A stretch of DNA of 64,000 nucleotides from Symbiodinium sp. CCMP2592 (Eukaryota; Sar; Dinophyceae; Suessiales; Symbiodiniaceae), in assembly GCA_905221615.1 (NCBI GenBank), contig CAJNDT010000990.1:62001-126000 (forward strand). Direction: 5' to 3'. The notes beneath the pieces were generated by a model that was given only the letters and a program-made list of their open reading frames with translations, had not been told where the DNA came from and made no database searches. A program made the translations under genes and the position numbers. Position 1 is the stretch's first letter. Each line of letters begins with the position of its first letter. This document shows, piece after piece, positions 1 to 64,000 of the stretch.

Positions 1-447
1 AAACCCACGCCTCAACTTGCTTTAGCATACACGACCAAAGGACTGACCCACTAGCTCTAGCTGAACTCCAGAAAACAAGCCCTCCTCCCAACATGTCTAA
101 AGCTGCCCATGTCAAGACAACCAGATAACTGGCCTCTGGCAACTTTCGCACTTGGTCTCCTGAGATGGACAGGAGGACCAGGGATACTACTACTAGCACG
201 TAGTCTCTTGCTCTCGACAGACTTGCCAGGTCTTTTGGCGCGGTTTGTGTGCCGTTAATTGTTTTTTGCTTGCTTTGTTGTGTGGTTCGCACGGTCTATT
301 GGCTCGTGGCTCAGAGCCTCCGTTCCATTGAGGGCTTGAATGCGAGGGGATGTATGATCACCACCGTTCCGTAAGGCCTGTGAGTATCCTTCGTGCCTTC
401 GTACAACTCTTTGTCGAGTCAGCAGGGGGCCTACTTTAAACTTAGGC
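1..447. other. Gene-free left edge
   Basis: No coding frame or repeat recognised apart from scattered T/G-rich sequence. Confidence 0.4.
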
Positions 448-551
448 TCCTGAGTAGCCACTTAATAATAAGTGTACCCCTTTTCCTCATATTCTGTTTC
501 AATAAGGAGACCAAAATGACAAGGGCAACAGGGTACTACTCAGGAACCTAG
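448..551. repeat. Degenerate foldback element
   Basis: GGCTCCTGAGTAGC near the left end pairs with GTACTACTCAGGAACC near 551. The interior is unremarkable. Confidence 0.35.
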
Positions 552-612
552 AAGCACATATCATGCTCATGGTTTAGTCTGCATCCTTCAGGATGCTCAT
601 GCGTAGCTGTAA

Positions 613-722
613 TATAGGGGCCTTAATTAGAGTAGGGTTTGGGGGCCCATTTGGGCCCGGTCTACTATACTTATACTCGGGAACCGCCACAATAGTACAC
701 GTAATTATTAAGGCCCTTGTAT
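613..722. mobile_element. Foldback element, family D
   Basis: The left end TAGGGGCCTTAATTAGAGTA pairs with GTAATTATTAAGGCCCTTGTA at the right. Compare the copies at 3,296, 11,331, 22,945, 33,650 and 39,273. No coding capacity. Confidence 0.6.
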
Positions 723-1686
723 CCAACCCTGAAACCCTAAACCCCAAACTCCTAAACCTTCTACATAGGATATCCGCCAAGCTATCAAACTCCTTGGCCC
801 GATCAAAGGCCTACGATGCACAACCCCTCAAAGCCAACACAACACTTTCCAGCCCCAACGACAGTTCTTGCGGTTTAGGGTTTAGGGTGACAGAGGGAAA
901 TTAAGACCCTGCCATGGACTTTACATGCTTTCCCTTTGCACCCTGCCGTTTCAGTTTGCGGATACATCCCCCTCTACTTGAGTGTGGGATCCACGGCTAC
1001 AGTCCCAGCCATACAAGCCAGGTCGCATCAACGAAGATCCCCATGGCAAACTGTGGGGTGTCCTCGCAAGCTGCGGCGCTTATGCATAGATATGGCACTT
1101 GTAAGCTTCTGATTTTCGGTTACCCTAAACCCTAAACCTAAACCCTCAACCCTGAACCCGACCCTATCGGGTCCAGGCTAGACGCAGCCGTGCTCCTGGC
1201 TTTTTGAAAGTCTTTCTGCTGGTGGAAGGACTTTACACCCGCTACGACAACCCTCAACGTTTAAATATCCTTAAACCCATATGTCAGTGCATCAGCAAGG
1301 CCTACATTACGCCCGTTAGTTCCTGGGACTTTTCTCATCCCATATCCAAAAGCTCCAGGCTCGCAACCAAACCCTACACCCGAGGCTGGAAAGCCGGGGG
1401 CTTGACCCGAATACGAAGACGAGACGCTTCGTAGGATTAGCCGTCTGAAACACACATGGATATACGGAATATGATACAGTTGCTGTTTCAGAACCCCCTC
1501 AAAAGGCTTACTGCCACCCCATAACTGTAGGGCCCTTGCAAACAAACCTTCATGCAACCTTGTTAAACTGGGCTTTGAAGTCACCAGGCAGGAACAAGTA
1601 TACCTTTAATCTCATCATGGGTCCTTCAAGGAACAGGTCCCACCCAAACACAATGCATTGAGGTAGCTATGATACTCCAGAACCCC
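723..1686. other. Gene-free stretch
   Basis: Contains a short telomere-like run at 1,122-1,165. No supported gene. Confidence 0.4.
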
Positions 1687-1938
1687 GTCGAACCCAAAAC
1701 CCTAAACCCCCAAATCCTGAACCCGAAACCCCCAAATCCTAAATCCTAAACCCCCAAATCCTAAACCCTAAACCCTCAAATCCTAAACCCTAAACCCCCA
1801 AATTCCTAAACCCTAAACCCCCAAATCCTAGACCCTAAACCCTAAACCCCCAAATCCTAAACCCTAAACCCCCAAATTCCTAAACCCTAAACCCCCAAAT
1901 CCTAGACCCTAAACCCTAAACCCCCAAATCCTAAACCC
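1687..1938 (-). repeat. Degenerate telomere-like array (CCCTAAA / CCCCCAAATCCTAAA)
   Basis: About 250 bases of CCCTAAA variants. A higher-order unit of roughly 65-70 bp containing CCCCCAAATTCCTAAACC is repeated in its second half. Confidence 0.9.
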
Positions 1939-2050
1939 CTCTCATCTCCTCGGACCACTTGCTCTTTGCAAGGCTCGGCTTGGCGGCTCGGAGCTTCTCG
2001 TTCTGGCCGGCGCAGGGGTTCTTCAGGGGCTCCATGAGGCTACAAGGGTT

Positions 2051-2241
2051 CCCCAGAGAGCCCAATACCTCCTGAATTAAGGAATACCTAGGGCCTAGGG
2101 TTCCTTTAAGGGATCTATGGGGTTTAGGGTTTAGGGGGCTCCAATACCCCTTAATTCAGGAATATACATTCTTTCATTAGGGGCTTCAGATTATAATTTA
2201 AGCTATATTCCTTCATTAAGGGGTATTGGGCTCTCTGGGTC
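2051..2241. mobile_element. Foldback element, family I, with internal repeat
   Basis: CCAGAGAGCCCAATACC at the left pairs with GGGGTATTGGGCTCTCTGG at the right. The interior carries a GGTTCCTTTAAGGGATCTAT unit and a second CCAATACCCCTTAATTCAGG, suggesting nesting or an internal duplication. Confidence 0.6.
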
Positions 2242-3295
2242 TAAAACAGGGACTGAGGATTTAGGTGGCAAGGTTTGTGGCGTGGGGTGGGGTTGAGGAT
2301 GCAGTGAGCCAGGGAGCATGGGTTTTCAAAAAGGGTGTCCGGTGGAAGGCCATTGAACTGTCGACCCCAGCGACTGTGGTCCTGTTGGTGCTGATTGAAA
2401 AGCAGGCTGGCTTGAGGGCTTAGGGTTTGCTCTATTGCGTGTTGTAGGGTTTATAAGTTGTGGCTGGTCATCAATAGTATATGGTTCTGACGTCGCATAA
2501 AGCCACTGGGGACATGCGTATTTACACGTGCCGCAATGGCTCTGTTCTTGCGTAAATTTAGGGGCGGATTTTCGGTTTAAGGTTTTTGAATTCAGAAGAC
2601 TGCTTTCAGATTTTAGGGGTTCCTTGCTTTAGGGCCGACTTGTTTACAGTTGCGTGGGCGTTTATTGGGTCATTGGAGATTCAAGCTTTGGGGTTGCGGC
2701 GGCATGTTTCAGGCTTCCGGATACTGTCAATATGGTCACCGCTGCTATGCCATTACTTACACCTCGTATTGATACTATGCATAATACTGATACTGGCGGT
2801 AGTGCAACTAGAACTGTCAATTACGCTCGCCTGTTTGCATACCTTGCAGAAGATCTACTGCGCGAGGCCCATATTTAGAGGAAGTGAGTACTGAGTAGCC
2901 AACATGTGCGGCAGTTTCTAGATCGGAAAACGCAGTTGCTAAGCCTGCTAAGCCGTAAGGCAGGACCATGAAGGTAGTCAATGCATGCCAAACGACAGAG
3001 GATGTACCGATATACCTTTACGTGTGTATGTATGTATGCATGTATGTCGGTGTATATAATATATGTGTATCTGCATGTCAATATGCATATATATATATAT
3101 ATATGTATATATGTATAGTATATACATATAACATAATTGCACAGCACAGCGTATCGGACCTCATCACCGACCTTGTCATGTCGTTACTTGCATGCCGAGT
3201 ATGCCCGACAAGCAAAGTGTCAAACCCGCAGCAGTTCACCCTGCAAACCTCGACAACCCTGAAGCCGCACATCCCAAATCCCAAAACCCGAACAA
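2242..3295. other. Gene-free stretch with AT microsatellite
   Basis: Contains TATG/ATAT simple sequence at about 3,023-3,130. The 70-100 codon frames at 2,586-2,894 show no recognisable domain. Confidence 0.4.
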
Positions 3296-3397
3296 AGGGG
3301 CCGTAGTAATTAGAATAAGGTTTTGGGGCCCCTTATTGTACTATAATTGTAATTAGGAACCCCCACAGTGGTATTGGTAATTGTTTAGGCCCCTATA
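3296..3397. mobile_element. Foldback element, family D
   Basis: GGGGCCGTAGTAATTAGAAT at the left against TAATTGTTTAGGCCCCTATA at the right, with the typical centre (TTTTGGGGCCCC, then ACTATAATTGTAAT). Confidence 0.7.
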
Positions 3398-4076
3398 GAA
3401 AACCTTTAACCCTAAGCGTTTGACCCTAAAGCTTGAACTCCAACCCTAAGCCCTAAACTCTGAACTTTAAACCTAAACCGTAAACCTAAACCTTTAACCC
3501 TGAACCCTATAAACCGTCTGTATTCCTGTGGCTTGGAAACACCGGGGTCCCGGCGTAGGCTTCTCTTTTCTCATCCTTGCTAAGAACCCGATAGGCCTCA
3601 AGCTGCCACGCTTTGCAGGATTCGCAGGATTTAGGTTAGAGTTTGGCGTTTACGTTCAGGGGTTCAGGGTGTAAGGTTTCAGGGTGTACATTTTGCTCAC
3701 ACTGGATGGCTGATGTTGAAACGGATGGTAGTAACAGGAGACATGCTGCCAAGCCAAGACTGTAAATCCTGAACCCTGAACCCTCAACCCTAAACCCTGA
3801 ACCCCTAAACCCTAACCCTCAACCCTAAACCCCCAAAACCTAAAGAGCCAGAACCCTGCTCGAAGCTTAGACGAAATTGCGGGTTCGGGTTCAGAGTCAT
3901 TGAGCATTCTAGAGGCTTCCCCTTAACAGGAACCCGAAAACCCTCCCATGTTTCCCGTTTCAAGGAACCCACACCGTCGTAGGTTTCAGGGGCTTCACGG
4001 TACGTGCTTTCAGAATTTGAGGGCAGTCCGAGACGTAGGCAGCTAAGGGCCTGTAAGGGTTCCTTTGAGGGATCTG
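3398..4076. other. Gene-free stretch, telomere-like fragments
   Basis: CCCTAAACCC-type units at 3,410-3,510 and 3,775-3,840. No supported gene. Confidence 0.4.
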
Positions 4077-4162
4077 TACTTGGAGGTTCATGGGCAGTTA
4101 TAAGTAGGGTTATAAGTCCCTTAGTATGGGTTATAAGTATAGTTACCGTACTTCTAACAAGT
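4077..4162. mobile_element. Foldback element, family B (right end degenerate)
   Basis: TACTTGGAGGTTCATGGGCA and the GTTATAAGTAGGGTTATAAG interior are intact; the right inverted end is decayed after ACTTCTAAC. Confidence 0.55.
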
Positions 4163-4880
4163 AGGAGGACTATAAGGGGCCTTTCACGGGCTCCATATGG
4201 AATCTGTAAGGCTTCAAGGCTTGACGACCTACCAAGACCCATATTGAGCAACTTCAAAGCCCATCTTAACATTTCCCCCAAGTCGAAACCGGAAACCACC
4301 CCAACATCGAACCTGAACAGCCGGATCCTCATAAAGCCAACGCCCGGAGGGTCGTTTTCGCCCGGAGCAGTATAAACAGAAACCCGACAGGGAATTCTTC
4401 ATGGAGTCACCCTACATGGCAGGGTCCTTAGCCTCTAACCCCCCCTGCAACAGGTAATTACCTCTGAACCCTCAGGAAGCGAAAGGTGAACCCCAAAAAG
4501 CATAACCCCTAAGCGCTAAATCTAAGCCCTAAACCCCCACGCCCTAAGCTTAAGCACAGAATCTGCTAGGCCTCGGTGACGATGCTTTGAAGCTCCGCCG
4601 AGTCTCCACCCAAAACGTCCGGATGAACCTTTGAGGGCTGTTGTCTTGTATGGGGGTGGAGGGTGTCTTCTGGAAATGTAGGTTTAGGGCTTCAGGACTT
4701 AAAGTTCCGTTTGAAGGCGGTTTAAGATCCAAGGCATCTAAGACTCGAGGGAGGGATCGAGAGTTGGAGCTTTGGGGGTTTCGGGCGTTTTGATGCGGCA
4801 CTTAAGCGCTAGAACAAGCCAAGGGCTTTTGTGGCAGTAAAACGGGGCTCCGGTAAAGGGCGCAAGGTTGCTGAGCGTCA

Positions 4881-4986
4881 TGTGGGTAGTTGTCAAAATT
4901 AGGGTCCCGTTTTGGGTACCCTAAATAATAGGTGCCGAAATACAATAAGGACCCACAATGGGACCCTCATTTTGACAACCACCCAT
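4881..4986. mobile_element. Foldback element, family K
   Basis: TGTGGGTAGTTGTCAAAATT at the left pairs with AATTTTGACAACCACCCA-like sequence at the right. The interior has GGGTACCCTAAATAATAGGT. A second copy is at 28,318-28,422. Confidence 0.75.
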
Positions 4987-5549
4987 GTGTTTTTGGTTGT
5001 TGAGGGCGTCGAAGATCCTGTCTTTTGCGCGCGGGAGCTGAACGCCATGGCCGTGTTTGGCCTCGTTTCAATGCGGGGTTCTCGTGCTTTTGACGCTCTT
5101 CTCGGGGCCCTGTAGGGAACGGAATAAGGGACCCTGCATAAAGCGACAGGGCCTACCATCATCCACCATGTTCCAGTGCTATGGCTGGATGCCCCCTGGG
5201 ACCGAAAAGAAGGCTAATGTTTCCAATACTTCGCTGGTTTTGAGAGAGCAACGAATCTGACAAACAAATCGTACGGAATGGTTAGTAAATGCCCAAGCCA
5301 TTGGATCAAGATCTTCTCACCTATGCGAGGTCTTGTATACCAGATGTCGCGTACGTTTGCATCCCCTTCTATAAAGCCTGTACCCAAAACCTGCGACTCT
5401 TACGCCTAAACCCTAAACCCTAAACCCACCCTAAACCCTAAACCCTACGCTGTGCCCCATGCCATCTTGACCATCCGGCGATGGGCAGCTTTGATCTCTT
5501 TCGGATCAGACCTCTCGCCAAGTGCCCGAATGGGGCTTTAAGGTAGTTC
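4987..5549. other. Gene-free stretch
   Basis: A short telomere-like run (CCCTAAA, about six units) at 5,405-5,448. The open frames at 5,057-5,260 have no recognisable content. Confidence 0.4.
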
Positions 5550-5650
5550 GGTTGATGACATATATCCTGCATTACCTTAAGGACCCTAAACTATGGGAAC
5601 TACGGCATATTCCTTATTATGGGTAATGCAGGATTTATATCATCAACCGT
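5550..5650. mobile_element. Foldback element, family E (well preserved)
   Basis: GGTTGATGACATATATCCTG at the left against CAGGATTTATATCATCAACC at the right, about 101 bp. Other copies at 11,936, 21,714 and 26,467. Confidence 0.8.
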
Positions 5651-5934
5651 TACGATTAATTGTGACCCCTGCTACGATGGGGTAGTGCAAATCCTACTAA
5701 AGCTTGCTAAAGTCAATGTAAGGGCCTTATTGGTTCGAATAGGGAGTAGGAGTATATTTAAAGTACGTATCTTAAGGAACCCTTGGGATCTACATGAATT
5801 AATTCGGCGGCCGAGGAAAATGACGAACCGGGCTCGACTTGACGAGATGTTCCTCCTAGCACCAAACTTCCAAAACTGCTCGTTGAACAGTAGATTCAGT
5901 CATTCTAAATTTAAGTCCAACCCTCATTCCCAAA

Positions 5935-6150
5935 CTCCCTAAACACTCAACCCCAAACCTTCATATTTAGCCGGAGCCCTCAGCACTCAACCCTTAGCCG
6001 TTGCCCTTGGCGGTGAAATCCAGAGACCGCAGCTCAACTAAACCAAAATTAAAACCCCCTAAACCCTAAACACCAAAACCCCCGAAACCCTCAACCCCAA
6101 AACCACCGAAACCCTAAACCCAAAACCCCAAAACCCCCTAAGCTCTTCAC
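5935..6150 (-). repeat. Degenerate telomere-like sequence
   Basis: CCCTAAACCC, CCCCGAAACC and related variants in loose tandem order. Confidence 0.6.
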
Positions 6151-6273
6151 CTCCTCCCACTCTGAGACCCGCACGTGAAGAGTGGCAGGCCTAGGAGTCC
6201 TGGCACCGTGACATAGGGGCCTTAATAATTGGAATAGGGTTCCTTTGAAGGGTTCCTATAAGGGCACTTAAAG

Positions 6274-6376
6274 ACATAGGGGCAATACTAATTAGAATTG
6301 GGTTTTGGGGCCATAAAAAATGTTATTATGATAAGGATCCACCAAAACAGTGTTGGTAATTATTCCGGCGCGTATA
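6274..6376. mobile_element. Foldback element, family D (with a broken copy at 6,214)
   Basis: TAGGGGCAATACTAATTAGA and GTTTTGGGGCC, ending GGTAATTATTCCGGCGCGTA. A second left end, TAGGGGCCTTAATAATTGGA, begins 60 bp upstream, so two copies collided. Confidence 0.55.
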
Positions 6377-6810
6377 CGAACGGAGTTGTGGAGGGTCGGT
6401 TCAATGGTTTGGGGTTGTAGGGTTTAGAGTCGAGAGGGGTTGAGGAATCTTTGTCGCACGGCGCTTCTCACAATCATCTGTGACAAGGCTTTCGTAAGGA
6501 AATTGTAGAGGGTCTTCACGACGGCTTGCTAGGATTTTGCTATCTAAACCCTAAACCCCTAAACCCTAAACCCCTTTACAGTGGTTTCCAACAGTGTTGC
6601 AGCTTCGGTTGTAAGGGGTTTTACCGGTCTCGGGATGTCACCAGATTTGGGGCTAGGCCCTAAACCCCAAAACCCTAAACCCTGAACCTAAGCGTTAGGG
6701 CTTGGGTTTAGGGGAGTTCCGAGTTCAGGGATCAAGTCAAGGGATGAGAGGTGCCCACAAATCTGCTCATGATGCTTGGGGATCCAAGGCTTCTCGTCAT
6801 AGGTACCCTT

Positions 6811-6934
6811 ACTTGAAGGCTCATGGGGCTTAGTAAGTAAGGTTATAAGTAGGTTATAATTAGGATAACACCACTTAGGGGACTTATAACCCCAATTATA
6901 ACCTACTTACTAAGTCCCATGATCCTCTAAGTAG
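6811..6934. mobile_element. Foldback element, family C
   Basis: ACTTGAAGGCTCATGGGGCT, TTAGTAAGTAAGGTTATAAG and the mirrored ACTTACTAAGTCCCATGATC end. The two halves of its 124 bp pair almost throughout. Confidence 0.8.
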
Positions 6935-7018
6935 CGGGGTAGGGGGCCTTAGTGCCCATAATAAGGACCTAATGAGGCCTATTTAAGGAAGTATAATCCC
7001 CTACCCCCCTCCCCGCTA
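6935..7018. repeat. Foldback, unclassified
   Basis: GCGGGGTAGGGGG (about 6,934) pairs with CCTACCCCCCTCCCCGC (about 7,003-7,018). Directly abuts the family C element. Confidence 0.5.
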
Positions 7019-7243
7019 CCCCCCTAAGGGTCCCTATGACTTGGGTTTGTTGTTTAGGACTCCTGGTTTGGTGAAGTGACTTTGCAAGTGCATCCGGAAG
7101 CGGGGTTACTACAGGACGTCTACAGTTCTGGTTCAGAATGCCCATGCTCCAAAATTTCTTTTTCACCCAGGGTCTCCAACCCTTACACCGCAAACTGGCG
7201 CAGGCAGAATGCAGCTTGAGCTGTTGAGTTCTGGGGTTGGGTA

Positions 7244-7370
7244 GGGCCCCAAAAAAGCACATAAGCAAAAATAAGGTTAGGGATATCCCATATAAAGCCC
7301 CTTAAAAGGAAGCCCAATAAGGTAGGGATATCCCCATAAAAAGCTTATGCTTATGTGCTGTTTGGGTCCC
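7244..7370. mobile_element. Foldback element, family J
   Basis: GGGCCCCAAAAAAGCACATA at the left against TATGCTTATGTGCTGTTTGG at the right, with GGTAGGGATATCCC in the interior twice. Related to 38,836-38,922. Confidence 0.65.
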
Positions 7371-7499
7371 TAATTGGGGGCACTGGACTGAAGTCGAAGG
7401 TTGACTCATGGACTTACAGCGCGCTCATGAGTTTGTCTTCACAGGGTCTTGAGCAACCTCCTGCTTCTGCTAATGAACCATGAAGCATAAATTGGAGTT

Positions 7500-7640
7500 T
7501 CCCAACATAAGGGGTACCTAATTTGGGGCTCCTTATATTAAGGATCCTACTATTTCGGGTGCTATATTATCTTAGGGTAAATGTAAGCAGCAACCCCCTA
7601 AATAGTCTAGGCATTAAGTAAGGCCCCTATAGTACCCTGC
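7500..7640. repeat. Possible distant family A relic
   Basis: AAGGGGTACCTAATTTGGGG then AAGGATCCTACTATTT follow the internal order of family A, but the termini are poorly kept. Confidence 0.35.
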
Positions 7641-7734
7641 GTGTTTCACCAAAACGGCTTGAGGCTCAGGCTTCGATTTTCGATCATCGGGTTCAAGGCT
7701 TAGGCTTTACAACTCCGACTCCAGGGCTTAAAGT

Positions 7735-7862
7735 GTAGTAAATGCCTATACTAATTTCGGGGGTTCCTTATTCTATTTATATTATAATGGGTCCTAATTG
7801 GGGTTCCTTCTTCTATTTATTTATATTATAGTGGGCCCCAAAACCCTGTTCTAATTGTGGTT
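7735..7862. mobile_element. Family D relic, inverted, with internal duplication
   Basis: GGGGTTCCTTATTCTATTTA-like and GGGGTTCCTTCTTCTATTTA copies are followed by GGGCCCCAAAACCCTGTTCT, the reverse of the usual family D order. Confidence 0.45.
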
Positions 7863-8584
7863 GAGGTTTCTAGGACATCGGAGAATCCCACACCTGTACC
7901 TTTACACTCTCCATGGTGCAGCCAGCTGTCCATAGTATTCTGTCGGAATGGCACGCCGCGCCTGAGAAGCTGTGCAAGCAAGCCAGAAAGTCTTTCAGGA
8001 TTCTAACAGACTGCTTATCTCTCGAGGACCCTAACCCCCGACACCCCCTAAACCTCCAAACCCTAAGTCCCTAAACTCTAGACCTTCAAAGGATAGAAGC
8101 CGATGTATCCCGGAAGTCGTCTTCGCTCGCGGCGCGTGCTCATGTAGGGGCCGTGCCGGATTCGACCAGAATTCGGTGCACAGTGTTACAGCTTGGGATT
8201 TCTAGACAAGACAAACAGATCAAGTATGAGATCACCGGGGACACGAAACTTTTTGGATTGGTGCTGCAGGTTTAGGATGCAAGACTTCAAAGCCACAAAG
8301 CCAACGCCCGTGTGCTTATCTTGCTATCCGAGCCGGTTCCTGCGTCTGAAACCCTCAATCCTACTCAAACCCCACGACGGATGGTTGATGGCGGTTCGTG
8401 CTCAGATTCCGTGCACCGGTTCACTACTCTACGGTACACCAGCTGGAGTGCCCCCCTGGGCCATCGACGCTGCGTCGTGTGGTCGACTTGAGAACAACGA
8501 AAACGGCCGTACCGCAAACTGCGGCCTGCACTCGCGGGTTGGAAAAGGTTTAGGGGTTAGGGGTTTAGGGTTTAGTGCATTCTA
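7863..8584. other. Gene-free stretch
   Basis: The 130-codon frame at 8,193-8,585 ends in telomere-like sequence and shows no domain; not accepted. Confidence 0.35.
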
Positions 8585-9412
8585 ACATGTATGTTAAAAT
8601 CTAGTGTATGTATATGGACAGATACTCAGATAGATAGATCGAGAGATAGTATGCCCTTTCGCATCTAATAAGAAATCTACACCACTTAGAATGCATTATA
8701 CAACATGTAGCATCTAAGGCATGATCTAAAAAGGTAAGTCGTATCATACTAACATATACATATATATCTGCATATGTATATTGTATACAGAGCTATGCAA
8801 AAAAAGCAATGCCTTGTAGAGATGTTCAGCTGCATACGATACGGCATATAGTGCATAGCATTTAGCCTATACTGCAAACTGCTTAGAAAGCTCAGTAGAG
8901 CCTAGAAAATGTCAAGCAAGCGCCACAACATGCAACCCTCTTGAACTCTTATGTGGAATCTGAAATATGTAACACAGAAGCCAACATGTGCACCTTCTGC
9001 TCCAGAAGTTGCAGAACATGCAGCACTATTATCAAACATACAAACAGTACGGACTAGTGTATACATGCATAATACATGTATATAAATATATGTCTACATA
9101 TATATATAAATAAATAATGAACCAGATGATGTATAATGTGCGACCTATGCAATGCAAAGTTTTCATGTAGCCAATGTAGCATTCAAAACGTTGCTGTGCA
9201 TCTACAGAACGAATAACATGTTTAACTCAACGATCGTATGTATAACGGATAACGGAAAAAGATGAACCATGAACAGTTGTGGGTTAGTAGGCAATATACC
9301 GTGTAGAGTATGCAAAGCTTTGAAGATGCATACATAGGAACAGTATATTACATGATGTCGGCAATGGGTTATGATTGTCATGTTGCAATTTTCGTGCCAC
9401 ATAATCTATGCT
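8585..9412. other. AT-rich island without gene
   Basis: About 830 bases visibly richer in A and T than the flanks, with many ATGTATAT, GATAGATA and ATGCATA words, and none of the telomere-like or foldback repeats of the flanks. Confidence 0.6.
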
Positions 9413-11153
9413 ACAGACTATAGATTTTGGGGCTGTACGCAACGACAACAGGTACTGGGTCCCGGGGCTATCTCGTGTCACCTGGGTGTTTTACGCATCT
9501 GCAAGGCGTCTACTTCGGGGAACGCATTATAAACGTTGTATCATCTTATCAAGCTCTGTATCTTCACCTTCATATTCTTCGGCGTCCACAGCACGCACTC
9601 GCATTTGTCAGTGTCAGTGGGCTTGTGCGCGCTCGTCTTCGCACGAGTGTGTGCTTGTGCATTGCAGCTTATGTATTAGACATATGTATACATATGCACT
9701 GGTGCGGTCTCTGCCTGTCGGTTTTGGAAGCCCAAAGAGTCTTCTGCTCACATCTGCGTCGCGCGGGACTCGCGCAGGGTCACGCGGGACTCGCGTAGGC
9801 CTATAATATAGCGACGTACTCACCACCCCTCAGCGTCCGCAACAAATCCGGCACTTTGGCCTACCTGCTGCGTGCTTGTTGAAACCAGCGTCTACATGGG
9901 GTTTAGGTAGTTCTGATGTGTAAATTTCCCGCTGATGTGTATTCTCCCTAAACCAGCGTCTGTCGGCGTTGATGTGTATTCTCACCAGCTGATGTGAGAT
10001 AACCCCAGCGCCCAGTAAGACTAAGACATGATGGATGATAGATAGCAGCGACTACATAAGACGCAAATGTAGTAAGACATCTACGGCCAGTAGGTGTCGG
10101 CTCTGATTCTGTGGCTTCCGGCTGAGGAGATATCTTTCCACTTCGGGATGTGGGGACCCAGTTGTTCTTGGATTGGTTTGGGCTTAGGGGAATAACAAGC
10201 CTGAAGCCTGAACCCTTAAGCCTTATGAATACAGGAACAACTGACTGAACACGGGCCAGACACTGTCTTCTTTTCCATCCTACATGACAGAAGGTTGGAG
10301 ACCAAGACCAAGATCCATTCTGTTTTCACCCCTGGCTTCGGTCCCATACATACCTGAACGCACCGTGCCACTCCAAAGTTCACATCCCCTACGGCCCAAA
10401 CCCTCCCAAACCCTAAAGCGCTTCCTTATAGTAACCCTTAACGGAACCTTTAGCCATCCGACCGGAAAATATTTGCAACCACCCCACCTGCCGCGCAGCA
10501 CGCGAGCCGCAGCTCCGGCCGGAGTCCAAACGAGGGGCTGTCAGGGCTTGAGGGCTTTCAGTATTGCGGTTATCAGCCGTAGGGCCAGTGTAGCAGTAGC
10601 AGTAGCAGTAGTAGCAGTAGTAGTAGTAGCAGTAGTAGTAGTACTACTACTACTACTGCTACTACTACTAGCAGTAGTACTAGTAGTGGAGCAATAGTGG
10701 TGGTAGTGGCGTTATTATCATTGGTGTTCGCATTCTCTGGTCCGGTCTTATGCCTATCCTTCTTGTTAATTACTATTAACTATATTAAAACTAGTATTGT
10801 TGTGAATAACTGCTTTTTTGTTTGTCGGGTTCTGGATGCTTTTCAAGGATTTGGCCTTTCTGAATGGGGTCGCGGTGCTTTTCAGAGATTTGGCTTTTGT
10901 TAACAGGCTCAGGATTTGCTAGATGGCCTAAGGGGGTTCAGAGTGTTTAAAAGGTTCCACGCGGACCTCAACAGGTGCCACCGGCTTAAGAGTTCCGCGC
11001 TCCTCTTCGTGCTCCTTTAAAGGAGGAAGAAACCGAATAAGGGTTTTTTGGGCGCATTTTTCTAAACTCACAATAAGGAATAAACGGAATCCCTGTAACC
11101 GTCCAAACAAACTAACCGAAAGTCTCGTGACTGGCCGAATAGTTTCTGTTTAC
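9413..11153. other. Gene-free stretch
   Basis: The overlapping 120-130 codon frames at 9,408-9,806 have no recognisable domain. GCTGATGTG-type short repeats sit at 9,910-9,995. The (AGT)n block is listed separately. Confidence 0.35.
10591..10711. repeat. AGT/ACT trinucleotide microsatellite
   Basis: (AGCAGT/AGTAGT)n switches to (ACTACT)n midway, so the array is itself an inverted repeat. Confidence 0.9.
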
Positions 11154-11262
11154 GCGAAACCCTAAACCCTAAACCCAACCCTAAACCTTACACCCAACCC
11201 TAACCCCTAAACCCAACCCTAAACTCTAAACCCTAAAACCAACCCTAAACCCTAAACGAAGG
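11154..11262 (-). repeat. Telomere-like array
   Basis: CCCTAAACCCTAAACCCAAC-type units, slightly degenerate. Confidence 0.8.
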
Positions 11263-11330
11263 CTCGCTAAGGCTCGGAGCTTAGAGCGGGGAGGGGCCGA
11301 GGACCTGAAAAGGTTTCAGAGCTCGACAAA

Positions 11331-11428
11331 AGGGGCCTTGATAATTAGAACAGGGTTTCGGGGTCCGTTATACTATAATTATAATAAGGTTCCCCAAAAT
11401 TGTATAGGTAATTATTTCGGCCCCTATA
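11331..11428. mobile_element. Foldback element, family D
   Basis: AGGGGCCTTGATAATTAGAA against AATTATTTCGGCCCCTATA, with a TATACTATAATTATAATAAG centre. Confidence 0.75.
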
Positions 11429-11501
11429 ACTATAATAGAGGGACTTGGGAATCAGTGGGCCCTTTTTTTGGCCTTCGAGCTTCTACTCGTGTCGCATGTT
11501 C

Positions 11502-11606
11502 CACTAGGATGCCCAGTAACCTACTAGGAATAAACAGGGCGTAACTTTATAAGGAACCTAGGACTGCAAAAGGGGAATAAGGGTACTACTGGGCATCCTA
11601 GTCAAA
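11502..11606. mobile_element. Foldback element, unclassified
   Basis: CACTAGGATGCCCAGTAACC at the left pairs with TACTGGGCATCCTAGT at the right. Confidence 0.6.
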
Positions 11607-11935
11607 GATCGTGTCTTTCGATCTCCGACGGCCGTCATGTCCCCGGAACTGATGGCTTGGTCGGCTTGGTTGTAACTTTCTGGGTTGCAGGGTTCTTGGT
11701 GGTGTCTCGAGGAATTCGAACCCGTGCCCCTCCTGCCTGAGTGAAGCCAGCCATAAGACGTTAACGTAATACAATACAATAGAGGTACGTTCCAGCTTAA
11801 GGGGGACCTCTACCCCTAAACCCTAGACCCTTATCCCCAAAAGAACACTGCCTCAGCATGTCTCCACCCCTAAGCATTCCCCAAAACCACAAGTCCTGGA
11901 CCTTCAGCTTTTCAAAAGTCGCAAACCTGAATCCT

Positions 11936-12039
11936 ACGGTTGATGATACAAATCCTGCATTACCCATAATAAGGAATATGCCATAAGTCCCATAGTTTAG
12001 GGTCATTAAGGTAATGGACAATTTGAATCATCAGCCGTA
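11936..12039. mobile_element. Foldback element, family E
   Basis: ACGGTTGATGATACAAATCC and GCATTACCCATAATAAGGAA; the right end ATTTGAATCATCAGCCGT is slightly mutated. Confidence 0.75.
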
Positions 12040-12202
12040 GGTCCTAGACTCCTACACCTCAACCCTGAAATCCAATAAAGCACAGACACCGGGCAGGAGC
12101 CATTACGAGAGTCTAGGTTTTGGCACTTTGAACGACCTATGGGGTGGTCTTACACTAGCGGTCCCCGTCTCAGTGATCCTTCTTTTCTCGGTCTTACTAT
12201 GC

Positions 12203-12302
12203 ACTTGGAGGTCCATGGGTAGTTATAAGTAGGGTTATGAGGCCCCTCATATGGTTTTATGTATAGTTACCCTACTTCTAACACCCTTGAACCTCCAAGT
12301 AG
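12203..12302. mobile_element. Foldback element, family B
   Basis: ACTTGGAGGTCCATGGGTAG at the left against CCTTGAACCTCCAAGTAG at the right. Confidence 0.7.
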
Positions 12303-12752
12303 TGCATGCAGTGTCTACATAAAGGTTCGCACTCACTCCAGCAAGCCTCAATGGTCTCCCCCTCCAAAGTCGAAACTTGTATCGAGGGGTTTAGGGTACG
12401 TAGGGCTTAGGTAGGAGATTGCAGAAGGCTGCTGCACTCTGCAAACCGTTCTTGCCGTTAAACCCCGAATGCAAAAATCCGAACTTTAAGAGTAAGGGCT
12501 CCTTCCCTAAGCCCTAAACCTCTTGCGACCCCAATAAGCCACAGAAATGAAAGGTTAAATTTTCCAATTCCTAAACTGTAAGAACCCAAAAAGCGTAGAG
12601 GTTAGGTCTTGGGGAGCTATGACCTGTCTGTCACGGTGAGCACTGAGAATGCGACCTGCTGGCGCGATAGCCTCCAGCACCGGAGCGGTGATGGGCCTCG
12701 CCGCCAAGGGGACGTCAGAGAGGTTTAAGATGCTCGGAGTTTCATGGGTAAC

Positions 12753-12844
12753 GTAGGAACCTGATTAAGAAATGCTGGTGCCATAACCCCAAATAGTAGG
12801 AGGAACCCTAACAAAGGCCCAAGGTTTCTTAATCAGGTTCCTAC
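12753..12844. mobile_element. Foldback element, family N (single copy here)
   Basis: GTAGGAACCTGATTAAGAAA at the left pairs exactly with TTTCTTAATCAGGTTCCTAC at the right. The interior has CCCCAAATAGTAGG. Confidence 0.75.
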
Positions 12845-13678
12845 ATCAAGGGTCATATCCTTCGAATCCGGGGGTCGTGCGGTGGCCCCACAGCCGCAGC
12901 GTACATGGCCACGAAGCACAAAAGGCAACTGCAGATCTAGTAATCTAGTGAAGGGCTTAAGGTTTCATACAGGGTCCTAAGGAGATGCTACTGTTGACTG
13001 CTTCGACCCCTTGTCTAATAGGGTTGTAGCGTCTTCCGGCCTTTGTCTGCGGGCCTCTGACGAGTTGCTCGCCTTTCTTGTAACGGTTGGGTTCGAGGCA
13101 CGGGGTTTCGGGGCCCCGCTCACAGGCTACTTAAAGGATTTTGGGACTCAGCAGTCACTCGGGTCATGAATGAGCCAACTGGACAACTTCATTTATATAT
13201 GCTTGAAACTACAATCACAACTACTTTTCAATTATGTAGAACACAAAATTAAAGTGCTCAGAACCACACTGACCCTTGAAGTAGTGGAAGCTAGATCATT
13301 CTGCAGTTCTGCGTGTCAACGGACCAATAGTACTCTCGGCTATCTGCAGTCATGTTGATTGATTTCGGTATGAGTGCCAATGCTCTGTCTGCTATCGTGG
13401 CGACCGATGCATCTTAAAGCTGTCGTTTCATGTCTGCCTCGATCTCTAAAGCTCCTGAAGCTTCTGGGTGACCGGAACGGAGCGGCGGTTTCAAAGTTGC
13501 CAGGCCCCTCATCTGCACGGGCTACGATTATAGATTCTACACTGGGGTTTGCCATATAAGAACCTGCGAGAATGTAGGTTATGGGTGGGAAAACGTAGGT
13601 CCTGGAGGCAGGGTGTCAGGCGAGGGTTCAGGGCGAAAAACCCCAAGTCATGATGGGCCCCCGAGGATGTGAGTTTAC
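12845..13678. other. Gene-free stretch
   Basis: Several frames of 60-70 codons, none with recognisable content; no repeats identified. Confidence 0.35.
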
Positions 13679-13792
13679 CGTCTGGTGCTGAGTAGGGAAT
13701 AGGGGAATGGATCCTTACAGTGGTCCCTATATGATCCCCAATAATAGTCTCCATAAAGCAGTCCCCCATTCCCTACTAAGAACCAGACAGTT
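13679..13792. mobile_element. Foldback element related to family L
   Basis: GTCTGGTGCTGAGTAGGGAA at the left against TTCCCTACTAAGAACCAGAC at the right. Confidence 0.6.
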
Positions 13793-14204
13793 TAAGAGAT
13801 CCTTTTTCTAGTGGCTGCAGGCCCCTAACTCAAGATTCCTAGCGGCCTAGCGAAAATGGTTTGGGTTTAGGGTATGAGGGCTTCAGGAGTTTAAGGGTTT
13901 ACCAAACTTGGTCTGAGGTTAAGAAGTTCAGACTACTATCCATATACCCATGTGAGAATTTTGCGGAGGTCCATGTCGCACATCCGAAACCTTGCTTGAA
14001 CCTTCGATGTTGCTTGCCAACCTGTATTTGTAGCTGCCTTATCCGAACTGCTAAGGCCTTGACCCCTTCAGACCTGTATCCAACATCCAAACCTTCCAAA
14101 AGCAGACACCTTCATTCGAGTATCGAACCTTCACTAAATAGTAATTATGACCTTGGTTTTAAGGAGTGCTTGTTCAAGGTCCCCGATTTTAGAAGCGCGG
14201 CTGA

Positions 14205-14393
14205 CTGGCCCTGCCAAACGGCCCGGACTTCTCACTGCTTCTCCTCCAAGCCGAATTCCTGGCTGCGGAGCTTACCGGGATACTGGATAATCCGAAGACC
14301 TGGCTGCTTGGAACATGGAAGGCTATGATCAAGCAGTTCTTCGAATGCCATGCTGGGGCTCTTCCACATGCTGCTCACTACGGCATGGAATAG
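14205..14393 (+). pseudogene. Possible exon relic, unknown protein
   Basis: A short frame between stops (no good initiator) reads as a plausible globular, helix-rich peptide, with FSLLLLQAEFLAAELTG and WLLGTWKAMIKQFFECHAG. Codon-like composition sets it apart from its surroundings. I recognise no family and found no neighbouring exons, so this is only a candidate. Confidence 0.25.
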
Positions 14394-14927
14394 GGTTGCT
14401 GAGTATTACACATTGGTTCTGAAAAAGGGCTCTAAGGTGTTCTACAAGGTTTCTTTTTATAGGGTGACACATTGGTTCTGACAAGGGTTCTTATCAGGGT
14501 TGCTGTCGCGTCTTATGAGAGCTTTATGAGACTAGTTGTTCAGTTCCCTGGCTCGGAATCGGCTAACCGTAGAAGATAGGGTAGGGTTAAAAGAAGCCTG
14601 CAGGAATTACAAAGGTTACCTAATCCATCGCCACTCAGCTCTCTTGTGTTTCGAGTTTAGGGTTAATTTAGGGGCCTGGATCAGAAGTATGGTGCAGGTA
14701 TTTCCCTTAGTGTCCTGTTTAAGTACAGTATGTTATACACCCAAACCCAGTTCAAACGCTAGGCCCCTTTATGCCCTTAGCTCCAGTTTCCGAGGTGCTT
14801 ACTCCCAAGTCTATACATACAGAAGTCTTGGATGTTTTACAGATAGACCCGGACAGCCGAGCCCACCCCCCCTAATAACACTATTCTCTAACCTGCAGGG
14901 CGACCGTTAACATGATGTAAGATAGAT

Positions 14928-15028
14928 GGGAGTTTCCGAAAATGAGGGGTACCTTCTTTTGGGGTCCTTGCAAGAAGGATCCACTATTTAGGGTACTAAA
15001 ATTAGGGTCCCCTATTTTCGGAAACTCT
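14928..15028. mobile_element. Foldback element, family A
   Basis: GGGAGTTTCCGAAAATGAGG at the left, CCTATTTTCGGAAACTCTC at the right, with AAGGATCCACTATTTAGGGT inside. Confidence 0.8.
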
Positions 15029-15212
15029 CAGATTGCTCCTCTAGATTGTAAGCCCAAGACCCGAAACTAAAGGATCCCTAAAGCCCCAAACAATAAGCCT
15101 TTATGAACCTTAGAAAACCGCTGTGCAGTTTGGTTGTATGCCATAGACCCCATTCCTGAAGATACAACCCCTAAACCCTGAACCCTAATCCACTAAGCGC
15201 CTGACCAAACTT

Positions 15213-15314
15213 GGGAGTTTCCGAAAATAGGGGACCCTAAGATCGTACCCTAGATAGTAGGATCCTTGATATAAGAACCCCAAAATAAGGTGCCCCTAAT
15301 TTTCGGAAACTCCC
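15213..15314. mobile_element. Foldback element, family A
   Basis: GGGAGTTTCCGAAAATAGGG ... CCTAATTTTCGGAAACTCCC. It lies 185 bp from the previous copy in the opposite internal orientation. Confidence 0.85.
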
Positions 15315-18300
15315 AAAACCCCCCTTATATAGCCCTTTAAAGGAACCCTCATAGTATCCTGATAGTAACCCTTTTTACCAACTCCGGGCCGGGAATGCCG
15401 TTTTTCGGTAGCGCTCGGCGTTGTCTGGGCCAGCACCGAGATCGGCGATCGTCGATGCCTCGCCGCCGACGGCCTTGTGACGCCCGGACTTCGCTGGACC
15501 GCTCTAGTTGGAGGAACCCATATTACGGGACTTATATTGCCCTAGTTGTAACTACCCAGGAACCTCCAAGTAAGTCTTTTGGCCAAAGGGGTTTTATGAG
15601 GTTTGGGGCTCAGGAACTCGTCGGGTTTGATGGTTTCGGGTTTGGGTCTAACTCATGGTTCAAGAGTTTTCGGTAGTCATGCTGTGGGGTGTTGAAAGGG
15701 TTCAGGTGCGTGCATATGTATATGTATGTATGTATCAGCGAATACTTACAACTATAGGCGAAATATCGAGATGAAGGTGTTGGCGCATGAAGGTGGGGGT
15801 TGAAAATCAGAGAAATCTTCATGGGTGATGTCCAGTCTTCACAAGGTGGTGCTCCCTAGTTGTTCAAGTTCTGTAAGGGAACTAAAGGCCAAACGGTTGA
15901 GCTTTATGGTGTTACGGGGAATATACTACCGACAATACTACCCTGCCAAAGGTTTAAACCCATCATAACCCATCCGCAAACGTAGCACAACCCCCAGCAA
16001 TCCCATGAAAATCCTAAAACCCTTCCTGCACACTCCCTATCTACTTGATCTATTTTGCACCCCAAAACCCTGCTTCAACTACCAAGGCCCTCATGTGACC
16101 CCTGATTGCACCGAAACGGTGGAGACTTGAGGCCCTGTCAGACCAAATCTTCCGCCAGAGGGTGTCCTTTCCCAGCTTCGTCCTGTGCGGTTTTAGGGCT
16201 TCGGGCCTCAATTTCGGATGTAATTTAGAGCTTAGGGTTGGAGCGCTGTGGGTTTTTTTGACTTTCGGATCCTCTCCGATTGTTATTACGAAATGTGGAT
16301 AGGCTTGATAAGGGATGGGTACCCTATTTTAAAGGTTCTTGTGGCTAGGAGCTGTAACCTGTACTTTAGGTTCTTTTGTTCGGGCAAGTCGGGGGACAGC
16401 TCGCGGAACATCGACGTTTGCCTACCTGACTGACTAATTATTCAAGCCCCCCTTGCTACTTGACCTTCAGTTTTTGTAGGGATAGGAAAAATTCAAATTC
16501 ATCCTTGTCCCTCCCCAACGATATCCAAAGAGGGCTTGGGAAATATGGGTAGAAAAAATCAATTATCTACAGTTCGTATCTCGATAATCCTGACACAAAC
16601 AAAGTCTTCTTCTCTGTGCTGCATAGCTGTACTCTATTCAGGAGCTCGTGTCCCTCAAGGCCAACCCTCCTAAACTCCAACACAATGGAAAAACCATACT
16701 CAGACCCTAAACGAACCCCAAACCCTAAACCCTAAATTCCTTCCCGGGGCCCCCAGACACTGCAGATGCCCGGCAGCCTTTACACCCGCACTGGGCCAAA
16801 ACGGGTGGAGCCTATGGAAAATGGTCGAAGACAGCCCATCTGGACCCAACGCTCAATTTTTTCGGCGGGCGTTCGGTATTTTTCTTCCAGGCGCCCGGCC
16901 CTCCTGGCCCCCCTATTGGCCCCCATGGCCCATCCTCCCTGCCTGGCCCCTGCCTCGCCCTTCCCCTGCCCCTGTCTGTTCGGTGTGGTAATTGAGGGCA
17001 TAAGCTCCTGAACCCTAACAGGAGATGGTTTGGGCGGTTGCCTGTGGTATCGTCACAGCGGGCGGGTTAATAGAACTATCGGTTTCAACGAGCTCTATGA
17101 CACATGCAAGGGAGGTCGCGTTATGCGTAATATGCCGCCACCCACAAACCCTGGTGTCAGGTGGCGCTATCCTAACATGGATTACTAGCCGCTGCGCAAG
17201 AAGAAACCCTAAACCATAAACCCTAAACCGTGCCCGGCCAGAAACCCTTTCTCGACTGGGTCGCCACACATCGAACTGCAAGCGAAGATTGTCGCGCGCA
17301 GTGCGAGGTCCTCAGCACAACAACTTTATATACCACAAATTGGGCTTAGGGCTTAGGGTTTTGGGTTTAGCGAACATGCCGGTTGGGCTTAGAGCTTGGG
17401 CTTTTGGGAATAGCATACGAAGTGGTCTAGAGTCTGAAACTTGTCGACGGGAACCTTCAGTTTTAGAGGTGCGTAAAACACCAGAGTTTCGGACTCACGG
17501 TATGGGCCATCCCTGCGAGCCTTGAACCCCCAAGCGCAAACTGAACCCCAAAACAGCTCTAAAATCCTTTCGCCCTGAAGTCCTAATTACGAGCATACGA
17601 CACTCATTAAAGCTAGCATGTCTATGCCTTAATGAGTTTATGTTCTTTTTGTGAGGCCGCTGCGGAGCCCTCTCGGCGGAGAGCTTCGCGCACGAGGTTG
17701 GCAAACCGCTCAAGCCTCGTGTTCAGAGAGCTCTTAAGGGTTTTGGGGGTGGGGCGGTAGGCTTATGTGTGGTTTAAAAGCTTAGGTTTAGGGTTTAGGG
17801 ATAGGGTTGGGGGTAAGGCTATTGCGGTTTCGGATTAACGGTTGAGGGAGGTGGCGGGGGGTGGGGCTAGAGCGATTGGGGTAAAGGGCCAAGGCGTGTG
17901 TCATCTCCCTCTTGCAGCTTTCACAAGAAAATAACCATGTAATCGTAAAGAAGAAGAAGAAGTGGTAGTGGCGGTAGTAGTAGCAATTAGTAGTCGTCGT
18001 CGTCGTAGAAGTTGTACTTGCGGTACTTGTAGTCGTCGCAGTAGTAGAACACTGGTCAGCCTAGATCTCCGTGCCTCATCGCTTCAGGTTTAGGATTGCG
18101 GCCCTCGAGGTTCCTTCTGTCCTGGCTGAAACATGTTTCGGCAAATTCGTGTTTTGTTGCATGAATGGCGGCTATTGGGGCCTTTGGGTTTGCGTTTGCT
18201 TCAGTTTGGTCTCTGAAATGAAAGGCTCGGACGGACTGTTTAGGGCTTAGGATTTAAGCAGACACTCAACGCTAAACCTCTAGCCCTAAGGCCCGAAGTC

Positions 18301-18325
18301 CAAAACCCAGCTTGTTTCGGGAGAC
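15315..18325. other. Three kilobases without a supported gene
   Basis: Contains C-rich sequence at 16,890-16,980, scattered CCCTAAACC fragments (16,715-16,735; 17,205-17,230), TTTAGGG fragments near 17,785-17,805, and the trinucleotide block at 17,949. Open frames are short and unrecognisable. Confidence 0.35.
17949..18048. repeat. Mixed trinucleotide microsatellite
   Basis: GAA, GTA/GGT, then GTC units in succession (AAGAAGAAGAAG, GTCGTCGTCGTCGTA). Confidence 0.75.
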
Positions 18326-18461
18326 TACTCGGAGGGTCGGAGGACTTAGTAAGTAGGAAATAAGTAGAGTTATAAGTACCTTAAAAGGGATCCTAATTGG
18401 GGTTATGACACTTACAACTCTAGTAAATATTTACTTACTAAGTCCCCCGACCGTCCAAGTA
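18326..18461. mobile_element. Foldback element, family C (diverged)
   Basis: ACTTAGTAAGTAGGAAATAA at the left and TTTACTTACTAAGTCCCCCG at the right. Confidence 0.65.
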
Positions 18462-18742
18462 CAGACAAGTGAGGCCCTGGCTGCGAAGGCACACTGTTGT
18501 CTGCCTGGCAGAGGAGGGATCCCGAGCGTTAAGGGGCAGTCCTGAGGTTTACATACGAGGGGGGTAGTATGGGAGGTAGTTATGCGAGCCACGATCTCGT
18601 GCGATAGTGCCGGGCTCGGGTTCAGGGACTAGAGAACCAGGGTGCTTCGAGGTTTAGGTCTAAATGAAAGGTGGACACATCTAACATGACTCAGATGGCA
18701 CACGGGGGCTTCACACCTTAAGCCCCAGCAGGAGTAACGACC

Positions 18743-18857
18743 CTACTTGAAGGCTCATGGGACTTAGTAAGGTAGGTTATAATTAGGATAACCCCACTTA
18801 GGGGACTTATAACCCCAATTATAACCTACTTACTAAGTCCCATGAGCCTTCAAGTAG
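18743..18857. mobile_element. Foldback element, family C
   Basis: CTACTTGAAGGCTCATGGGA ... TCCCATGAGCCTTCAAGTAG, perfectly mirrored ends. Confidence 0.85.
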
Positions 18858-19301
18858 TGTTAAATCTCCGCCGGAGGGCCTTCGTCAAGACGATGCAAAG
18901 CTCGTAGTCACTGCGCCGTGCCTGGATGCAGTGGGCAAGGATTTCAATTCAGAGTTCAGGGTTTAGGGGTAGCAAGGTTCCTAGATCAGACCGGAGACGG
19001 CAGCTACATCTACTTCGCGATGTGTCGACACACGGCACTTGCACTCTTTGTATCCGCCTACCCGAGAGACTCCACTAGGTGTGGCTCACAAGCTCGACTC
19101 CCAGAGCCCTAGAGCCTGACACAAAGATCCACAGGTTGATGCTTGAGGCAGGTTCGGCTACCTGTTTCGGGGACCGGGTGCCGCCCATGTGACCACTTCG
19201 GATAGGCAGAGTAGACCGGCAATTTCAAGTCGTGTCTAGGGCTCGGGCTGTGGCCTTGTTTTCCTTGGAGTCTCGGGCCCTCAAGACACGATGCCTTTAA
19301 C

Positions 19302-19364
19302 GGTTTAGGGTTTAGGGTTTGGGTTTAGGGTTTAGGGTTTAGGGTTTAGGGTTTAGGGTTTAGG
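19302..19364 (+). repeat. Interstitial telomere-type array (TTTAGGG)n
   Basis: About nine TTTAGGG units, nearly perfect; the cleanest telomere-like run in the window. Confidence 0.95.
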
Positions 19365-20404
19365 TCGTCAGTCCAGGCTCAGGACGTCAAAGCCCTGACT
19401 CTTCGAAGTAGGCCCTCTTGAAAGTGCTACAACTGTCACCGCTACACACGAAGGAACCGCTTTTAGGGGCCCTACTACAGGAGTCACTTACAACCCTACG
19501 GCCCATGAACCTCCTGGCTAAGGAACGACTTGGCCCTTTTTCAAGGCTTACACCTGAATTCTTAAAGCCTGTGCTTTAAATAGTAACAGTAGTCATGCTG
19601 CTTGATAGTAAGTATTCTGATGATGATAGTTTCACTGCCAATACCAATACTGTCAATACTCATACCCTCTTCAGGTCCCGAATCCTGTGCCAACCAGACC
19701 ATGGGCGCTAAAGCTGGAGCTGAAGCAAAAAAGCCCAAGACCCTTGTAAAACCCTCATAGTAGCCTTCTTCAGATTCCTACCCGGTCCGAACCACAGTGC
19801 TTCCGTAAACCGAAGGCCCTAAGCCCTAAATCCGAAATAAGCCCTAACACTCTGAAGCCCTACAGCAACCGCAAACTGCGACGAGGGCTCCTGGGCGAGG
19901 AGCCGCCAGAGCTCGCGATCCGCGGGCATCAGCTCGCAGAGACCCGCATCCTCAAAGGGCCGCATGTTTGTTGTTTGCGTTTTTTTTACTTGGGCCCTTT
20001 TCCGTCTGCAACAGCGTCCGAAAGCCCAGAAGTTGAGGAAGCCTGTGGACCTGACCGTTTTAGGGTTTAGGGTTCCTGTAAGGGCTCCTTTAAGAGATCT
20101 ACAAAGGTTACCATCAGGGTACTACAGGGGTTTACGTAGGGTTTGGGGGTTTGGGCGTTGGGGGTATGGGGTTTAGGGTGTTGAGTTTGGGGTCTAGGGT
20201 GTAGGGGTTTGAGGGTTGGGGTTTTAGGGCCTTTCGGGAGTTTAGGTATGAGCTTTGTAAGTTTTGGTCGGACTGGCTTTCATATTTGCATACGGGATTT
20301 GCAAGAGTTCTATATGGGTTCCAGGGTTGAAGTCTTAAGGGGCTCAGGTTCAAGGCCTCCTGAGGTCCCACCCTAAGAAGGGAAGAGCTCATTTCTTGTC
20401 CAAG
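19365..20404. other. Gene-free stretch
   Basis: A GGTTCCTGTAAGGGCTCCTT unit near 20,070 and GGGTTT-rich sequence at 20,130-20,240. No supported gene. Confidence 0.35.
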
Positions 20405-20496
20405 GCCCAAAGGGTCCAACTAATGGTACAGTATATACTTTTTTTTTTTGGGGGGGGGGGCAAAATGCCAACTATAGTGGTACTTGGACCCTTTGG
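20405..20496. mobile_element. Foldback element, family H
   Basis: GCCCAAAGGGTCCAACTAAT at the left against GGTACTTGGACCCTTTGGC at the right. The centre is an expanded poly-T/poly-G run. Confidence 0.75.
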
Positions 20497-20691
20497 CTGT
20501 GTGTTGTTAATTGAAATAGAGTTGAGCCTTCATGCTTCAATAGCATCATAGAGACACGCCGAACTATGAGGGTTGATCCTGGGGCCTTGGGGGGTTTAGG
20601 GTTCCAGGGTGGTAGACTTATGAGTTGAAGGAAGGACACTCCCGAGTAAAATCCTGAAAAGGGCGAGAAGGAAGATGTAAGATACCTGACT

Positions 20692-20811
20692 CCCTTCCCT
20701 CCTTCCGTCTCCCTCCATCTCGCTCTCTCGCTCTCCCTCCCTCCCTCCCTCCCTCCCTCCCTGCCGCGCTCCCTCACTCCCGCGCTCTCTCTCTCTCTCT
20801 CTCTCTCTCTG
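20692..20811 (-). repeat. CCCT / CT microsatellite
   Basis: (CCCT)n then (CT)n; the 140-codon frames across it are composition artefacts. Confidence 0.9.
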
Positions 20812-21713
20812 CCCGCGAATCTTAAACGGCAATGCCTGACATGAGCTTGGAAACTCCAGCTGAGCGTACAAAGCATCTCTGCCTCTTGTTTCACACACAA
20901 CAGCCATCTCCCAAAGAGGTACTTGAACCCAACCGGGGTTTTGTTTAAGGTTTCGGGTTTTGGGTTTATGGCACCCTAACCTACAAAACCCACCATTTTC
21001 TGGGGGTCGCAACAGAAACCCGAAAGCAGAGACTGAGGTCCTGGCTAGCAGGTGAAAAACGAGCTTCAGCGACTTCCGCTGAACGAAGTAGCCTGCTGGG
21101 CTGAGAAGTAGGCAAGAATAACAACAACAAGAACACGACGACGACTACTACTACTAGGAACAAGAAGAAGAACAGGAGTAATGACAGCAACACGAATACG
21201 ATAAACATATTCATAAAGTGATACCAGGAATGTTACCAACATTTAAGACTAAAAACAGTAAGAAGCTGTTTTAAGTTTTGGTGAGTCTATACCAGGATCT
21301 ACTAGTACAGGAATATCTTCACCAGAAGTATAGGATCCTTTTGTTGATGTGGTCCTTCGGAGGCTCACTTATGGGGATAGTCGGAATGAGCTCCTGACAA
21401 CTTCTTCGTGAGAAGAACCCTTCAGAGGTCCAGCTCCGATCTAAATGAGCTTGAAAGGGAGTTTTAAGCTAAGGTACCGTAATAGTAAAATCCTATGATA
21501 TATAATAGATCCCTATTATGGTAACTTAAACTAAATATGAATTTCCCTGGTTCAGAGACCAGTTTAGGATAGAGATCGGTCTGGTCTGCATGCGTTGTTA
21601 GGGTCGGCAGGGTGTCACGCAGGCTTGAAGACGTCGCGTTTTTTGCACAATTTGTAGGGCTGCAATACAACTCCAGACCTCGAGGCTTCGCCGTTGTGTC
21701 GATAGTACCACAA
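20812..21713. other. Gene-free stretch with trinucleotide patch
   Basis: AAC/GAC/ACT/GAA units at 21,112-21,182. A foldback-like pair (TAAGCTAAGGTACCGTAATA and TATTATGGTAACTTAAACTA) lies at 21,466-21,533. No gene. Confidence 0.4.
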
Positions 21714-21815
21714 CTGTTGATGATACAAATCCTGCATTATCCATAATAAGGACTATACCATAATTCCCATAGGTTTGGGTCCCTAAGGTAATGCAACATG
21801 TATATCATCAACCGT
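21714..21815. mobile_element. Foldback element, family E
   Basis: CTGTTGATGATACAAATCCT ... ATGTATATCATCAACCGTA. Confidence 0.75.
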
Positions 21816-22079
21816 ATGGTACCTGAACCCTAAATCGCTGAAGCCCTCACTCCAAGCTTTCAGCACTTAACCCTGCAGACAGAACCCCAGCCTCCCCCCC
21901 TTGTTGTCCCCATGAAACCGTTGCATCGTATACCCCAAGCCCCTGATCTCTAACCTACTCTTAACCACTACATTGCCTTTCTCTACATCGTCATCCCATC
22001 TACAGCCCGCTTTCAAGCCATGTCTGAAACTGCATACGACCATTCAAAGAAAGCCTGCGGATGAAGGCTTTCAAAACCA

Positions 22080-22160
22080 GCCCAAAGGGTCCAAGTAATG
22101 GTATAGTACATACTTTGGGGGCGTAAATACCTACGATACTGGTACTTGGACCCTTTGGGC
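22080..22160. mobile_element. Foldback element, family H
   Basis: GCCCAAAGGGTCCAAGTAAT ... GGTACTTGGACCCTTTGGGC, a compact copy without the poly-T/G expansion. Confidence 0.85.
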
Positions 22161-22299
22161 AGTATATGGAAATCATTTCAAAGCCGAGTTTAGTTGAACG
22201 CCCGCGGCTCCCTCGGCTCCCTGAGCCGTGGAAGCGGCGCCTCCGATCAAAGAGATCCAGCGCTCCCGCAGCTCATGGGACCTCATGGTTATGGGCTAT

Positions 22300-22391
22300 A
22301 GGACTTAGGGCCCCAAAGTGGTTCCTCTTTGGGGTCCACATTTAGAATCCTATAAGGTAATCCCAAAAAGGACGTACTGTGGGGCCTATGG
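22300..22391. mobile_element. Foldback element, family F
   Basis: TAGGGCCCCAAAGTGGTTCC, TTTAGAATCCTATAAGGTAA, then GTACTGTGGGGCCTATGGGT. Confidence 0.7.
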
Positions 22392-22656
22392 GTAGGACTT
22401 GAAGATGTTTTACATCTCTTTAATAGCGAGCGTTGGGGTTTAGGGTTTAAGGCCTTAGGGATCAAAAGGGTTCACAGACTTAGTGTTTAGAGGTGGGTTT
22501 TTGGTTTTGGACTTTGTACTCAAGACAAGCGTTCAAACGCTCAAAAGACCCCGTAGAAGTAGAACCCCCCAAGTATTTCAGATTTAAGGGTTCAGTGTTC
22601 GGGGCATTAGTTATCTGTTTAATCAGCCATTATGGGCACCCACATAGTTATGGTTT

Positions 22657-22941
22657 CTAAGGGTGGTCAAAGGCGTCGGCTTCAGGCTGTTGGGTCTGTG
22701 GTTGGAAGTTGAAGCTAGATGCTCGGAAGGAAGTCGCATGTAATTGCGAGGCAAACAGGCGCGCCGCACGCGCCTGTAAAAGGGCTGTGTCCTGTCGCTG
22801 GACATCAGTAAGGGTGAGTGCATCTTTGACTACGGAGTAATACGTGGACGCCGCATCCACAAAGAGCGCCGCACCCGATCGGCCATTGCGCTTTAGGGAG
22901 TCAAAATGTGCTCTCACACAATATTGCACGGTAACCCTCAC
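22657..22941 (-). pseudogene. Reverse-transcriptase fragment of another LINE-type element
   Basis: An open minus-strand frame of 94 codons holds ALFVDAASTYYSVV, which fits RT motif A (F-x-D followed by an aromatic and a hydrophobic pair), preceded by AHFDSLKRNGRSG. The downstream part (TDVQRQDTALLQARAARLFA) is helical. Nothing on either side continues the RT: the fragment ends three bases from a family D foldback element, which may have disrupted it. It belongs to a different lineage from the ORF at 60,975, whose motif A reads FADLKYAFD. Confidence 0.5.
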
Positions 22942-22944
22942 ATG

Positions 22945-23044
22945 TAGGGGCCTTAATAATTAGAACAGGGTTTTGGGGCCCAGTATACTATAATTATAAT
23001 AAGAAACCCCCAGAGTAGTATAGGGAATCATTTAGGTCCCTATA
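22945..23044. mobile_element. Foldback element, family D
   Basis: TAGGGGCCTTAATAATTAGA ... GGAATCATTTAGGTCCCTATA. Abuts the RT fragment. Confidence 0.8.
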
Positions 23045-23085
23045 TGAAGCTCTCTGGCTCGGCACATCGAGCTTCTGGGATGTCT

Positions 23086-23127
23086 AAGGACCCCACAAGA
23101 AGGTACCCCTAATTTTCGGAAACTCCC
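23086..23127. mobile_element. Family A, one end only
   Basis: AAGGTACCCCTAATTTTCGG AAACTCCC end with part of the interior; the other half is missing. Confidence 0.6.
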
Positions 23128-23237
23128 TGATCAACACAACAGGGAGTTTGTCAAGACTTCCTAGTGTTCTTGCACATGCCTCCCAGGAGAAAGAAGCAGG
23201 GTAACTGCGTTGCAGAAACATGTCATCGGGGACATGT

Positions 23238-23340
23238 GGGAGTTTCCGAAAATTAGGGGTACCCTATTCTGGGGTCATCATTATAAGGATCCTCCTATTT
23301 GGAGTACTCTATTAGGGGTCCCCTATTTTCGGAAACTCCC
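23238..23340. mobile_element. Foldback element, family A
   Basis: GGGAGTTTCCGAAAATTAGG ... CCTATTTTCGGAAACTCCC, flanked on both sides by ATGT, a likely 4-bp target duplication. Confidence 0.85.
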
Positions 23341-23439
23341 ATGTGCGTCCCCGGCCCGAACCTCTGGAAGCCGAGCTATCCGGAGCCATGGGACCCTCCG
23401 ACCTAAAAGAACTGTGCCTCAACGAGTTCGGCTCAATGT

Positions 23440-23542
23440 GGGAGTTTCCGATAATAGGGGACCCTAATATAGTACCCTTAGATAGTAGGATCCTTATTAT
23501 AAGGACCCCAAAACAAGCTACCCCTAATTTTCGGAAACTCCC
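23440..23542. mobile_element. Foldback element, family A
   Basis: GGGAGTTTCCGATAATAGGG ... TTTTCGGAAACTCCC, again flanked by ATGT on both sides, in the opposite orientation to the copy at 23,238. Confidence 0.85.
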
Positions 23543-23644
23543 ATGTAACGATGTTCATTGTGCTTGCTGTGTTGCTACATCTGCTTCGCCAAAGGCTACG
23601 ATTCATAATGTTTGCCCTATCAAAGGTGATAGGTTCCCTATATC

Positions 23645-23742
23645 GGGGTTTCAGAAAATAGGGGACCCTAATATAACACCGTAACTAATAGTATCCTTCC
23701 CATAAGAACCCTAAAATAAGGTAACCCTATTTTCGGAAACTC
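23645..23742. mobile_element. Foldback element, family A (diverged left end)
   Basis: GGGGTTTCAGAAAATAGGGG ... ACCCTATTTTCGGAAACTC; fourth family A end cluster within 660 bp. Confidence 0.75.
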
Positions 23743-24240
23743 TAAACCCTAAACCCTTTATAGAACCCTTACAGATCACTTTCAGGGAGCCCTCACGTTC
23801 GGAAACCCCCAACAAAGGTGGCAGGATCCCTATATGCCAAGCCCAAGACTCTAAAGCCCTCTATTCCTAAACCGAAAACCCTCGAACCGCAACCCCAAAG
23901 GCTGAAACCTTAAACACCGAAGTTCAAAACTCGAAGACCTGAAACCGATATCCGAAACCTCAAGTTAAGGTTTAAGGTTTAGAGTTTAGGGGTTTATAGG
24001 GTTTAGGATTCAAGGTACAGAGTTCAGGGTTTAAACTCTCTTTTTCAACAGCCGGGCCCCAAAAAGTTCAAATTTTCTAAGATAGAGCTAGTAAATAAGG
24101 CCAAAGTTCCCCGTTCACTATCTAAGTATAGTTTTTTTTTAGGGTGTCCGAAGGGCGACAGGATAAGCGCCGGGCACGCGGGCGAAGCCCAGTCCTGGGA
24201 CCTGGACGAATCTTCGCGTGGGGCGTCGGGTGTATGTAAG

Positions 24241-24374
24241 TACTTGGAAGGGCAGGGGACTTAGTAAGTAGGTTATAAGTAGAGTTATAAGTGCCCTAAA
24301 TGGAGTTATAGCCCAATTATAACTTATAACCCTACTTATAACCTACTTACTAAGTCCCCTGCCCTTCCAAGTAA
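24241..24374. mobile_element. Foldback element, family C (GGGCAGGGG subtype)
   Basis: TACTTGGAAGGGCAGGGGAC ... GTCCCCTGCCCTTCCAAGTA. Same subtype as 36,445 and 44,390. Confidence 0.85.
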
Positions 24375-24970
24375 GGGGCCTTAAAAGTAGAATGGTGGTT
24401 AGAGCTCCTTCAAGGGTTCCTTTGAAGGTTACTACAAGGGTTACGATGAGGGTTTTAAGGGTGTACAGTAACAATCAGAATGAGGTTTTTGGTGGTGCGG
24501 ACTTGCGGTTGGGCGAGCAAAACGGCTTACTTGGCATGTGCGGATAATCAAACGACAGATGACCCGCTTCGCACAGGTCCGTAAACTCGGAAACTATGCT
24601 CGAACAAGCCAAGGCTGGCCACGTTAACCAGTAAGGACCCTTTCCGTGGCTGCAGAGTTCGGTCCTGTCTTGGCTCTGGTTTCTCCTGTCTCCCGGTCCT
24701 GGTTGTGTCCCGACAAAAAAGGCTCCGTTTTGCTTCCGTGTTGCCAGCGCTTGTCGTCGAAACGTCCAGCAGCTGGTTGCCACTCCCTGTCTCAAACCAA
24801 AAGATGTCAAGGCGCGAAGCACACGGCAATCGCTTTCTGCTTGATTAGCCTGCACAGGCTTCAAGACAGGGTCCATGATGAGTCCGTAGGCCGTGAACCT
24901 CACACTAGCCGCAGCCGCTTGCGGCGCGGCTCCTCACGCGCCGCCAACAGTTGTGTTGCCGGGATTTGTT
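24375..24970. other. Gene-free stretch
   Basis: Minus-strand frames of 93-142 codons at 24,475-24,903 were read in all frames; no domain recognised. Confidence 0.3.
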
Positions 24971-25076
24971 GTACCTTAACCTACCAAAACCTATAAAAAA
25001 GTAGGTCCCTATAAATTTCAAACTAGGGCTTATAATACGAACCTACAAAAAGGTAGGGTTTGGTAGGTTAAGGTAG
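24971..25076. mobile_element. Foldback element, family M (single copy here)
   Basis: TACCTTAACCTACCAAAACC at the left pairs with GGTTTGGTAGGTTAAGGTA at the right, with AAAAAGTAGG and CCTACAAAAAGG next inside. Confidence 0.8.
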
Positions 25077-25727
25077 ATTATAGTATAGCTATTATAAGGA
25101 ACCTAAAGGAACAAGTACTAGGGTGTGGGTTGAGGGTCTGGCATCCGGTGCAAGTTTAGGGCAGGGTGCAGAGTTTTGGGGTTTTGGGTTAAGTTTAGTT
25201 CCGAGGACTAGCACCAATAACAGCATTGCTGTCATTGCTAGCACTCTTGTTCTGCTTGCTCTTCACGTTTCTAGTGAGACTGGTCACATTATGCTTGTAC
25301 TGCTCGTGCTAGTCACCAAACAAAAGCCATAAAGCTTAAACCCCAGATCATCTGCCGGACCAAAATCTGACTTGATCCAGGCTGCCGGAAACTGCCCTCC
25401 GTCTCTTAAGTTATTAAGCATGTGCAACGCTCCGAGCGACTGCCTGACCCCATTTGTAGCTGCCTAACCCTATTTGCCGGGCATAGACGCATGATACAGG
25501 AATTAATGATTAATAACTTTTAGTAGGGGTTTGGGGTATAATGATACAGGCCTTAATAACTTTCAGTAGGGGTTTGGGGTACATTACACTAAAACCAAAC
25601 GGATAATACAAGGAACTGTTTTTCCAATTGTCCCGACCCCTTAGTCGCCTGAACCCTAAACCCAAACCCCAAACCCAAATCCGAAACCTTAAAAGGCTTA
25701 CCCTAGGGATCTGAGGACTCATGTAGG

Positions 25728-25795
25728 GTTCCTTTAAAGGGATCTATAAGGGTTCCTTTAAGGGATCTATAAGGGTTCCTTTAAGGGATCTATAG
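25728..25795 (+). repeat. Tandem triplet of the GGTTCCTTTAAGGGATCTAT repeat
   Basis: Three head-to-tail copies of a unit of about 22 bp. Single or inverted copies occur at 2,100, 4,050, 27,420, 30,485-30,560, 35,745-35,840 and 40,070. Confidence 0.8.
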
Positions 25796-26049
25796 GGTTT
25801 AGGCTCTAAGGACTGATATTTTAAGGCTTTTGGGCCCGAAGACCATACTATATAAGGCTTTTGGGCTCTTTTGCTCCCTAGGCTTAGAGAGATTAAAGAT
25901 CATGTCTGGATTAAGGGTTTTATGTAGGGTTCATATGGGGTTTCGGGTTTTGGGTTTAGAGGGCTTACGCCCAAAGCCCCCCGACCCCTGAAGCAAGCGT
26001 GGCAAGGGCTGCGTCGACGAGCCGAAATCTAGGCAAGGCCTCATGACAC

Positions 26050-26215
26050 CGTCCATGTTGAGGGTTTAGGGTTTCAGTGCTTGGGGGATTTGGGGTTTAA
26101 GGTTTCGGGGTTGATGGTTTAGGGTTTTAGTGTTATTCAGTGTTTAGGGGATTTGGGGTTTAAGGTTTAGGGGTTTAGGATTTAGTGTTATTCAGTGTTT
26201 AGGGGATTTGGGCCG
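26050..26215 (+). repeat. TTTAGGG-derived higher-order repeat
   Basis: Repeats of GTGTTATTCAGTGTTTAGGG GATTTGGGGTTTAAGG-like sequence, about two and a half units. Confidence 0.6.
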
Positions 26216-26285
26216 TGTTTTGCTTCGGTCGGTTGGGCCTGGCATGGCTTGGCGTTAAGGATTGCGGTTCGGGGGCTTGGGCTTT

Positions 26286-26378
26286 ACCATAGGGCCCCAA
26301 AGTAGTTCCTTTTTGGGGTTCATATTTAGAATCCTTTAAGGTAACTCTCAAAAGGAACTACTATGGGGCCTATGGGTA
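26286..26378. mobile_element. Foldback element, family F
   Basis: TACCATAGGGCCCCAAAGTA ... ACTATGGGGCCTATGGGTA. An end-only second copy (TACCATAGGGCCCCAAAGCA) starts at 26,396. Confidence 0.8.
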
Positions 26379-26466
26379 GGTTCGGGGCTTGAGGTTTACC
26401 ATAGGGCCCCAAAGCAGTTCCTCTGGAGGAGTAAGCGAAGCTAGGCCGGTGCCAGGGCGACCGAAG

Positions 26467-26557
26467 GGTTGATGATATAAATCCTGCATGACCCGCAATA
26501 AGGAATACCATAATTCTCATAGTTTAGGATCCTTCAGGTAATGCAGAATTTATATCC
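26467..26557. mobile_element. Foldback element, family E (right end truncated)
   Basis: GGGTTGATGATATAAATCCT ... GGTAATGCAGAATTTATATC; the terminal CATCAACC is missing. Confidence 0.7.
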
Positions 26558-26669
26558 CTAAACCCTAAACCCCCTATAGATCTCTTACAGGAGCCCATCA
26601 ACAGAAGGAGCCTTGGAGACAGTTGTGCTACGGAGACAAAGGAGGCAGCTTGATTTTGGCAGAAGTACT

Positions 26670-26842
26670 CCCAGAGAGCCCAATACACCCCTTAACTAAG
26701 GAATATATACCTTACATCATTCTAGGCTTCATATTATGATTTAAGCTATATTCTCTAATTGTAAGGAATATACCTTAAATCATTAGGGGCTTCATATTAA
26801 GACATAGGCTTTCCTTAATTAAGGGGTATTGGAATCTCTGGG
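26670..26842. mobile_element. Foldback element, family I
   Basis: CCCAGAGAGCCCAATACACC ... GGGGTATTGGAATCTCTGGG; the interior is duplicated (two TAAATCATTAGGGGCTTCAT-like segments). Confidence 0.75.
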
Positions 26843-26897
26843 CTAGCCTCGGCGAAGGCCTCGACAGTGCGAGTCACAGCCTGCTCATCGCTTGCCT

Positions 26898-27006
26898 TGA
26901 CTTAGTAACCAGGGTTATAATTAAGGTAACCGTATTTATAATTACTTATAACCCCAATGAAGGTACTTATAACCATACTTACTAAGTCCCATGATCCTTT
27001 AAGTAG
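26898..27006. mobile_element. Foldback element, family C (left end lost); extra end at 27,055
   Basis: GACTTAGTAACCAGGGTTAT ... TACTTACTAAGTCCCATGAT. A solo right end ACTTACTAAGTCCCATGATC lies at 27,058-27,085. Confidence 0.6.
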
Positions 27007-27157
27007 ACCCTAAACCCTAATAGTAATTACCCCTATAGATCCCTTAAAGGGACCCTACTTACTAAGTCCCATGATCCTCCAAGTGCCCCGACGGCTTGGA
27101 GGACCTTGGGAGCTAGAAACCGGGGAGATGCCGATCTTCCAGCGGCGCACCGCGGAG

Positions 27158-27325
27158 CCAGAGAGCCCAATTTACCCTTTAATTGAGGAATGGAGCCTAA
27201 GTCATTATAGGCTTCATAACAAAACTATATTCCTTAATAAGGTGTTATATGGCTTAGATCCTAATATGAAGCCCCCTAATGATTTAAGGTCTATTCCTTA
27301 ACTAAGGGGTATTGGGCTCTCTGGG
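27158..27325. mobile_element. Foldback element, family I
   Basis: CCAGAGAGCCCAATTTACCC ... GGGGTATTGGGCTCTCTGG, about 168 bp. Confidence 0.8.
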
Positions 27326-28317
27326 GTGGAGCCAGAAGACTGAATCGAGTCAACCAGAAGAGGCGGCCCAGGGCCGGAAGAACGGCAAAAGAAGAGGGGG
27401 GTTTTCAGGGATCTATAGGGGTTCCTTTAAAGGGATCCATCAGGGCTCTATAAGGGATCTATAGGGTTTAGGGGGTTTTAGGGGGTTTAGGGTTTGGGGT
27501 TTAGGGGTGATCAGCTGGCCTTAGCAACCGCTCCCTCATGAAGCTCGCGTGCGAAGCTGATGCCAGACCACTGCAGGGGGCGGTGCAACCCCGGGTGCAA
27601 GGTACGCCTCGAGAGAATCCACGAAGTGTGCTCTAGAAGCCTCAACAATAACCCCCTACAATACCCTTTTTGTAACCCTTATAGCCGGGATAATCAGAGT
27701 AATAAAGGTTTTGGGCTATGTAACACTCACATAATATTGGGAGCTATCGGGAGTTATTATTAAGTATTACTAGTTATGCCGACCCCCATATTCCCGGACT
27801 GCAAGTCAGCCGAAACAAGTGAGCAAGGTGTGAGATACAGCACATCCACGAATCAAGCTTACTAAACATGTGCTGGATGGAAGAGACTGTATAGTCAGCC
27901 GGCCAAACCATCCGTCCCCCATACTATGCTGTCACCCAGAAGGCCCCACAAGCGAAGCTGAATTCCGAGGTTGAGGTCCTAGACCTTTTAGGGATTTAAA
28001 CTTTTTCAGTCTGGACCAAAAGGCCCTGGACTCAATACTCCAATCTTCCCAGCAGCCGATGAAAAGCTGAAGGAAACACGTCTCTCAAACCTACGCTCCA
28101 ACCTGACGAACAGCGATACTTTCCTGACCCGGAAAACTTTTGTGGCCTATTTCGGGACTCCAGATAGATACTACGCCCGACCCCAACCTCTACACCCGCA
28201 ACATCCTCGATCCCCTTTCCTGAAGCCCATCACCAAGCGCTCTGGCTGGGTGCCCGTTGTTGACATCAAAGAAGTCCATTGTCTTCGTCCTGCCCGGCCT
28301 CGTCTTTTTGAGAACAA
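27326..28317. other. Gene-free stretch
   Basis: TTTAGGG-like sequence at 27,460-27,510; no supported gene. Confidence 0.35.
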
Positions 28318-28422
28318 GTGGGTGGTTGTCAAAATTATGGTCCCTTTTTGGGTACCCTAAATATTAGGTGCCGTATTATAATAAGGACCCAAAAAGGGAC
28401 CCTAATTTTGACAACCACCCAA
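28318..28422. mobile_element. Foldback element, family K
   Basis: GTGGGTGGTTGTCAAAATTA ... AATTTTGACAACCACCCAAG, better preserved than the copy at 4,881. Confidence 0.85.
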
Positions 28423-29116
28423 GTCTCTTGGACATGGGTTTGGGGCCCCGAGTCTCGGGGGTTACGCGCTCTAACGGCCCTAAATCCTGCACCCTCGAAC
28501 CCCTCCAAAACACCAACCCTAAACTCTGATGTGTCGCATACATTTTGTTGAGCTTCGTCAACTTTAAACCAAAACCGGAAACCCCACAGCCAACACACGA
28601 AACCCTGAAACCCCAAAGCCCCAAAAGCCTGACACACTAACCTATACTGAAATTAGAACCCCTGGCAACAATTATAATTTTAGCTGTTTCTTAGGTATTA
28701 TAATAACAAAAAATGAAAAATTAATTCTAAGTACCCCTATAAGTAACCTCTAAGTTTGAGGTGTAGGCTCAACCTCGTGCTTCAGGATTCGCTAGAAGCC
28801 CTGAAAGGAACCCCTTGAGGGTTTGGGGACGTTGGCGTTGCTAAGTATTCTGGCTCCTCTAAAACACCGCGATAAGTTAGGTAAATCCCGCCAGGTACAA
28901 AGGGGAAAGCTACACCAAGCCTTCGGACAAGGAGAGGGGAAACAGGGATTCGGGGCATACTATGCTATGCATCTAGTAGGGACTGCAAGTGATGGTGTTA
29001 CTAATCATTCAAGGGCTCTGAAACCACGTAGCGCTTCGCCGACTGCTTGCTGTGATAAAAAAATTCTCAAAACTGAGCGGCTTAGCACCCGTACGCACCA
29101 CAAAAACACCAAAGAA
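28423..29116. other. Gene-free stretch
   Basis: Contains a decayed AT-rich foldback near 28,665-28,740 and short open frames without recognisable content. Confidence 0.35.
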
Positions 29117-29215
29117 GGGCCTTGATAATTAGACGAGGGTTTCGGATGTATATTGTAACAGAAATACATTGCGAGGCTCACACAATACTAATAGGAATCA
29201 TTCCGACGACCGTTT
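29117..29215. mobile_element. Foldback element, family D (highly diverged)
   Basis: GGGCCTTGATAATTAGACGA keeps the family D left end; the right end is decayed. Confidence 0.4.
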
Positions 29216-29730
29216 ACGTATCTTGGCTGACTTCTGAACCCCCTCCAAAAGTTAAACTTTTAGATTCCTTATTATAGTTCATATAGAAAGCCAGAAAGTT
29301 GAAGTCCTAAGAGCCAACCAGAAGAACGCCAAGGTATAATCGGGTTGGATGGATCCAAACTTCTTAGAAAGGTTACCTACCCAACTCCTCGGATTATGGC
29401 TTGTCAAGTGCTCCCAGCCCTTTTTGCATACTGTAGCAAATAGGGTTTGGGGGGTATATAAACCATCGTAAGACATGTGACAGGAACTTTACGGAACAAT
29501 GTGAGGAAGACGGTTCCTTTGGTGTCGTTACGACAAATACAGACAACAATGCCCAACACCTTACTCAAAAACATAAAGGCCCCAATACTACCCGTGGCCA
29601 ACATTTCGAAACCATACGCACGTGGTCAGCTGTACATCAAGTCTCTGGAGAACAACGCCAGGTCTGGCTATGTCAGCTGACCCGTCGGGAACGGCTGTTC
29701 CAATATGCAGTCGAGCCAAAAGACCTCCAT

Positions 29731-29833
29731 TGGGAGTTTCAGAAAAGAAGGGGTGCCATATCTAGAGTCCTTACAATACAGATCCTACTATCTAACATCA
29801 TTTTACATGGGGTATTATGGGGTCCCTTACGTC
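29731..29833. mobile_element. Foldback element, family A (diverged)
   Basis: TGGGAGTTTCAGAAAAGAAG ... GGGGTCCCTTACGTCCTGAA; the interior order ACAGATCCTACTATCT matches family A. Confidence 0.6.
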
Positions 29834-30894
29834 CTGAAACTCACAAAGACTGCAGCTGCTAGGAAGCGCTTGCTGTACAAAGCGCAGGTTGCCGGCCGTC
29901 TGCGAAGTCGCGCAACGTCCGGGTGGGCTTTTCTGGGTTCGGAACGTCTTTGCCAAAGGCCATTGAAGAGCTGATAACCGAAAGACAGTACAAGACGATA
30001 AGAGCACAACATGAGAAGGAAGACATCGTGTCGCAGTCAGCCTCACCCCTAAACCTAAAAGCCATCTAACTCCTCCGCATTGTTATTGGGATGTGGATGT
30101 GAACAACGGTTTGCAGTCGAACGATTGAAGTCGCCTGCTGCAGACGGACTGCAGGTGAAGCTTTCTCCTGCACGCACCTGCAGCACTCTCCCACAAACGA
30201 CCATGGTAGGGGGAGTTTCTCACCAATCCGGCGTCTTATGAGTCTTTGCTTTTTGGAGCACCTTTTGTTGAGGATCCATAACTCGAGGCCCAGCACTCTC
30301 TGAAACTGCTACTTTAGACAGTCCTCCTTGAGACAAACATGAAACAGTGGTGTCACGGTCACAACGACGAAGACCATGAGCCTAAACCCTATCCTAAGCC
30401 TTTCCGAGAGGTCAGAGATTCACTGGAAGGTGCACAAATATGACGAGAAGCGTAAGCCTGACACATGACGATGAAGATCCTTATCCCTATAGATCCCTTT
30501 AAAGGAACCCACATAAATCCCTATTAAAGGAACCCATCTAAATCCCTATAGATCCCTTTAAAGGAGCCCCCAGGCATCCCTATGATTAAGCAGATGCTGA
30601 GAATCCCCTCTGGTCGGTCGAACCATCCTCCATGGTGCAGCGGAATTGAGCGTGCAGGGCGGCATGTCTGGGCCGGCTGAGTCTCCCACAGCTTCGCGCA
30701 AGCGCGAATGTGGAAATTCATGGGAGGAAAGCCCGAGGAGAACCTTCTGACATTAAATGTCCTCAGATAATGCTCTAGTATATACACAAATACTAACTAT
30801 AGATGTGCATGCACATGAAAGTTCAAATGAGCACACAATGAATCAAAGACAACTATATGTCTGAAGTGTACATGCGCATTCACACGTTGAGCAC
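29834..30894. other. Gene-free stretch
   Basis: Overlapping frames of 60-90 codons on the minus strand around 29,800-30,065 show no domain. Inverted copies of the 22-bp CCTTTAAAGG repeat at 30,485-30,560. Confidence 0.35.
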
Positions 30895-31670
30895 TTGAAC
30901 TGGGACCAGCAATTGCAGCCCAAAGTGTGCAAACCCTGTAAGCACCCTTCGACATTCTTCCCAATGCACTGCCCTTCAGGATTTCTGCTGCTCTCGTGCT
31001 GGCTCTTGGCACTACTACCTTTCACCCAGTGTGCAGATTCAGCTGGCACTAAGGCCCGCAGCAACGTATCTTCTGCAAAAGAACTAGCAAGTTTCCTCCA
31101 GGCTTTCGAGAACATAAATCTGCATGGATCGCTCTCCCTCCGACCTCCACGGGAGAATTAGGTCGCAACGACTGCCTGGTTGGCACAGCTCCAAAAGTCA
31201 GGGACGTGTCTTGAGTCGTCGTTGGTCCGCAACTCCAACCCCGACTTTTCATCATCACTGGTGTTTTGTTTCTGTTTCCACGGAGTCTGGTCACAAACGA
31301 GGAATATGCTGCACTGCTGCTGGGGAAGGTGACGCAAAGGGCAGCCATAGGTGCAAGCGCGTGAACCTGACACATGCACATGAGATCTTGGCAACAACAG
31401 GCATTCACATTGCCCAAACCTCTTGGGTCCAGCATCTATCACAGGTCCGCTTGGCCACTTGAGCCGTGCTTTGCTTGAGCTTACGGCTTCCTGCTGGTGT
31501 GACAATCTCATGCTCAATATCAAGATTATTTGTGATCTTGTATGATGAGACTCACTCCTGCAGCTATGTTGGAGACCGCTTGCGACTAGTGTTCTTGATG
31601 TTTTTGTCTTTTTCTGCTGGTGTTATGCCTGTTGCGTGCCGCCGCTCACTAACTTTCATACCATCAGCAT
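30895..31670 (+). other. Weakly gene-like stretch, possible degenerate gene
   Basis: This stretch lacks the telomere-like and foldback repeats of its surroundings. It has three short plus-strand peptides in different frames: one with a signal-peptide-like core (GFLLLSCWLLALLPFTQC, then ADSAG; frame 30,895-31,161), one with RSLVTNEEYAALLLGKVTQ (about 31,275-31,360) and one with GHLSRALLELTASCW (about 31,450-31,500). They could be exons of a decayed gene; I cannot join them convincingly. Confidence 0.22.
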
Positions 31671-32223
31671 GATGTAGGTCTACACCAATGCGGTTCCTTT
31701 TCCTATATAAACCCAACACCCCATACTCAAAACCACAAAACCCTAGACCCCAAACCCGTAACCCGGAAATCTTAAAACCCTAAAGCCCTAAACCCTCCCC
31801 CAAACCCTAAAGCCCTAAACTCAAAAGCCCCTGAATGAAACCCCACGGGCTCCCCCAGAATGGAGCCTAGCTTCGACTTCTACAAGAAACAGCGCCAGTG
31901 CGGGTAGGGTGCAGGGTTCCGAGCTTTCAATCTGGGGGCGCAGGATCATGAACTTTAGGGTCGGAGGTTTTGGGGCCCCGGCCCCTTCAACTTAAACTCT
32001 TTGACTCAAGATACGTCGGTCTGATGCCTTAAAGTGCCGCTGGCACGGAGCCCAAGCATGTTCACGCTAGAGGCTCCGAGCGTGGCACAGCCTTGTTGGG
32101 CAGATTTGAATTCGGAGAGAGGCGTATTTGGCCAACAGGTTCGGGAAAGGGTCGACAAGAGTGAAAGAGGCATGTGGCCACAGCAATGATGCAGGAAACT
32201 GCATTACTGCTTCCGTGAACCTG

Positions 32224-32545
32224 CATATGTGTTATATGTGTATGTACCTTCTTGCATATGTATACATATATATATATATACACACATACAAAAATAAATA
32301 CTGTCATGTACATTCATGTCTTTATGTGTTGTGTATGTGTATGTGTATGTATGCGTATGTCTAGATGTGTGGATGTGCGGATGTATGTATGTATGTATGT
32401 AGGTGAATAGGTAGGTAGGTACGCAGGCAGGTAGGTAGCGAGGTAGCCAGGTATGTAGACACACACACACACACACGGATGCATTTTTAACATACATATG
32501 TATGTATGTAGCGTCCATACATGCATCGTACATTTATGTGTGTTT
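32224..32545. repeat. Compound microsatellite
   Basis: Successive ATATGTGT, (TA)n, (GTAT)n, (GGTA)n and (AC)n tracts. Long apparent frames here are artefacts. Confidence 0.85.
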
Positions 32546-33649
32546 ATATGTATGGATGATACAGGTTCTGGTTTGCATTCATTTCGCACCTGCAACACGA
32601 ACCTGGAGCACTATCACACAAACTGCAGCAGAAAGCAACTGCTCCCATAAAGGGGATCCAGATGCCGCCCTGGCCAGCTGCATATGCTCTGTCACTGTGA
32701 GGAGATCCAAAATAATAGTTATCGTACCCCCTATCGTCTCGGTATACGTGAACTATGATATGCTCCTCAAATAACAAAGTCCTGCAATAAAGGCCCAAGA
32801 AACGCACTTAGAGAATGAAGGGAAATCCCATGTCCTAGTGTCTCAACACTGCAAGCCCAAGCAGGAAACCCTGAAGCTTTTCGATGTTGAAGCCTAGCGC
32901 ATGGGTGGGACTAGAAGACGTGTTCTTTTTTAAGAAGACGTTTAGGGTTTATAAGGCCGGGAACCCAGAGTCCCAGGTCTTCTGCAGGGTTCAGGGTGTG
33001 ATATGGGCAGTTCTCTAAACTGGGCCCCTTTTAGAATTCTTGTGAGAAGGATGCGGCACCATATTGGGGACCTACAAAGGACCCTAATTTAACAGATTAT
33101 GGGGGCCTTACTAAAGGGAATAGGGGTCACTATGGATGCATTTTCTTGTTCATGCTATAGTCATCCGTCTGTGACGCACCAGAACCCGAACTGGACCCAA
33201 CACCCAAAGCACCGTCAATTTCACTGTGAATCAACGGTTGTGCGAGGAACGACAGAGCATAGTGCAGGCACTCAACATGGTTTGCTAAGCGGCGGGGAAC
33301 TCTCTGCTGCTACTAGGCGTAAAACAATTAGATGAGTGTCGCTCATTCCCATCATGGTTCCAGGGTGCATGAGCAACGGGGACATGCTTCCGATCTTCTG
33401 CTGTGCGCAGTGCATCACTGCGCTGACAGTGAGCAGGGAAGAAAGTGCGCCAAAAGACTCAGCAAGAAGCCGTTTCCTTCACTCGCCGGGGATCGAACCC
33501 AAAGCTTCTGAATCCTCTGGAGCCCACAACCTGACTCCAAAAAACCCCAACCCCTGGCCCTGACGACCCCCTAAAGCTCGAGAGAGATCAGCCTCAGGCG
33601 GCGAGGAGGCTGTCCGGGCATTCGACAGGACAGACCTGCAGCAGCTCAT
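32546..33649. other. Gene-free stretch
   Basis: A weak foldback (TTCTCTAAACTGGGCCCC near 33,011 and relics to 33,115) and no supported gene. Confidence 0.35.
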
Positions 33650-33746
33650 GTAGGCGCCTTAATAATTAGAATGGGGTTTTGGGGTATATTATACTATACT
33701 TACAATAAAGAACCACCAAAATAGTATAGGCAATCATTTCGGCCCC
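33650..33746. mobile_element. Foldback element, family D
   Basis: TGTAGGCGCCTTAATAATTA ... GGCAATCATTTCGGCCCC. Confidence 0.7.
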
Positions 33747-33994
33747 AGGAGAAGACGTCCCGCACACACCCTCCCTTATCATAATCTAGCTGGATGTGGG
33801 CTGTGAAGCTTGGAGGCAGCTTCAAACTATAATCCCCAAACCCCAAAACCCAAAAAACCCAAACCCCCAACACCCAAAACCCTAAGCCCCAGCTTTGAGC
33901 TTGGGTCGTGGAGGTTGTCGGCCTAGATTTTTCGGATCCAGTCCTGGTGTTCCGGCGTGGATTTGTGACTTCACGCTGGTGTGGCGCAGGGCGC

Positions 33995-34310
33995 ACTTCA
34001 TGTAGTGGCCTTAATAATTGGAAAAGGGTTCCTTCAAACAGGGTCGATAGGAGGGGGGGCACGTTTTCATGTTTATGGCCTCTGAGCATCCACTGCAGAG
34101 AGACATCCTTTTGCGGCTGCGCAAACTCACTCACTCGAGCACCCACAGCAAGAAAGCACCACCAACAAAAAAACACACGGGTTGCTGCAAGGGTTTCGCA
34201 TACGGGCCTTAAACATCAGAATAGGGTACTTGGCTCTACGACTACATAATCACAATACGAACCCTGGACAATACAAACTAATCCTTTACCTATTCTGGCC
34301 TCTAGAATGA
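33995..34310. mobile_element. Family D copies, broken and interrupted
   Basis: TGTAGTGGCCTTAATAATTG at 33,999 is interrupted after 40 bases; a second diverged copy (GGGCCTTAAACATCAGAATA) begins at 34,204. Confidence 0.45.
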
Positions 34311-34454
34311 TCTCTGGGACTCGGTATAGCAACACGTCGATGAGCTCCTACTTTCAGTCTTTTCCCAACCAAGATTTCTGATTCCAGGCAAATTCCACGG
34401 CCCAATGAACGCAAAACCCTTAACAGCCAAAGCCATGTACCTGCTCTAAACCCT

Positions 34455-34581
34455 TACTTGAAGGCTCATGGGACTTAGTAAGTAAGGTTATAAGTAGCTT
34501 ATAATTAGGATAACACCCCACTTAGGGGACTTATAACCCCAATTATAACCTACTTACTAAGTCCCATGATCCTCTAAGTAG
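34455..34581. mobile_element. Foldback element, family C
   Basis: TACTTGAAGGCTCATGGGAC ... GTCCCATGATCCTCTAAGTA; closely resembles 6,811-6,934. Confidence 0.85.
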
Positions 34582-34997
34582 CCCTAGACAGGCAAACTCC
34601 AAGCCCCGAGACCCAGGCCCAACCACAGACCCGAAGCCTTCATCCAAAATCGCGTGCTCTGAACTCCAACACGCCGTTTTGGGTGGGGGTGCAGGGTTGG
34701 GCGTCTACTGCTTAACCCAATTCGGCAGCCCCTTCCTTCTTTCTCGCTTTGGAGATTTGGATTATTCAACCTTTCAGTTTCAGAAGTAGGGTTCAGGGTT
34801 CAGGGTACGAGCATTCCCGACATAATACAGCTCGGAATAACATAATGTTATCATGCTTAGGCGTACTACATATGCCCTGCGGGGTTTGCTTAGGGCTTTT
34901 CTGGATTGAAGGTGCGCCAAAAACGTTTGACAGTTTTTGTTACCAGTCCCGATCTTCCTGACGCTGCTGTACTCTGGCAGCTGCCACCACAAGCAAC

Positions 34998-35088
34998 CCA
35001 TAGGTCCCACAGTAGTTCCTTTGTGGGATTACCTAATAGGATTCTAAATATGAACCCCCAAAAGGAACTACTTTGGGGCCCTATGGCA
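34998..35088. mobile_element. Foldback element, family F (opposite orientation)
   Basis: CCATAGGTCCCACAGTAGTT ... AACTACTTTGGGGCCCTATGG. Confidence 0.8.
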
Positions 35089-35210
35089 TACTTACCAGCA
35101 TTGCCGGTACCACCAACACTAGCGCTGCAGAAATGACGAGGATGTCTTCCTCTAAAGGACGGGAAGGTGCGGCATGTTGCGGAAACACCATGCTCAAGGA
35201 CTACTTACCT

Positions 35211-35287
35211 TTGGTTAGTAGGGAATGGAGGAAGGGGGCACACTTATAACTACTATTACTACCATTCTTCCATTCCCTACCCACCGT
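35211..35287. mobile_element. Foldback element, family L
   Basis: TTGGTTAGTAGGGAATGGAG ... TTCTTCCATTCCCTACCCAC, with the interior TATAACTACTATTACTACCA. Confidence 0.75.
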
Positions 35288-35598
35288 CGTGAGAAATGTG
35301 CACAACGTGGAGGACAGCTGAGGATGCGCTATTCGGCAGTTGAAGCCCTCTAACAAAGCGAGGAAAGTTACGCAAACAACTGTGCTTGGGAAAGCGATGT
35401 GGAAGTGTTTGTCGCACATGCTTATTCAAGATTCAAGACCACTACAATATTTCTGTTCTGTGAACTCTAGACGAGTCCGAAAGCCCAAACATGGCAAACA
35501 ACAGCCCTTGAAACCCTGAAGCGCCAAAGCCCCGACACCCTACACTTTAGCCTACACTCTAAATCCCCACAACACATGGCACCCGAAACCTAAACCCC

Positions 35599-35712
35599 GC
35601 TTGGAGGTTCATGGGTGGTTATAACTGGGGTTAGAAGTCCCCTAATATGGGTTATAACTACAGTTACCTTACTTAGAACCCTACTTATAACTACCCATGA
35701 ACCTCCAAGTAG
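35599..35712. mobile_element. Foldback element, family B (well preserved)
   Basis: GCTTGGAGGTTCATGGGTGG ... CTACCCATGAACCTCCAAGT. Confidence 0.85.
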
Positions 35713-35937
35713 GCCCTAAACCCTATACCCTGATAGAATCCCTATAGATCCCTTTAAGGACCCTTTATAAGTAAACCTAACCTAAACCCTGTACCCTTAT
35801 AGAACCCCTATAGATCCCTTTAAAGGGACCCTTAAAGGAACCCTACAGATCCGAAGAGCTTCCCTTTGGGCCTCGAGGGGCTTCATGCAGGAGGTGGACC
35901 ACATTTGACAAGCGTGTTTGGCCGTGAGATGCCTGCA

Positions 35938-36026
35938 GCTGTTTAGGGTTTATAGGGTTTGGGGGTGCAAGGTTTAGGGGTTTAGGGTTTAGGGTTCAGG
36001 GGTTCAGGGTTTAGGGTTTAGGGCTG
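35938..36026 (+). repeat. Telomere-like array
   Basis: TTTAGGG / GGTTCAGGG variants. Confidence 0.75.
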
Positions 36027-36444
36027 GGAAATGCATGCAGCTGCATAAAGTCTCGGGATACCAACAACTCTTTAGGCTTCTGAGTTTCATTGCATAGCCA
36101 TTGATTGCTACTACCATGCGTGATGTTGTTGCTGAAGTTGTTGAAATGAATTTAGAAACGATGATTATCGACTACTTGTTTCGGGTGTAAAATTGCGAGG
36201 AAGGTTTGAGGCAGAAACACGAATGGGACCCCGAGCCAGGCTTGCAAGGTCATTACTAGCCCAAGCCTGACACAGCGCAACACGGACAGGTACCAAGAAA
36301 GGGTCAGATTCAAAGGTTGGGAATGAAGGTGGTGGGGAGCGAGTAGAGTTTGGGCTGAGTTTGGGATCCAATGCTGGTTGGTTTCAGGAATCGTGAATAA
36401 GCATCTAATCAGCGCAAGTGTCACGTATGCTTGTTCTGGAGACC
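36027..36444. other. Gene-free stretch
   Basis: Minus-strand frame 36,152-36,538 runs into the family C element; no recognisable domain. Confidence 0.35.
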
Positions 36445-36570
36445 CTACTTGGAGGGGCAGGGGACTTAGTAAGTAGACTATAAGTAGGGTTATAATTGGG
36501 GTAACTCCATTTAAGGTACTTATAACTCTACTTATCACCTACTTACTAAGTCCCCTGCCCTTCCAAGTAG
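36445..36570. mobile_element. Foldback element, family C (GGGCAGGGG subtype)
   Basis: CTACTTGGAGGGGCAGGGGA ... CCCCTGCCCTTCCAAGTAG. Confidence 0.85.
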
Positions 36571-36942
36571 AACTCCTTCGCCGAACCCTAGAGCCCCAAG
36601 TCGGATAAGCCCCGAACCATCAACCTCCAAACCCAAGACTACGAGCCCACAACTAAAGAACGGCCTCTCCTGACTTTTTGCAGTAAATTAAGTTAAGTTC
36701 TAAAAACTCTACACCGAAATTAATTAAAGCTAAAATTCAAAATACTTGCTTAAGACCCAAGACGACAGACATCACCCTCAAACTCGAGTAGCGGCTCGCT
36801 CCCTCCCCCTGCCGAACCTGCAGTGCTCGGAAAGCAGCACTTCCCTCGCCTGGAATTTCCACAGAGCCAGAAATTTGGACTATCTTCCTTCGCTTGACAC
36901 TTAACGTTACTATTTCGACTACGAACCCGCATACGTTCACGA

Positions 36943-36984
36943 TAGTACCAGTACTACTACTTCTACCACTGCTGCCACTACCAA

Positions 36985-37024
<40 letters not shown>

Positions 37025-37312
37025 ACTGATACTTGTACCAGTACCAGTACTAGTACTAGTGCTGGTGCTAGTGCTATGACTCGACCTTCTACTTCTACTT
37101 CTGCTACTACTACTACCACCACGACGACGACTACTACTACTAGTACTGCTAGTGCTCGTGCTCGTGCTAGTGCTACTGCCACTGCTGCTCCTGCTGCTGC
37201 TGCTGCTACTACTGCTAGTGCGGTGCTTGCTGCTACTGCTACTGCTGCTACTGCTGCTGCTACTGCCACTGCTATTGCTCCTGCACAGCTATTGCTACTG
37301 CAACTACTGATA
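36943..37312. repeat. GCT/ACT/AGT trinucleotide block
   Basis: About 370 bases of CTGCTG, ACTACT and AGTACC units. Frames on both strands encode runs of single residues only; not a gene. Confidence 0.9.
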
Positions 37313-37636
37313 CATGTAACATAACAAGGCAATGTTGACATACAGACCTCGTGGAATCCTGCAAAAAACCGTACGAGAAAACACCGTTTTAGCCATTAAC
37401 CAAAACATCAACTTCCACAAGACAACCCAGCAAAAACCCCAACCAGAGCACCATGAAATCGAAACACAGTTCAAAACACCCGAAACCCTAAACCCTATAC
37501 GCGTAAAGCCTCATACACCCTCGGACCATCTAAGACCCCAAACCGTCAGCCCGAAACCATGCAACAACCCTAAAGCCCTCAACCCTAAAGACCTAAAGCC
37601 CTACACACCTCAACCCGCAGCTTGCCATCAGCATAT

Positions 37637-37747
37637 GGGAGCTTCCAAAATTGGGGGGGGGGGGGGGGGACCTTATTTTGGGGCTCCTTATAAAGGATGA
37701 CTACTATTCAGGGGTTCTTTATTAGGGTCCCCCATGTTCGGAAACTC
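37637..37747. mobile_element. Foldback element, family A (poly-G expansion)
   Basis: GGGAGCTTCCAAAATTGGGG ... CCCCATGTTCGGAAACTC, with a run of about 18 Gs in the left arm. Confidence 0.7.
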
Positions 37748-37946
37748 AAAGATCCCCAGCCCCTCGCCTTTGCTCGAAGGGAAGGCTCCACCGAGGCCAG
37801 TGCAGAGAAAGGGCCCAAAAGCTCGGTACCTTTCAACTAGCTCATGGTTGGGATAGGATTAAACATTTCAATGTTTATTCCTTATTGGTTTTAAGTACCC
37901 ATAAAAATGCAAAAATTATCCAACTATGACAAAGTCAACGGGCCTC

Positions 37947-38016
37947 AACTTAGAGGTTCATGGGGAGATATGTGACTTCTAACCCCGCACATATAACTAC
38001 CCATGAACCTCCAAGA
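37947..38016. mobile_element. Foldback element, family B (internally deleted, 70 bp)
   Basis: ACTTAGAGGTTCATGGGGAG ... CTACCCATGAACCTCCAAG. Confidence 0.7.
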
Positions 38017-38426
38017 AGGGTTTAGGGATTGGGGCTTTTAAGGGCTTGGGGTGCAGGGATTAAGGTTTGCGCTTTTAAGGTTTCAGGCTTCAGGGTTGTG
38101 GGGCTTGGGAAAAAGCGCGCTCAAGGTGCAACAGGGCTTCCAGGAGGTGCAATGACTGGAAGCCTAACTGAAAAAGGATTTTTCAGGTCGTATACTAGAA
38201 CTGCAATACAGAATCCGAAGTCTCAGCACTTGTTGCTCATCAAGGAGATGTTCATGCTTCACGGGGCTGCAAAAGGCTGTATGGGGGTATAGCAGCGTCC
38301 CCAGGGCATAGGATTTTGGGCTTCAGGACTCATGACCAAAAGAAGGCGCTTCAGGGATTTAGGGTTTTAGAGTTGAGGAACCCAAACCAACAAACCTAAA
38401 CCTGAACCCTTAAGCTGACACCCCTG

Positions 38427-38550
38427 TACTTGAAGGCTCATGGGACTTAGTAAGTAGGTTATAATTGGGGTTATAAGTCCCCTAAGTGGGGTTATCCTAA
38501 TTATAACCTACTTATAACCTTACTTACTAAGACCCATGAGCCTTCAAGTA
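38427..38550. mobile_element. Foldback element, family C
   Basis: TACTTGAAGGCTCATGGGAC ... ACCCATGAGCCTTCAAGTA. Confidence 0.85.
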
Positions 38551-38655
38551 CACACCCGTGTATAAAACTCAACTCAACCATATCGACACGGCATACACAA
38601 CCTTCGAAACCCTGATAAACCCCATTCAGGAACCCTAGACCTCAAATCCCTCAAC

Positions 38656-38790
38656 TCAAAGGGGAAAAGGAGGGACCCTTCATAAGCACCCCTAGGCACA
38701 TACCCTTAATATGGCTATTATATTATATCCATTATATAGCCCATTATAGGGTAGGGGTCCCCATTAAGGGTCCCTCGTTTTCCCCTTTGA
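38656..38790. mobile_element. Foldback element, unclassified
   Basis: CTCAAAGGGGAAAAGGAGGG at the left pairs with CCCTCGTTTTCCCCTTTGA at the right. The centre has TATTATATTATATCC. Confidence 0.75.
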
Positions 38791-38835
38791 TCAACCCAAA
38801 ACCCTAATCCCTATTTTGTAACTCCTTCCCTAGAA

Positions 38836-38922
38836 CCCCCAAAAAGCACACCCTTATAAGGAAGCTCATTATGGTAGGGATATCCCTATAAAATGCTTAT
38901 GCTTATGTGCTTTTTTGTCCCC
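38836..38922. mobile_element. Foldback element, family J
   Basis: CCCCCAAAAAGCACACCCTT, GGTAGGGATATCCC, then TATGCTTATGTGCTTTTTTG. Confidence 0.65.
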
Positions 38923-39272
38923 TAATTCCCGGGCCTTGCATCTCACCAAGCCCGATCTTCTCGGCGGCGGCCATGAGATCGTGCGCCGCGGCCTTGCGCT
39001 TGAAAGAGTTTTGGCTGAGGCTTCGGGCTATGAGGGCTGTAGTCAGGGAAGGGTTATAAGGATTTACGGATATTCAGGGTTTAGGCTTCAGAGAGTTTTG
39101 GTGCTGGTGAAGTCTTTGGGGGTCTTGTAAGGCTGTTGTAAGGATTCTATAAGTGTGTATTACCTGTTCTTAAGGTTTCTGTAAGGCTTAGGGTATTTAC
39201 GTGGCTTCTTTCAATCCTTGAGAGGGCTGAACTCGAGGGCAATTTAGGTTCTTGGTTGTCGGGCGGTTTAAT

Positions 39273-39371
39273 GTAGGGGCCTTGATAATTCGAATAGGGT
39301 TTTGGGCCCATTATACTATAACTATCATAAGGAACCCCCAACATAGTATAGATAACTATCAAGGCCCCTAT
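39273..39371. mobile_element. Foldback element, family D
   Basis: TGTAGGGGCCTTGATAATTC ... AACTATCAAGGCCCCTATA. Confidence 0.8.
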
Positions 39372-39845
39372 AGTAGATTTTCGGGTGGGTTGAATATTCT
39401 GAAGATCTGTAGTGGGCTTGAAACGAGTCTTCACTTGTATTGTCAGGTGTCCCCAAACAAGCAAGTTCAATCCAAACTCTGTAGACCGCGGACGAGAAAC
39501 CGTTCGAAAAGAATGATGCCGAACGAATCAAGGAAAGCGATCGTGATACTTAGAGGAGGTTGATGCATGAGAGACCGAGTCCACAACCAAACATGATGGT
39601 CACAGCAGTACTGGCAACGACAACTTCGACAACGGCAGTACCGAAAACGCACAAAAAAACTATTGTCACGACCCACAAGACACACTCACACACACACACA
39701 AGCCTCAAGCATGAGAACCAGAAAGGAAATTCACAAAAAAACAGCGCCACAGGAGTGGCACAGCACAGGCTAAATGCAGAGCAGGTGCTGCAGGAACTCG
39801 GCCATCCCGTTTGTAAGATGGGTGGGCCATGACCTGGGTTGCAAA

Positions 39846-39928
39846 CACTAAACCCTAAACCCCTAAACCCTAAACCCCTAAACCCTAAACCCTAAATCCT
39901 GAACCCTAAACCCTAAACCCTAAACCCT
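39846..39928 (-). repeat. Telomere-type array (CCCTAAA)n
   Basis: About eleven units with occasional extra C. Confidence 0.9.
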
Positions 39929-40038
39929 CGGAGGTTCATGGGTAGCTACAAGTGGGGTTATAAGTAGGGTAACTGTGCTTATCAACCATACCAGGGGGCT
40001 TAAAACCCCACTTATAACTTCCCATGAACCTCTAAGTA
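39929..40038. mobile_element. Foldback element, family B
   Basis: TCGGAGGTTCATGGGTAGCT ... AACTTCCCATGAACCTCTAAG, inserted directly beside the telomere-like array. Confidence 0.75.
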
Positions 40039-40195
40039 TATCCTAAACCCTATACCCTTATAGAACTCCTATAGATCCCTTTAAAGGGACCCCTCAACCC
40101 TAAACCGGGCGGTGAGGCAACTTGGTGTTCAAGATCCATGCCTGGATCCAAACTCCAATCGCCTCACAGCACCCCTCACATCTTGAACACAGGTC

Positions 40196-40286
40196 AGGGT
40201 TTAGGGGTTTAGGGTTTAGGAGTTTAGGGCTTAGGGTTTTAGGGGTTTAGGGTTTTAGGGGTTTTAGGGGTTTAGGGTTTAGGGTA
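40196..40286 (+). repeat. Telomere-type array (TTTAGGG)n
   Basis: About twelve units with extra G or T; opposite polarity to the array at 39,846. Confidence 0.9.
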
Positions 40287-42340
40287 ACGTAGAAGCGCCA
40301 GAAAGTAGCATGTAATACTGTTCCGTCGGCTTCGGGATGACAGTTAAGTTATTTCAAAGAACCTTATAGCATGCCTCGAACTTTGGACCTCATTTAGGAA
40401 TCCTTCGTACCACTACCCTGGATGTATGTTTCTTTGAGCTTCCTTTCTGAGATCTGAAGACGAAGGCGCTCTGAACTGCGATTTTAGGGTTTTATTTTGG
40501 TCCATGGCTTCATGTTGTAGGGTTTTGATTTCAGGGGTTCATGGCTTCAAGCTTTCTTTGGTATGGCAAGGTGTGGATCACTCAAACGAACAAAATCCTG
40601 GAAGTCGTATGAAGAGCTTGGCAGAGCTTAAGCCTTAAGCAAGCATGCAAGATATACTGTCTGGCGTAGCCAAGGACCTAGAACCGCAAAATGGCTACAT
40701 CCCTATAGGGCCTTAGGGTTGAGAGTTCTTTCTAGCGTTAAAGCTTTAGAGCTCAGTGTTGAGGGTACCAAAGGTGTGGGGTTGAGGGTTTGGGGTAAAG
40801 TTTAGGGTTAAATACTTGCAGCGCGAGGAAAGATCCTCCAGCATGAGAAGGATGATGTCTTTTTGCTGTCTAGGGTGTGGATGCATTATTCCCTCCGTTG
40901 AATCTTAATCACAATGTCCGATGCCGCGTTCTAATCACAGTTTCGGTTAAGTAGAACACCTCGACACTGTAAACACATTACCGACCACCACTGGGCATCC
41001 GGCGAAGCTCCTCATCCACTCGGCCGCGGTGGGAACAGCGCCGGCAGACCGAAACGTGATGAAGTTGAGGTACTCCTAGCAGGACATCTAGAAGGTAAGG
41101 TTTTAAGGTCCCGTAAGAGATGCATTATGATTCGGCATGGTGGGGCGTTTTTTAGGGTTCTAGGCCATGGTTGGTGCTTGAGGGCTTCAGACTGGCAGAC
41201 TTTGATGTGTCCAGTTTGGTTTATGCGGCTCATGCTTTGGAAGCGTCTTCCATCGCTCGTCTCTGGTGTAGAACCAGCAGCTCGGGTTTCACGCTCGAGT
41301 CTGCTGTGCTGCCTAGCGGGGTGTAAGGGGCGAAAGCTTTCAGGCTTTCCAAACGACTCAAAGGTACCAGCGTCGTCGATAGCAAACTCTCAACCGTTTT
41401 CCTGTGGAGCGTGATGAAGCCACTACAAACCTGTAGTGTTCTTGTTCCTCCTGAACCCTGAAGTAAAGCCCGAACCCTCAGCCCGAAAATACCTAAACCC
41501 TAAACCCTAAACCTCAAAAACCTAAAGCCCTAAAACCCAAACACCTGAAACCCTAAACCCCAAAAACCTAAAACCCCCTAACCTCGGGCCTCGAATGTCT
41601 GGCGCGTTGCCGAATCCAGGGTCTGGCTGTCGAGGTAGCTTCGGCAAAGCGGGATCAATCCTGCTTTGGGTTTTTAGGGTTTAGGATTTACGGGTTGAGG
41701 CTTTAGGGTTTAAGGCTTTGGATTTAATGTTTAAGGTTCCCAAGGTCTGGGGCTTGGGATGTAAACTGTTGGTTTTTGTTTGACAGCTGGTTTAGCATTT
41801 AGGGTTTAGGATTAAAGTGAAGGGCAATCCTGCAGGCGGGGGCGCTTCAAGGATTTTCGGTTTTGACGTCTACTGGATCTCCTGCTGCTGGTATTTTCTG
41901 CATGGCCTCAATGTGCAGCTGCTGGCGCTGTATGTTGATACAGTCCATGCTAGTGGTGCTGCAACAGTGTCATAGGGTGATTGTCGTCCTTGCGTTAGAC
42001 TTTTTCTGCTTTTGCCACGGTGACGGTTGCTGTGCCATTCCCCGTTATTGCTGGTTTCGCGGACAGTTTTATAGGGCACACCGCTGCAGCACCAGGCCTT
42101 TCCGCTGCAGGCTTGAGCGTGTCATGACTGCAGCTGACGATTGAATGGGTCTGTTTATGTGGAGTCTACTTCGGGGCTTAAAAGTTGAGGCGCTAGCTTT
42201 CTTTTCCACGACCTGGGGCTAATCTAGAGAATCTCGACCCCTGATGAGCAACACCCCCTCCAATGAGGGCCTTGATATTGGGGAGGCCAGTTAGCACCCT
42301 CCCCTTAACCCACGGTCCAAATTTCTATTGAACTACCCTA
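40287..42340. other. Two kilobases without a supported gene
   Basis: CCCTAAAC-type sequence at 41,490-41,580; frames at 41,127-41,414 and 41,863-42,144 show no domain. Confidence 0.35.
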
Positions 42341-42390
42341 AGGCTCCATAGTAGTTCCTTTTCGGGGGCTCATATTTAGAATCCTATATC
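42341..42390. mobile_element. Family F, left end only
   Basis: CTCCATAGTAGTTCCTTTTC and CATATTTAGAATCCTATA; the right half is missing. Confidence 0.6.
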
Positions 42391-42567
42391 GGAAAACCTC
42401 GGAATCCGCATGCTCCCTGAACACGATTGCTGCAATGTTGCAGGGTTCAGATACGTTAGGAATGCTTAGAGCTCTCCTTCGAAGAGTTCGTTGCCGTTGA
42501 GGATCTCGTAGACGGACAGAAGCTGATACCTGCATGGCGTCGTCTTCCAAACTTGAACCTCGAAGCC

Positions 42568-42660
42568 CTAAACCCTAAACCCAAACCCTAAATCCTAAAC
42601 CCTAAACCCTAAATCCTAAACCCTAAACCCTAAACCCTAAATCCTAAACCCTAAACCCAG
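42568..42660 (-). repeat. Telomere-type array (CCCTAAA)n
   Basis: About thirteen units, some CCCTAAAT. Confidence 0.9.
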
Positions 42661-42934
42661 ACCCAAGCCTTTGCAAGATCTGAACCTCGAAGCCCTGGAA
42701 GCTAAGGAAGACCAGGCTGAGGGCTCTGGGTTCTTAGCGGCTTTAGGGCTTCGGCTTTAGGGGTTTGGGGATCGAGGGCTCTATCGATTTAGGGATTTAG
42801 GGTTCTAGGGCTTACTTTAGGGTTCCAGGGAGCACATGTCACTTACTTGCAACGAATACCTGACAGTGAAACCCCAAGCCGCAAGACAACCGAAGACAAA
42901 CTACACCCTGAACTGCCGAAGCTCTAAGCCAAAA

Positions 42935-43014
42935 GGGAATTTCCGAAGATAGGCGACCCTAAGATAGTACCCGAAATAGTAAAAATAAGGTACCCCTAAT
43001 TTTCGGAAGCTCCC
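42935..43014. mobile_element. Foldback element, family A (internal deletion)
   Basis: GGGAATTTCCGAAGATAGGC ... CCTAATTTTCGGAAGCTCCC; 80 bp instead of about 102. Confidence 0.8.
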
Positions 43015-43294
43015 AGAAAACCCTAAACCCCAAATTGAAAGCTTTCAACCGGACGGCTGTGATCTCGGTGCGTGCGCATACATAGGGCTTCGGGTTCGGC
43101 TAGGGTTTGAGGCTTAGGGTTTCAGACTACCTTCTTGTCCAGGTGCCTGCAAAACCCCATAATGTCATCATGAGTGACGGTCCAAGCACGCTTGGCAAAG
43201 GGCCGAAAAGGCTCAAGAGCTCGAACAGGCAGTGTAGGACTGTCAGGCTTCAGGCGCCGTTGACAAGTGTAAGCCTTTTTTCCTGCTTCTTTCT

Positions 43295-43380
43295 TACCGT
43301 TGGTTAGTAGGGAATGGAGGAATGGGGTACAATATAACTACTATTACTACCATTCTTCCATTCCCTGCTAACCAACGGTA
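43295..43380. mobile_element. Foldback element, family L (well preserved)
   Basis: TACCGTTGGTTAGTAGGGAA ... TTCCCTGCTAACCAACGGTA. Confidence 0.85.
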
Positions 43381-43504
43381 AGCTTTTGGCGCTTTGCCTC
43401 TTTGTCAGCCTCGGCCCCTCTTACCTCGCCCGGGCGCTTCGGCTCTTTCTCTTGTACGCCTTTCTCCAGCACCGCCGACATGGCAGGAGCTGCATCAGCT
43501 TCCC

Positions 43505-43618
43505 CTAAGGCTCCATGTACCCATATAGCATATACTACTTAGGCCTTAGAGTTCCAATTTCGGGACTGAAAAAAACTAAGGTATCTACTATAAAGCTACG
43601 TGGAGCCTTTGGGTACAA
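43505..43618. mobile_element. Foldback element, unclassified
   Basis: AAGGCTCCATGTACCCATAT at the left pairs with TACGTGGAGCCTTTGGGTAC at the right. Confidence 0.6.
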
Positions 43619-44389
43619 CAAGAGCTGCATGGCGTGTTCCCGCGGATCTCATGGCATTCCGTCTCACAGAAGCTGCATGCCGGGAACTTACTAAGACTCA
43701 AGGTGAGCCCTGCCTCTGCAAGTTAGGGTTTAGGGTTTTGGATTTAGGCTTTAGGCTTTAGGATATAGGGTTTAGGGCTAAGTTGCTCCGTGAGGCACGG
43801 GTCTTCCTTCATCTGCTGTTGAACCCTGCGCAATGTCTGCATGTCATATCATCAAAGCAATCTGAAGCTTCCATCCCAGCGCTTGAATGCTCAAAGCCTT
43901 TCATAGTTAGGGTTTAGGGTTTAAGGTTTAGGTCAGGGTTGAGGTTAAGGTTCCTTATAATGACACTACAACAACTACAACACATAATGCTGTACCCCAG
44001 AATCCTGTTCTAGTCATTGAGGCCCCTTTAGTGGATTAAGGCCCCTTTAGGAAACCATGCCAAGCCCGCATAATTAGGTATAGTAGCCCTTGCAGAACTC
44101 TCTAAAAGGAGTCGCTGATTACAAGGAGCCCAGTTCGGCCCCCACACAAACCCTGAAACCCGAAACCCCTAAACCCCTAAAACCCCTAAACCCCTGAACC
44201 CCCAGACACCTATAATCCCTAAACCCCTAAATCCTGAACCGTTTCGGCCAGGAAACTCAGCCTGAGTTTTCATTACGTTCTGAGGAGCCGACTTGGCTTC
44301 GCTTGCGTCTTCCAGGGGGTTCGTTCGGAACCAAAGGAGTTCCTCACGGGGGTTCTGTAACTAGGACGACCTGGGGCCTAGGGTTCCTT
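43619..44389. other. Gene-free stretch
   Basis: TTTAGGG fragments at 43,722-43,775 and 43,908-43,935; CCCTAAA/CCCCTAAA at 44,150-44,240. Confidence 0.4.
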
Positions 44390-44514
44390 TACTTGGAAGG
44401 GCAGGGGACTTAGTAAGTAGGTTATAAGTAGGGTTATCATTGGGGTAACTCCATTTAGGGCACTTATAACTCTACTTATAACCTACTTACTAAGTCCCCT
44501 GCCCTTCCAAGTAA
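44390..44514. mobile_element. Foldback element, family C (GGGCAGGGG subtype)
   Basis: TACTTGGAAGGGCAGGGGAC ... CCCCTGCCCTTCCAAGTAAG. Confidence 0.85.
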
Positions 44515-44562
44515 GGGATCTATAGGGTTCAGGGTTTAGCGTTCAGGGTTTTATTGCGCTTC

Positions 44563-44772
44563 CCAGAGAGCCCAATATCCCTAAAGTCAGGAATATAGGT
44601 TAAAGCAGAACTAAAAACCTCCTCCTCATTTAAGGCATTATTCAGAGACCAGAGAGCCCAATTTGCCAATACTTCTTAATGAATTACAGAATATAGCTTG
44701 AATCAGAATTTGAAGCCCTTTCTAATTTAAAGTATATTCCTGAATTAAGGGGTATTCGGCCTTCTCGGAAGG
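44563..44772. mobile_element. Foldback element, family I, with a second copy nested
   Basis: CCCAGAGAGCCCAATATCCC at 44,563 and CCAGAGAGCCCAATTTGCCA at 44,660 share one right end (GGGGTATTCGGCCTTCTCGG). Confidence 0.6.
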
Positions 44773-45118
44773 TGAACCACATACCCCTCATCTAACTTCT
44801 AAAGCTTCAGGGATTGAGGATTTAAGGTGTCGGGTTCAGGGCTTAGGGCCTAGACCTTAAAGTGTTTCGGGCTTAAGGTCTATATAAACTCTAAATTGCA
44901 TAACCTCCGCGCTCTCGTTCTGTCCGTCTTGCTTGCGACTTGCATTCCAAACACCGAAAGCCTGGACCTAAGGTCCAATCCGAGATGCGTGAACCCCTAA
45001 ACCCTAACCCTTAACCCTGGACTCTGAACCACTCAATTTGCATCCCGGTGCACAGCACGGCCCAAACACTTTGTCAAGAATGCTCTGAGGCCGACAGGGC
45101 CCGGACCGCAGATCAGAA

Positions 45119-45220
45119 CCCAGAGAGCCCTATATCCCTTAATTCAGGAAAATACCTTAAATTGATAGGGGCTTCATTTAAGCTATATTCCTTAATTACG
45201 GGGTATTGGGCTCTCAAGGG
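45119..45220. mobile_element. Foldback element, family I (short)
   Basis: CCCAGAGAGCCCTATATCCC ... GGGGTATTGGGCTCTCAAGG. Confidence 0.75.
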
Positions 45221-45247
45221 ACCGCAGATCACAATGATAAAGCGCCA

Positions 45248-45345
45248 CTTGGAGGTTCATGGGTAGTTTAGTTATCAGTTGGGTTATAAGTCCCCCACTA
45301 CGGGTTACAAGTATAGCTACCCTACTTTTGCCCTACTTATGTCTA
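45248..45345. mobile_element. Foldback element, family B (right end decayed)
   Basis: ACTTGGAGGTTCATGGGTAG and the typical interior; the last foldback copy before the left TIR of the large element, 50 bp away. Confidence 0.6.
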
Positions 45346-45394
45346 CCCTAAACCCTAATCCCTGAACCCTAATCCCTAAACCCTATGGAACCCT

Positions 45395-45425
45395 TTACCC
45401 TGACCCTGCTGTTTACCTAATTTTA
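45395..45425 (+). repeat. Left terminal inverted repeat of the 14.7-kb element
   Basis: Begins TTACCCTGACCCTGCTGTTT and ends in ACCTAATTTTA. It is identical to the reverse complement of 60,063-60,093. Subterminal TTTAC and GTAAA motifs follow to about 45,490, including TTTACGTAAA. Confidence 0.85.
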
Positions 45426-45855
45426 CACTTTGGCTTGATTTACTGTAAACGAAGGATTTAGTGTAAAATGACCAAATTTACGTAAATTTTCTGGTGAGCT
45501 AAAAACATGACAAAACACATAAAAACATTATGCAAACACAAACATGGAACTCATATTTGCGGCTGCAAACTTAGACACCACATGTAAAGGATTTAAAAAA
45601 ATCACCGGCATGAGTTTGTTTTGCTCTGCAATCGCAGACACCACATGTAAAGGATCCACAGCAGAAGTAAGGACTTTTCCGAAAATTCGCAGGCCCAAAG
45701 CCATAAACTAACCAAAGAGAATCCATGCAGATTGCTTATAAGATCCACACCAGTATATACGACAACTGTGATTCAAAAGCCCAAACAAAAGACCAGGAGC
45801 ACCACATATAGCAGAGAGACACTCTTTTTTTTCGCGACAGAAAAGAAAGAAGCTC
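45426..45855. other. Left subterminal region, non-coding
   Basis: From the left TIR to the stop codon of the transposase-like gene. The first 70 bases carry TTTAC/GTAAA motifs. Two near-identical CACATGTAAAGGAT units lie at about 45,578-45,592 and 45,641-45,655, with matching context (cagacac upstream). It probably also holds the 3' UTR of the transposase-like gene. Confidence 0.5.
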
Positions 45856-48143
45856 TCACGATCGCCCAACTTTGCCCCGCAGAAACAAAAGGTGCCTCTC
45901 TTTGAGGGCAGCCTTTTTGGAAGCATGCCAGTGCTTCACCCCTGCCAAACAACTCTTCCATAGAATCTGCAGGCGATGCATCGTCGTCTCTCCCTTGTAG
46001 CACCAGACCATCGACGGATGAATAAAACTGCTGAGTAGGAGACTATGCAAAACGAAGTGGGTCTTACTTGTGAGATTGAAGAGCTTCTCCCCCGTCCCTT
46101 TGTAGTGGGCTTGCAGGCTGCTGTGGAGCTGTGCCATTTGGCAACCGAGCTTGAAAGCCAGGTTTGCTTGCTCCTCAGGTAAAGCCAAGAAGCCGTACCG
46201 TGGCCCATAAGCTTCCAATATTTCAGCCAGCTGCAGGTTCAACCGCAAAAAGAGCCGGATTTGCTTGTGTTGATAGATACCCTCGTCCATTTGCTCTTCG
46301 AATAGAGCAAGAATTGCACTGTCCAAAGATTGAATATCGGAAGCTCTTCCTCTCATCTTGGGGAATCCTTTTTTTGGTTGTATCATTGTAAGTTTCAGAA
46401 GTCGCTGGCGGAATGTGTATCTGGTTTCGTTGTCTCGCTGGTACTTCTTGATGAAGGAGTCGCAGTATTTCAAATTCGCCAAGATACTCCCACCCAAACA
46501 ATCGTGGACCACGATGCTGAGCACGGAGCCATAAAAAAACTGTATCCACCCCAAAAACATACAATGCATATAGTCCATCGTGATACAAAGTCCCGAAAAG
46601 CCAGGTAAAGAATACAGCTGGCATGATGGATTCCAGTGGGATCTCCAGTTGGTGGTGGTGAGGCACGAGGCTTGCCACGGCGAATTTGCACGATTGTCCA
46701 TCCATGTTAGTGGTCCTTTGAAGGCGGCCCGACAAAGAGCACAAGGTTTGCTGTGATTGCTCCATCGTGGAACCTCCAGCCATTTCGCATAATAATCCAA
46801 GTCGCCAGCCATTTGAACCAGGACACCATAATATCCTCCGCATAGGTCGGTTCCCGCTCGTTCGCCCTCCTTTGTACTGGCCCCATACCTCTGTGCCGTG
46901 TAACAAACATTTTCTTACTTGTGAGACAGGTTCATATATATCTACATATATATATCTACATGTGGTGAGAGGGTTTTTTACGTATACTGTGTGGTGATTT
47001 TTCTCACATCCGGTTCGTGCTGCTTTGGGATTCCACGGGTCCGTGGTTTTGTGGCTTATATATGTTTATACGATATTATATACTGTGTATATATATATAT
47101 ATATATCATCACCATCAAGGAAGCTGTTGGGTTAGGGTTGGATTTGAGAACAGGGCTCTCATACATAGGGTGTGTATGTATATAGTCACATATCTAAAAC
47201 AGGACCCACATCATAAAAAATCAAGAAAGACAAAAAGGCTTACAGCTTATAGGGTTCCCACAGGGTCCTAAAATGTAAGGGTTTCCAGATTTCTGGCACA
47301 TGTGTACATATACAACAACACACCAGGCTGCTTCTTGCCTTGCCAATCCCGAGCAGGCCATTTACCGGTGTAAAGAATGTTGAAAGACCAATACATCACT
47401 TGCCAAAAAGTTTCCATTGTCCCAGCCCCCTCGCCGCCAGCCGGAATAATGAACTTCTCAAAAACGCCCCAAATGTAGAGGTTGCAATCGGCAGCAGATC
47501 GGCCGGCCGCTGTGGCCATCAGCGATACCCATGAAAAAGCCAAAACACTGCGAGCCCATATCTTGCCCACTCCAAAAACAGGAACTTCGTCGCCGTGTAT
47601 GCAAAGGGGAATAGCCCTTTGCATCCAATTAGCTCGCGATTTTACCGCATGATTTGACATGCAAGGGTGTCCATTGAACGATCTCCAAAACCGAGGCAAA
47701 GCCTCCGCATCAGGCAACACAGAAGTAATCCATCCAGTCGTCGTCTTCCAAAGGTGGTGCATAATCTCGTGCGGAAGCAATATCATGGAAGTCGCCGTGC
47801 CTTCGACTTGTCCTGCTAAGGGGATATTAAATTCTGTCGGCATCGGAAGATTGGACTGCTGGGCCAAGTGGTTGTCAATAGAAGATTGCAAATTTTTTCC
47901 ATGCTTCACCTTGCTGAGCCTGTCCAAATCAGGAAGAATTTTCCCGTCCCTTGCATTTCTAATATCGGCAGCCGCTGCAACTGCAATTGCATGAATCATA
48001 GAGGCCGACAGGAGGCCTTGTGCCAAATACGTCATCAGCAAATCGTGCAAAGAACTTGAGGTGGACTTCTCACTCACCGCCTGGCCCAATCTCTGTTGGA
48101 CCCCACCCTTTCGTCGCTTTCGCTCGGGCCCTGCATCCTCCAT
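45856..48143 (-). CDS. Transposase-like DDE protein, two exons, 610 aa
   Basis: Exon 1 is 48,143-47,344 and exon 2 is 46,888-45,856. They join in frame through a 455-bp GC-AG intron that splits a Trp codon. The protein starts MEDAGPERKRRKGG, a basic nuclear-type N-terminus. Candidate catalytic features: H183-G184-D185 in an IPLCIHGDEVP context; GDLDYYAKWL (G295-D296); a C-x2-C knuckle at C316/C319; then D372-x2-H375-x4-G380 followed by GSVL. HGD/GD, zinc-knuckle insertion and DxxH resemble the core of CMC/KDZ-type DDE transposases; the third acidic residue is not assigned. The start was chosen because it opens the basic N-terminus and a TA-rich stretch lies just upstream. The gene is last in a row of four and ends 430 bp from the left TIR. 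I recall related proteins as abundant in dinoflagellate gene sets. Exons: high confidence; transposase role: moderate. Confidence 0.75.
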
Positions 48144-48894
48144 GGTACCTTCTCTCCATATATAAATAAACAGAACAGCACCTTTATGCAAAGTTGGTGT
48201 TTGTTGCCAGCTGAACTTTTGTGCCTTATTTCATACAGTGGTTTGTTCGCTATAGCCATAAAACATTTTATAAGGACGGGACACACATGGTCAGACACAC
48301 CGAGCATTGAGGCTGAGGCTTGTGAGCAAGTTATACATATATGTGTGGGCACCAAATATACTATACAAACAACAACAGAAAGCTTTTGCCCCAACCCCGC
48401 AAAACCCAAACCCCCTAAACCACACGGTCCACTGCCCCTCAATCTGGACGAAACAAATCTTGTGAGGGTTTATATATAAGGTTCAGGATTTAAGGGTTTA
48501 TAGAGGGTTCAGGGTTTGGGGTTACGAAGGTTGTGTTGTGAGCTTCACAGGGTTTTGGAGGTATGGACTTTCATGGTTGATTCAATGCTTGAGGTTCGGA
48601 GGTATAGCTTTACACATGTGTGCACTCACACATGCAAAGCAGGCTACAACAACACCATCGGTGTTATATATACTCTAAAATTGAAGCTGAAAGTCACGAA
48701 GACCAACACCCCAACATGATTCAAAAGGTTATAGTTATACACGTCGTTGCTCACATGTAAAAATCACCAGAAAAGCGCCAAATCTCAAGCTCTCATCATC
48801 GCCGTTGCTTTTTTCTCTCATCGCCAAAACTCAGAATCGCCGTTTGCACCACATAGAGGCGACAGCTCCGGAACTGCACACATTCAAAATCTGT
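48144..48894. other. Intergenic region between genes 3 and 4 of the element
   Basis: Non-coding. It contains a few telomere-like units (48,395-48,420 and 48,485-48,525) and one CTCACATGTAAA copy of the element's internal motif near 48,750. No promoter motif is recognised apart from a TA-rich tract just upstream of the gene at 48,143. Confidence 0.45.
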
Positions 48895-50018
48895 CTAGCA
48901 TCCTTTTTTGGCTCGGACAGTCAACTTGGCTTTCACGGCTGCCATTTGTTCTTCGAGATGAGTTGCTACTCGCCCGGACTCTCTCATGGTCTTGGAATAT
49001 GATGAGACCGTGATCGGCCCGTCCTCATTCTCATCCTCGTACTCGTGCCACGAGAGAAGGTGCTCAAGTCCCTGCTTCGATTTTGTTGCTTGTTGGACGA
49101 TGCTCTTCCTTACAGCTGTGGGGTCTCACACAGGTTTCGGTGTTCGGGCACTGGGTTTACTTGCGAGAGAAAGCACAACACTTTGGTTACATGCGACTGT
49201 TGTTGAAGAGACTACTTTTACGAGTTAAAGTTTGTGCTTTACTTGCGAAGACAAAGGTTGAAGCCTCCATGTATTTACTTACGAGTTAAATTGGTGACTT
49301 TACTTGCGAGGATAAAAAAGTTGAAGCTTTTGGCAAGGTTGTTTCAGGAATACAAAACCAGTCCAAGTCGCACACTCTGGTACATGTCCTTGTCCTGCTT
49401 CTCATCCACGGAAGCAACCAACTTTCTGCCCTCGACAAGGATCTTATTGTAGGCCGCGATCGCCTTTGTAAGCTGCCCATCTGCTGCCTTCCACAGCTTC
49501 TCCGTCATGTTCCTGCTGGCGGCCACGGTACCATCGCAGATTGCGAGCTGCTCTGAGTCATTTGTCAGAGCTCTCTGGGGCTTTGCTTTGCCCTCGCTCT
49601 TCTCCTCAAACAAACCAATCCTCCAATCCTTGGACTGCTTCTCGAAGAACTTGGCCTCGCCATCCTTCGCTTTGGCATCGGAGCCCATGGAAAACTTCTT
49701 CTCCTTCCCTGAAGTGGAGTTGTGCACATCCTCGGACCACATGTAACGATCGGGTCCGTTCTTGGAACGGACAGCGATGATCTCGCCACTCTCGAGTGCG
49801 GCTTCGAACTGCTCATTGCTAAGATTGAATTTCCCCTGAAGCAAGATTTTGCCCAGGGTTTTCTTCTTGTTGGTCGCCTCGGACTTCGTGTAGTTCTCCT
49901 CGCTCCACCCACAGAAGAAAAGACAAGCCGAAGGGGTTTAGGGTTCAAGCTTAAGGGTTTGAGGCTTGAAGGTTTTAGGGTTCAGGGCTTCGTCGTTTGA
50001 GGCTTTGGGGTTTGGGGT

Positions 50019-50055
<37 letters not shown>

Positions 50056-51366
50056 GGTGCACAGGTTCAGGGTTTAAGGTTTGGGGTGCACGAAGGGTTG
50101 TGGTCATCATTATTATACGTATAGTATAGCAATTATATATAATATATATTGTATGGGAATGCATTTATAGAGTGTTTTTAGATATGCATATATGGTATAA
50201 TAAAAATAAATGTAGTAGAGCCCTCTATAAACAGTTAGAACTACAAAACAAAAGCCGGTGGGGTCCAGAGTTCAAGGTGTATGGGGTTGAAGGTTTTAAA
50301 TTTTCTAAAGGTGTAAGGCTTATGCAGGCTTTAGGGTTCATGGCTTCGTAGTTTACATATAAGGTTTAAGGGTTGTGGTGTATTAGGGTTTCAAGGTTTT
50401 GCTCATTGTAAAACTATAGCTATAAGCTGGACCTATATATACTATAGATACTTTATACACTCCCCGACTTCGCCTTCGGCTTCGAAGTGCCTCTCCACTT
50501 AAGGAAGCGAGCACACCTTGAAATCACCCCCGATACCCATCTTTTCGTCGTCACCTGCATGGAGTGGAACATTGGTTTGGCAAAGTTGAGAACCAGGCTG
50601 GTGTCAACACCGGATCGTCGGTCGATAGCATTGTTGATAAGCTCCCGCTGTCTCTGCCGCTTGCCCGTTTTCATCTTCTGGGACTTCTCCCATGCATCTT
50701 CGAGCCATTCTGGCAATGACCCGTCCTTTAGCAGGCTCATGAACTTGTGCTGCTTGCTGCGGTCCATCTTCCCCGAGTCCTTCGCCGGGTCTTCCATGGC
50801 CAGCACCTCGTCGTCTGTGGGTGTCTCCTCCTCTGGCTGCTCTTCGGCGGCATCCTCCACCTCCTCGAATCCATCAGCCCAGTTGTCCTCCAGCTTCCGC
50901 TTCTTGTTGTTGTCATTCTGCTTGGGAGTGTTTTTGCTGCTGCTGCTGCTACTGGGCTTGCTTCCTTTCTCTTGCTCCTTGCCCTTGTTCTCCTTCTTGT
51001 TCTCGTTCTTGTTCTTCTTCTCCTTGGCTGGGGCCTTTGCTTCGGCCTTTGCTTTGCCCTTTGCTTTGGCCTTTGGGGTGCTCTTTGGGTTGGCCTTCGG
51101 AGTGGGCTTTTGATTGGGCTTGCTCTTTGCTGCTGTTGCTTTCGTTGTTCCTTCTGCTGCAGGCTTTTTCAAAATCCCGGTCCCGGGCTCTTTCTTTATC
51201 GTGATCTTCGCCGCCGGCTTCTTCATGGGCACCTCCTGCTCTTCTTCTTCTGCCTGCTCGTCCTGGGGCTCTTCCTCGGCCTTCGTATACATATATATAT
51301 AACACTCTGGTTTTACAAAACACAAAAACCAAAAAGCGCCTCCGGAGCTTGGCTGTCTTCAGCCAT
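48895..51366 (-). CDS. Lys/Glu-rich protein of unknown function, four exons, about 530 aa
   Basis: Proposed exons: 51,366-51,340, 51,280-50,463, 49,902-49,376 and 49,115-48,895; together 1,593 nt, exactly 531 codons. Introns read as GC-AG (59 bp), GA-AG (560 bp) and GT-AG (260 bp); the first two joins are less certain than the last. The protein begins MAEDSQAPE, then has an acidic stretch followed by a long Lys/Pro/Ala/Ser region (roughly residues 25-145). A more globular part follows with SLPEWLEDAWEKSQ, RELINNAIDRRSG and NFAKPMFHSMQ; the third exon gives GEENYTKSEATNKKK and LSNEQFEAALESGEII. The last exon ends in ATHLEEQMAAVKAKL. I recall similar KPMF-containing proteins from dinoflagellate proteomes, without known function. 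The basic tail suggests nucleic-acid binding (inference). It sits between the RRM gene and the transposase-like gene, same strand. Confidence 0.7.
49116..49375 (-). other. Intron 3 of the Lys/Glu-rich gene, with internal motif cluster
   Basis: GT-AG intron. On the plus strand it carries several TTTACTTGCGAG-type motifs (near 49,156, 49,236, 49,274 and 49,300), the inverse orientation of the array at 57,113-57,405. Confidence 0.5.
49960..50450 (-). other. Body of the large AT-rich intron of the Lys/Glu-rich gene
   Basis: Non-coding. It includes a (TA)n run at about 50,018-50,055, a second TA-rich patch near 50,130-50,210, and telomere-like TTTAGGG fragments at both ends. Confidence 0.5.
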
Positions 51367-52344
51367 CGCAGGGAAAACACGAACAGTAAAGATGATATAC
51401 TGTCCTCACAAAAAAGGCACCCCTCGCTGAAGTGCTCACAGCTGCAGATAGAAGTAAACATAATTGTCATCGCAGTGTAAGTTCTCTCTGACATGCAGAC
51501 AACACCGAATGTGTTTCGTCACAGTCATAGTATAGCTTGAATCACACAAGTATATATAATTTTCTCGCCAGCTCTGGTGTAAAGACACATGCAAGCTTCT
51601 GTGTGGGGTCTGGCACACAGGTTTGAGGTTGAAGGGTTTCGGGGTTCTGTATATAAGGTATATAGTTTAGGGTTCAGGGTTTATATGACATCAGTTGTTG
51701 GGTTCTCGGGCTTTTATAGGCAGTCTCCTGGAGTCGGCCCGGCTCATTGTTTTGCTTCACACTTGCAGGCACGATAAAGTATAGAAGTTACTGCTGTGCA
51801 GAAAAACAGCTGCTCTTATATCTAGCTCCGTCTGCAAAAGCAACGAGACAATTTAATTATGTACATGCACTTCTGTACAACGTGCTGGCAAGTCGTAGCT
51901 CACTGGTCTTGCTGCTCAGCTGCTGCTTCGCTCCACCAGACCCAGTACCAGACCCTTGGGGATTATGTATAATATTCAAAAGCCAAATTACTCTCCTAAA
52001 CAAAACCTATACAATAGATCTAATGCAACCAAGTTGCTGTCGTCCATGATGGACACAGGTCCGCCAAGCCCATTTCCACACTCGTTTGGGCGACCGGCTC
52101 CGGCTTCGGCTTCGGCTCCTGTCTTCCTGGAACACGAGAATATAGCTATTCCCTTTCTGCATTCAGAAAAGTGACTATGTGGTTCGTCGGAAAAACAAAA
52201 GAACAACACAGGTCTCCTGTCGTGGCATCTTCGAAGAGAGGCTTTGTTCTGTCTAGTCAGGGAGGGAGAAGGACAGACTTTTTTGGAGCCGAAAAGCTAT
52301 ACAATATACGATTGATCCTCGCAGAGCACCGTATATAGTGTTGG
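51367..52344. other. Intergenic region, left part, between genes 2 and 3
   Basis: About 1 kb with no convincing reading frame. Telomere-like units lie near 51,625-51,685. A codon-like stretch at 52,060-52,130 was examined and not accepted. Confidence 0.4.
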
Positions 52345-52650
52345 ATGTGGGGCGGTGGGTTGGGGGGGGTGGGGGTGGGGGGTGTGGGGGTGGGGGGTGG
52401 GGGGTGGGGGTGGGGGTGGGGGGTGGGGGGTGTGGGGGTGGGGGGTGGGAGATGGGGGGTGGGGGGTGTGAGTGTGGGGGGTGGGGGGTGTGGGGAGTGT
52501 GGTGGGGGGTGGGGGGTGGGTGGGTGGTTGGGTGGGGGGTGGGGGGTGGGTGGGTGGTTGGGGGGTGGGGGGTGGGGGATGGGGGTGGGGGGTGGGGTGG
52601 TGGGTGGGTGGGGGGGAGGTGGGGGCTGGTGGGGTGGGCTGGGGAGTTTG
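52345..52650 (+). repeat. G-rich minisatellite (GGGGTGG type)
   Basis: Some 300 bases made almost only of G and T on the plus strand, in variants of TGGGGGGTGGGGGTG. The tract is strongly strand-asymmetric and rich in G runs of 3-6, so it could form G-quadruplexes. It directly abuts the long hairpin at 52,665-52,922. Confidence 0.85.
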
Positions 52651-52664
52651 TCAATGGATTTTAA

Positions 52665-52922
52665 GCAGATTTTACAAAAAAATCAACAGGTTTTCCAAAA
52701 AATCTCGATGCAGTTTCGATGCAGTTTGTATGCAGTTTCGATGCTGTTTCGATGCGGTTTTAAAACTACATACAAACTGCATCGCGAAATGCTGTAAAAG
52801 CTATGCAGTTTGTATGTAGTTTTAAAACCGCATCGAAACAGCATCGAAACTGCATATAAACTGCATCGAAACTGCATCGAGATTTTTTGGAAAACCTCTT
52901 GATTTTTTTGTAAAATCTGCTG
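52665..52922. repeat. Near-perfect long inverted repeat (arms about 118-120 bp, loop 20 bp)
   Basis: Left arm 52,665-52,782 and right arm 52,803-52,922 are almost exact reverse complements with only a few mismatches or indels. Each arm itself contains a short tandem unit, GATGCAGTTTCGATGCAGTT-like, with period about 12-14. It lies between genes 2 and 3 of the element and matches no other foldback family in the window. Confidence 0.85.
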
Positions 52923-53872
52923 AAATTTTTGTAAAATCTATGGAAAATTTGGGGGAGATTGTTGCAAAACCTGCCCACCGGTGCCTTTCCGGTGTGTTGT
53001 TCGAGTCTCGCATGTAAGGTCTAAGCCGCATCTCATCGGATCCCCACAAGTGGTTTCCCAGCTTCAAGCGCTACGCTTCGTGTGTGGGGACCGGCACACT
53101 GTGTGTCTAAACCCGAAACCCTAAACCCCTAAACCCCGAGACCCCTGAGCCCCTAAGCCCTCTCTCTATATATAGATGCATGAATACAGGTTCTGCAATC
53201 TACATGTTCGGTTTGGGGATTCAGGGCTTCATGTGTGGTGTATGCAGTATCTTCATAAATGGTTTAGGGTTCGGGCCGGGCTGTTTTTTGTCCTATCGTG
53301 TGACTTGATAGGCCCTTCAAGCAACCCAGGCATGTTCACATGTGTTCTCTATACACTCTATAGACATGTGCACGTGTGTATGTAGCCACCACCACAATCT
53401 CTGCGACTACAACTCTTTCCAATCGCCCGCTTCACTTGCTTGTCGGAGTCTCGCACAGCTTCGCAATTATCCGGATGTGCAGACGACCTTCTGAGGATCC
53501 TCGAGGTTTTGTTGCCTGGGCACATATAATGTAGTGTGGTGTAAGTTCGACTATGTATATACATATATGTATATATAGATATATGTATAAAGAAACATAT
53601 ACATATACATATGCACACATACGTGCTTATTTGTAGACTATGCATCTACAATTTTATACTACATCCATGGGGTCGCTGCACATTGTGCTTAATTGTGAGA
53701 AAAATGAGTGGCTCGGCCTGTCTCATCGTCTCTCGTGCAGCACTGTGCTGTTGCCATCGCCGTTACTGTTGTGTAAAGCTTTATCCCTCTAGACTATATG
53801 CTATAGACACACAAACAGCACAGGGGTTTAAGGGTTTAGGGTTTTAAGGGTTTATAGGGCACTGCATTATAT
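52923..53872. other. Intergenic region downstream of the RRM gene
   Basis: No coding stretch recognised. It contains one CTCGCATGTAAG motif (about 53,007), telomere-like CCCTAAACCC at 53,108-53,140, and TA-rich simple sequence at 53,550-53,610 (ATATATGTATA type). Confidence 0.4.
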
Positions 53873-56500
53873 TCAACGGCGGTAGTAACGACGATGGTAT
53901 CGGCCGCGACTGTCGCCTCTGTACCTGCGGTAGCTACGGCTGTCACTCCTGTGCCGACGACCGTAGCTACGGCTGCGACCATGGTAGCTCCTTCGCCTTT
54001 GGCTCCGGTAGCTACGAGCACGACTCCTACTGGCCCGCCTAGAGTAGCTACGAGCCCGCCTAGAGTAGCTACGAGCCCGCCCCGAGCTACGAGCCCGCCC
54101 CGAGCTACGAGCCCGCCCCGAGCTCCGAGCCCTGTTCTCTTCAACATCTTCACCTTCACCCTCGGAAGTCGGGCTGGGCTCCTTTGGGGGTGGGGTCGGC
54201 TCCTTTTTTGCCTTCTTGGCTTTGGGCTCTTTTTTCTTTTTCTTCTTCTTCTTCTTCTCTTTCTCTTCTTCATCTTCATCTACACTGCTGGGCGGCTCAT
54301 TGGCTTGCTCAGCTTCGGCGATCTGCCGCTTCAGCCGCGGGTCCACGGGCGGCTCCACGGCGGCCGGGGCCACTTTCCTCGCAGACGGCTTCGGCTTGGC
54401 GATCGGCGGCTCCGGTGGGAAGCCAGTGCCAAACTCTTCCTCGGTTTTGTGTTGTCTATATATCGAAGAAACACACACTCTTCTTCTTCGCAAGTAAAAA
54501 ATACACACAGACTCGGGCAGAAATTAGGGTTGACAAAAAAGTCTACACTCCTAAACATAAGGCTGTGGGCTCATAGAACACTTTATTTTTGAGAGAAACC
54601 CTAAAAACCCTAAACCCTAAACCGGCTCTATTGGTTTGGTGCCGGTTTATAAAGCGGCTTTTTTGAGGTTGCTGCTATCGCAGAAAAAGGCTCTGGAATT
54701 GGTCCCGTGTAAGCGTCGCCAGAGTGAAGAAGAGCCCAGTCATATTGCTCTTGGGCCTGTGGGGATAGAGCTTGGAGTTGGGAGGATTCACTGGATATAG
54801 CTTTTGGTTTCAAAAACCACAAAGTTTGGGTGGGAATCGTTGTCTGGGTTTAGGGTTAGGGTTTAGGTTTTAGGGGTTTAGGGTTCAAGGTTTAGGGTTG
54901 AAGGTTCTGGAAAAGTAAGGTTTTTATAGGGCCACAGCCAACCGAGCAGCCGTCATCTCATTCCAGGGCTTAACGTCGACGACGGGGGCTTTCTCGGCCA
55001 CAGCTTCCTTTCACTATATATATAGTATATATAAGCAACCGAAGCAACCGTTTGCTGTGTATAGGTTTGTGGAGTTCCGATTTAGGGCCTTCTTTTACTT
55101 GCAGGGTGATGGCTTAAATGATTCGGCCCGGGTACTGCACCGTCATCCACCACCGAGTTTGGTCCAGCCGGCTCCAGCGGCAGCTGCTTGTCGTCCTTTT
55201 TTGTGGGAGCTCTACTTCATTGTGTGGCTCTGGAGTTTGTTCTTCTTCTCACAAGTAAGGGTACACACACCCACAGGCCTCGGTCTTGGTGTTCGAATCG
55301 AAGGCTCCTTCTGCAAGCGGGGCAGCAGCATCCTCCTGGGGCTGGTGTTGTCGTCGGAATATGAAACTATGAATCTTTTAGGGCGGGTCGTTTGGGGTTC
55401 TCACATGATGCCATATAGCATTCTTAGATTTGGCCCCCCTAGCTGCCCTATAGCTCTTTGTACACATGTTGATTATATATACATATATATAAAAACACAT
55501 GCAGATATGTGTAACAAAACATGTTGTTGAACTATGCAATGCAAGATTCTTTGGGTCGTGGACCACCATGTACCCAGAGCTCCCAGGCTTGCGGCTTCAC
55601 CGTCTCCAAACCGTAAAGTTGCTCAGGTGGCACCTTTGGGTGTGGTGGTGCAAGGTGTTGCGGCGGTGGGTACGGGGGCTGGGTCGGCATCGCTTTGGCT
55701 TTTGGTGGGAGTGCTGGTTCTGGGACATTGGGCTCTGGTGGGCTTTGGGATGGCGGTGGTGCCTGGCCCAGTGGAGGGGGGGTGGGCGGAGGGCCTTTCC
55801 AAGGCGGCTGTTCTGGTGGTGGTGCCCACTTGCCCCACGACTCGTCTTCCTTCGAAGCTTTCGAAGGGGGCGGCTTCGCCAGCTCTGCCACCAGGTACTT
55901 GTTCGTCGCCATTTTCCCATGCCATTGCCCGTCGAGCGAAGCCCGGGCAAGCTGAGCGGCATCTGGCGAGTCCTTTGGTTTAGGGTTTGGGGGTTAGGGG
56001 TTTGGGGTTTATAGGGTTTAGGGTTTAGGGTTTATGTAGGGGTCGCAAGTAATTTTTCTCAAAACCAAGTTGCGAACTCTAAGAAGATCGAGCAGTGATC
56101 AGGCTTGCTCTGCTTCTTCTCCCAGTAACGCTCCCGCACCACTTGTATGTTCCGGCAATCCAGCACCCCAAGCTCCTCGATCGCCGCCCTGATCGCCTCG
56201 GCTCTCTCTCATGTAACTACATATATGTATGCCTGTCTATATGTGTACCAACCTCACCCTTTGTATATATGTGTAGATATAAGCATATATAATTAGACAC
56301 AAAAGAAAAGTAATGAGTGTCAGATTGTGGCCAATAGACGTGTATTGAGTTTATCTATATCTACATATTGTGTACATATAAAGTATATATGTTAAACCCT
56401 AAACCCTAAACCCAAAGCTACTTTTCTTTCGAGTGGCCCACTTCGTCGCACTGTACGTGACATTCTTCACGTAGACACGGTAGCAGTCGACAGTAGCCAT
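53873..56500 (-). CDS. RRM-type RNA-binding protein with Arg/Ser-rich tail, seven exons, about 501 aa
   Basis: Proposed exons: 56,500-56,422; 56,207-56,061; 55,962-55,543; 55,209-55,103; 55,007-54,936; 54,756-54,643; 54,439-53,873 (1,506 nt, 502 codons). Introns are GT-AG, GA-AG, GC-AG, GC-AG, GT-AG and GC-AG; the fourth has the strong donor GCAAGTAAAA, while the ends of exons 2, 3 and 5 are the least certain. Residues 6 to about 105 fit one RRM: RNP2-like VYVKNV at 9-14, a helix AEAIRAAIEELG, RNP1-like HCSIFLEF at 64-71, then AAQLARASLDGQWHGK and YLVAELAK as the last helix and strand. A Pro-rich linker follows (KWAPPPEQPPWKGPP). The tail has an acidic then poly-Lys stretch and RARSSGRARSSGRARS repeats, ending RGRYHRRYYRR. 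This is the architecture of SR-type splicing factors. Its place inside a transposon is unusual: captured host gene, or an element gene that aids its own RNA processing (both inference). Confidence 0.78.
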
Positions 56501-57112
56501 GGCCGCGAAGCAAAACTTGCTATATGTGTTAGAACACCCAAAGTGAACAGCCTTTATTCTTTGTGGATAAAAATGTGCCTAGAGCCTAGCCCCGGCGCCG
56601 AAAGCCTGACACCCGAAACTCGGTAATGGCTTTGGGTTGTATGCTTTAAAAGTCCAGAGCATCTATGCGAAGCTATCTACAATCCAAACCTTCTACAAAT
56701 ACTGTGAGGATAAGCCGCATCGGCACATGGTGGTGACATCGTGTCGAACACATCGTGTGTAGGAGATACTACGTCGCAAAACTAGAGTCTCTCCTGCTGT
56801 AAAGGAAACAGCGACCACGGCCACAAGTTTCGGCTCCAACATCATCTCGCAAAAAAGCCTCGATAAACCTCTTCAGCCGGCATTCTCTGCACTCAAGCAA
56901 TTCCAACTCGAAAGTGTTAGACATTGGAGAATGTTTTTTTGGGGGCTCACAAGGAATCCGGGCTGTCGGTTTGCGGTTTAAGTTTGGGGAGTCGGGTTTG
57001 GGGTTTCGGGTTTTGGGGTTTATATAGGGTTTATGGGTTTAAAATTAGTTTTGGGTTTTAGGGCTTAGTGAGGGTTGAGGGTTTTTGTGAAATACTGCTT
57101 TAAAGGCAAGAC
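56501..57112. other. Intergenic region upstream of the RRM gene
   Basis: No reading frame accepted. It includes telomere-like and GGTTT-rich sequence at 56,970-57,085. The start region of the RRM gene follows without a recognisable core promoter. Confidence 0.4.
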
Positions 57113-57405
57113 ACACTCGCAGGTAGATCTCGCAAGTAACACAAAGCTCCCCATCGCATGTAAAGCTGCACAAGGAAAATCTCGCAAGTAACAAAAAGCT
57201 CCCCATCGCATGTAAAGGTGCACACAAGGAAAATCTCGCAAGTAATATACAAAGCTCCCCATCGCATGTAAAGGTGCACACAAGGAAAATCTCGCAAGTA
57301 ATATACAAAGCTCCTCACATCGCATGTAAAAGGAAACACTCGCACAGGTAAAAAGCAGAACTCATCGCAAGTACATATACAAAAATCACCGTCGCAAGTA
57401 AACCT
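57113..57405 (+). repeat. Tandem array built from CTCGCAAGTAA and TCGCATGTAAA motifs
   Basis: Four to five units of roughly 52-58 bp. Each pairs CTCGCAAGTAA with AAGCTCCCCATCGCATGTAA and a GCACAAGGAAAAT spacer; the last units are degenerate. Single copies of the same motif occur throughout the element (for example 53,007, 54,488, 55,248, 56,043, 59,545-59,660) and I did not find it in the left flank. Possible roles: transposase binding sites, or intergenic RNA-processing signals. Confidence 0.8.
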
Positions 57406-57844
57406 GCTTTGAGGCTTTAGGCTATTGGTGGTTTCGGGGTTACAAAGGCTTATATATACAGTATATGATAGGGATCAAATACATATATCACACAGAACAG
57501 GAAGCACTCAACCTCACACACACACACAAATGCAAGAAACAGTTTTTCTCGCAGTCATTGCCCCTCTGCTGCCGGAAGGTTCACCCTTTTTGTGCTTCTC
57601 ACTAAAAGGGCCAAAGATGCATTATGCTAAATGGCATTGTGGCAGATGTAGTGCTCTACATGTAAACGAAAGACATATAGAAACACACCGTTACTAGCAC
57701 CCATGGGTTTTCTCAGATTTGTGGGAAAACAAACCACGTTTATATACAACATATATATGCTTGAAACTCAGATTGTTATATAGTCTACAAAGTTCAGAAA
57801 ACCCAGGGTGCACATCACATCCCGCCCTGAACACATTTTGGTTT
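57406..57844. other. Intergenic region downstream of the first element gene
   Basis: No gene seen. It has telomere-like fragments, a short TA-rich stretch near 57,450, a (CA)n-like run near 57,515 and one ACATGTAAACG motif at about 57,657. It probably includes the 3' UTR of the gene ending at 57,845. Confidence 0.4.
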
Positions 57845-59331
57845 TCAAACCCCCAGCGACTTCATGACGTCCTTTCGCAGCTTGTAGAGCTCCAAGAGCG
57901 GGATGCCCTGCTCGACGTAGGGAATCATCTTCTCGATCACCTCATGATGCTTCGGACAGCAAATGGAAATGATGCTCCTCAGCTTGCCGCCGTTATCGTA
58001 GTTGCGGATGTAGGATTTCTCAGAGTAGAACTCTACCTTGCAAGATCCGTACTTTTCGGCGGACAGCCATTTGTTAGACGGCGAAGTCGCCGCCGCCGGC
58101 TTCGGCTGCGCCGCCAGCTTCGCCACCTTCGTCTTCGCCGCCGACTTCGCCTTCGCTGTGGCTTTGGGCTTGGGGCTCTTCTCTTTCGGCTTGCCGGTGG
58201 CTTTGGGCTTCGAAGCACCCTTCTTTTTTGCCACAGCCACAGACACCGGCGGCATGAAAGCCATGGCATTTTTGAGGATGTCCAAGTCGCACTCATCCGT
58301 GGAAGAGATCACTTCCACATCCTTGGCCGGCTCAGCCCCGGCACCAGTCTTGATCTTTGCCTTTCCTGCCTTTTTGTTATTTGCCTTTGTGGCCTTCTTC
58401 TTCAGGGTGCCCTTCTTCATAACGATCTTCTTCGGCTTGCTGCTCTTATGGATGTGCACAAACTTCTCCGCAAACTTCTGCGGCTCGCTGCTCTTCAAGG
58501 TGTCCGGAAACTTGGTCGGGCTGCTGTTCTTAAAGATTTCCGGCAACTCCGGGAACTCAGCATCCTGCAAAGGAGTAGGCTTCTCGTCACACCGAAAGGG
58601 AACAGGCTTCTCATCCTCCTTCACGGGAAAAAGGGCCGTGCTGGGGGAATCAAGAGGCTTCGGGGCAAACTCCTGCACCTGCACCCTTTCCAGGCAAAGG
58701 TCAAGCTTCCTGATTGTATGTTTGCACAGACTTAGATAAAAAAGTTTGCAACACTTTTCTTTCTTCCGTCACACGAATTATATATATACAGCGAAAAAAC
58801 ACGAAAGACATATGTGCAGACACGGCACACTTGATCCTCGTGCGACAGGGACCTGTAGACTTTCCGCTTGAAGCTCTCCTTCTGCTTCATCGCACGGAGG
58901 TGGCTAAGAAGAAGACGGATGGCGGTGTCCATCTTGTCCACAAGGTCCTCTGCCTTGTAGTCTTTGTGGCCTGCGAGCTGCAGGTTCTTTTGCTCGTGAA
59001 GGATCCAAAAGCTTCGGGTAACCCGCTGCGACAACAACTTCGTGTTCGGGGCGAGGCGAAGAAGGTCAAACAGCAGCCCAGCTGTCTTTGCCAACCACGG
59101 ACCGTGGGCGGCAGTGTGCCAAGTGTAGCTTATTGGCCCTCCCGGAGGGGGGCACAGTAAAGGCCACAGGTCCTTCGTCTTCTTGAACTCGAGAAAGCCC
59201 AACACCACCTTCGCCAGCTCCGTTGCTGTAATAAGCGGCTCGGCAACCACTCGGTCCTTGGCATTTTTGCCCGTTGCAGCGGAAGCGCCCTCCGCCAGCT
59301 TGACCGAAGCTGCAGCTGATAAGGAAGCCAT
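57845..59331 (-). CDS. Basic protein of unknown function, two exons, 455 aa
   Basis: Exon 1 is 59,331-58,829 and exon 2 is 58,709-57,845, joined in phase by a 119-bp GT-AG intron (donor GTGCCG, acceptor AATCAG). The start MASLSAAASVKLAEG is the first Met of the open exon. Residues about 30-170 look globular and helical (ELAKVVLGFLEFKK, GPWLAKTAGLLFDLLRL, AIRLLLSHLRAMKQKESFKRK). The middle, about 230-370, is low complexity, with many Lys, Ala and Pro (KPKATGKPKEKSPKPKATAK), histone-H1-like in composition. The C-terminus has a compact segment with KVEFYSEKSYIRNYDNGGK and HHEVIEKMIPYVEQG. I recall similar N- and C-terminal segments in dinoflagellate hypothetical proteins but know no function. 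The basic middle suggests DNA or RNA binding. It is the first gene of the row, starting about 730 bp inside the right TIR. Confidence 0.75.
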
Positions 59332-59501
59332 GCTCGCAAGACTGTATATACTGTGTATGTATAGGATTTATGATTTCTCAAAAAAATGGAATGCATTTGT
59401 CTCTGTCTCCATCCAGCCTCGCACTTACATCTGGGTCTCGTCTGGACCAAACACACAGCTGCAACGTCCGAAAATTTTTCTCACTCTCGGATCTCAGAAA
59501 A

Positions 59502-59536
<35 letters not shown>

Positions 59537-60062
59537 TAGATCTCTCGCATGTAACCTACAAGAGTCTCGCACAGGTAAAGGTGGACTCCTCGCAGGTATA
59601 AACTATATTGTGATGACTCTCGCAAATGTACATGTACCGATTTCTCGCATGTAAAAAGCACACATCGCAAGCAATCCGCCGGCTCGACCCAGCACAGAAT
59701 CAAACCGAGCTGCGCTTTCAACATGGAAAACCATGGCTTAACAAGTATGCTTGCAACACAATTCTCATAATTTTATCTTCACACCTGACCATGCCGCACT
59801 GTACAGTCGCAGGAAAATCTCATGCAATCAACAAGCAGAACCATGATAAAAGAAACAAAACCAACCAAAATTAGCTTGCATTTCACTTCTTCAAATTCGG
59901 GAATGTGTAACCTAAAAACATGTATTTTGCAGTGTAAAAAATTTACATTGCAGTGTAAATTTTTTACTATACAAAGTAAATTAATTTACACTTTTTTTTA
60001 CGTAAATTTTTTCGTAAATTTGAAGTGTAAACCAAGCTTTGTTTAGTAAATTGCTCGCCACC
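59332..60062. other. Right subterminal region upstream of the first element gene
   Basis: Non-coding. It contains a (TA)n run at 59,503-59,534 and a cluster of CTCGCATGTAA / CTCGCAGGTA / CTCGCAAATGTA motifs at 59,544-59,660. From about 59,930 GTAAA/TTTAC motifs crowd towards the TIR. This is where a promoter for the whole gene row would be expected; none is recognised. Confidence 0.5.
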
Positions 60063-60093
60063 TAAAATTAGGTAAACAGCAGGGTCAGGGTAA
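60063..60093 (-). repeat. Right terminal inverted repeat of the 14.7-kb element
   Basis: Perfect 31-base inverted copy of 45,395-45,425. The inward 130 bases (59,930-60,062) are packed with GTAAA/TTTAC motifs, again with TTTACGTAAA, matching the layout of the left end. Confidence 0.85.
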
Positions 60094-60429
60094 GGGAGCC
60101 CTACTTATAACCCTACTTATAAGACGGCTCCTTCGTGCAAGCCGATCTCCGGCTGGCGACAGTCATGTTCTCCTTTTGAGACTTTAGGACCAGTTTGGGG
60201 CTTAAGGGTGAACGGCTTAAGGGTTAAAGGTCGGTTACGGGTTTGAGGTTTTAAGGGCTTGGGGTTTAAGGGTTTGGGGTAAAGCTTCTTCAGAGTTTCG
60301 ATGGCTTTGTTGCTGTGCCGCTGCTTTCCGTCTGGGTGCAAGGTTTCGAACGGTTTTAGGCGTTTGGCGTTCGGGGTTTCGGGTTTTGGGGGTACAAGAA
60401 GTTGTTTCGGGTTCGAGCATCCGGGGTAA
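60094..60429. other. Right flank of the transposon
   Basis: It begins GGGAGCCCTACTTATAACCC, which resembles the interior of the family B/C foldback elements of the left flank, followed by TTTAAGGG/GGTTT-rich sequence. No gene. Confidence 0.4.
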
Positions 60430-60890
60430 TTGGTGGTTGGTGGTGGTTGGTGGGGGTGGTTGGTGCTGGTGCTGGTGCTGGTGCTGGTGCTGGTGCTGCT
60501 GCTGCTGCTGGTGGTGCTGATGCTGGTGCTGGTGCTGGTGCTGCTGGTGCTGGTGCTGCTGGTGCTGCTGGTGCTGTTGGTGCTGCTGGTGCTGGTGGTC
60601 GTGGTGGTTGTTGTTGGTGTTGGTGTTGGTGTTGCCGTTGTTGTGGCGTGTGTTGCGGTGGCGGTGGTGCTGGTGCTGGTGCTGCTTGTGCTGCTGGTGC
60701 TGCTGGTGCTGCTGGTGCTGCTGGTGCTGCTGGTGGTGGTGGTTGTTGTTGGTGTTGGTGTTGGTGTTGGTGTTGCCGTTGTTGTGGCGTGTGTTGCGGT
60801 GGCGGTGGTGCTGGTGCTGGTGCTGGTGCTGGTGGTGCTGCTGGTGCTGGTGCTGGTGCTGGTGGTGCTGTGTGGGTTTTTTGTTGCTTC
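60430..60890 (+). repeat. GGTGCT/GTTGGT trinucleotide-type repeat block
   Basis: Long runs of GCTGGT and GTTGGT triplets. A larger unit of about 140 bp, containing TTGCCGTTGTTGTGGCGTGT, is present twice (near 60,640 and 60,775), a higher-order duplication. All six frames stay open here because of composition; the apparent proteins are artefacts. Confidence 0.85.
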
Positions 60891-60944
60891 ATTGTTCTTC
60901 TTACTGTGATTGGCAGCGCCGGATCCGGAAGCTTGACTTAGGTT

Positions 60945-63900
60945 CAAGCTTCAGACGGTTGCTGCTTGTCAGCCATGGACGCTCTGGACAGCGTACGCGC
61001 ACGTTGGTTTAGCAGCTCTCCACGAAGTGCGGAGGTGGCTGCACTCGTGCAGGACTTTGCAAGTTTACTGCTGGCGGCCCCTGTAAACCCGCAGAATCTG
61101 TTCCAGATTGCGCGAGGTTGTGTGGCCCGTTTGCAGGGTTTAGGCTTGTTTGTTGCGGAGCTACGTGGTTTTCTTAAGCACACCGTCAACACCGCGAGCA
61201 AGTTGCCTGGTAAGCGCCAGACAGTGGCATCACCATATGTAGGTGGGCTGGAAGCAAAGCGACAGCGTCTTGACGACCCTCTTGCTTGCCCAACAAAGCC
61301 TTTACAGGTGGGTAGCTTGAATCCCGGGCGCACTGGATTGCAAACAGTTGCAACGAATGAGATCCTGTGGTGGAGGCTGCAGCACATTATGGAACACCTT
61401 ATTGCTAAAGACATAGCAATTTGCTTCTTGCCCAGTGCCAGATGGCCTGAGGGCGCCCCAATGCCAGAGCAATCGCGTTTTGAACTCTTAGGAATCGGGT
61501 CTGCTAGCTGGAGTTCCATAGGAGTGCTGATAAGAACTGATGCCTTGCACGTGGTGAGTGTCCTTGAAGATTTTCTGACAGAGCGAACGATTTGGCTTGG
61601 AGTCTCTGCGACTGGAAGCACCGAGTTTGATGCAATCATAGGGGGGTTCTATGCCTCACCGGGAGGCGATGAAGGCACATGGGCGCTTGCATTGCAGCAA
61701 TTTCAGCAGTTACAACTTGAACACAGTCAGGCGCGATGTTACTTGATGGGAGATGGTAATTCGCATTTCAGCCACATTGTAGACCATGAACTGGGTTGTC
61801 ACTGTTCCCTTTGCAAGCAATCACCAGCTGATCGCAGAATTGAATCTGCTGTGCGCATTGCTGGGCTAGAACCACTTAATGGACCTGAGCCCACCCATGA
61901 TTCAGGCAGCACGATTGATGTCGTTTTGGGTTTGCCAGGTTCGCCGCGTGCAGTTACTTTTGACGATGACATCGGTGGTTCTGATCATAAGCTCATCTGC
62001 CTGGACATTATGTGTTTCTTCTCGCCAGTAGGTGAGCCCAACCTTGCAATTGTGCATTGGGCGCACCCTGATAAGTGGTCGCAGGCACTTACAGAAATTG
62101 AGCCTATGCTGTCGCGCCTTGCTGATTTGGTTTACCAAGTAGACCTTGAAGTCCAAGAGGCGCCTTCTATGCCAAGCAAGCGTAAACGCTCATTGCTGGA
62201 AGCCTGCGCCTGGTGCCGTGAGGTACTTTACCTGGCAGTCGGACACTTCAGCTCGGCAGTTGCTGTTAAGTTCCCTAAGCCTTTCCCCCCCCCTGCCGGT
62301 CCCACCCGTAGTTCTGCTGATTGCAAAGAGGACCATGCGAGTATGCTGCTGCGTGAACAAACTGCAAACTTGCAGAGATTCGCCCAGCTTGTGTCAAATG
62401 ACCCGTCTCAGGCACAAAGTTTCTTGTCAGGCTTCTTCCGCCGGTCCAAGTTGTTTCGAATTGCTTTGCAAGACCCGTTGACACAAGTGCAAGCGTCATC
62501 GCAGCAACGTGCTGAGATCATTAGCCGTGACTTGTTGAGTCGAAGCAATGATTCCTCGTTCGATTACACCCCTGCCCGAAGTTTGTTAGAAGAATCCGTC
62601 AAGGAAATCAGGCGGCAGCAAGCTCCTGCATCGGGCGTGGTTGTTCAAAATTTCTGGGTACAACCACCGCTGCACACCACTGCAGACCGAACAGAGCCCT
62701 ACAGTATGGTTGAATTAGAAACCTCTTTGCAAAAAGTAGTCAAATCGAAAAAGTCAGTGCATTGTCCCTTGGCTGCGATTAAGGCCGAATGCTCTGCAGG
62801 ACGAGAACTATCTCTCACCCTGTGCAATTTGGGCAGGACGTGCGCGATGTCCCCAAAATGCTGGGGTCTTCGCCACGTCTCTCCCATCCGTAAGGCAGGT
62901 CCTTCTACCGTCGATAAGGTCAAAAATCTGAGGCCAATCAGTCGAGCCTCTGACCTTTCCTCCCTGCAAGACTCGCTGTGGATGGGACGATGTAAACCGT
63001 TCCTTGATGATTACACAGGCCACATGCAGTTTGGCGGCAAGTTTGACGCAGTAGCCGTTGTCGTAACGCTGGTGCTGCATGCCCAGCTTCGGCAGTACCA
63101 AGGACTCTTGACATACTTGTTGTTTGCGGACCTTAAGTATGCTTTTGACGTAGCAGACTGGAATCTAATGTTGCTCAGCTGCTTTTCGGCGGGGGTAGTA
63201 GGGCAAGAGTGGTTGCTTTTGGACGACTTTTTCCAACAAGACCGTGCTGCTGTCGTCATTAGTGGATTTTTGTCTACGATCCTGAAGGGTGCTGCAGGTA
63301 TCCCACAAGGAAGACGATTCTCAATGCACGCTTTCATGTCGTCAATGCATGTCTTGAGACAAGTAATGGATGCAGTGGCTGCCACATCACGTACAGTTTT
63401 GCCTGACTTCGCTAGGGCAGCAATGGAAGGTTGTTGGACTAGATTCATCCCAGCCCCTCCGCCTGAGGCGCCTCCCTGTTCGGTGGATCCGATGCAGTGT
63501 GCAACTGCCATTAAGCATTTCCTTAACCGTGGTGAAGTTAGTTCTGCCCGTAGTTTAGCGGTTCATGCCCTGGACAGCATGGAGTCTTTTCATGACAGGG
63601 TGCTTTGCATGGAGCTTTTGGGGGTTGAGTCGGTTGGGCCGTTGTTTTTTGTAGATGACGTCTCTGCACCTTATCCAGATGCGCAATCCGTGGAAGCAGT
63701 CTTGAACGAAGGCTTAGGAAAGTATGCACGGTTAGCCAAAGCAGCTTTCAACTTTGGTCCGTCCAAAACAGCCACCATGGCATGCTACGATGCCCCGCCG
63801 GCCGAAGGGCATGTGCCTGTGTATAAGCTTCTTGGAATTGAAATTGACCCTTGGTTCTCTTTTGCTACGCGGTTGGACAAGGTTTGTATCCTAGGACGAA

Positions 63901-64000
63901 CTGCCTTTGAAGAATTTTTCCATATGGCGGAGTCCACTGGCCTCTCCATCCCAGTGGAAGCATTAGAAGTGCCGCGTAGAGTCGTAGAGTCGAGCCTGCA
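60945..64000 (+). mobile_element. LINE-type retrotransposon, right-truncated by the window
   Basis: Defined only by the ORF2 frame at 60,975 onward. The 5' boundary is unknown; it may lie in or beyond the repeat block at 60,430-60,890. Confidence 0.75.
60975..64000 (+). CDS. Non-LTR (LINE-type) retrotransposon ORF2: APE-like endonuclease plus reverse transcriptase, 3' end beyond the window
   Basis: The frame is open from ATG 60,975 (in-frame stop at 60,939-60,941) to the window edge, 1,008 codons, intron-free. Residues about 110-340 form an endonuclease/exonuclease/phosphatase domain: GDGN at 259-262, TIDV at 313-316 and SDH at 336-338. Where APE-type enzymes usually have a catalytic Gln-Glu, this copy reads ICFLPSARW (about 149-157), so that Glu seems to be missing. 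The reverse transcriptase spans about 650-960: LRPIS, motif A FADLKYAFD (D719), motif B GIPQGRRFS (775-783), motif C FVDD (892-895), and FNFGPSK as motif D. Role: target nicking and target-primed reverse transcription of the element's RNA. ORF1, the 5' UTR and the 3' end are not seen. The unbroken frame suggests a recent copy. Confidence 0.93.
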   Translation, partial: MDALDSVRARWFSSSPRSAEVAALVQDFASLLLAAPVNPQNLFQIARGCVARLQGLGLFVAELRGFLKHTVNTASKLPGKRQTVASPYVGGLEAKRQRLDDPLACPTKPLQVGSLNPGRTGLQTVATNEILWWRLQHIMEHLIAKDIAICFLPSARWPEGAPMPEQSRFELLGIGSASWSSIGVLIRTDALHVVSVLEDFLTERTIWLGVSATGSTEFDAIIGGFYASPGGDEGTWALALQQFQQLQLEHSQARCYLMGDGNSHFSHIVDHELGCHCSLCKQSPADRRIESAVRIAGLEPLNGPEPTHDSGSTIDVVLGLPGSPRAVTFDDDIGGSDHKLICLDIMCFFSPVGEPNLAIVHWAHPDKWSQALTEIEPMLSRLADLVYQVDLEVQEAPSMPSKRKRSLLEACAWCREVLYLAVGHFSSAVAVKFPKPFPPPAGPTRSSADCKEDHASMLLREQTANLQRFAQLVSNDPSQAQSFLSGFFRRSKLFRIALQDPLTQVQASSQQRAEIISRDLLSRSNDSSFDYTPARSLLEESVKEIRRQQAPASGVVVQNFWVQPPLHTTADRTEPYSMVELETSLQKVVKSKKSVHCPLAAIKAECSAGRELSLTLCNLGRTCAMSPKCWGLRHVSPIRKAGPSTVDKVKNLRPISRASDLSSLQDSLWMGRCKPFLDDYTGHMQFGGKFDAVAVVVTLVLHAQLRQYQGLLTYLLFADLKYAFDVADWNLMLLSCFSAGVVGQEWLLLDDFFQQDRAAVVISGFLSTILKGAAGIPQGRRFSMHAFMSSMHVLRQVMDAVAATSRTVLPDFARAAMEGCWTRFIPAPPPEAPPCSVDPMQCATAIKHFLNRGEVSSARSLAVHALDSMESFHDRVLCMELLGVESVGPLFFVDDVSAPYPDAQSVEAVLNEGLGKYARLAKAAFNFGPSKTATMACYDAPPAEGHVPVYKLLGIEIDPWFSFATRLDKVCILGRTAFEEFFHMAESTGLSIPVEALEVPRRVVESSL

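Follow-up and report, generated by a model that had tools for sequence, protein, structure and literature searches.

The window (the whole 64,000-nucleotide stretch of DNA analyzed here) holds a transposon of 14,693 bp at positions 45398 to 60090, whose borders were fixed by the divergence of the flanks and by 2-bp duplications across copies elsewhere in the genome. Its features are as follows.

45396..45397, no strand: target-site duplication TA, left (TA-CCC..GGG-TA)
45398..45425, plus strand: left terminal inverted repeat, 28 bp, CCCTGACCCTGCTGTTTACCTAATTTTA, from the comparison of copies
45477..45486, no strand: subterminal palindrome TTTACGTAAA, left
45856..48143, minus strand: G4, putative transposase, two exons (48143-47322, 46890-45856), 618 aa (model)
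48895..51366, minus strand: G3, about four exons (51366-51340, 51280-50555, 49901-49359, 49104-48895) (model)
53873..56500, minus strand: G2, several small exons (model)
56500-56422, 56201-56074, 55972-55574, minus strand: RRM-like N-terminal region of G2 (model)
54454-53873, minus strand: RS tail exon of G2 (model)
57845..59331, minus strand: G1, two exons (59331-58853, 58709-57845), 447 aa, GT-AG intron (model)
59997..60006, no strand: subterminal palindrome TTTACGTAAA, right, amid several TTTAC/GTAAA motifs
60063..60090, minus strand: right terminal inverted repeat, 28 bp, from the comparison of copies
60091..60092, no strand: target-site duplication TA, right (TA-CCC..GGG-TA)

Ends and gene row of the element

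A preliminary description of this DNA had proposed terminal inverted repeats of 31 bp beginning with TTACCC. The match itself is real, since positions 45395-45425 agree with the reverse complement of 60063-60093 at 31 of 31 positions, and the runner-up sites for this end in the window have 12 (plus strand) and 11 (minus strand) mismatches. However, other copies of the element start at CCCTG, preceded by varying dinucleotides, and we therefore rejected the 31-bp repeat in favor of one of 28 bp, with the outer 3 bp lying outside the element. The longer match is this 28-bp repeat plus the TA duplication and one chance base. The outer TTA and TAA are thus target DNA, and the element begins with CCCTGACCC... 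and has the termini CCCTG..CAGGG, i.e., CCC..GGG; a variant left repeat (CCCTGAGTCTG...) is found in five other copies. Each end of the element has one nearby copy of the subterminal palindrome reported earlier, and the element contains no third copy.

Four co-oriented genes on the minus strand fill the element, and the transposase-like gene comes last, as previously described. Their exons and splice sites are models inferred from open reading frames, without RNA. Plus-strand frames of up to 345 aa lie mostly opposite minus-strand exons and were taken as antisense shadow. G1 has a Lys-rich middle and differs more between copies than the other genes; its spliced protein had no match in Pfam, and a search with G1 as bait returned nothing and is uninformative. 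In G2, an RRM-like N-terminal region is followed by a Pro-rich middle and an RS tail, the small middle exons being provisional and one GC donor assumed. The Pfam profile RRM_1 matched a model one residue longer than the final one with an E value of 0.012 and 15.9 bits, under the cut-off of 20.7 bits, and the best PDB match is also an RRM (E value of 0.093). The definition of SR proteins calls for an RS domain that spans 50 aa or more and abounds in RS/SR dipeptides; the tail of G2 has 86 aa, 65% of them R or S, with 20 such dipeptides, and its best 50-aa stretch holds 16, compared with 9 in the next best frame of the window. As far as its predicted protein can tell, G2 resembles an SR protein. 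Its third-exon piece was counted by hand at 123 places among the matches listed. G3, modeled with one assumed GC donor and a provisional junction between exons 2 and 3, has a Lys-rich N terminus and is a candidate accessory transposition protein. A search for spliced leaders within the window and searches of Rfam, IMG/VR, and GTDB gave nothing useful.

Copies, target-site duplications, and empty sites

On at least 15 contigs, the window's included, left and right ends lie in proper orientation 14.66 to 14.86 kb apart (among the matches listed, with 40 scored per end), a pairing at fixed spacing that is far beyond chance. Ten copies that we fetched whole measure 14,655 to 14,716 bp, are 98.6 to 99.7% identical to the window copy from end to end, and all carry the same gene row, G1 and G4 included. 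This is the pattern that the preliminary description had named as support, namely, inverted pairs of ends 10 to 20 kb apart (about 14.7 kb as found) around one gene set. The partner end was absent from its predicted place in 5 of the 20 fetched (two in C3079; C4921, C2336, and C5105).

Flanking duplications of fixed length were also found, although they are of 2 bp and not of the 8 bp suggested. The same dinucleotide flanks both ends in 25 of the 28 two-ended copies (20/20 in one copy set, 4/5 in another, plus C3034), and it is always TN or NA. A duplication of 8 to 9 bp was rejected on the comparison of copies; the window flanks TGGAACCCT and GGGAGCCCT are only partly alike, as judged by eye. 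The window copy and each of the 10 copies fetched whole have TA at either end, TA copies having been partly selected through the TA included in the query; since TG, TT, TC, GA, CA, and AA were seen as well, we rejected TA-only targeting. All nine independent non-TA copies in the 20-copy set match (about 3e-11 by base composition), while shifted control positions gave matching dinucleotides in only 1 to 3 of 19. Three of the 28 copies have unequal dinucleotides: C3335 (GA/TA), C2561 (TG/TA), and C1811 (CA/TA). Because the left flank of each of the latter two is shared with another copy, these might be chimeric contigs or recombinants; the mismatch in C3335 stands without explanation.

Empty sites, which the preliminary description had suggested seeking in related strains, were found in part and within the same genome: when the two flanks were joined around a single copy of the duplicate, 5 of 16 sites had a counterpart elsewhere, the best places being 99 to 100% identical. 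These are paralogous preinsertion sites in repeated DNA, not proven alleles. Paired ends, 2-bp duplications, empty sites, and near-identical copies together support the earlier reading of the 14.7-kb stretch as a transposon, and the element is very likely a cut-and-paste DNA transposon that was recently active in a peridinin dinoflagellate and is probably autonomous.

The putative transposase gene and competing explanations

Reading by eye and by regular expression, and not from structure, we found in G4 the motifs CIHGD (with D1), AGDLDYY (D2), PCALC (C(2)C), DYMH, THFVLH (H(3)H), and WCYKGE (E). In an alignment of 10 rows, including nine diverged relatives at 31 to 35% identity, D2 and C(2)C are present in every row, 19 to 20 positions apart, and H(3)H precedes E by 19 in all eight rows that reach E, the frames of L100 and L102 stopping before it. 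C(2)C and H(3)H lie between D2 and E, which are 266 to 274 residues apart; D1 was found in exon 1 of G4 and in the intronless relative L103. According to the available part of PMC12730594, the CMCT clade (CACTA/EnSpm-Mirage-Chapaev-Transib) has as its signature a DDE triad in which C(2)C and H(3-4)H lie between D2 and E. We infer from these motifs that G4 is probably an RNase H-fold DDE transposase of CMCT type with a zinc-binding C(2)C...H(3)H insertion. The kinship rests on motifs because G4 had no match above cut-off in Pfam, none in NCBIfam, and, as a profile, none in the PDB; the 10 aligned members likewise gave no CMCT profile in Pfam at an E value of ≤10. G4 exon 2 matched designed dTor repeats in the PDB (E values down to 3.8e-6), but these matches were rejected as summed weak stretches of designed helical repeat. 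As to the other CMCT hallmarks, the 2-bp duplication, seen in 25 of the 28 two-ended copies, falls within the range of 2 to 5 bp, whereas the usual, not universal, termini 5'-CA..TG-3' are replaced by CCCTG..CAGGG.

In 72 of 88 places in this genome that belong to other families, a G3-like gene lies 2.6 to 5.0 kb upstream of a G4-like match on the same strand, and at least one other G3-G4 family has a sharp border of its own downstream of G4. In one relative, the 3 kb upstream of G3 held only chance-level matches to G1 or G2. The same four genes elsewhere without the terminal repeats had been named as a finding that would speak against a transposon. G3- and G4-like genes do occur elsewhere, but they belong to other families of different sequence, of which at least one is sharply bordered; this fits a group of transposons and is no refutation. 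As judged from alignment and gene order, this shows that G4 belongs to a diverse group of putative transposases with a recurring two-gene (G3-G4) core.

Could the element be a plain CACTA/EnSpm family, a new member with nothing unusual about it? En/Spm combines terminal inverted repeats with subterminal repeats and a second protein, which the subterminal TTTAC/GTAAA motifs and the accessory genes recall. CACTA/EnSpm (CMC) elements are likewise similar in making a short duplication, and also in the C(2)C and H(3-4)H motifs of their DDE transposase (PMC12730594, available part). This explanation is nevertheless unlikely, given termini of CCC..GGG instead of CAC..GTG, duplications of 2 bp instead of 3 bp, four genes spread over 14.7 kb, the absence of a profile match to a Pfam CACTA transposase, and no Transposase_21 row among the matches of the 10 aligned members at an E value of ≤10 (HMMER's filters allowing).

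Alternatively, another family might provide the transposase in trans, in which case the four genes would be passengers or defective. G4 is frameshifted or stopped in 4 of the 10 fetched copies (C1720, C593, C3034, and C3493), and its exon has an in-frame stop at 8 of 117 scored places. Comparison of the copies gave dN/dS values close to 1 or higher for most gene pieces (G1, 0.85; G4, 0.94; G3 pieces, 1.71, 0.78, and 0.85; G2 pieces, 0.46 and 0.15), each value resting on few changes and not being informative. On the other hand, the 344-aa G4 exon is open and identical at 81 of the 117 places, G4 lies inside every fetched copy, and G3-G4 pairs recur in other multicopy families, one sharply bordered downstream of G4, which makes supply in trans quite improbable.

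A Tc1/mariner- or PIF/Harbinger-type element, with a TA (or TTA) duplication and a DDE transposase of those superfamilies, would account for the TA that flanks the window copy and the 10 whole copies at both ends, a choice biased by the query. It is very improbable in view of the non-TA duplications in other copies, which fit neither TA-only targets nor the 3-bp TWA of PIF/Harbinger, of a D2-E distance of 266 to 274 residues enclosing C(2)C and H(3)H where such transposases have a compact DD34-41E core, and of the lack of a Pfam match above cut-off. Finally, there is next to no probability that the stretch is instead a duplicated segment or amplified gene cluster whose inverted ends arose by coincidence. 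Although C3034/C3493, C1720/C96, and C5209/C535 share flanks, as expected of duplicated segments, the flanks of most copies compared are unrelated, with 2-bp duplications at exact breakpoints, and the precise empty sites refute this explanation for the copies that have both.

Related systems and a possible mechanism

Transib and RAG1 share with G4 the order in which the motifs D2, C(2)C, H(3-4)H, and E follow one another, and the spacings D708-C727 and H942-E962 of RAG1 nearly equal the 20 and 19 of G4; in contrast, Transib duplications are of 5 bp, against 2 bp here, and the G4 profile had no PDB match. Maverick/Polinton elements are similar in size (about 15 kb) and in carrying several genes, but their duplications are of 6 bp, and no polymerase, capsid, or integrase appeared when nine frames of the element were scanned against Pfam. 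Short duplications (2 bp in PlavakaA, 2 or 3 bp in PlavakaB, TA in ESTA) and the CMCT motif set are shared with the fungal CMCT lineages Plavaka and ESTA, which differ, as far as the available part of PMC12730594 goes, in the Plavaka termini (TGT..ACA or CATCA..TGATG) and in being accompanied in fungi by TET/JBP genes, not by G3- or RRM-RS-type genes. Zisupton and other KDZ elements are eukaryotic transposons able to carry extra genes as well, yet they make duplications of 8 bp (7 bp in Kyakuja; PMC12730594, available part), unlike the 2 bp observed here.

For the element as a cut-and-paste transposon, we propose that G4 would bind the terminal inverted repeats, excise the element, and join its ends to the target at staggered cuts offset by 2 bp. 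G3, whose counterparts in other families also precede the transposase, is probably a transposition partner, e.g., a DNA- or complex-binding subunit that might work as TnpA of En/Spm does, a functional parallel with no kinship implied. G1 would be a second candidate end-binding protein, and G2, with its RRM-like region and RS tail, a candidate RNA-binding or splicing factor for the element's own intron-containing transcripts; these roles of G1 to G3 are proposals. It is tempting to speculate further, albeit with considerable doubt, that the element represents a superfamily-level new DDE lineage, expanded in the dinoflagellate genome as multigene rows with a G3-type partner before the transposase, which may have captured an SR-type RRM-RS protein to steer the splicing of its own transcripts. 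If true, this would be a DNA transposon bringing its own splicing regulator; in any case, the element is a case in which to examine why a transposon should encode a protein with an RS domain.

Our searches of the open-access literature (Repbase and subscription papers being outside their scope) listed no description of such a dinoflagellate element, consistent with the earlier remark that large multigene DNA transposons are little described in this group. Repeats account for 36.5% of bases in the dinoflagellate Cladocopium goreaui, known types for only 17.3%, and novel repeats remain unclassified for lack of identified dinoflagellate repeats, as stated in the available part of PMC9412976. The present analysis defines one complete element, with its ends and target rule as well as its empty sites and genes; together with the diverse transposase group and its two-gene core, this element provides a handle for classifying dinoflagellate repeats. 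A recently active natural element might also serve as a genetic tool for dinoflagellates. Regarding the host, profile PF02429 (PCP) had 0 matches in all 14 control genomes and 143 in the host genome.

Copies, ends and target sites of the transposon

The copies found in the 1.098-Gb assembly (5,383 contigs) establish that the 14,693-bp transposon at 45398-60090 is mobile and recently amplified, and they define its ends, its 2-bp duplication and its target preference. The host is a peridinin dinoflagellate, since the peridinin-chlorophyll protein (PCP) family has 143 matches in the assembly and none in 14 control genomes. Searches with the left end gave 172 candidates (best 40 scored, 98 to 100% identity) and with the right end 139 (best 40 scored, each 100% identical). 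Among the 40 scored matches per end, paired inverted ends recur at a fixed spacing of 14.66 to 14.86 kb on 15 contigs, the window's included, as the preliminary description had anticipated, and on C96 and C2713 left and right ends lie 24 to 26 kb apart. Ten whole copies that we fetched measure 14,655 to 14,716 bp and are 98.6 to 99.7% identical to the window's. The second exon (344 amino acids) of G4, the transposase-like gene, is identical over its full length with an open frame at 81 of 117 scored places (of 822 candidates) and carries an in-frame stop at eight; all copy counts from these searches are lower bounds. At 20 predicted partner positions, the standard end was present in 10, a variant left terminal inverted repeat (TIR) in 5, and no end in 5 (two in C3079, plus C4921, C2336, and C5105). 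In C3079 (706513-732703; L002, L073, L085, and L086) two oppositely oriented left ends are separated by 26 kb, and both expected right-end positions contain element interior instead; this is a rearranged pair of copies.

Although the inverted match of 31 bp described earlier is exact, the TIR itself is 28 bp, because other copies start at CCCTG behind differing dinucleotides. The next-best rival sites within the window differ from the ends at 11 to 12 positions, and the subterminal palindrome TTTACGTAAA does occur once close to either end. The variant left TIR (CCCTGAGTCTG...) is common to five copies (L094 to L098), in which the right TIR is unchanged.

The two-ended copies examined numbered 28: 20 including the window's, C3034, the five with the variant left TIR, and C2561 and C1811. 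The flanking duplication is of fixed length, as expected, but of 2 bp rather than 8, the dinucleotide being identical on both sides in 25 of the 28 (TA 15, CA 3, TG 2, TT 2, TC 1, GA 1, and AA 1); all fit TN or NA. Because two pairs share flanks (C3034/C3493 and C535/C5209), the independent count is 23/26. TA is over-represented because the query itself carried TA; within the 20-copy set, all nine independent non-TA copies match (chance about 3e-11 by base composition), and at shifted positions only 1 to 3 of 19 copies do. The dinucleotides differ in C3335, C2561, and C1811. In C2561 the left flank is that of C5369 and the right that of C2680, while the left flank of C1811 is identical to that of C1757; since these flanks match other insertion sites, they suggest that C2561 and C1811 (L063/L026 and L074/L033) may be chimeric contigs or products of recombination between or through copies.

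Empty sites, proposed earlier as a check in related strains, occur within this genome itself: joined flanks with one copy of the duplicate were found full length elsewhere for at least 5 of 16 sites, with 40 of 1,121 candidates scored. They are pre-insertion sequences within repeated DNA and not proven alleles.

Empty sites, by contig of the occupied copy
C1153: 8 places, 5 at 100%
C1635: 7 places, 100%
C1066: 1 place, 100%
C1757: 2 places, 99%
C5209: many places, tandem, best 100%

The gene row and its variation among copies

The exon models were predicted from genomic sequence alone.

Predicted genes of the transposon
G1, minus strand: two exons, GT-AG
G2, minus strand: RRM-like region over three exons (one GC donor assumed), Pro-rich middle with small exons (approximate), RS tail
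G3, minus strand: about four exons, Lys-rich N terminus, one GC donor assumed, one junction approximate
G4, minus strand: two exons, 618 amino acids

All frames assigned to the row lie on the minus strand, in agreement with the co-orientation first described. Plus-strand frames of up to 345 amino acids in the same region mostly face minus-strand exons and are taken as a putative antisense shadow. G4 is broken in 4 of the 10 fetched copies, because of length changes (C1720, C593, and C3034) or in-frame stops (C3493 and C3034), and predicted G2 exons change length in C3493 and C3034. G1 is the most variable gene, with about 17 amino acids differing by eye between the window and C3669. Since twelve variants, by which the window groups with C593, C3057, and C533, are confined to 59200-58560, the stretch 58560-59200 (G1 and its intron) is mosaic among copies. 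Outside it, the copies are nearly identical.

For C. goreaui, transposon genes aligned with their unidirectional gene block are reported to be expressed, and no expression evidence is given for those disrupting a block (PMC9412976). A single-strand gene row would suit a genome with unidirectional gene blocks. No description of the element came up among the open-access papers listed by full-text searches; an earlier entry may exist in Repbase or a subscription paper.

G4 and the G3-G4 pair in other families

Like the CACTA/EnSpm-Mirage-Chapaev-Transib (CMCT) clade, whose published hallmark is that C(2)C and H(3-4)H separate D2 from E of the DDE triad (PMC12730594), G4 shows the C(2)C...H(3)H set between D2 and E. 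An approximate bait representing dinoflagellate G4-like proteins gave 979 candidates, of which 144 were scored: 88 places of other families (40 to 54% identity to the bait) and 56 of the transposon's own (38%). Nine of the 88, aligned with G4 exon 2, are 31 to 35% identical to it. In all ten aligned rows C(2)C stands 19 to 20 residues behind D2 and D-x-x-H is present; E stands 19 residues behind the final H of H(3)H in 8/8 rows extending that far, L100 and L102, whose frames stop short of E, being left out. One relative, L103, is intronless over 622 amino acids, and its D1 motif reads LCLHGDGVPV where G4 has LCIHGDEVPV. The motif spacings of G4 were compared with those of TNP2 and RAG1, and the RAG1 values are close to those of G4. 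G4 had no Pfam match above cut-off (best ATP13, E 0.097) and none in NCBIfam, and a profile of the G4 group matched no PDB sequence. Single-sequence PDB matches of G4 to designed dTor repeats were regarded as artefacts.

A G3-like bait, likewise approximate, had 150 places scored of 346, and 106 of these 150 entered the count of gene order. At 72 of the 88 other-family G4-like places, a G3-like match lies 2.6 to 5.0 kb upstream on the same strand; none has one downstream on that strand, one has a match on the opposite strand only, and at the remaining 15 no match lies within 9 kb. Given this order, G3-G4 looks like a core shared by several families. In a search with its third-exon piece, which gave at least 123 matches (hand count of those listed), and in 3 kb of L108, from another family, G2 was seen in this family alone. 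In L108, a Lys-rich frame within the 3 kb upstream of G3 resembles the G3 N terminus by eye, and homology to G1 or G2 there is at chance level only. In a further family (L109 to L111), three copies stop at the same base, which lies downstream of the G4 match by at most 0.6 kb; this terminus, known from one end alone, reads inward CCTCTAAGATCAGG. Subterminal AAATAG/CTATTT repeats occur there, and the bases beyond the terminus are TT, AG, and TC.

We infer that G4 would act as a DDE cut-and-paste transposase with G3 as its partner, that G1 and/or G3 may bind the transposon ends, and that G2 may handle RNA.

Neighboring and internal repeats

In the right flank, an open frame of more than 1,019 amino acids (60942-64000, plus strand) appears by eye to be a non-LTR-type endonuclease and reverse transcriptase (SDHKLI, FVDDV); Pfam gave it a chance-level match only. 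Within the transposon, a long-armed foldback adjoins a 300-bp GGGGGT-type repeat (52688-52897 and 52347-52644), and gap columns among the copies are most numerous in the bin 52500-53000. The window also holds short foldback (MITE-like) repeats of one family, which carry the motif CTTAGTAAGTAGGTTATAAGTAG and match one another perfectly in inverted orientation over as much as 85 bp. Many TTTAGGG/CCCTAAA telomere-like arrays are dispersed over the window and over the non-coding parts of the transposon.

Repeats in the window
6829-6920, 18743-18857, 24241-24373, 34455-34569, 38427-38540, 44389-44514 (approximate): MITE-like repeats
19302-19364, 39843-39928, 42566-42658, and others: telomere-like arrays
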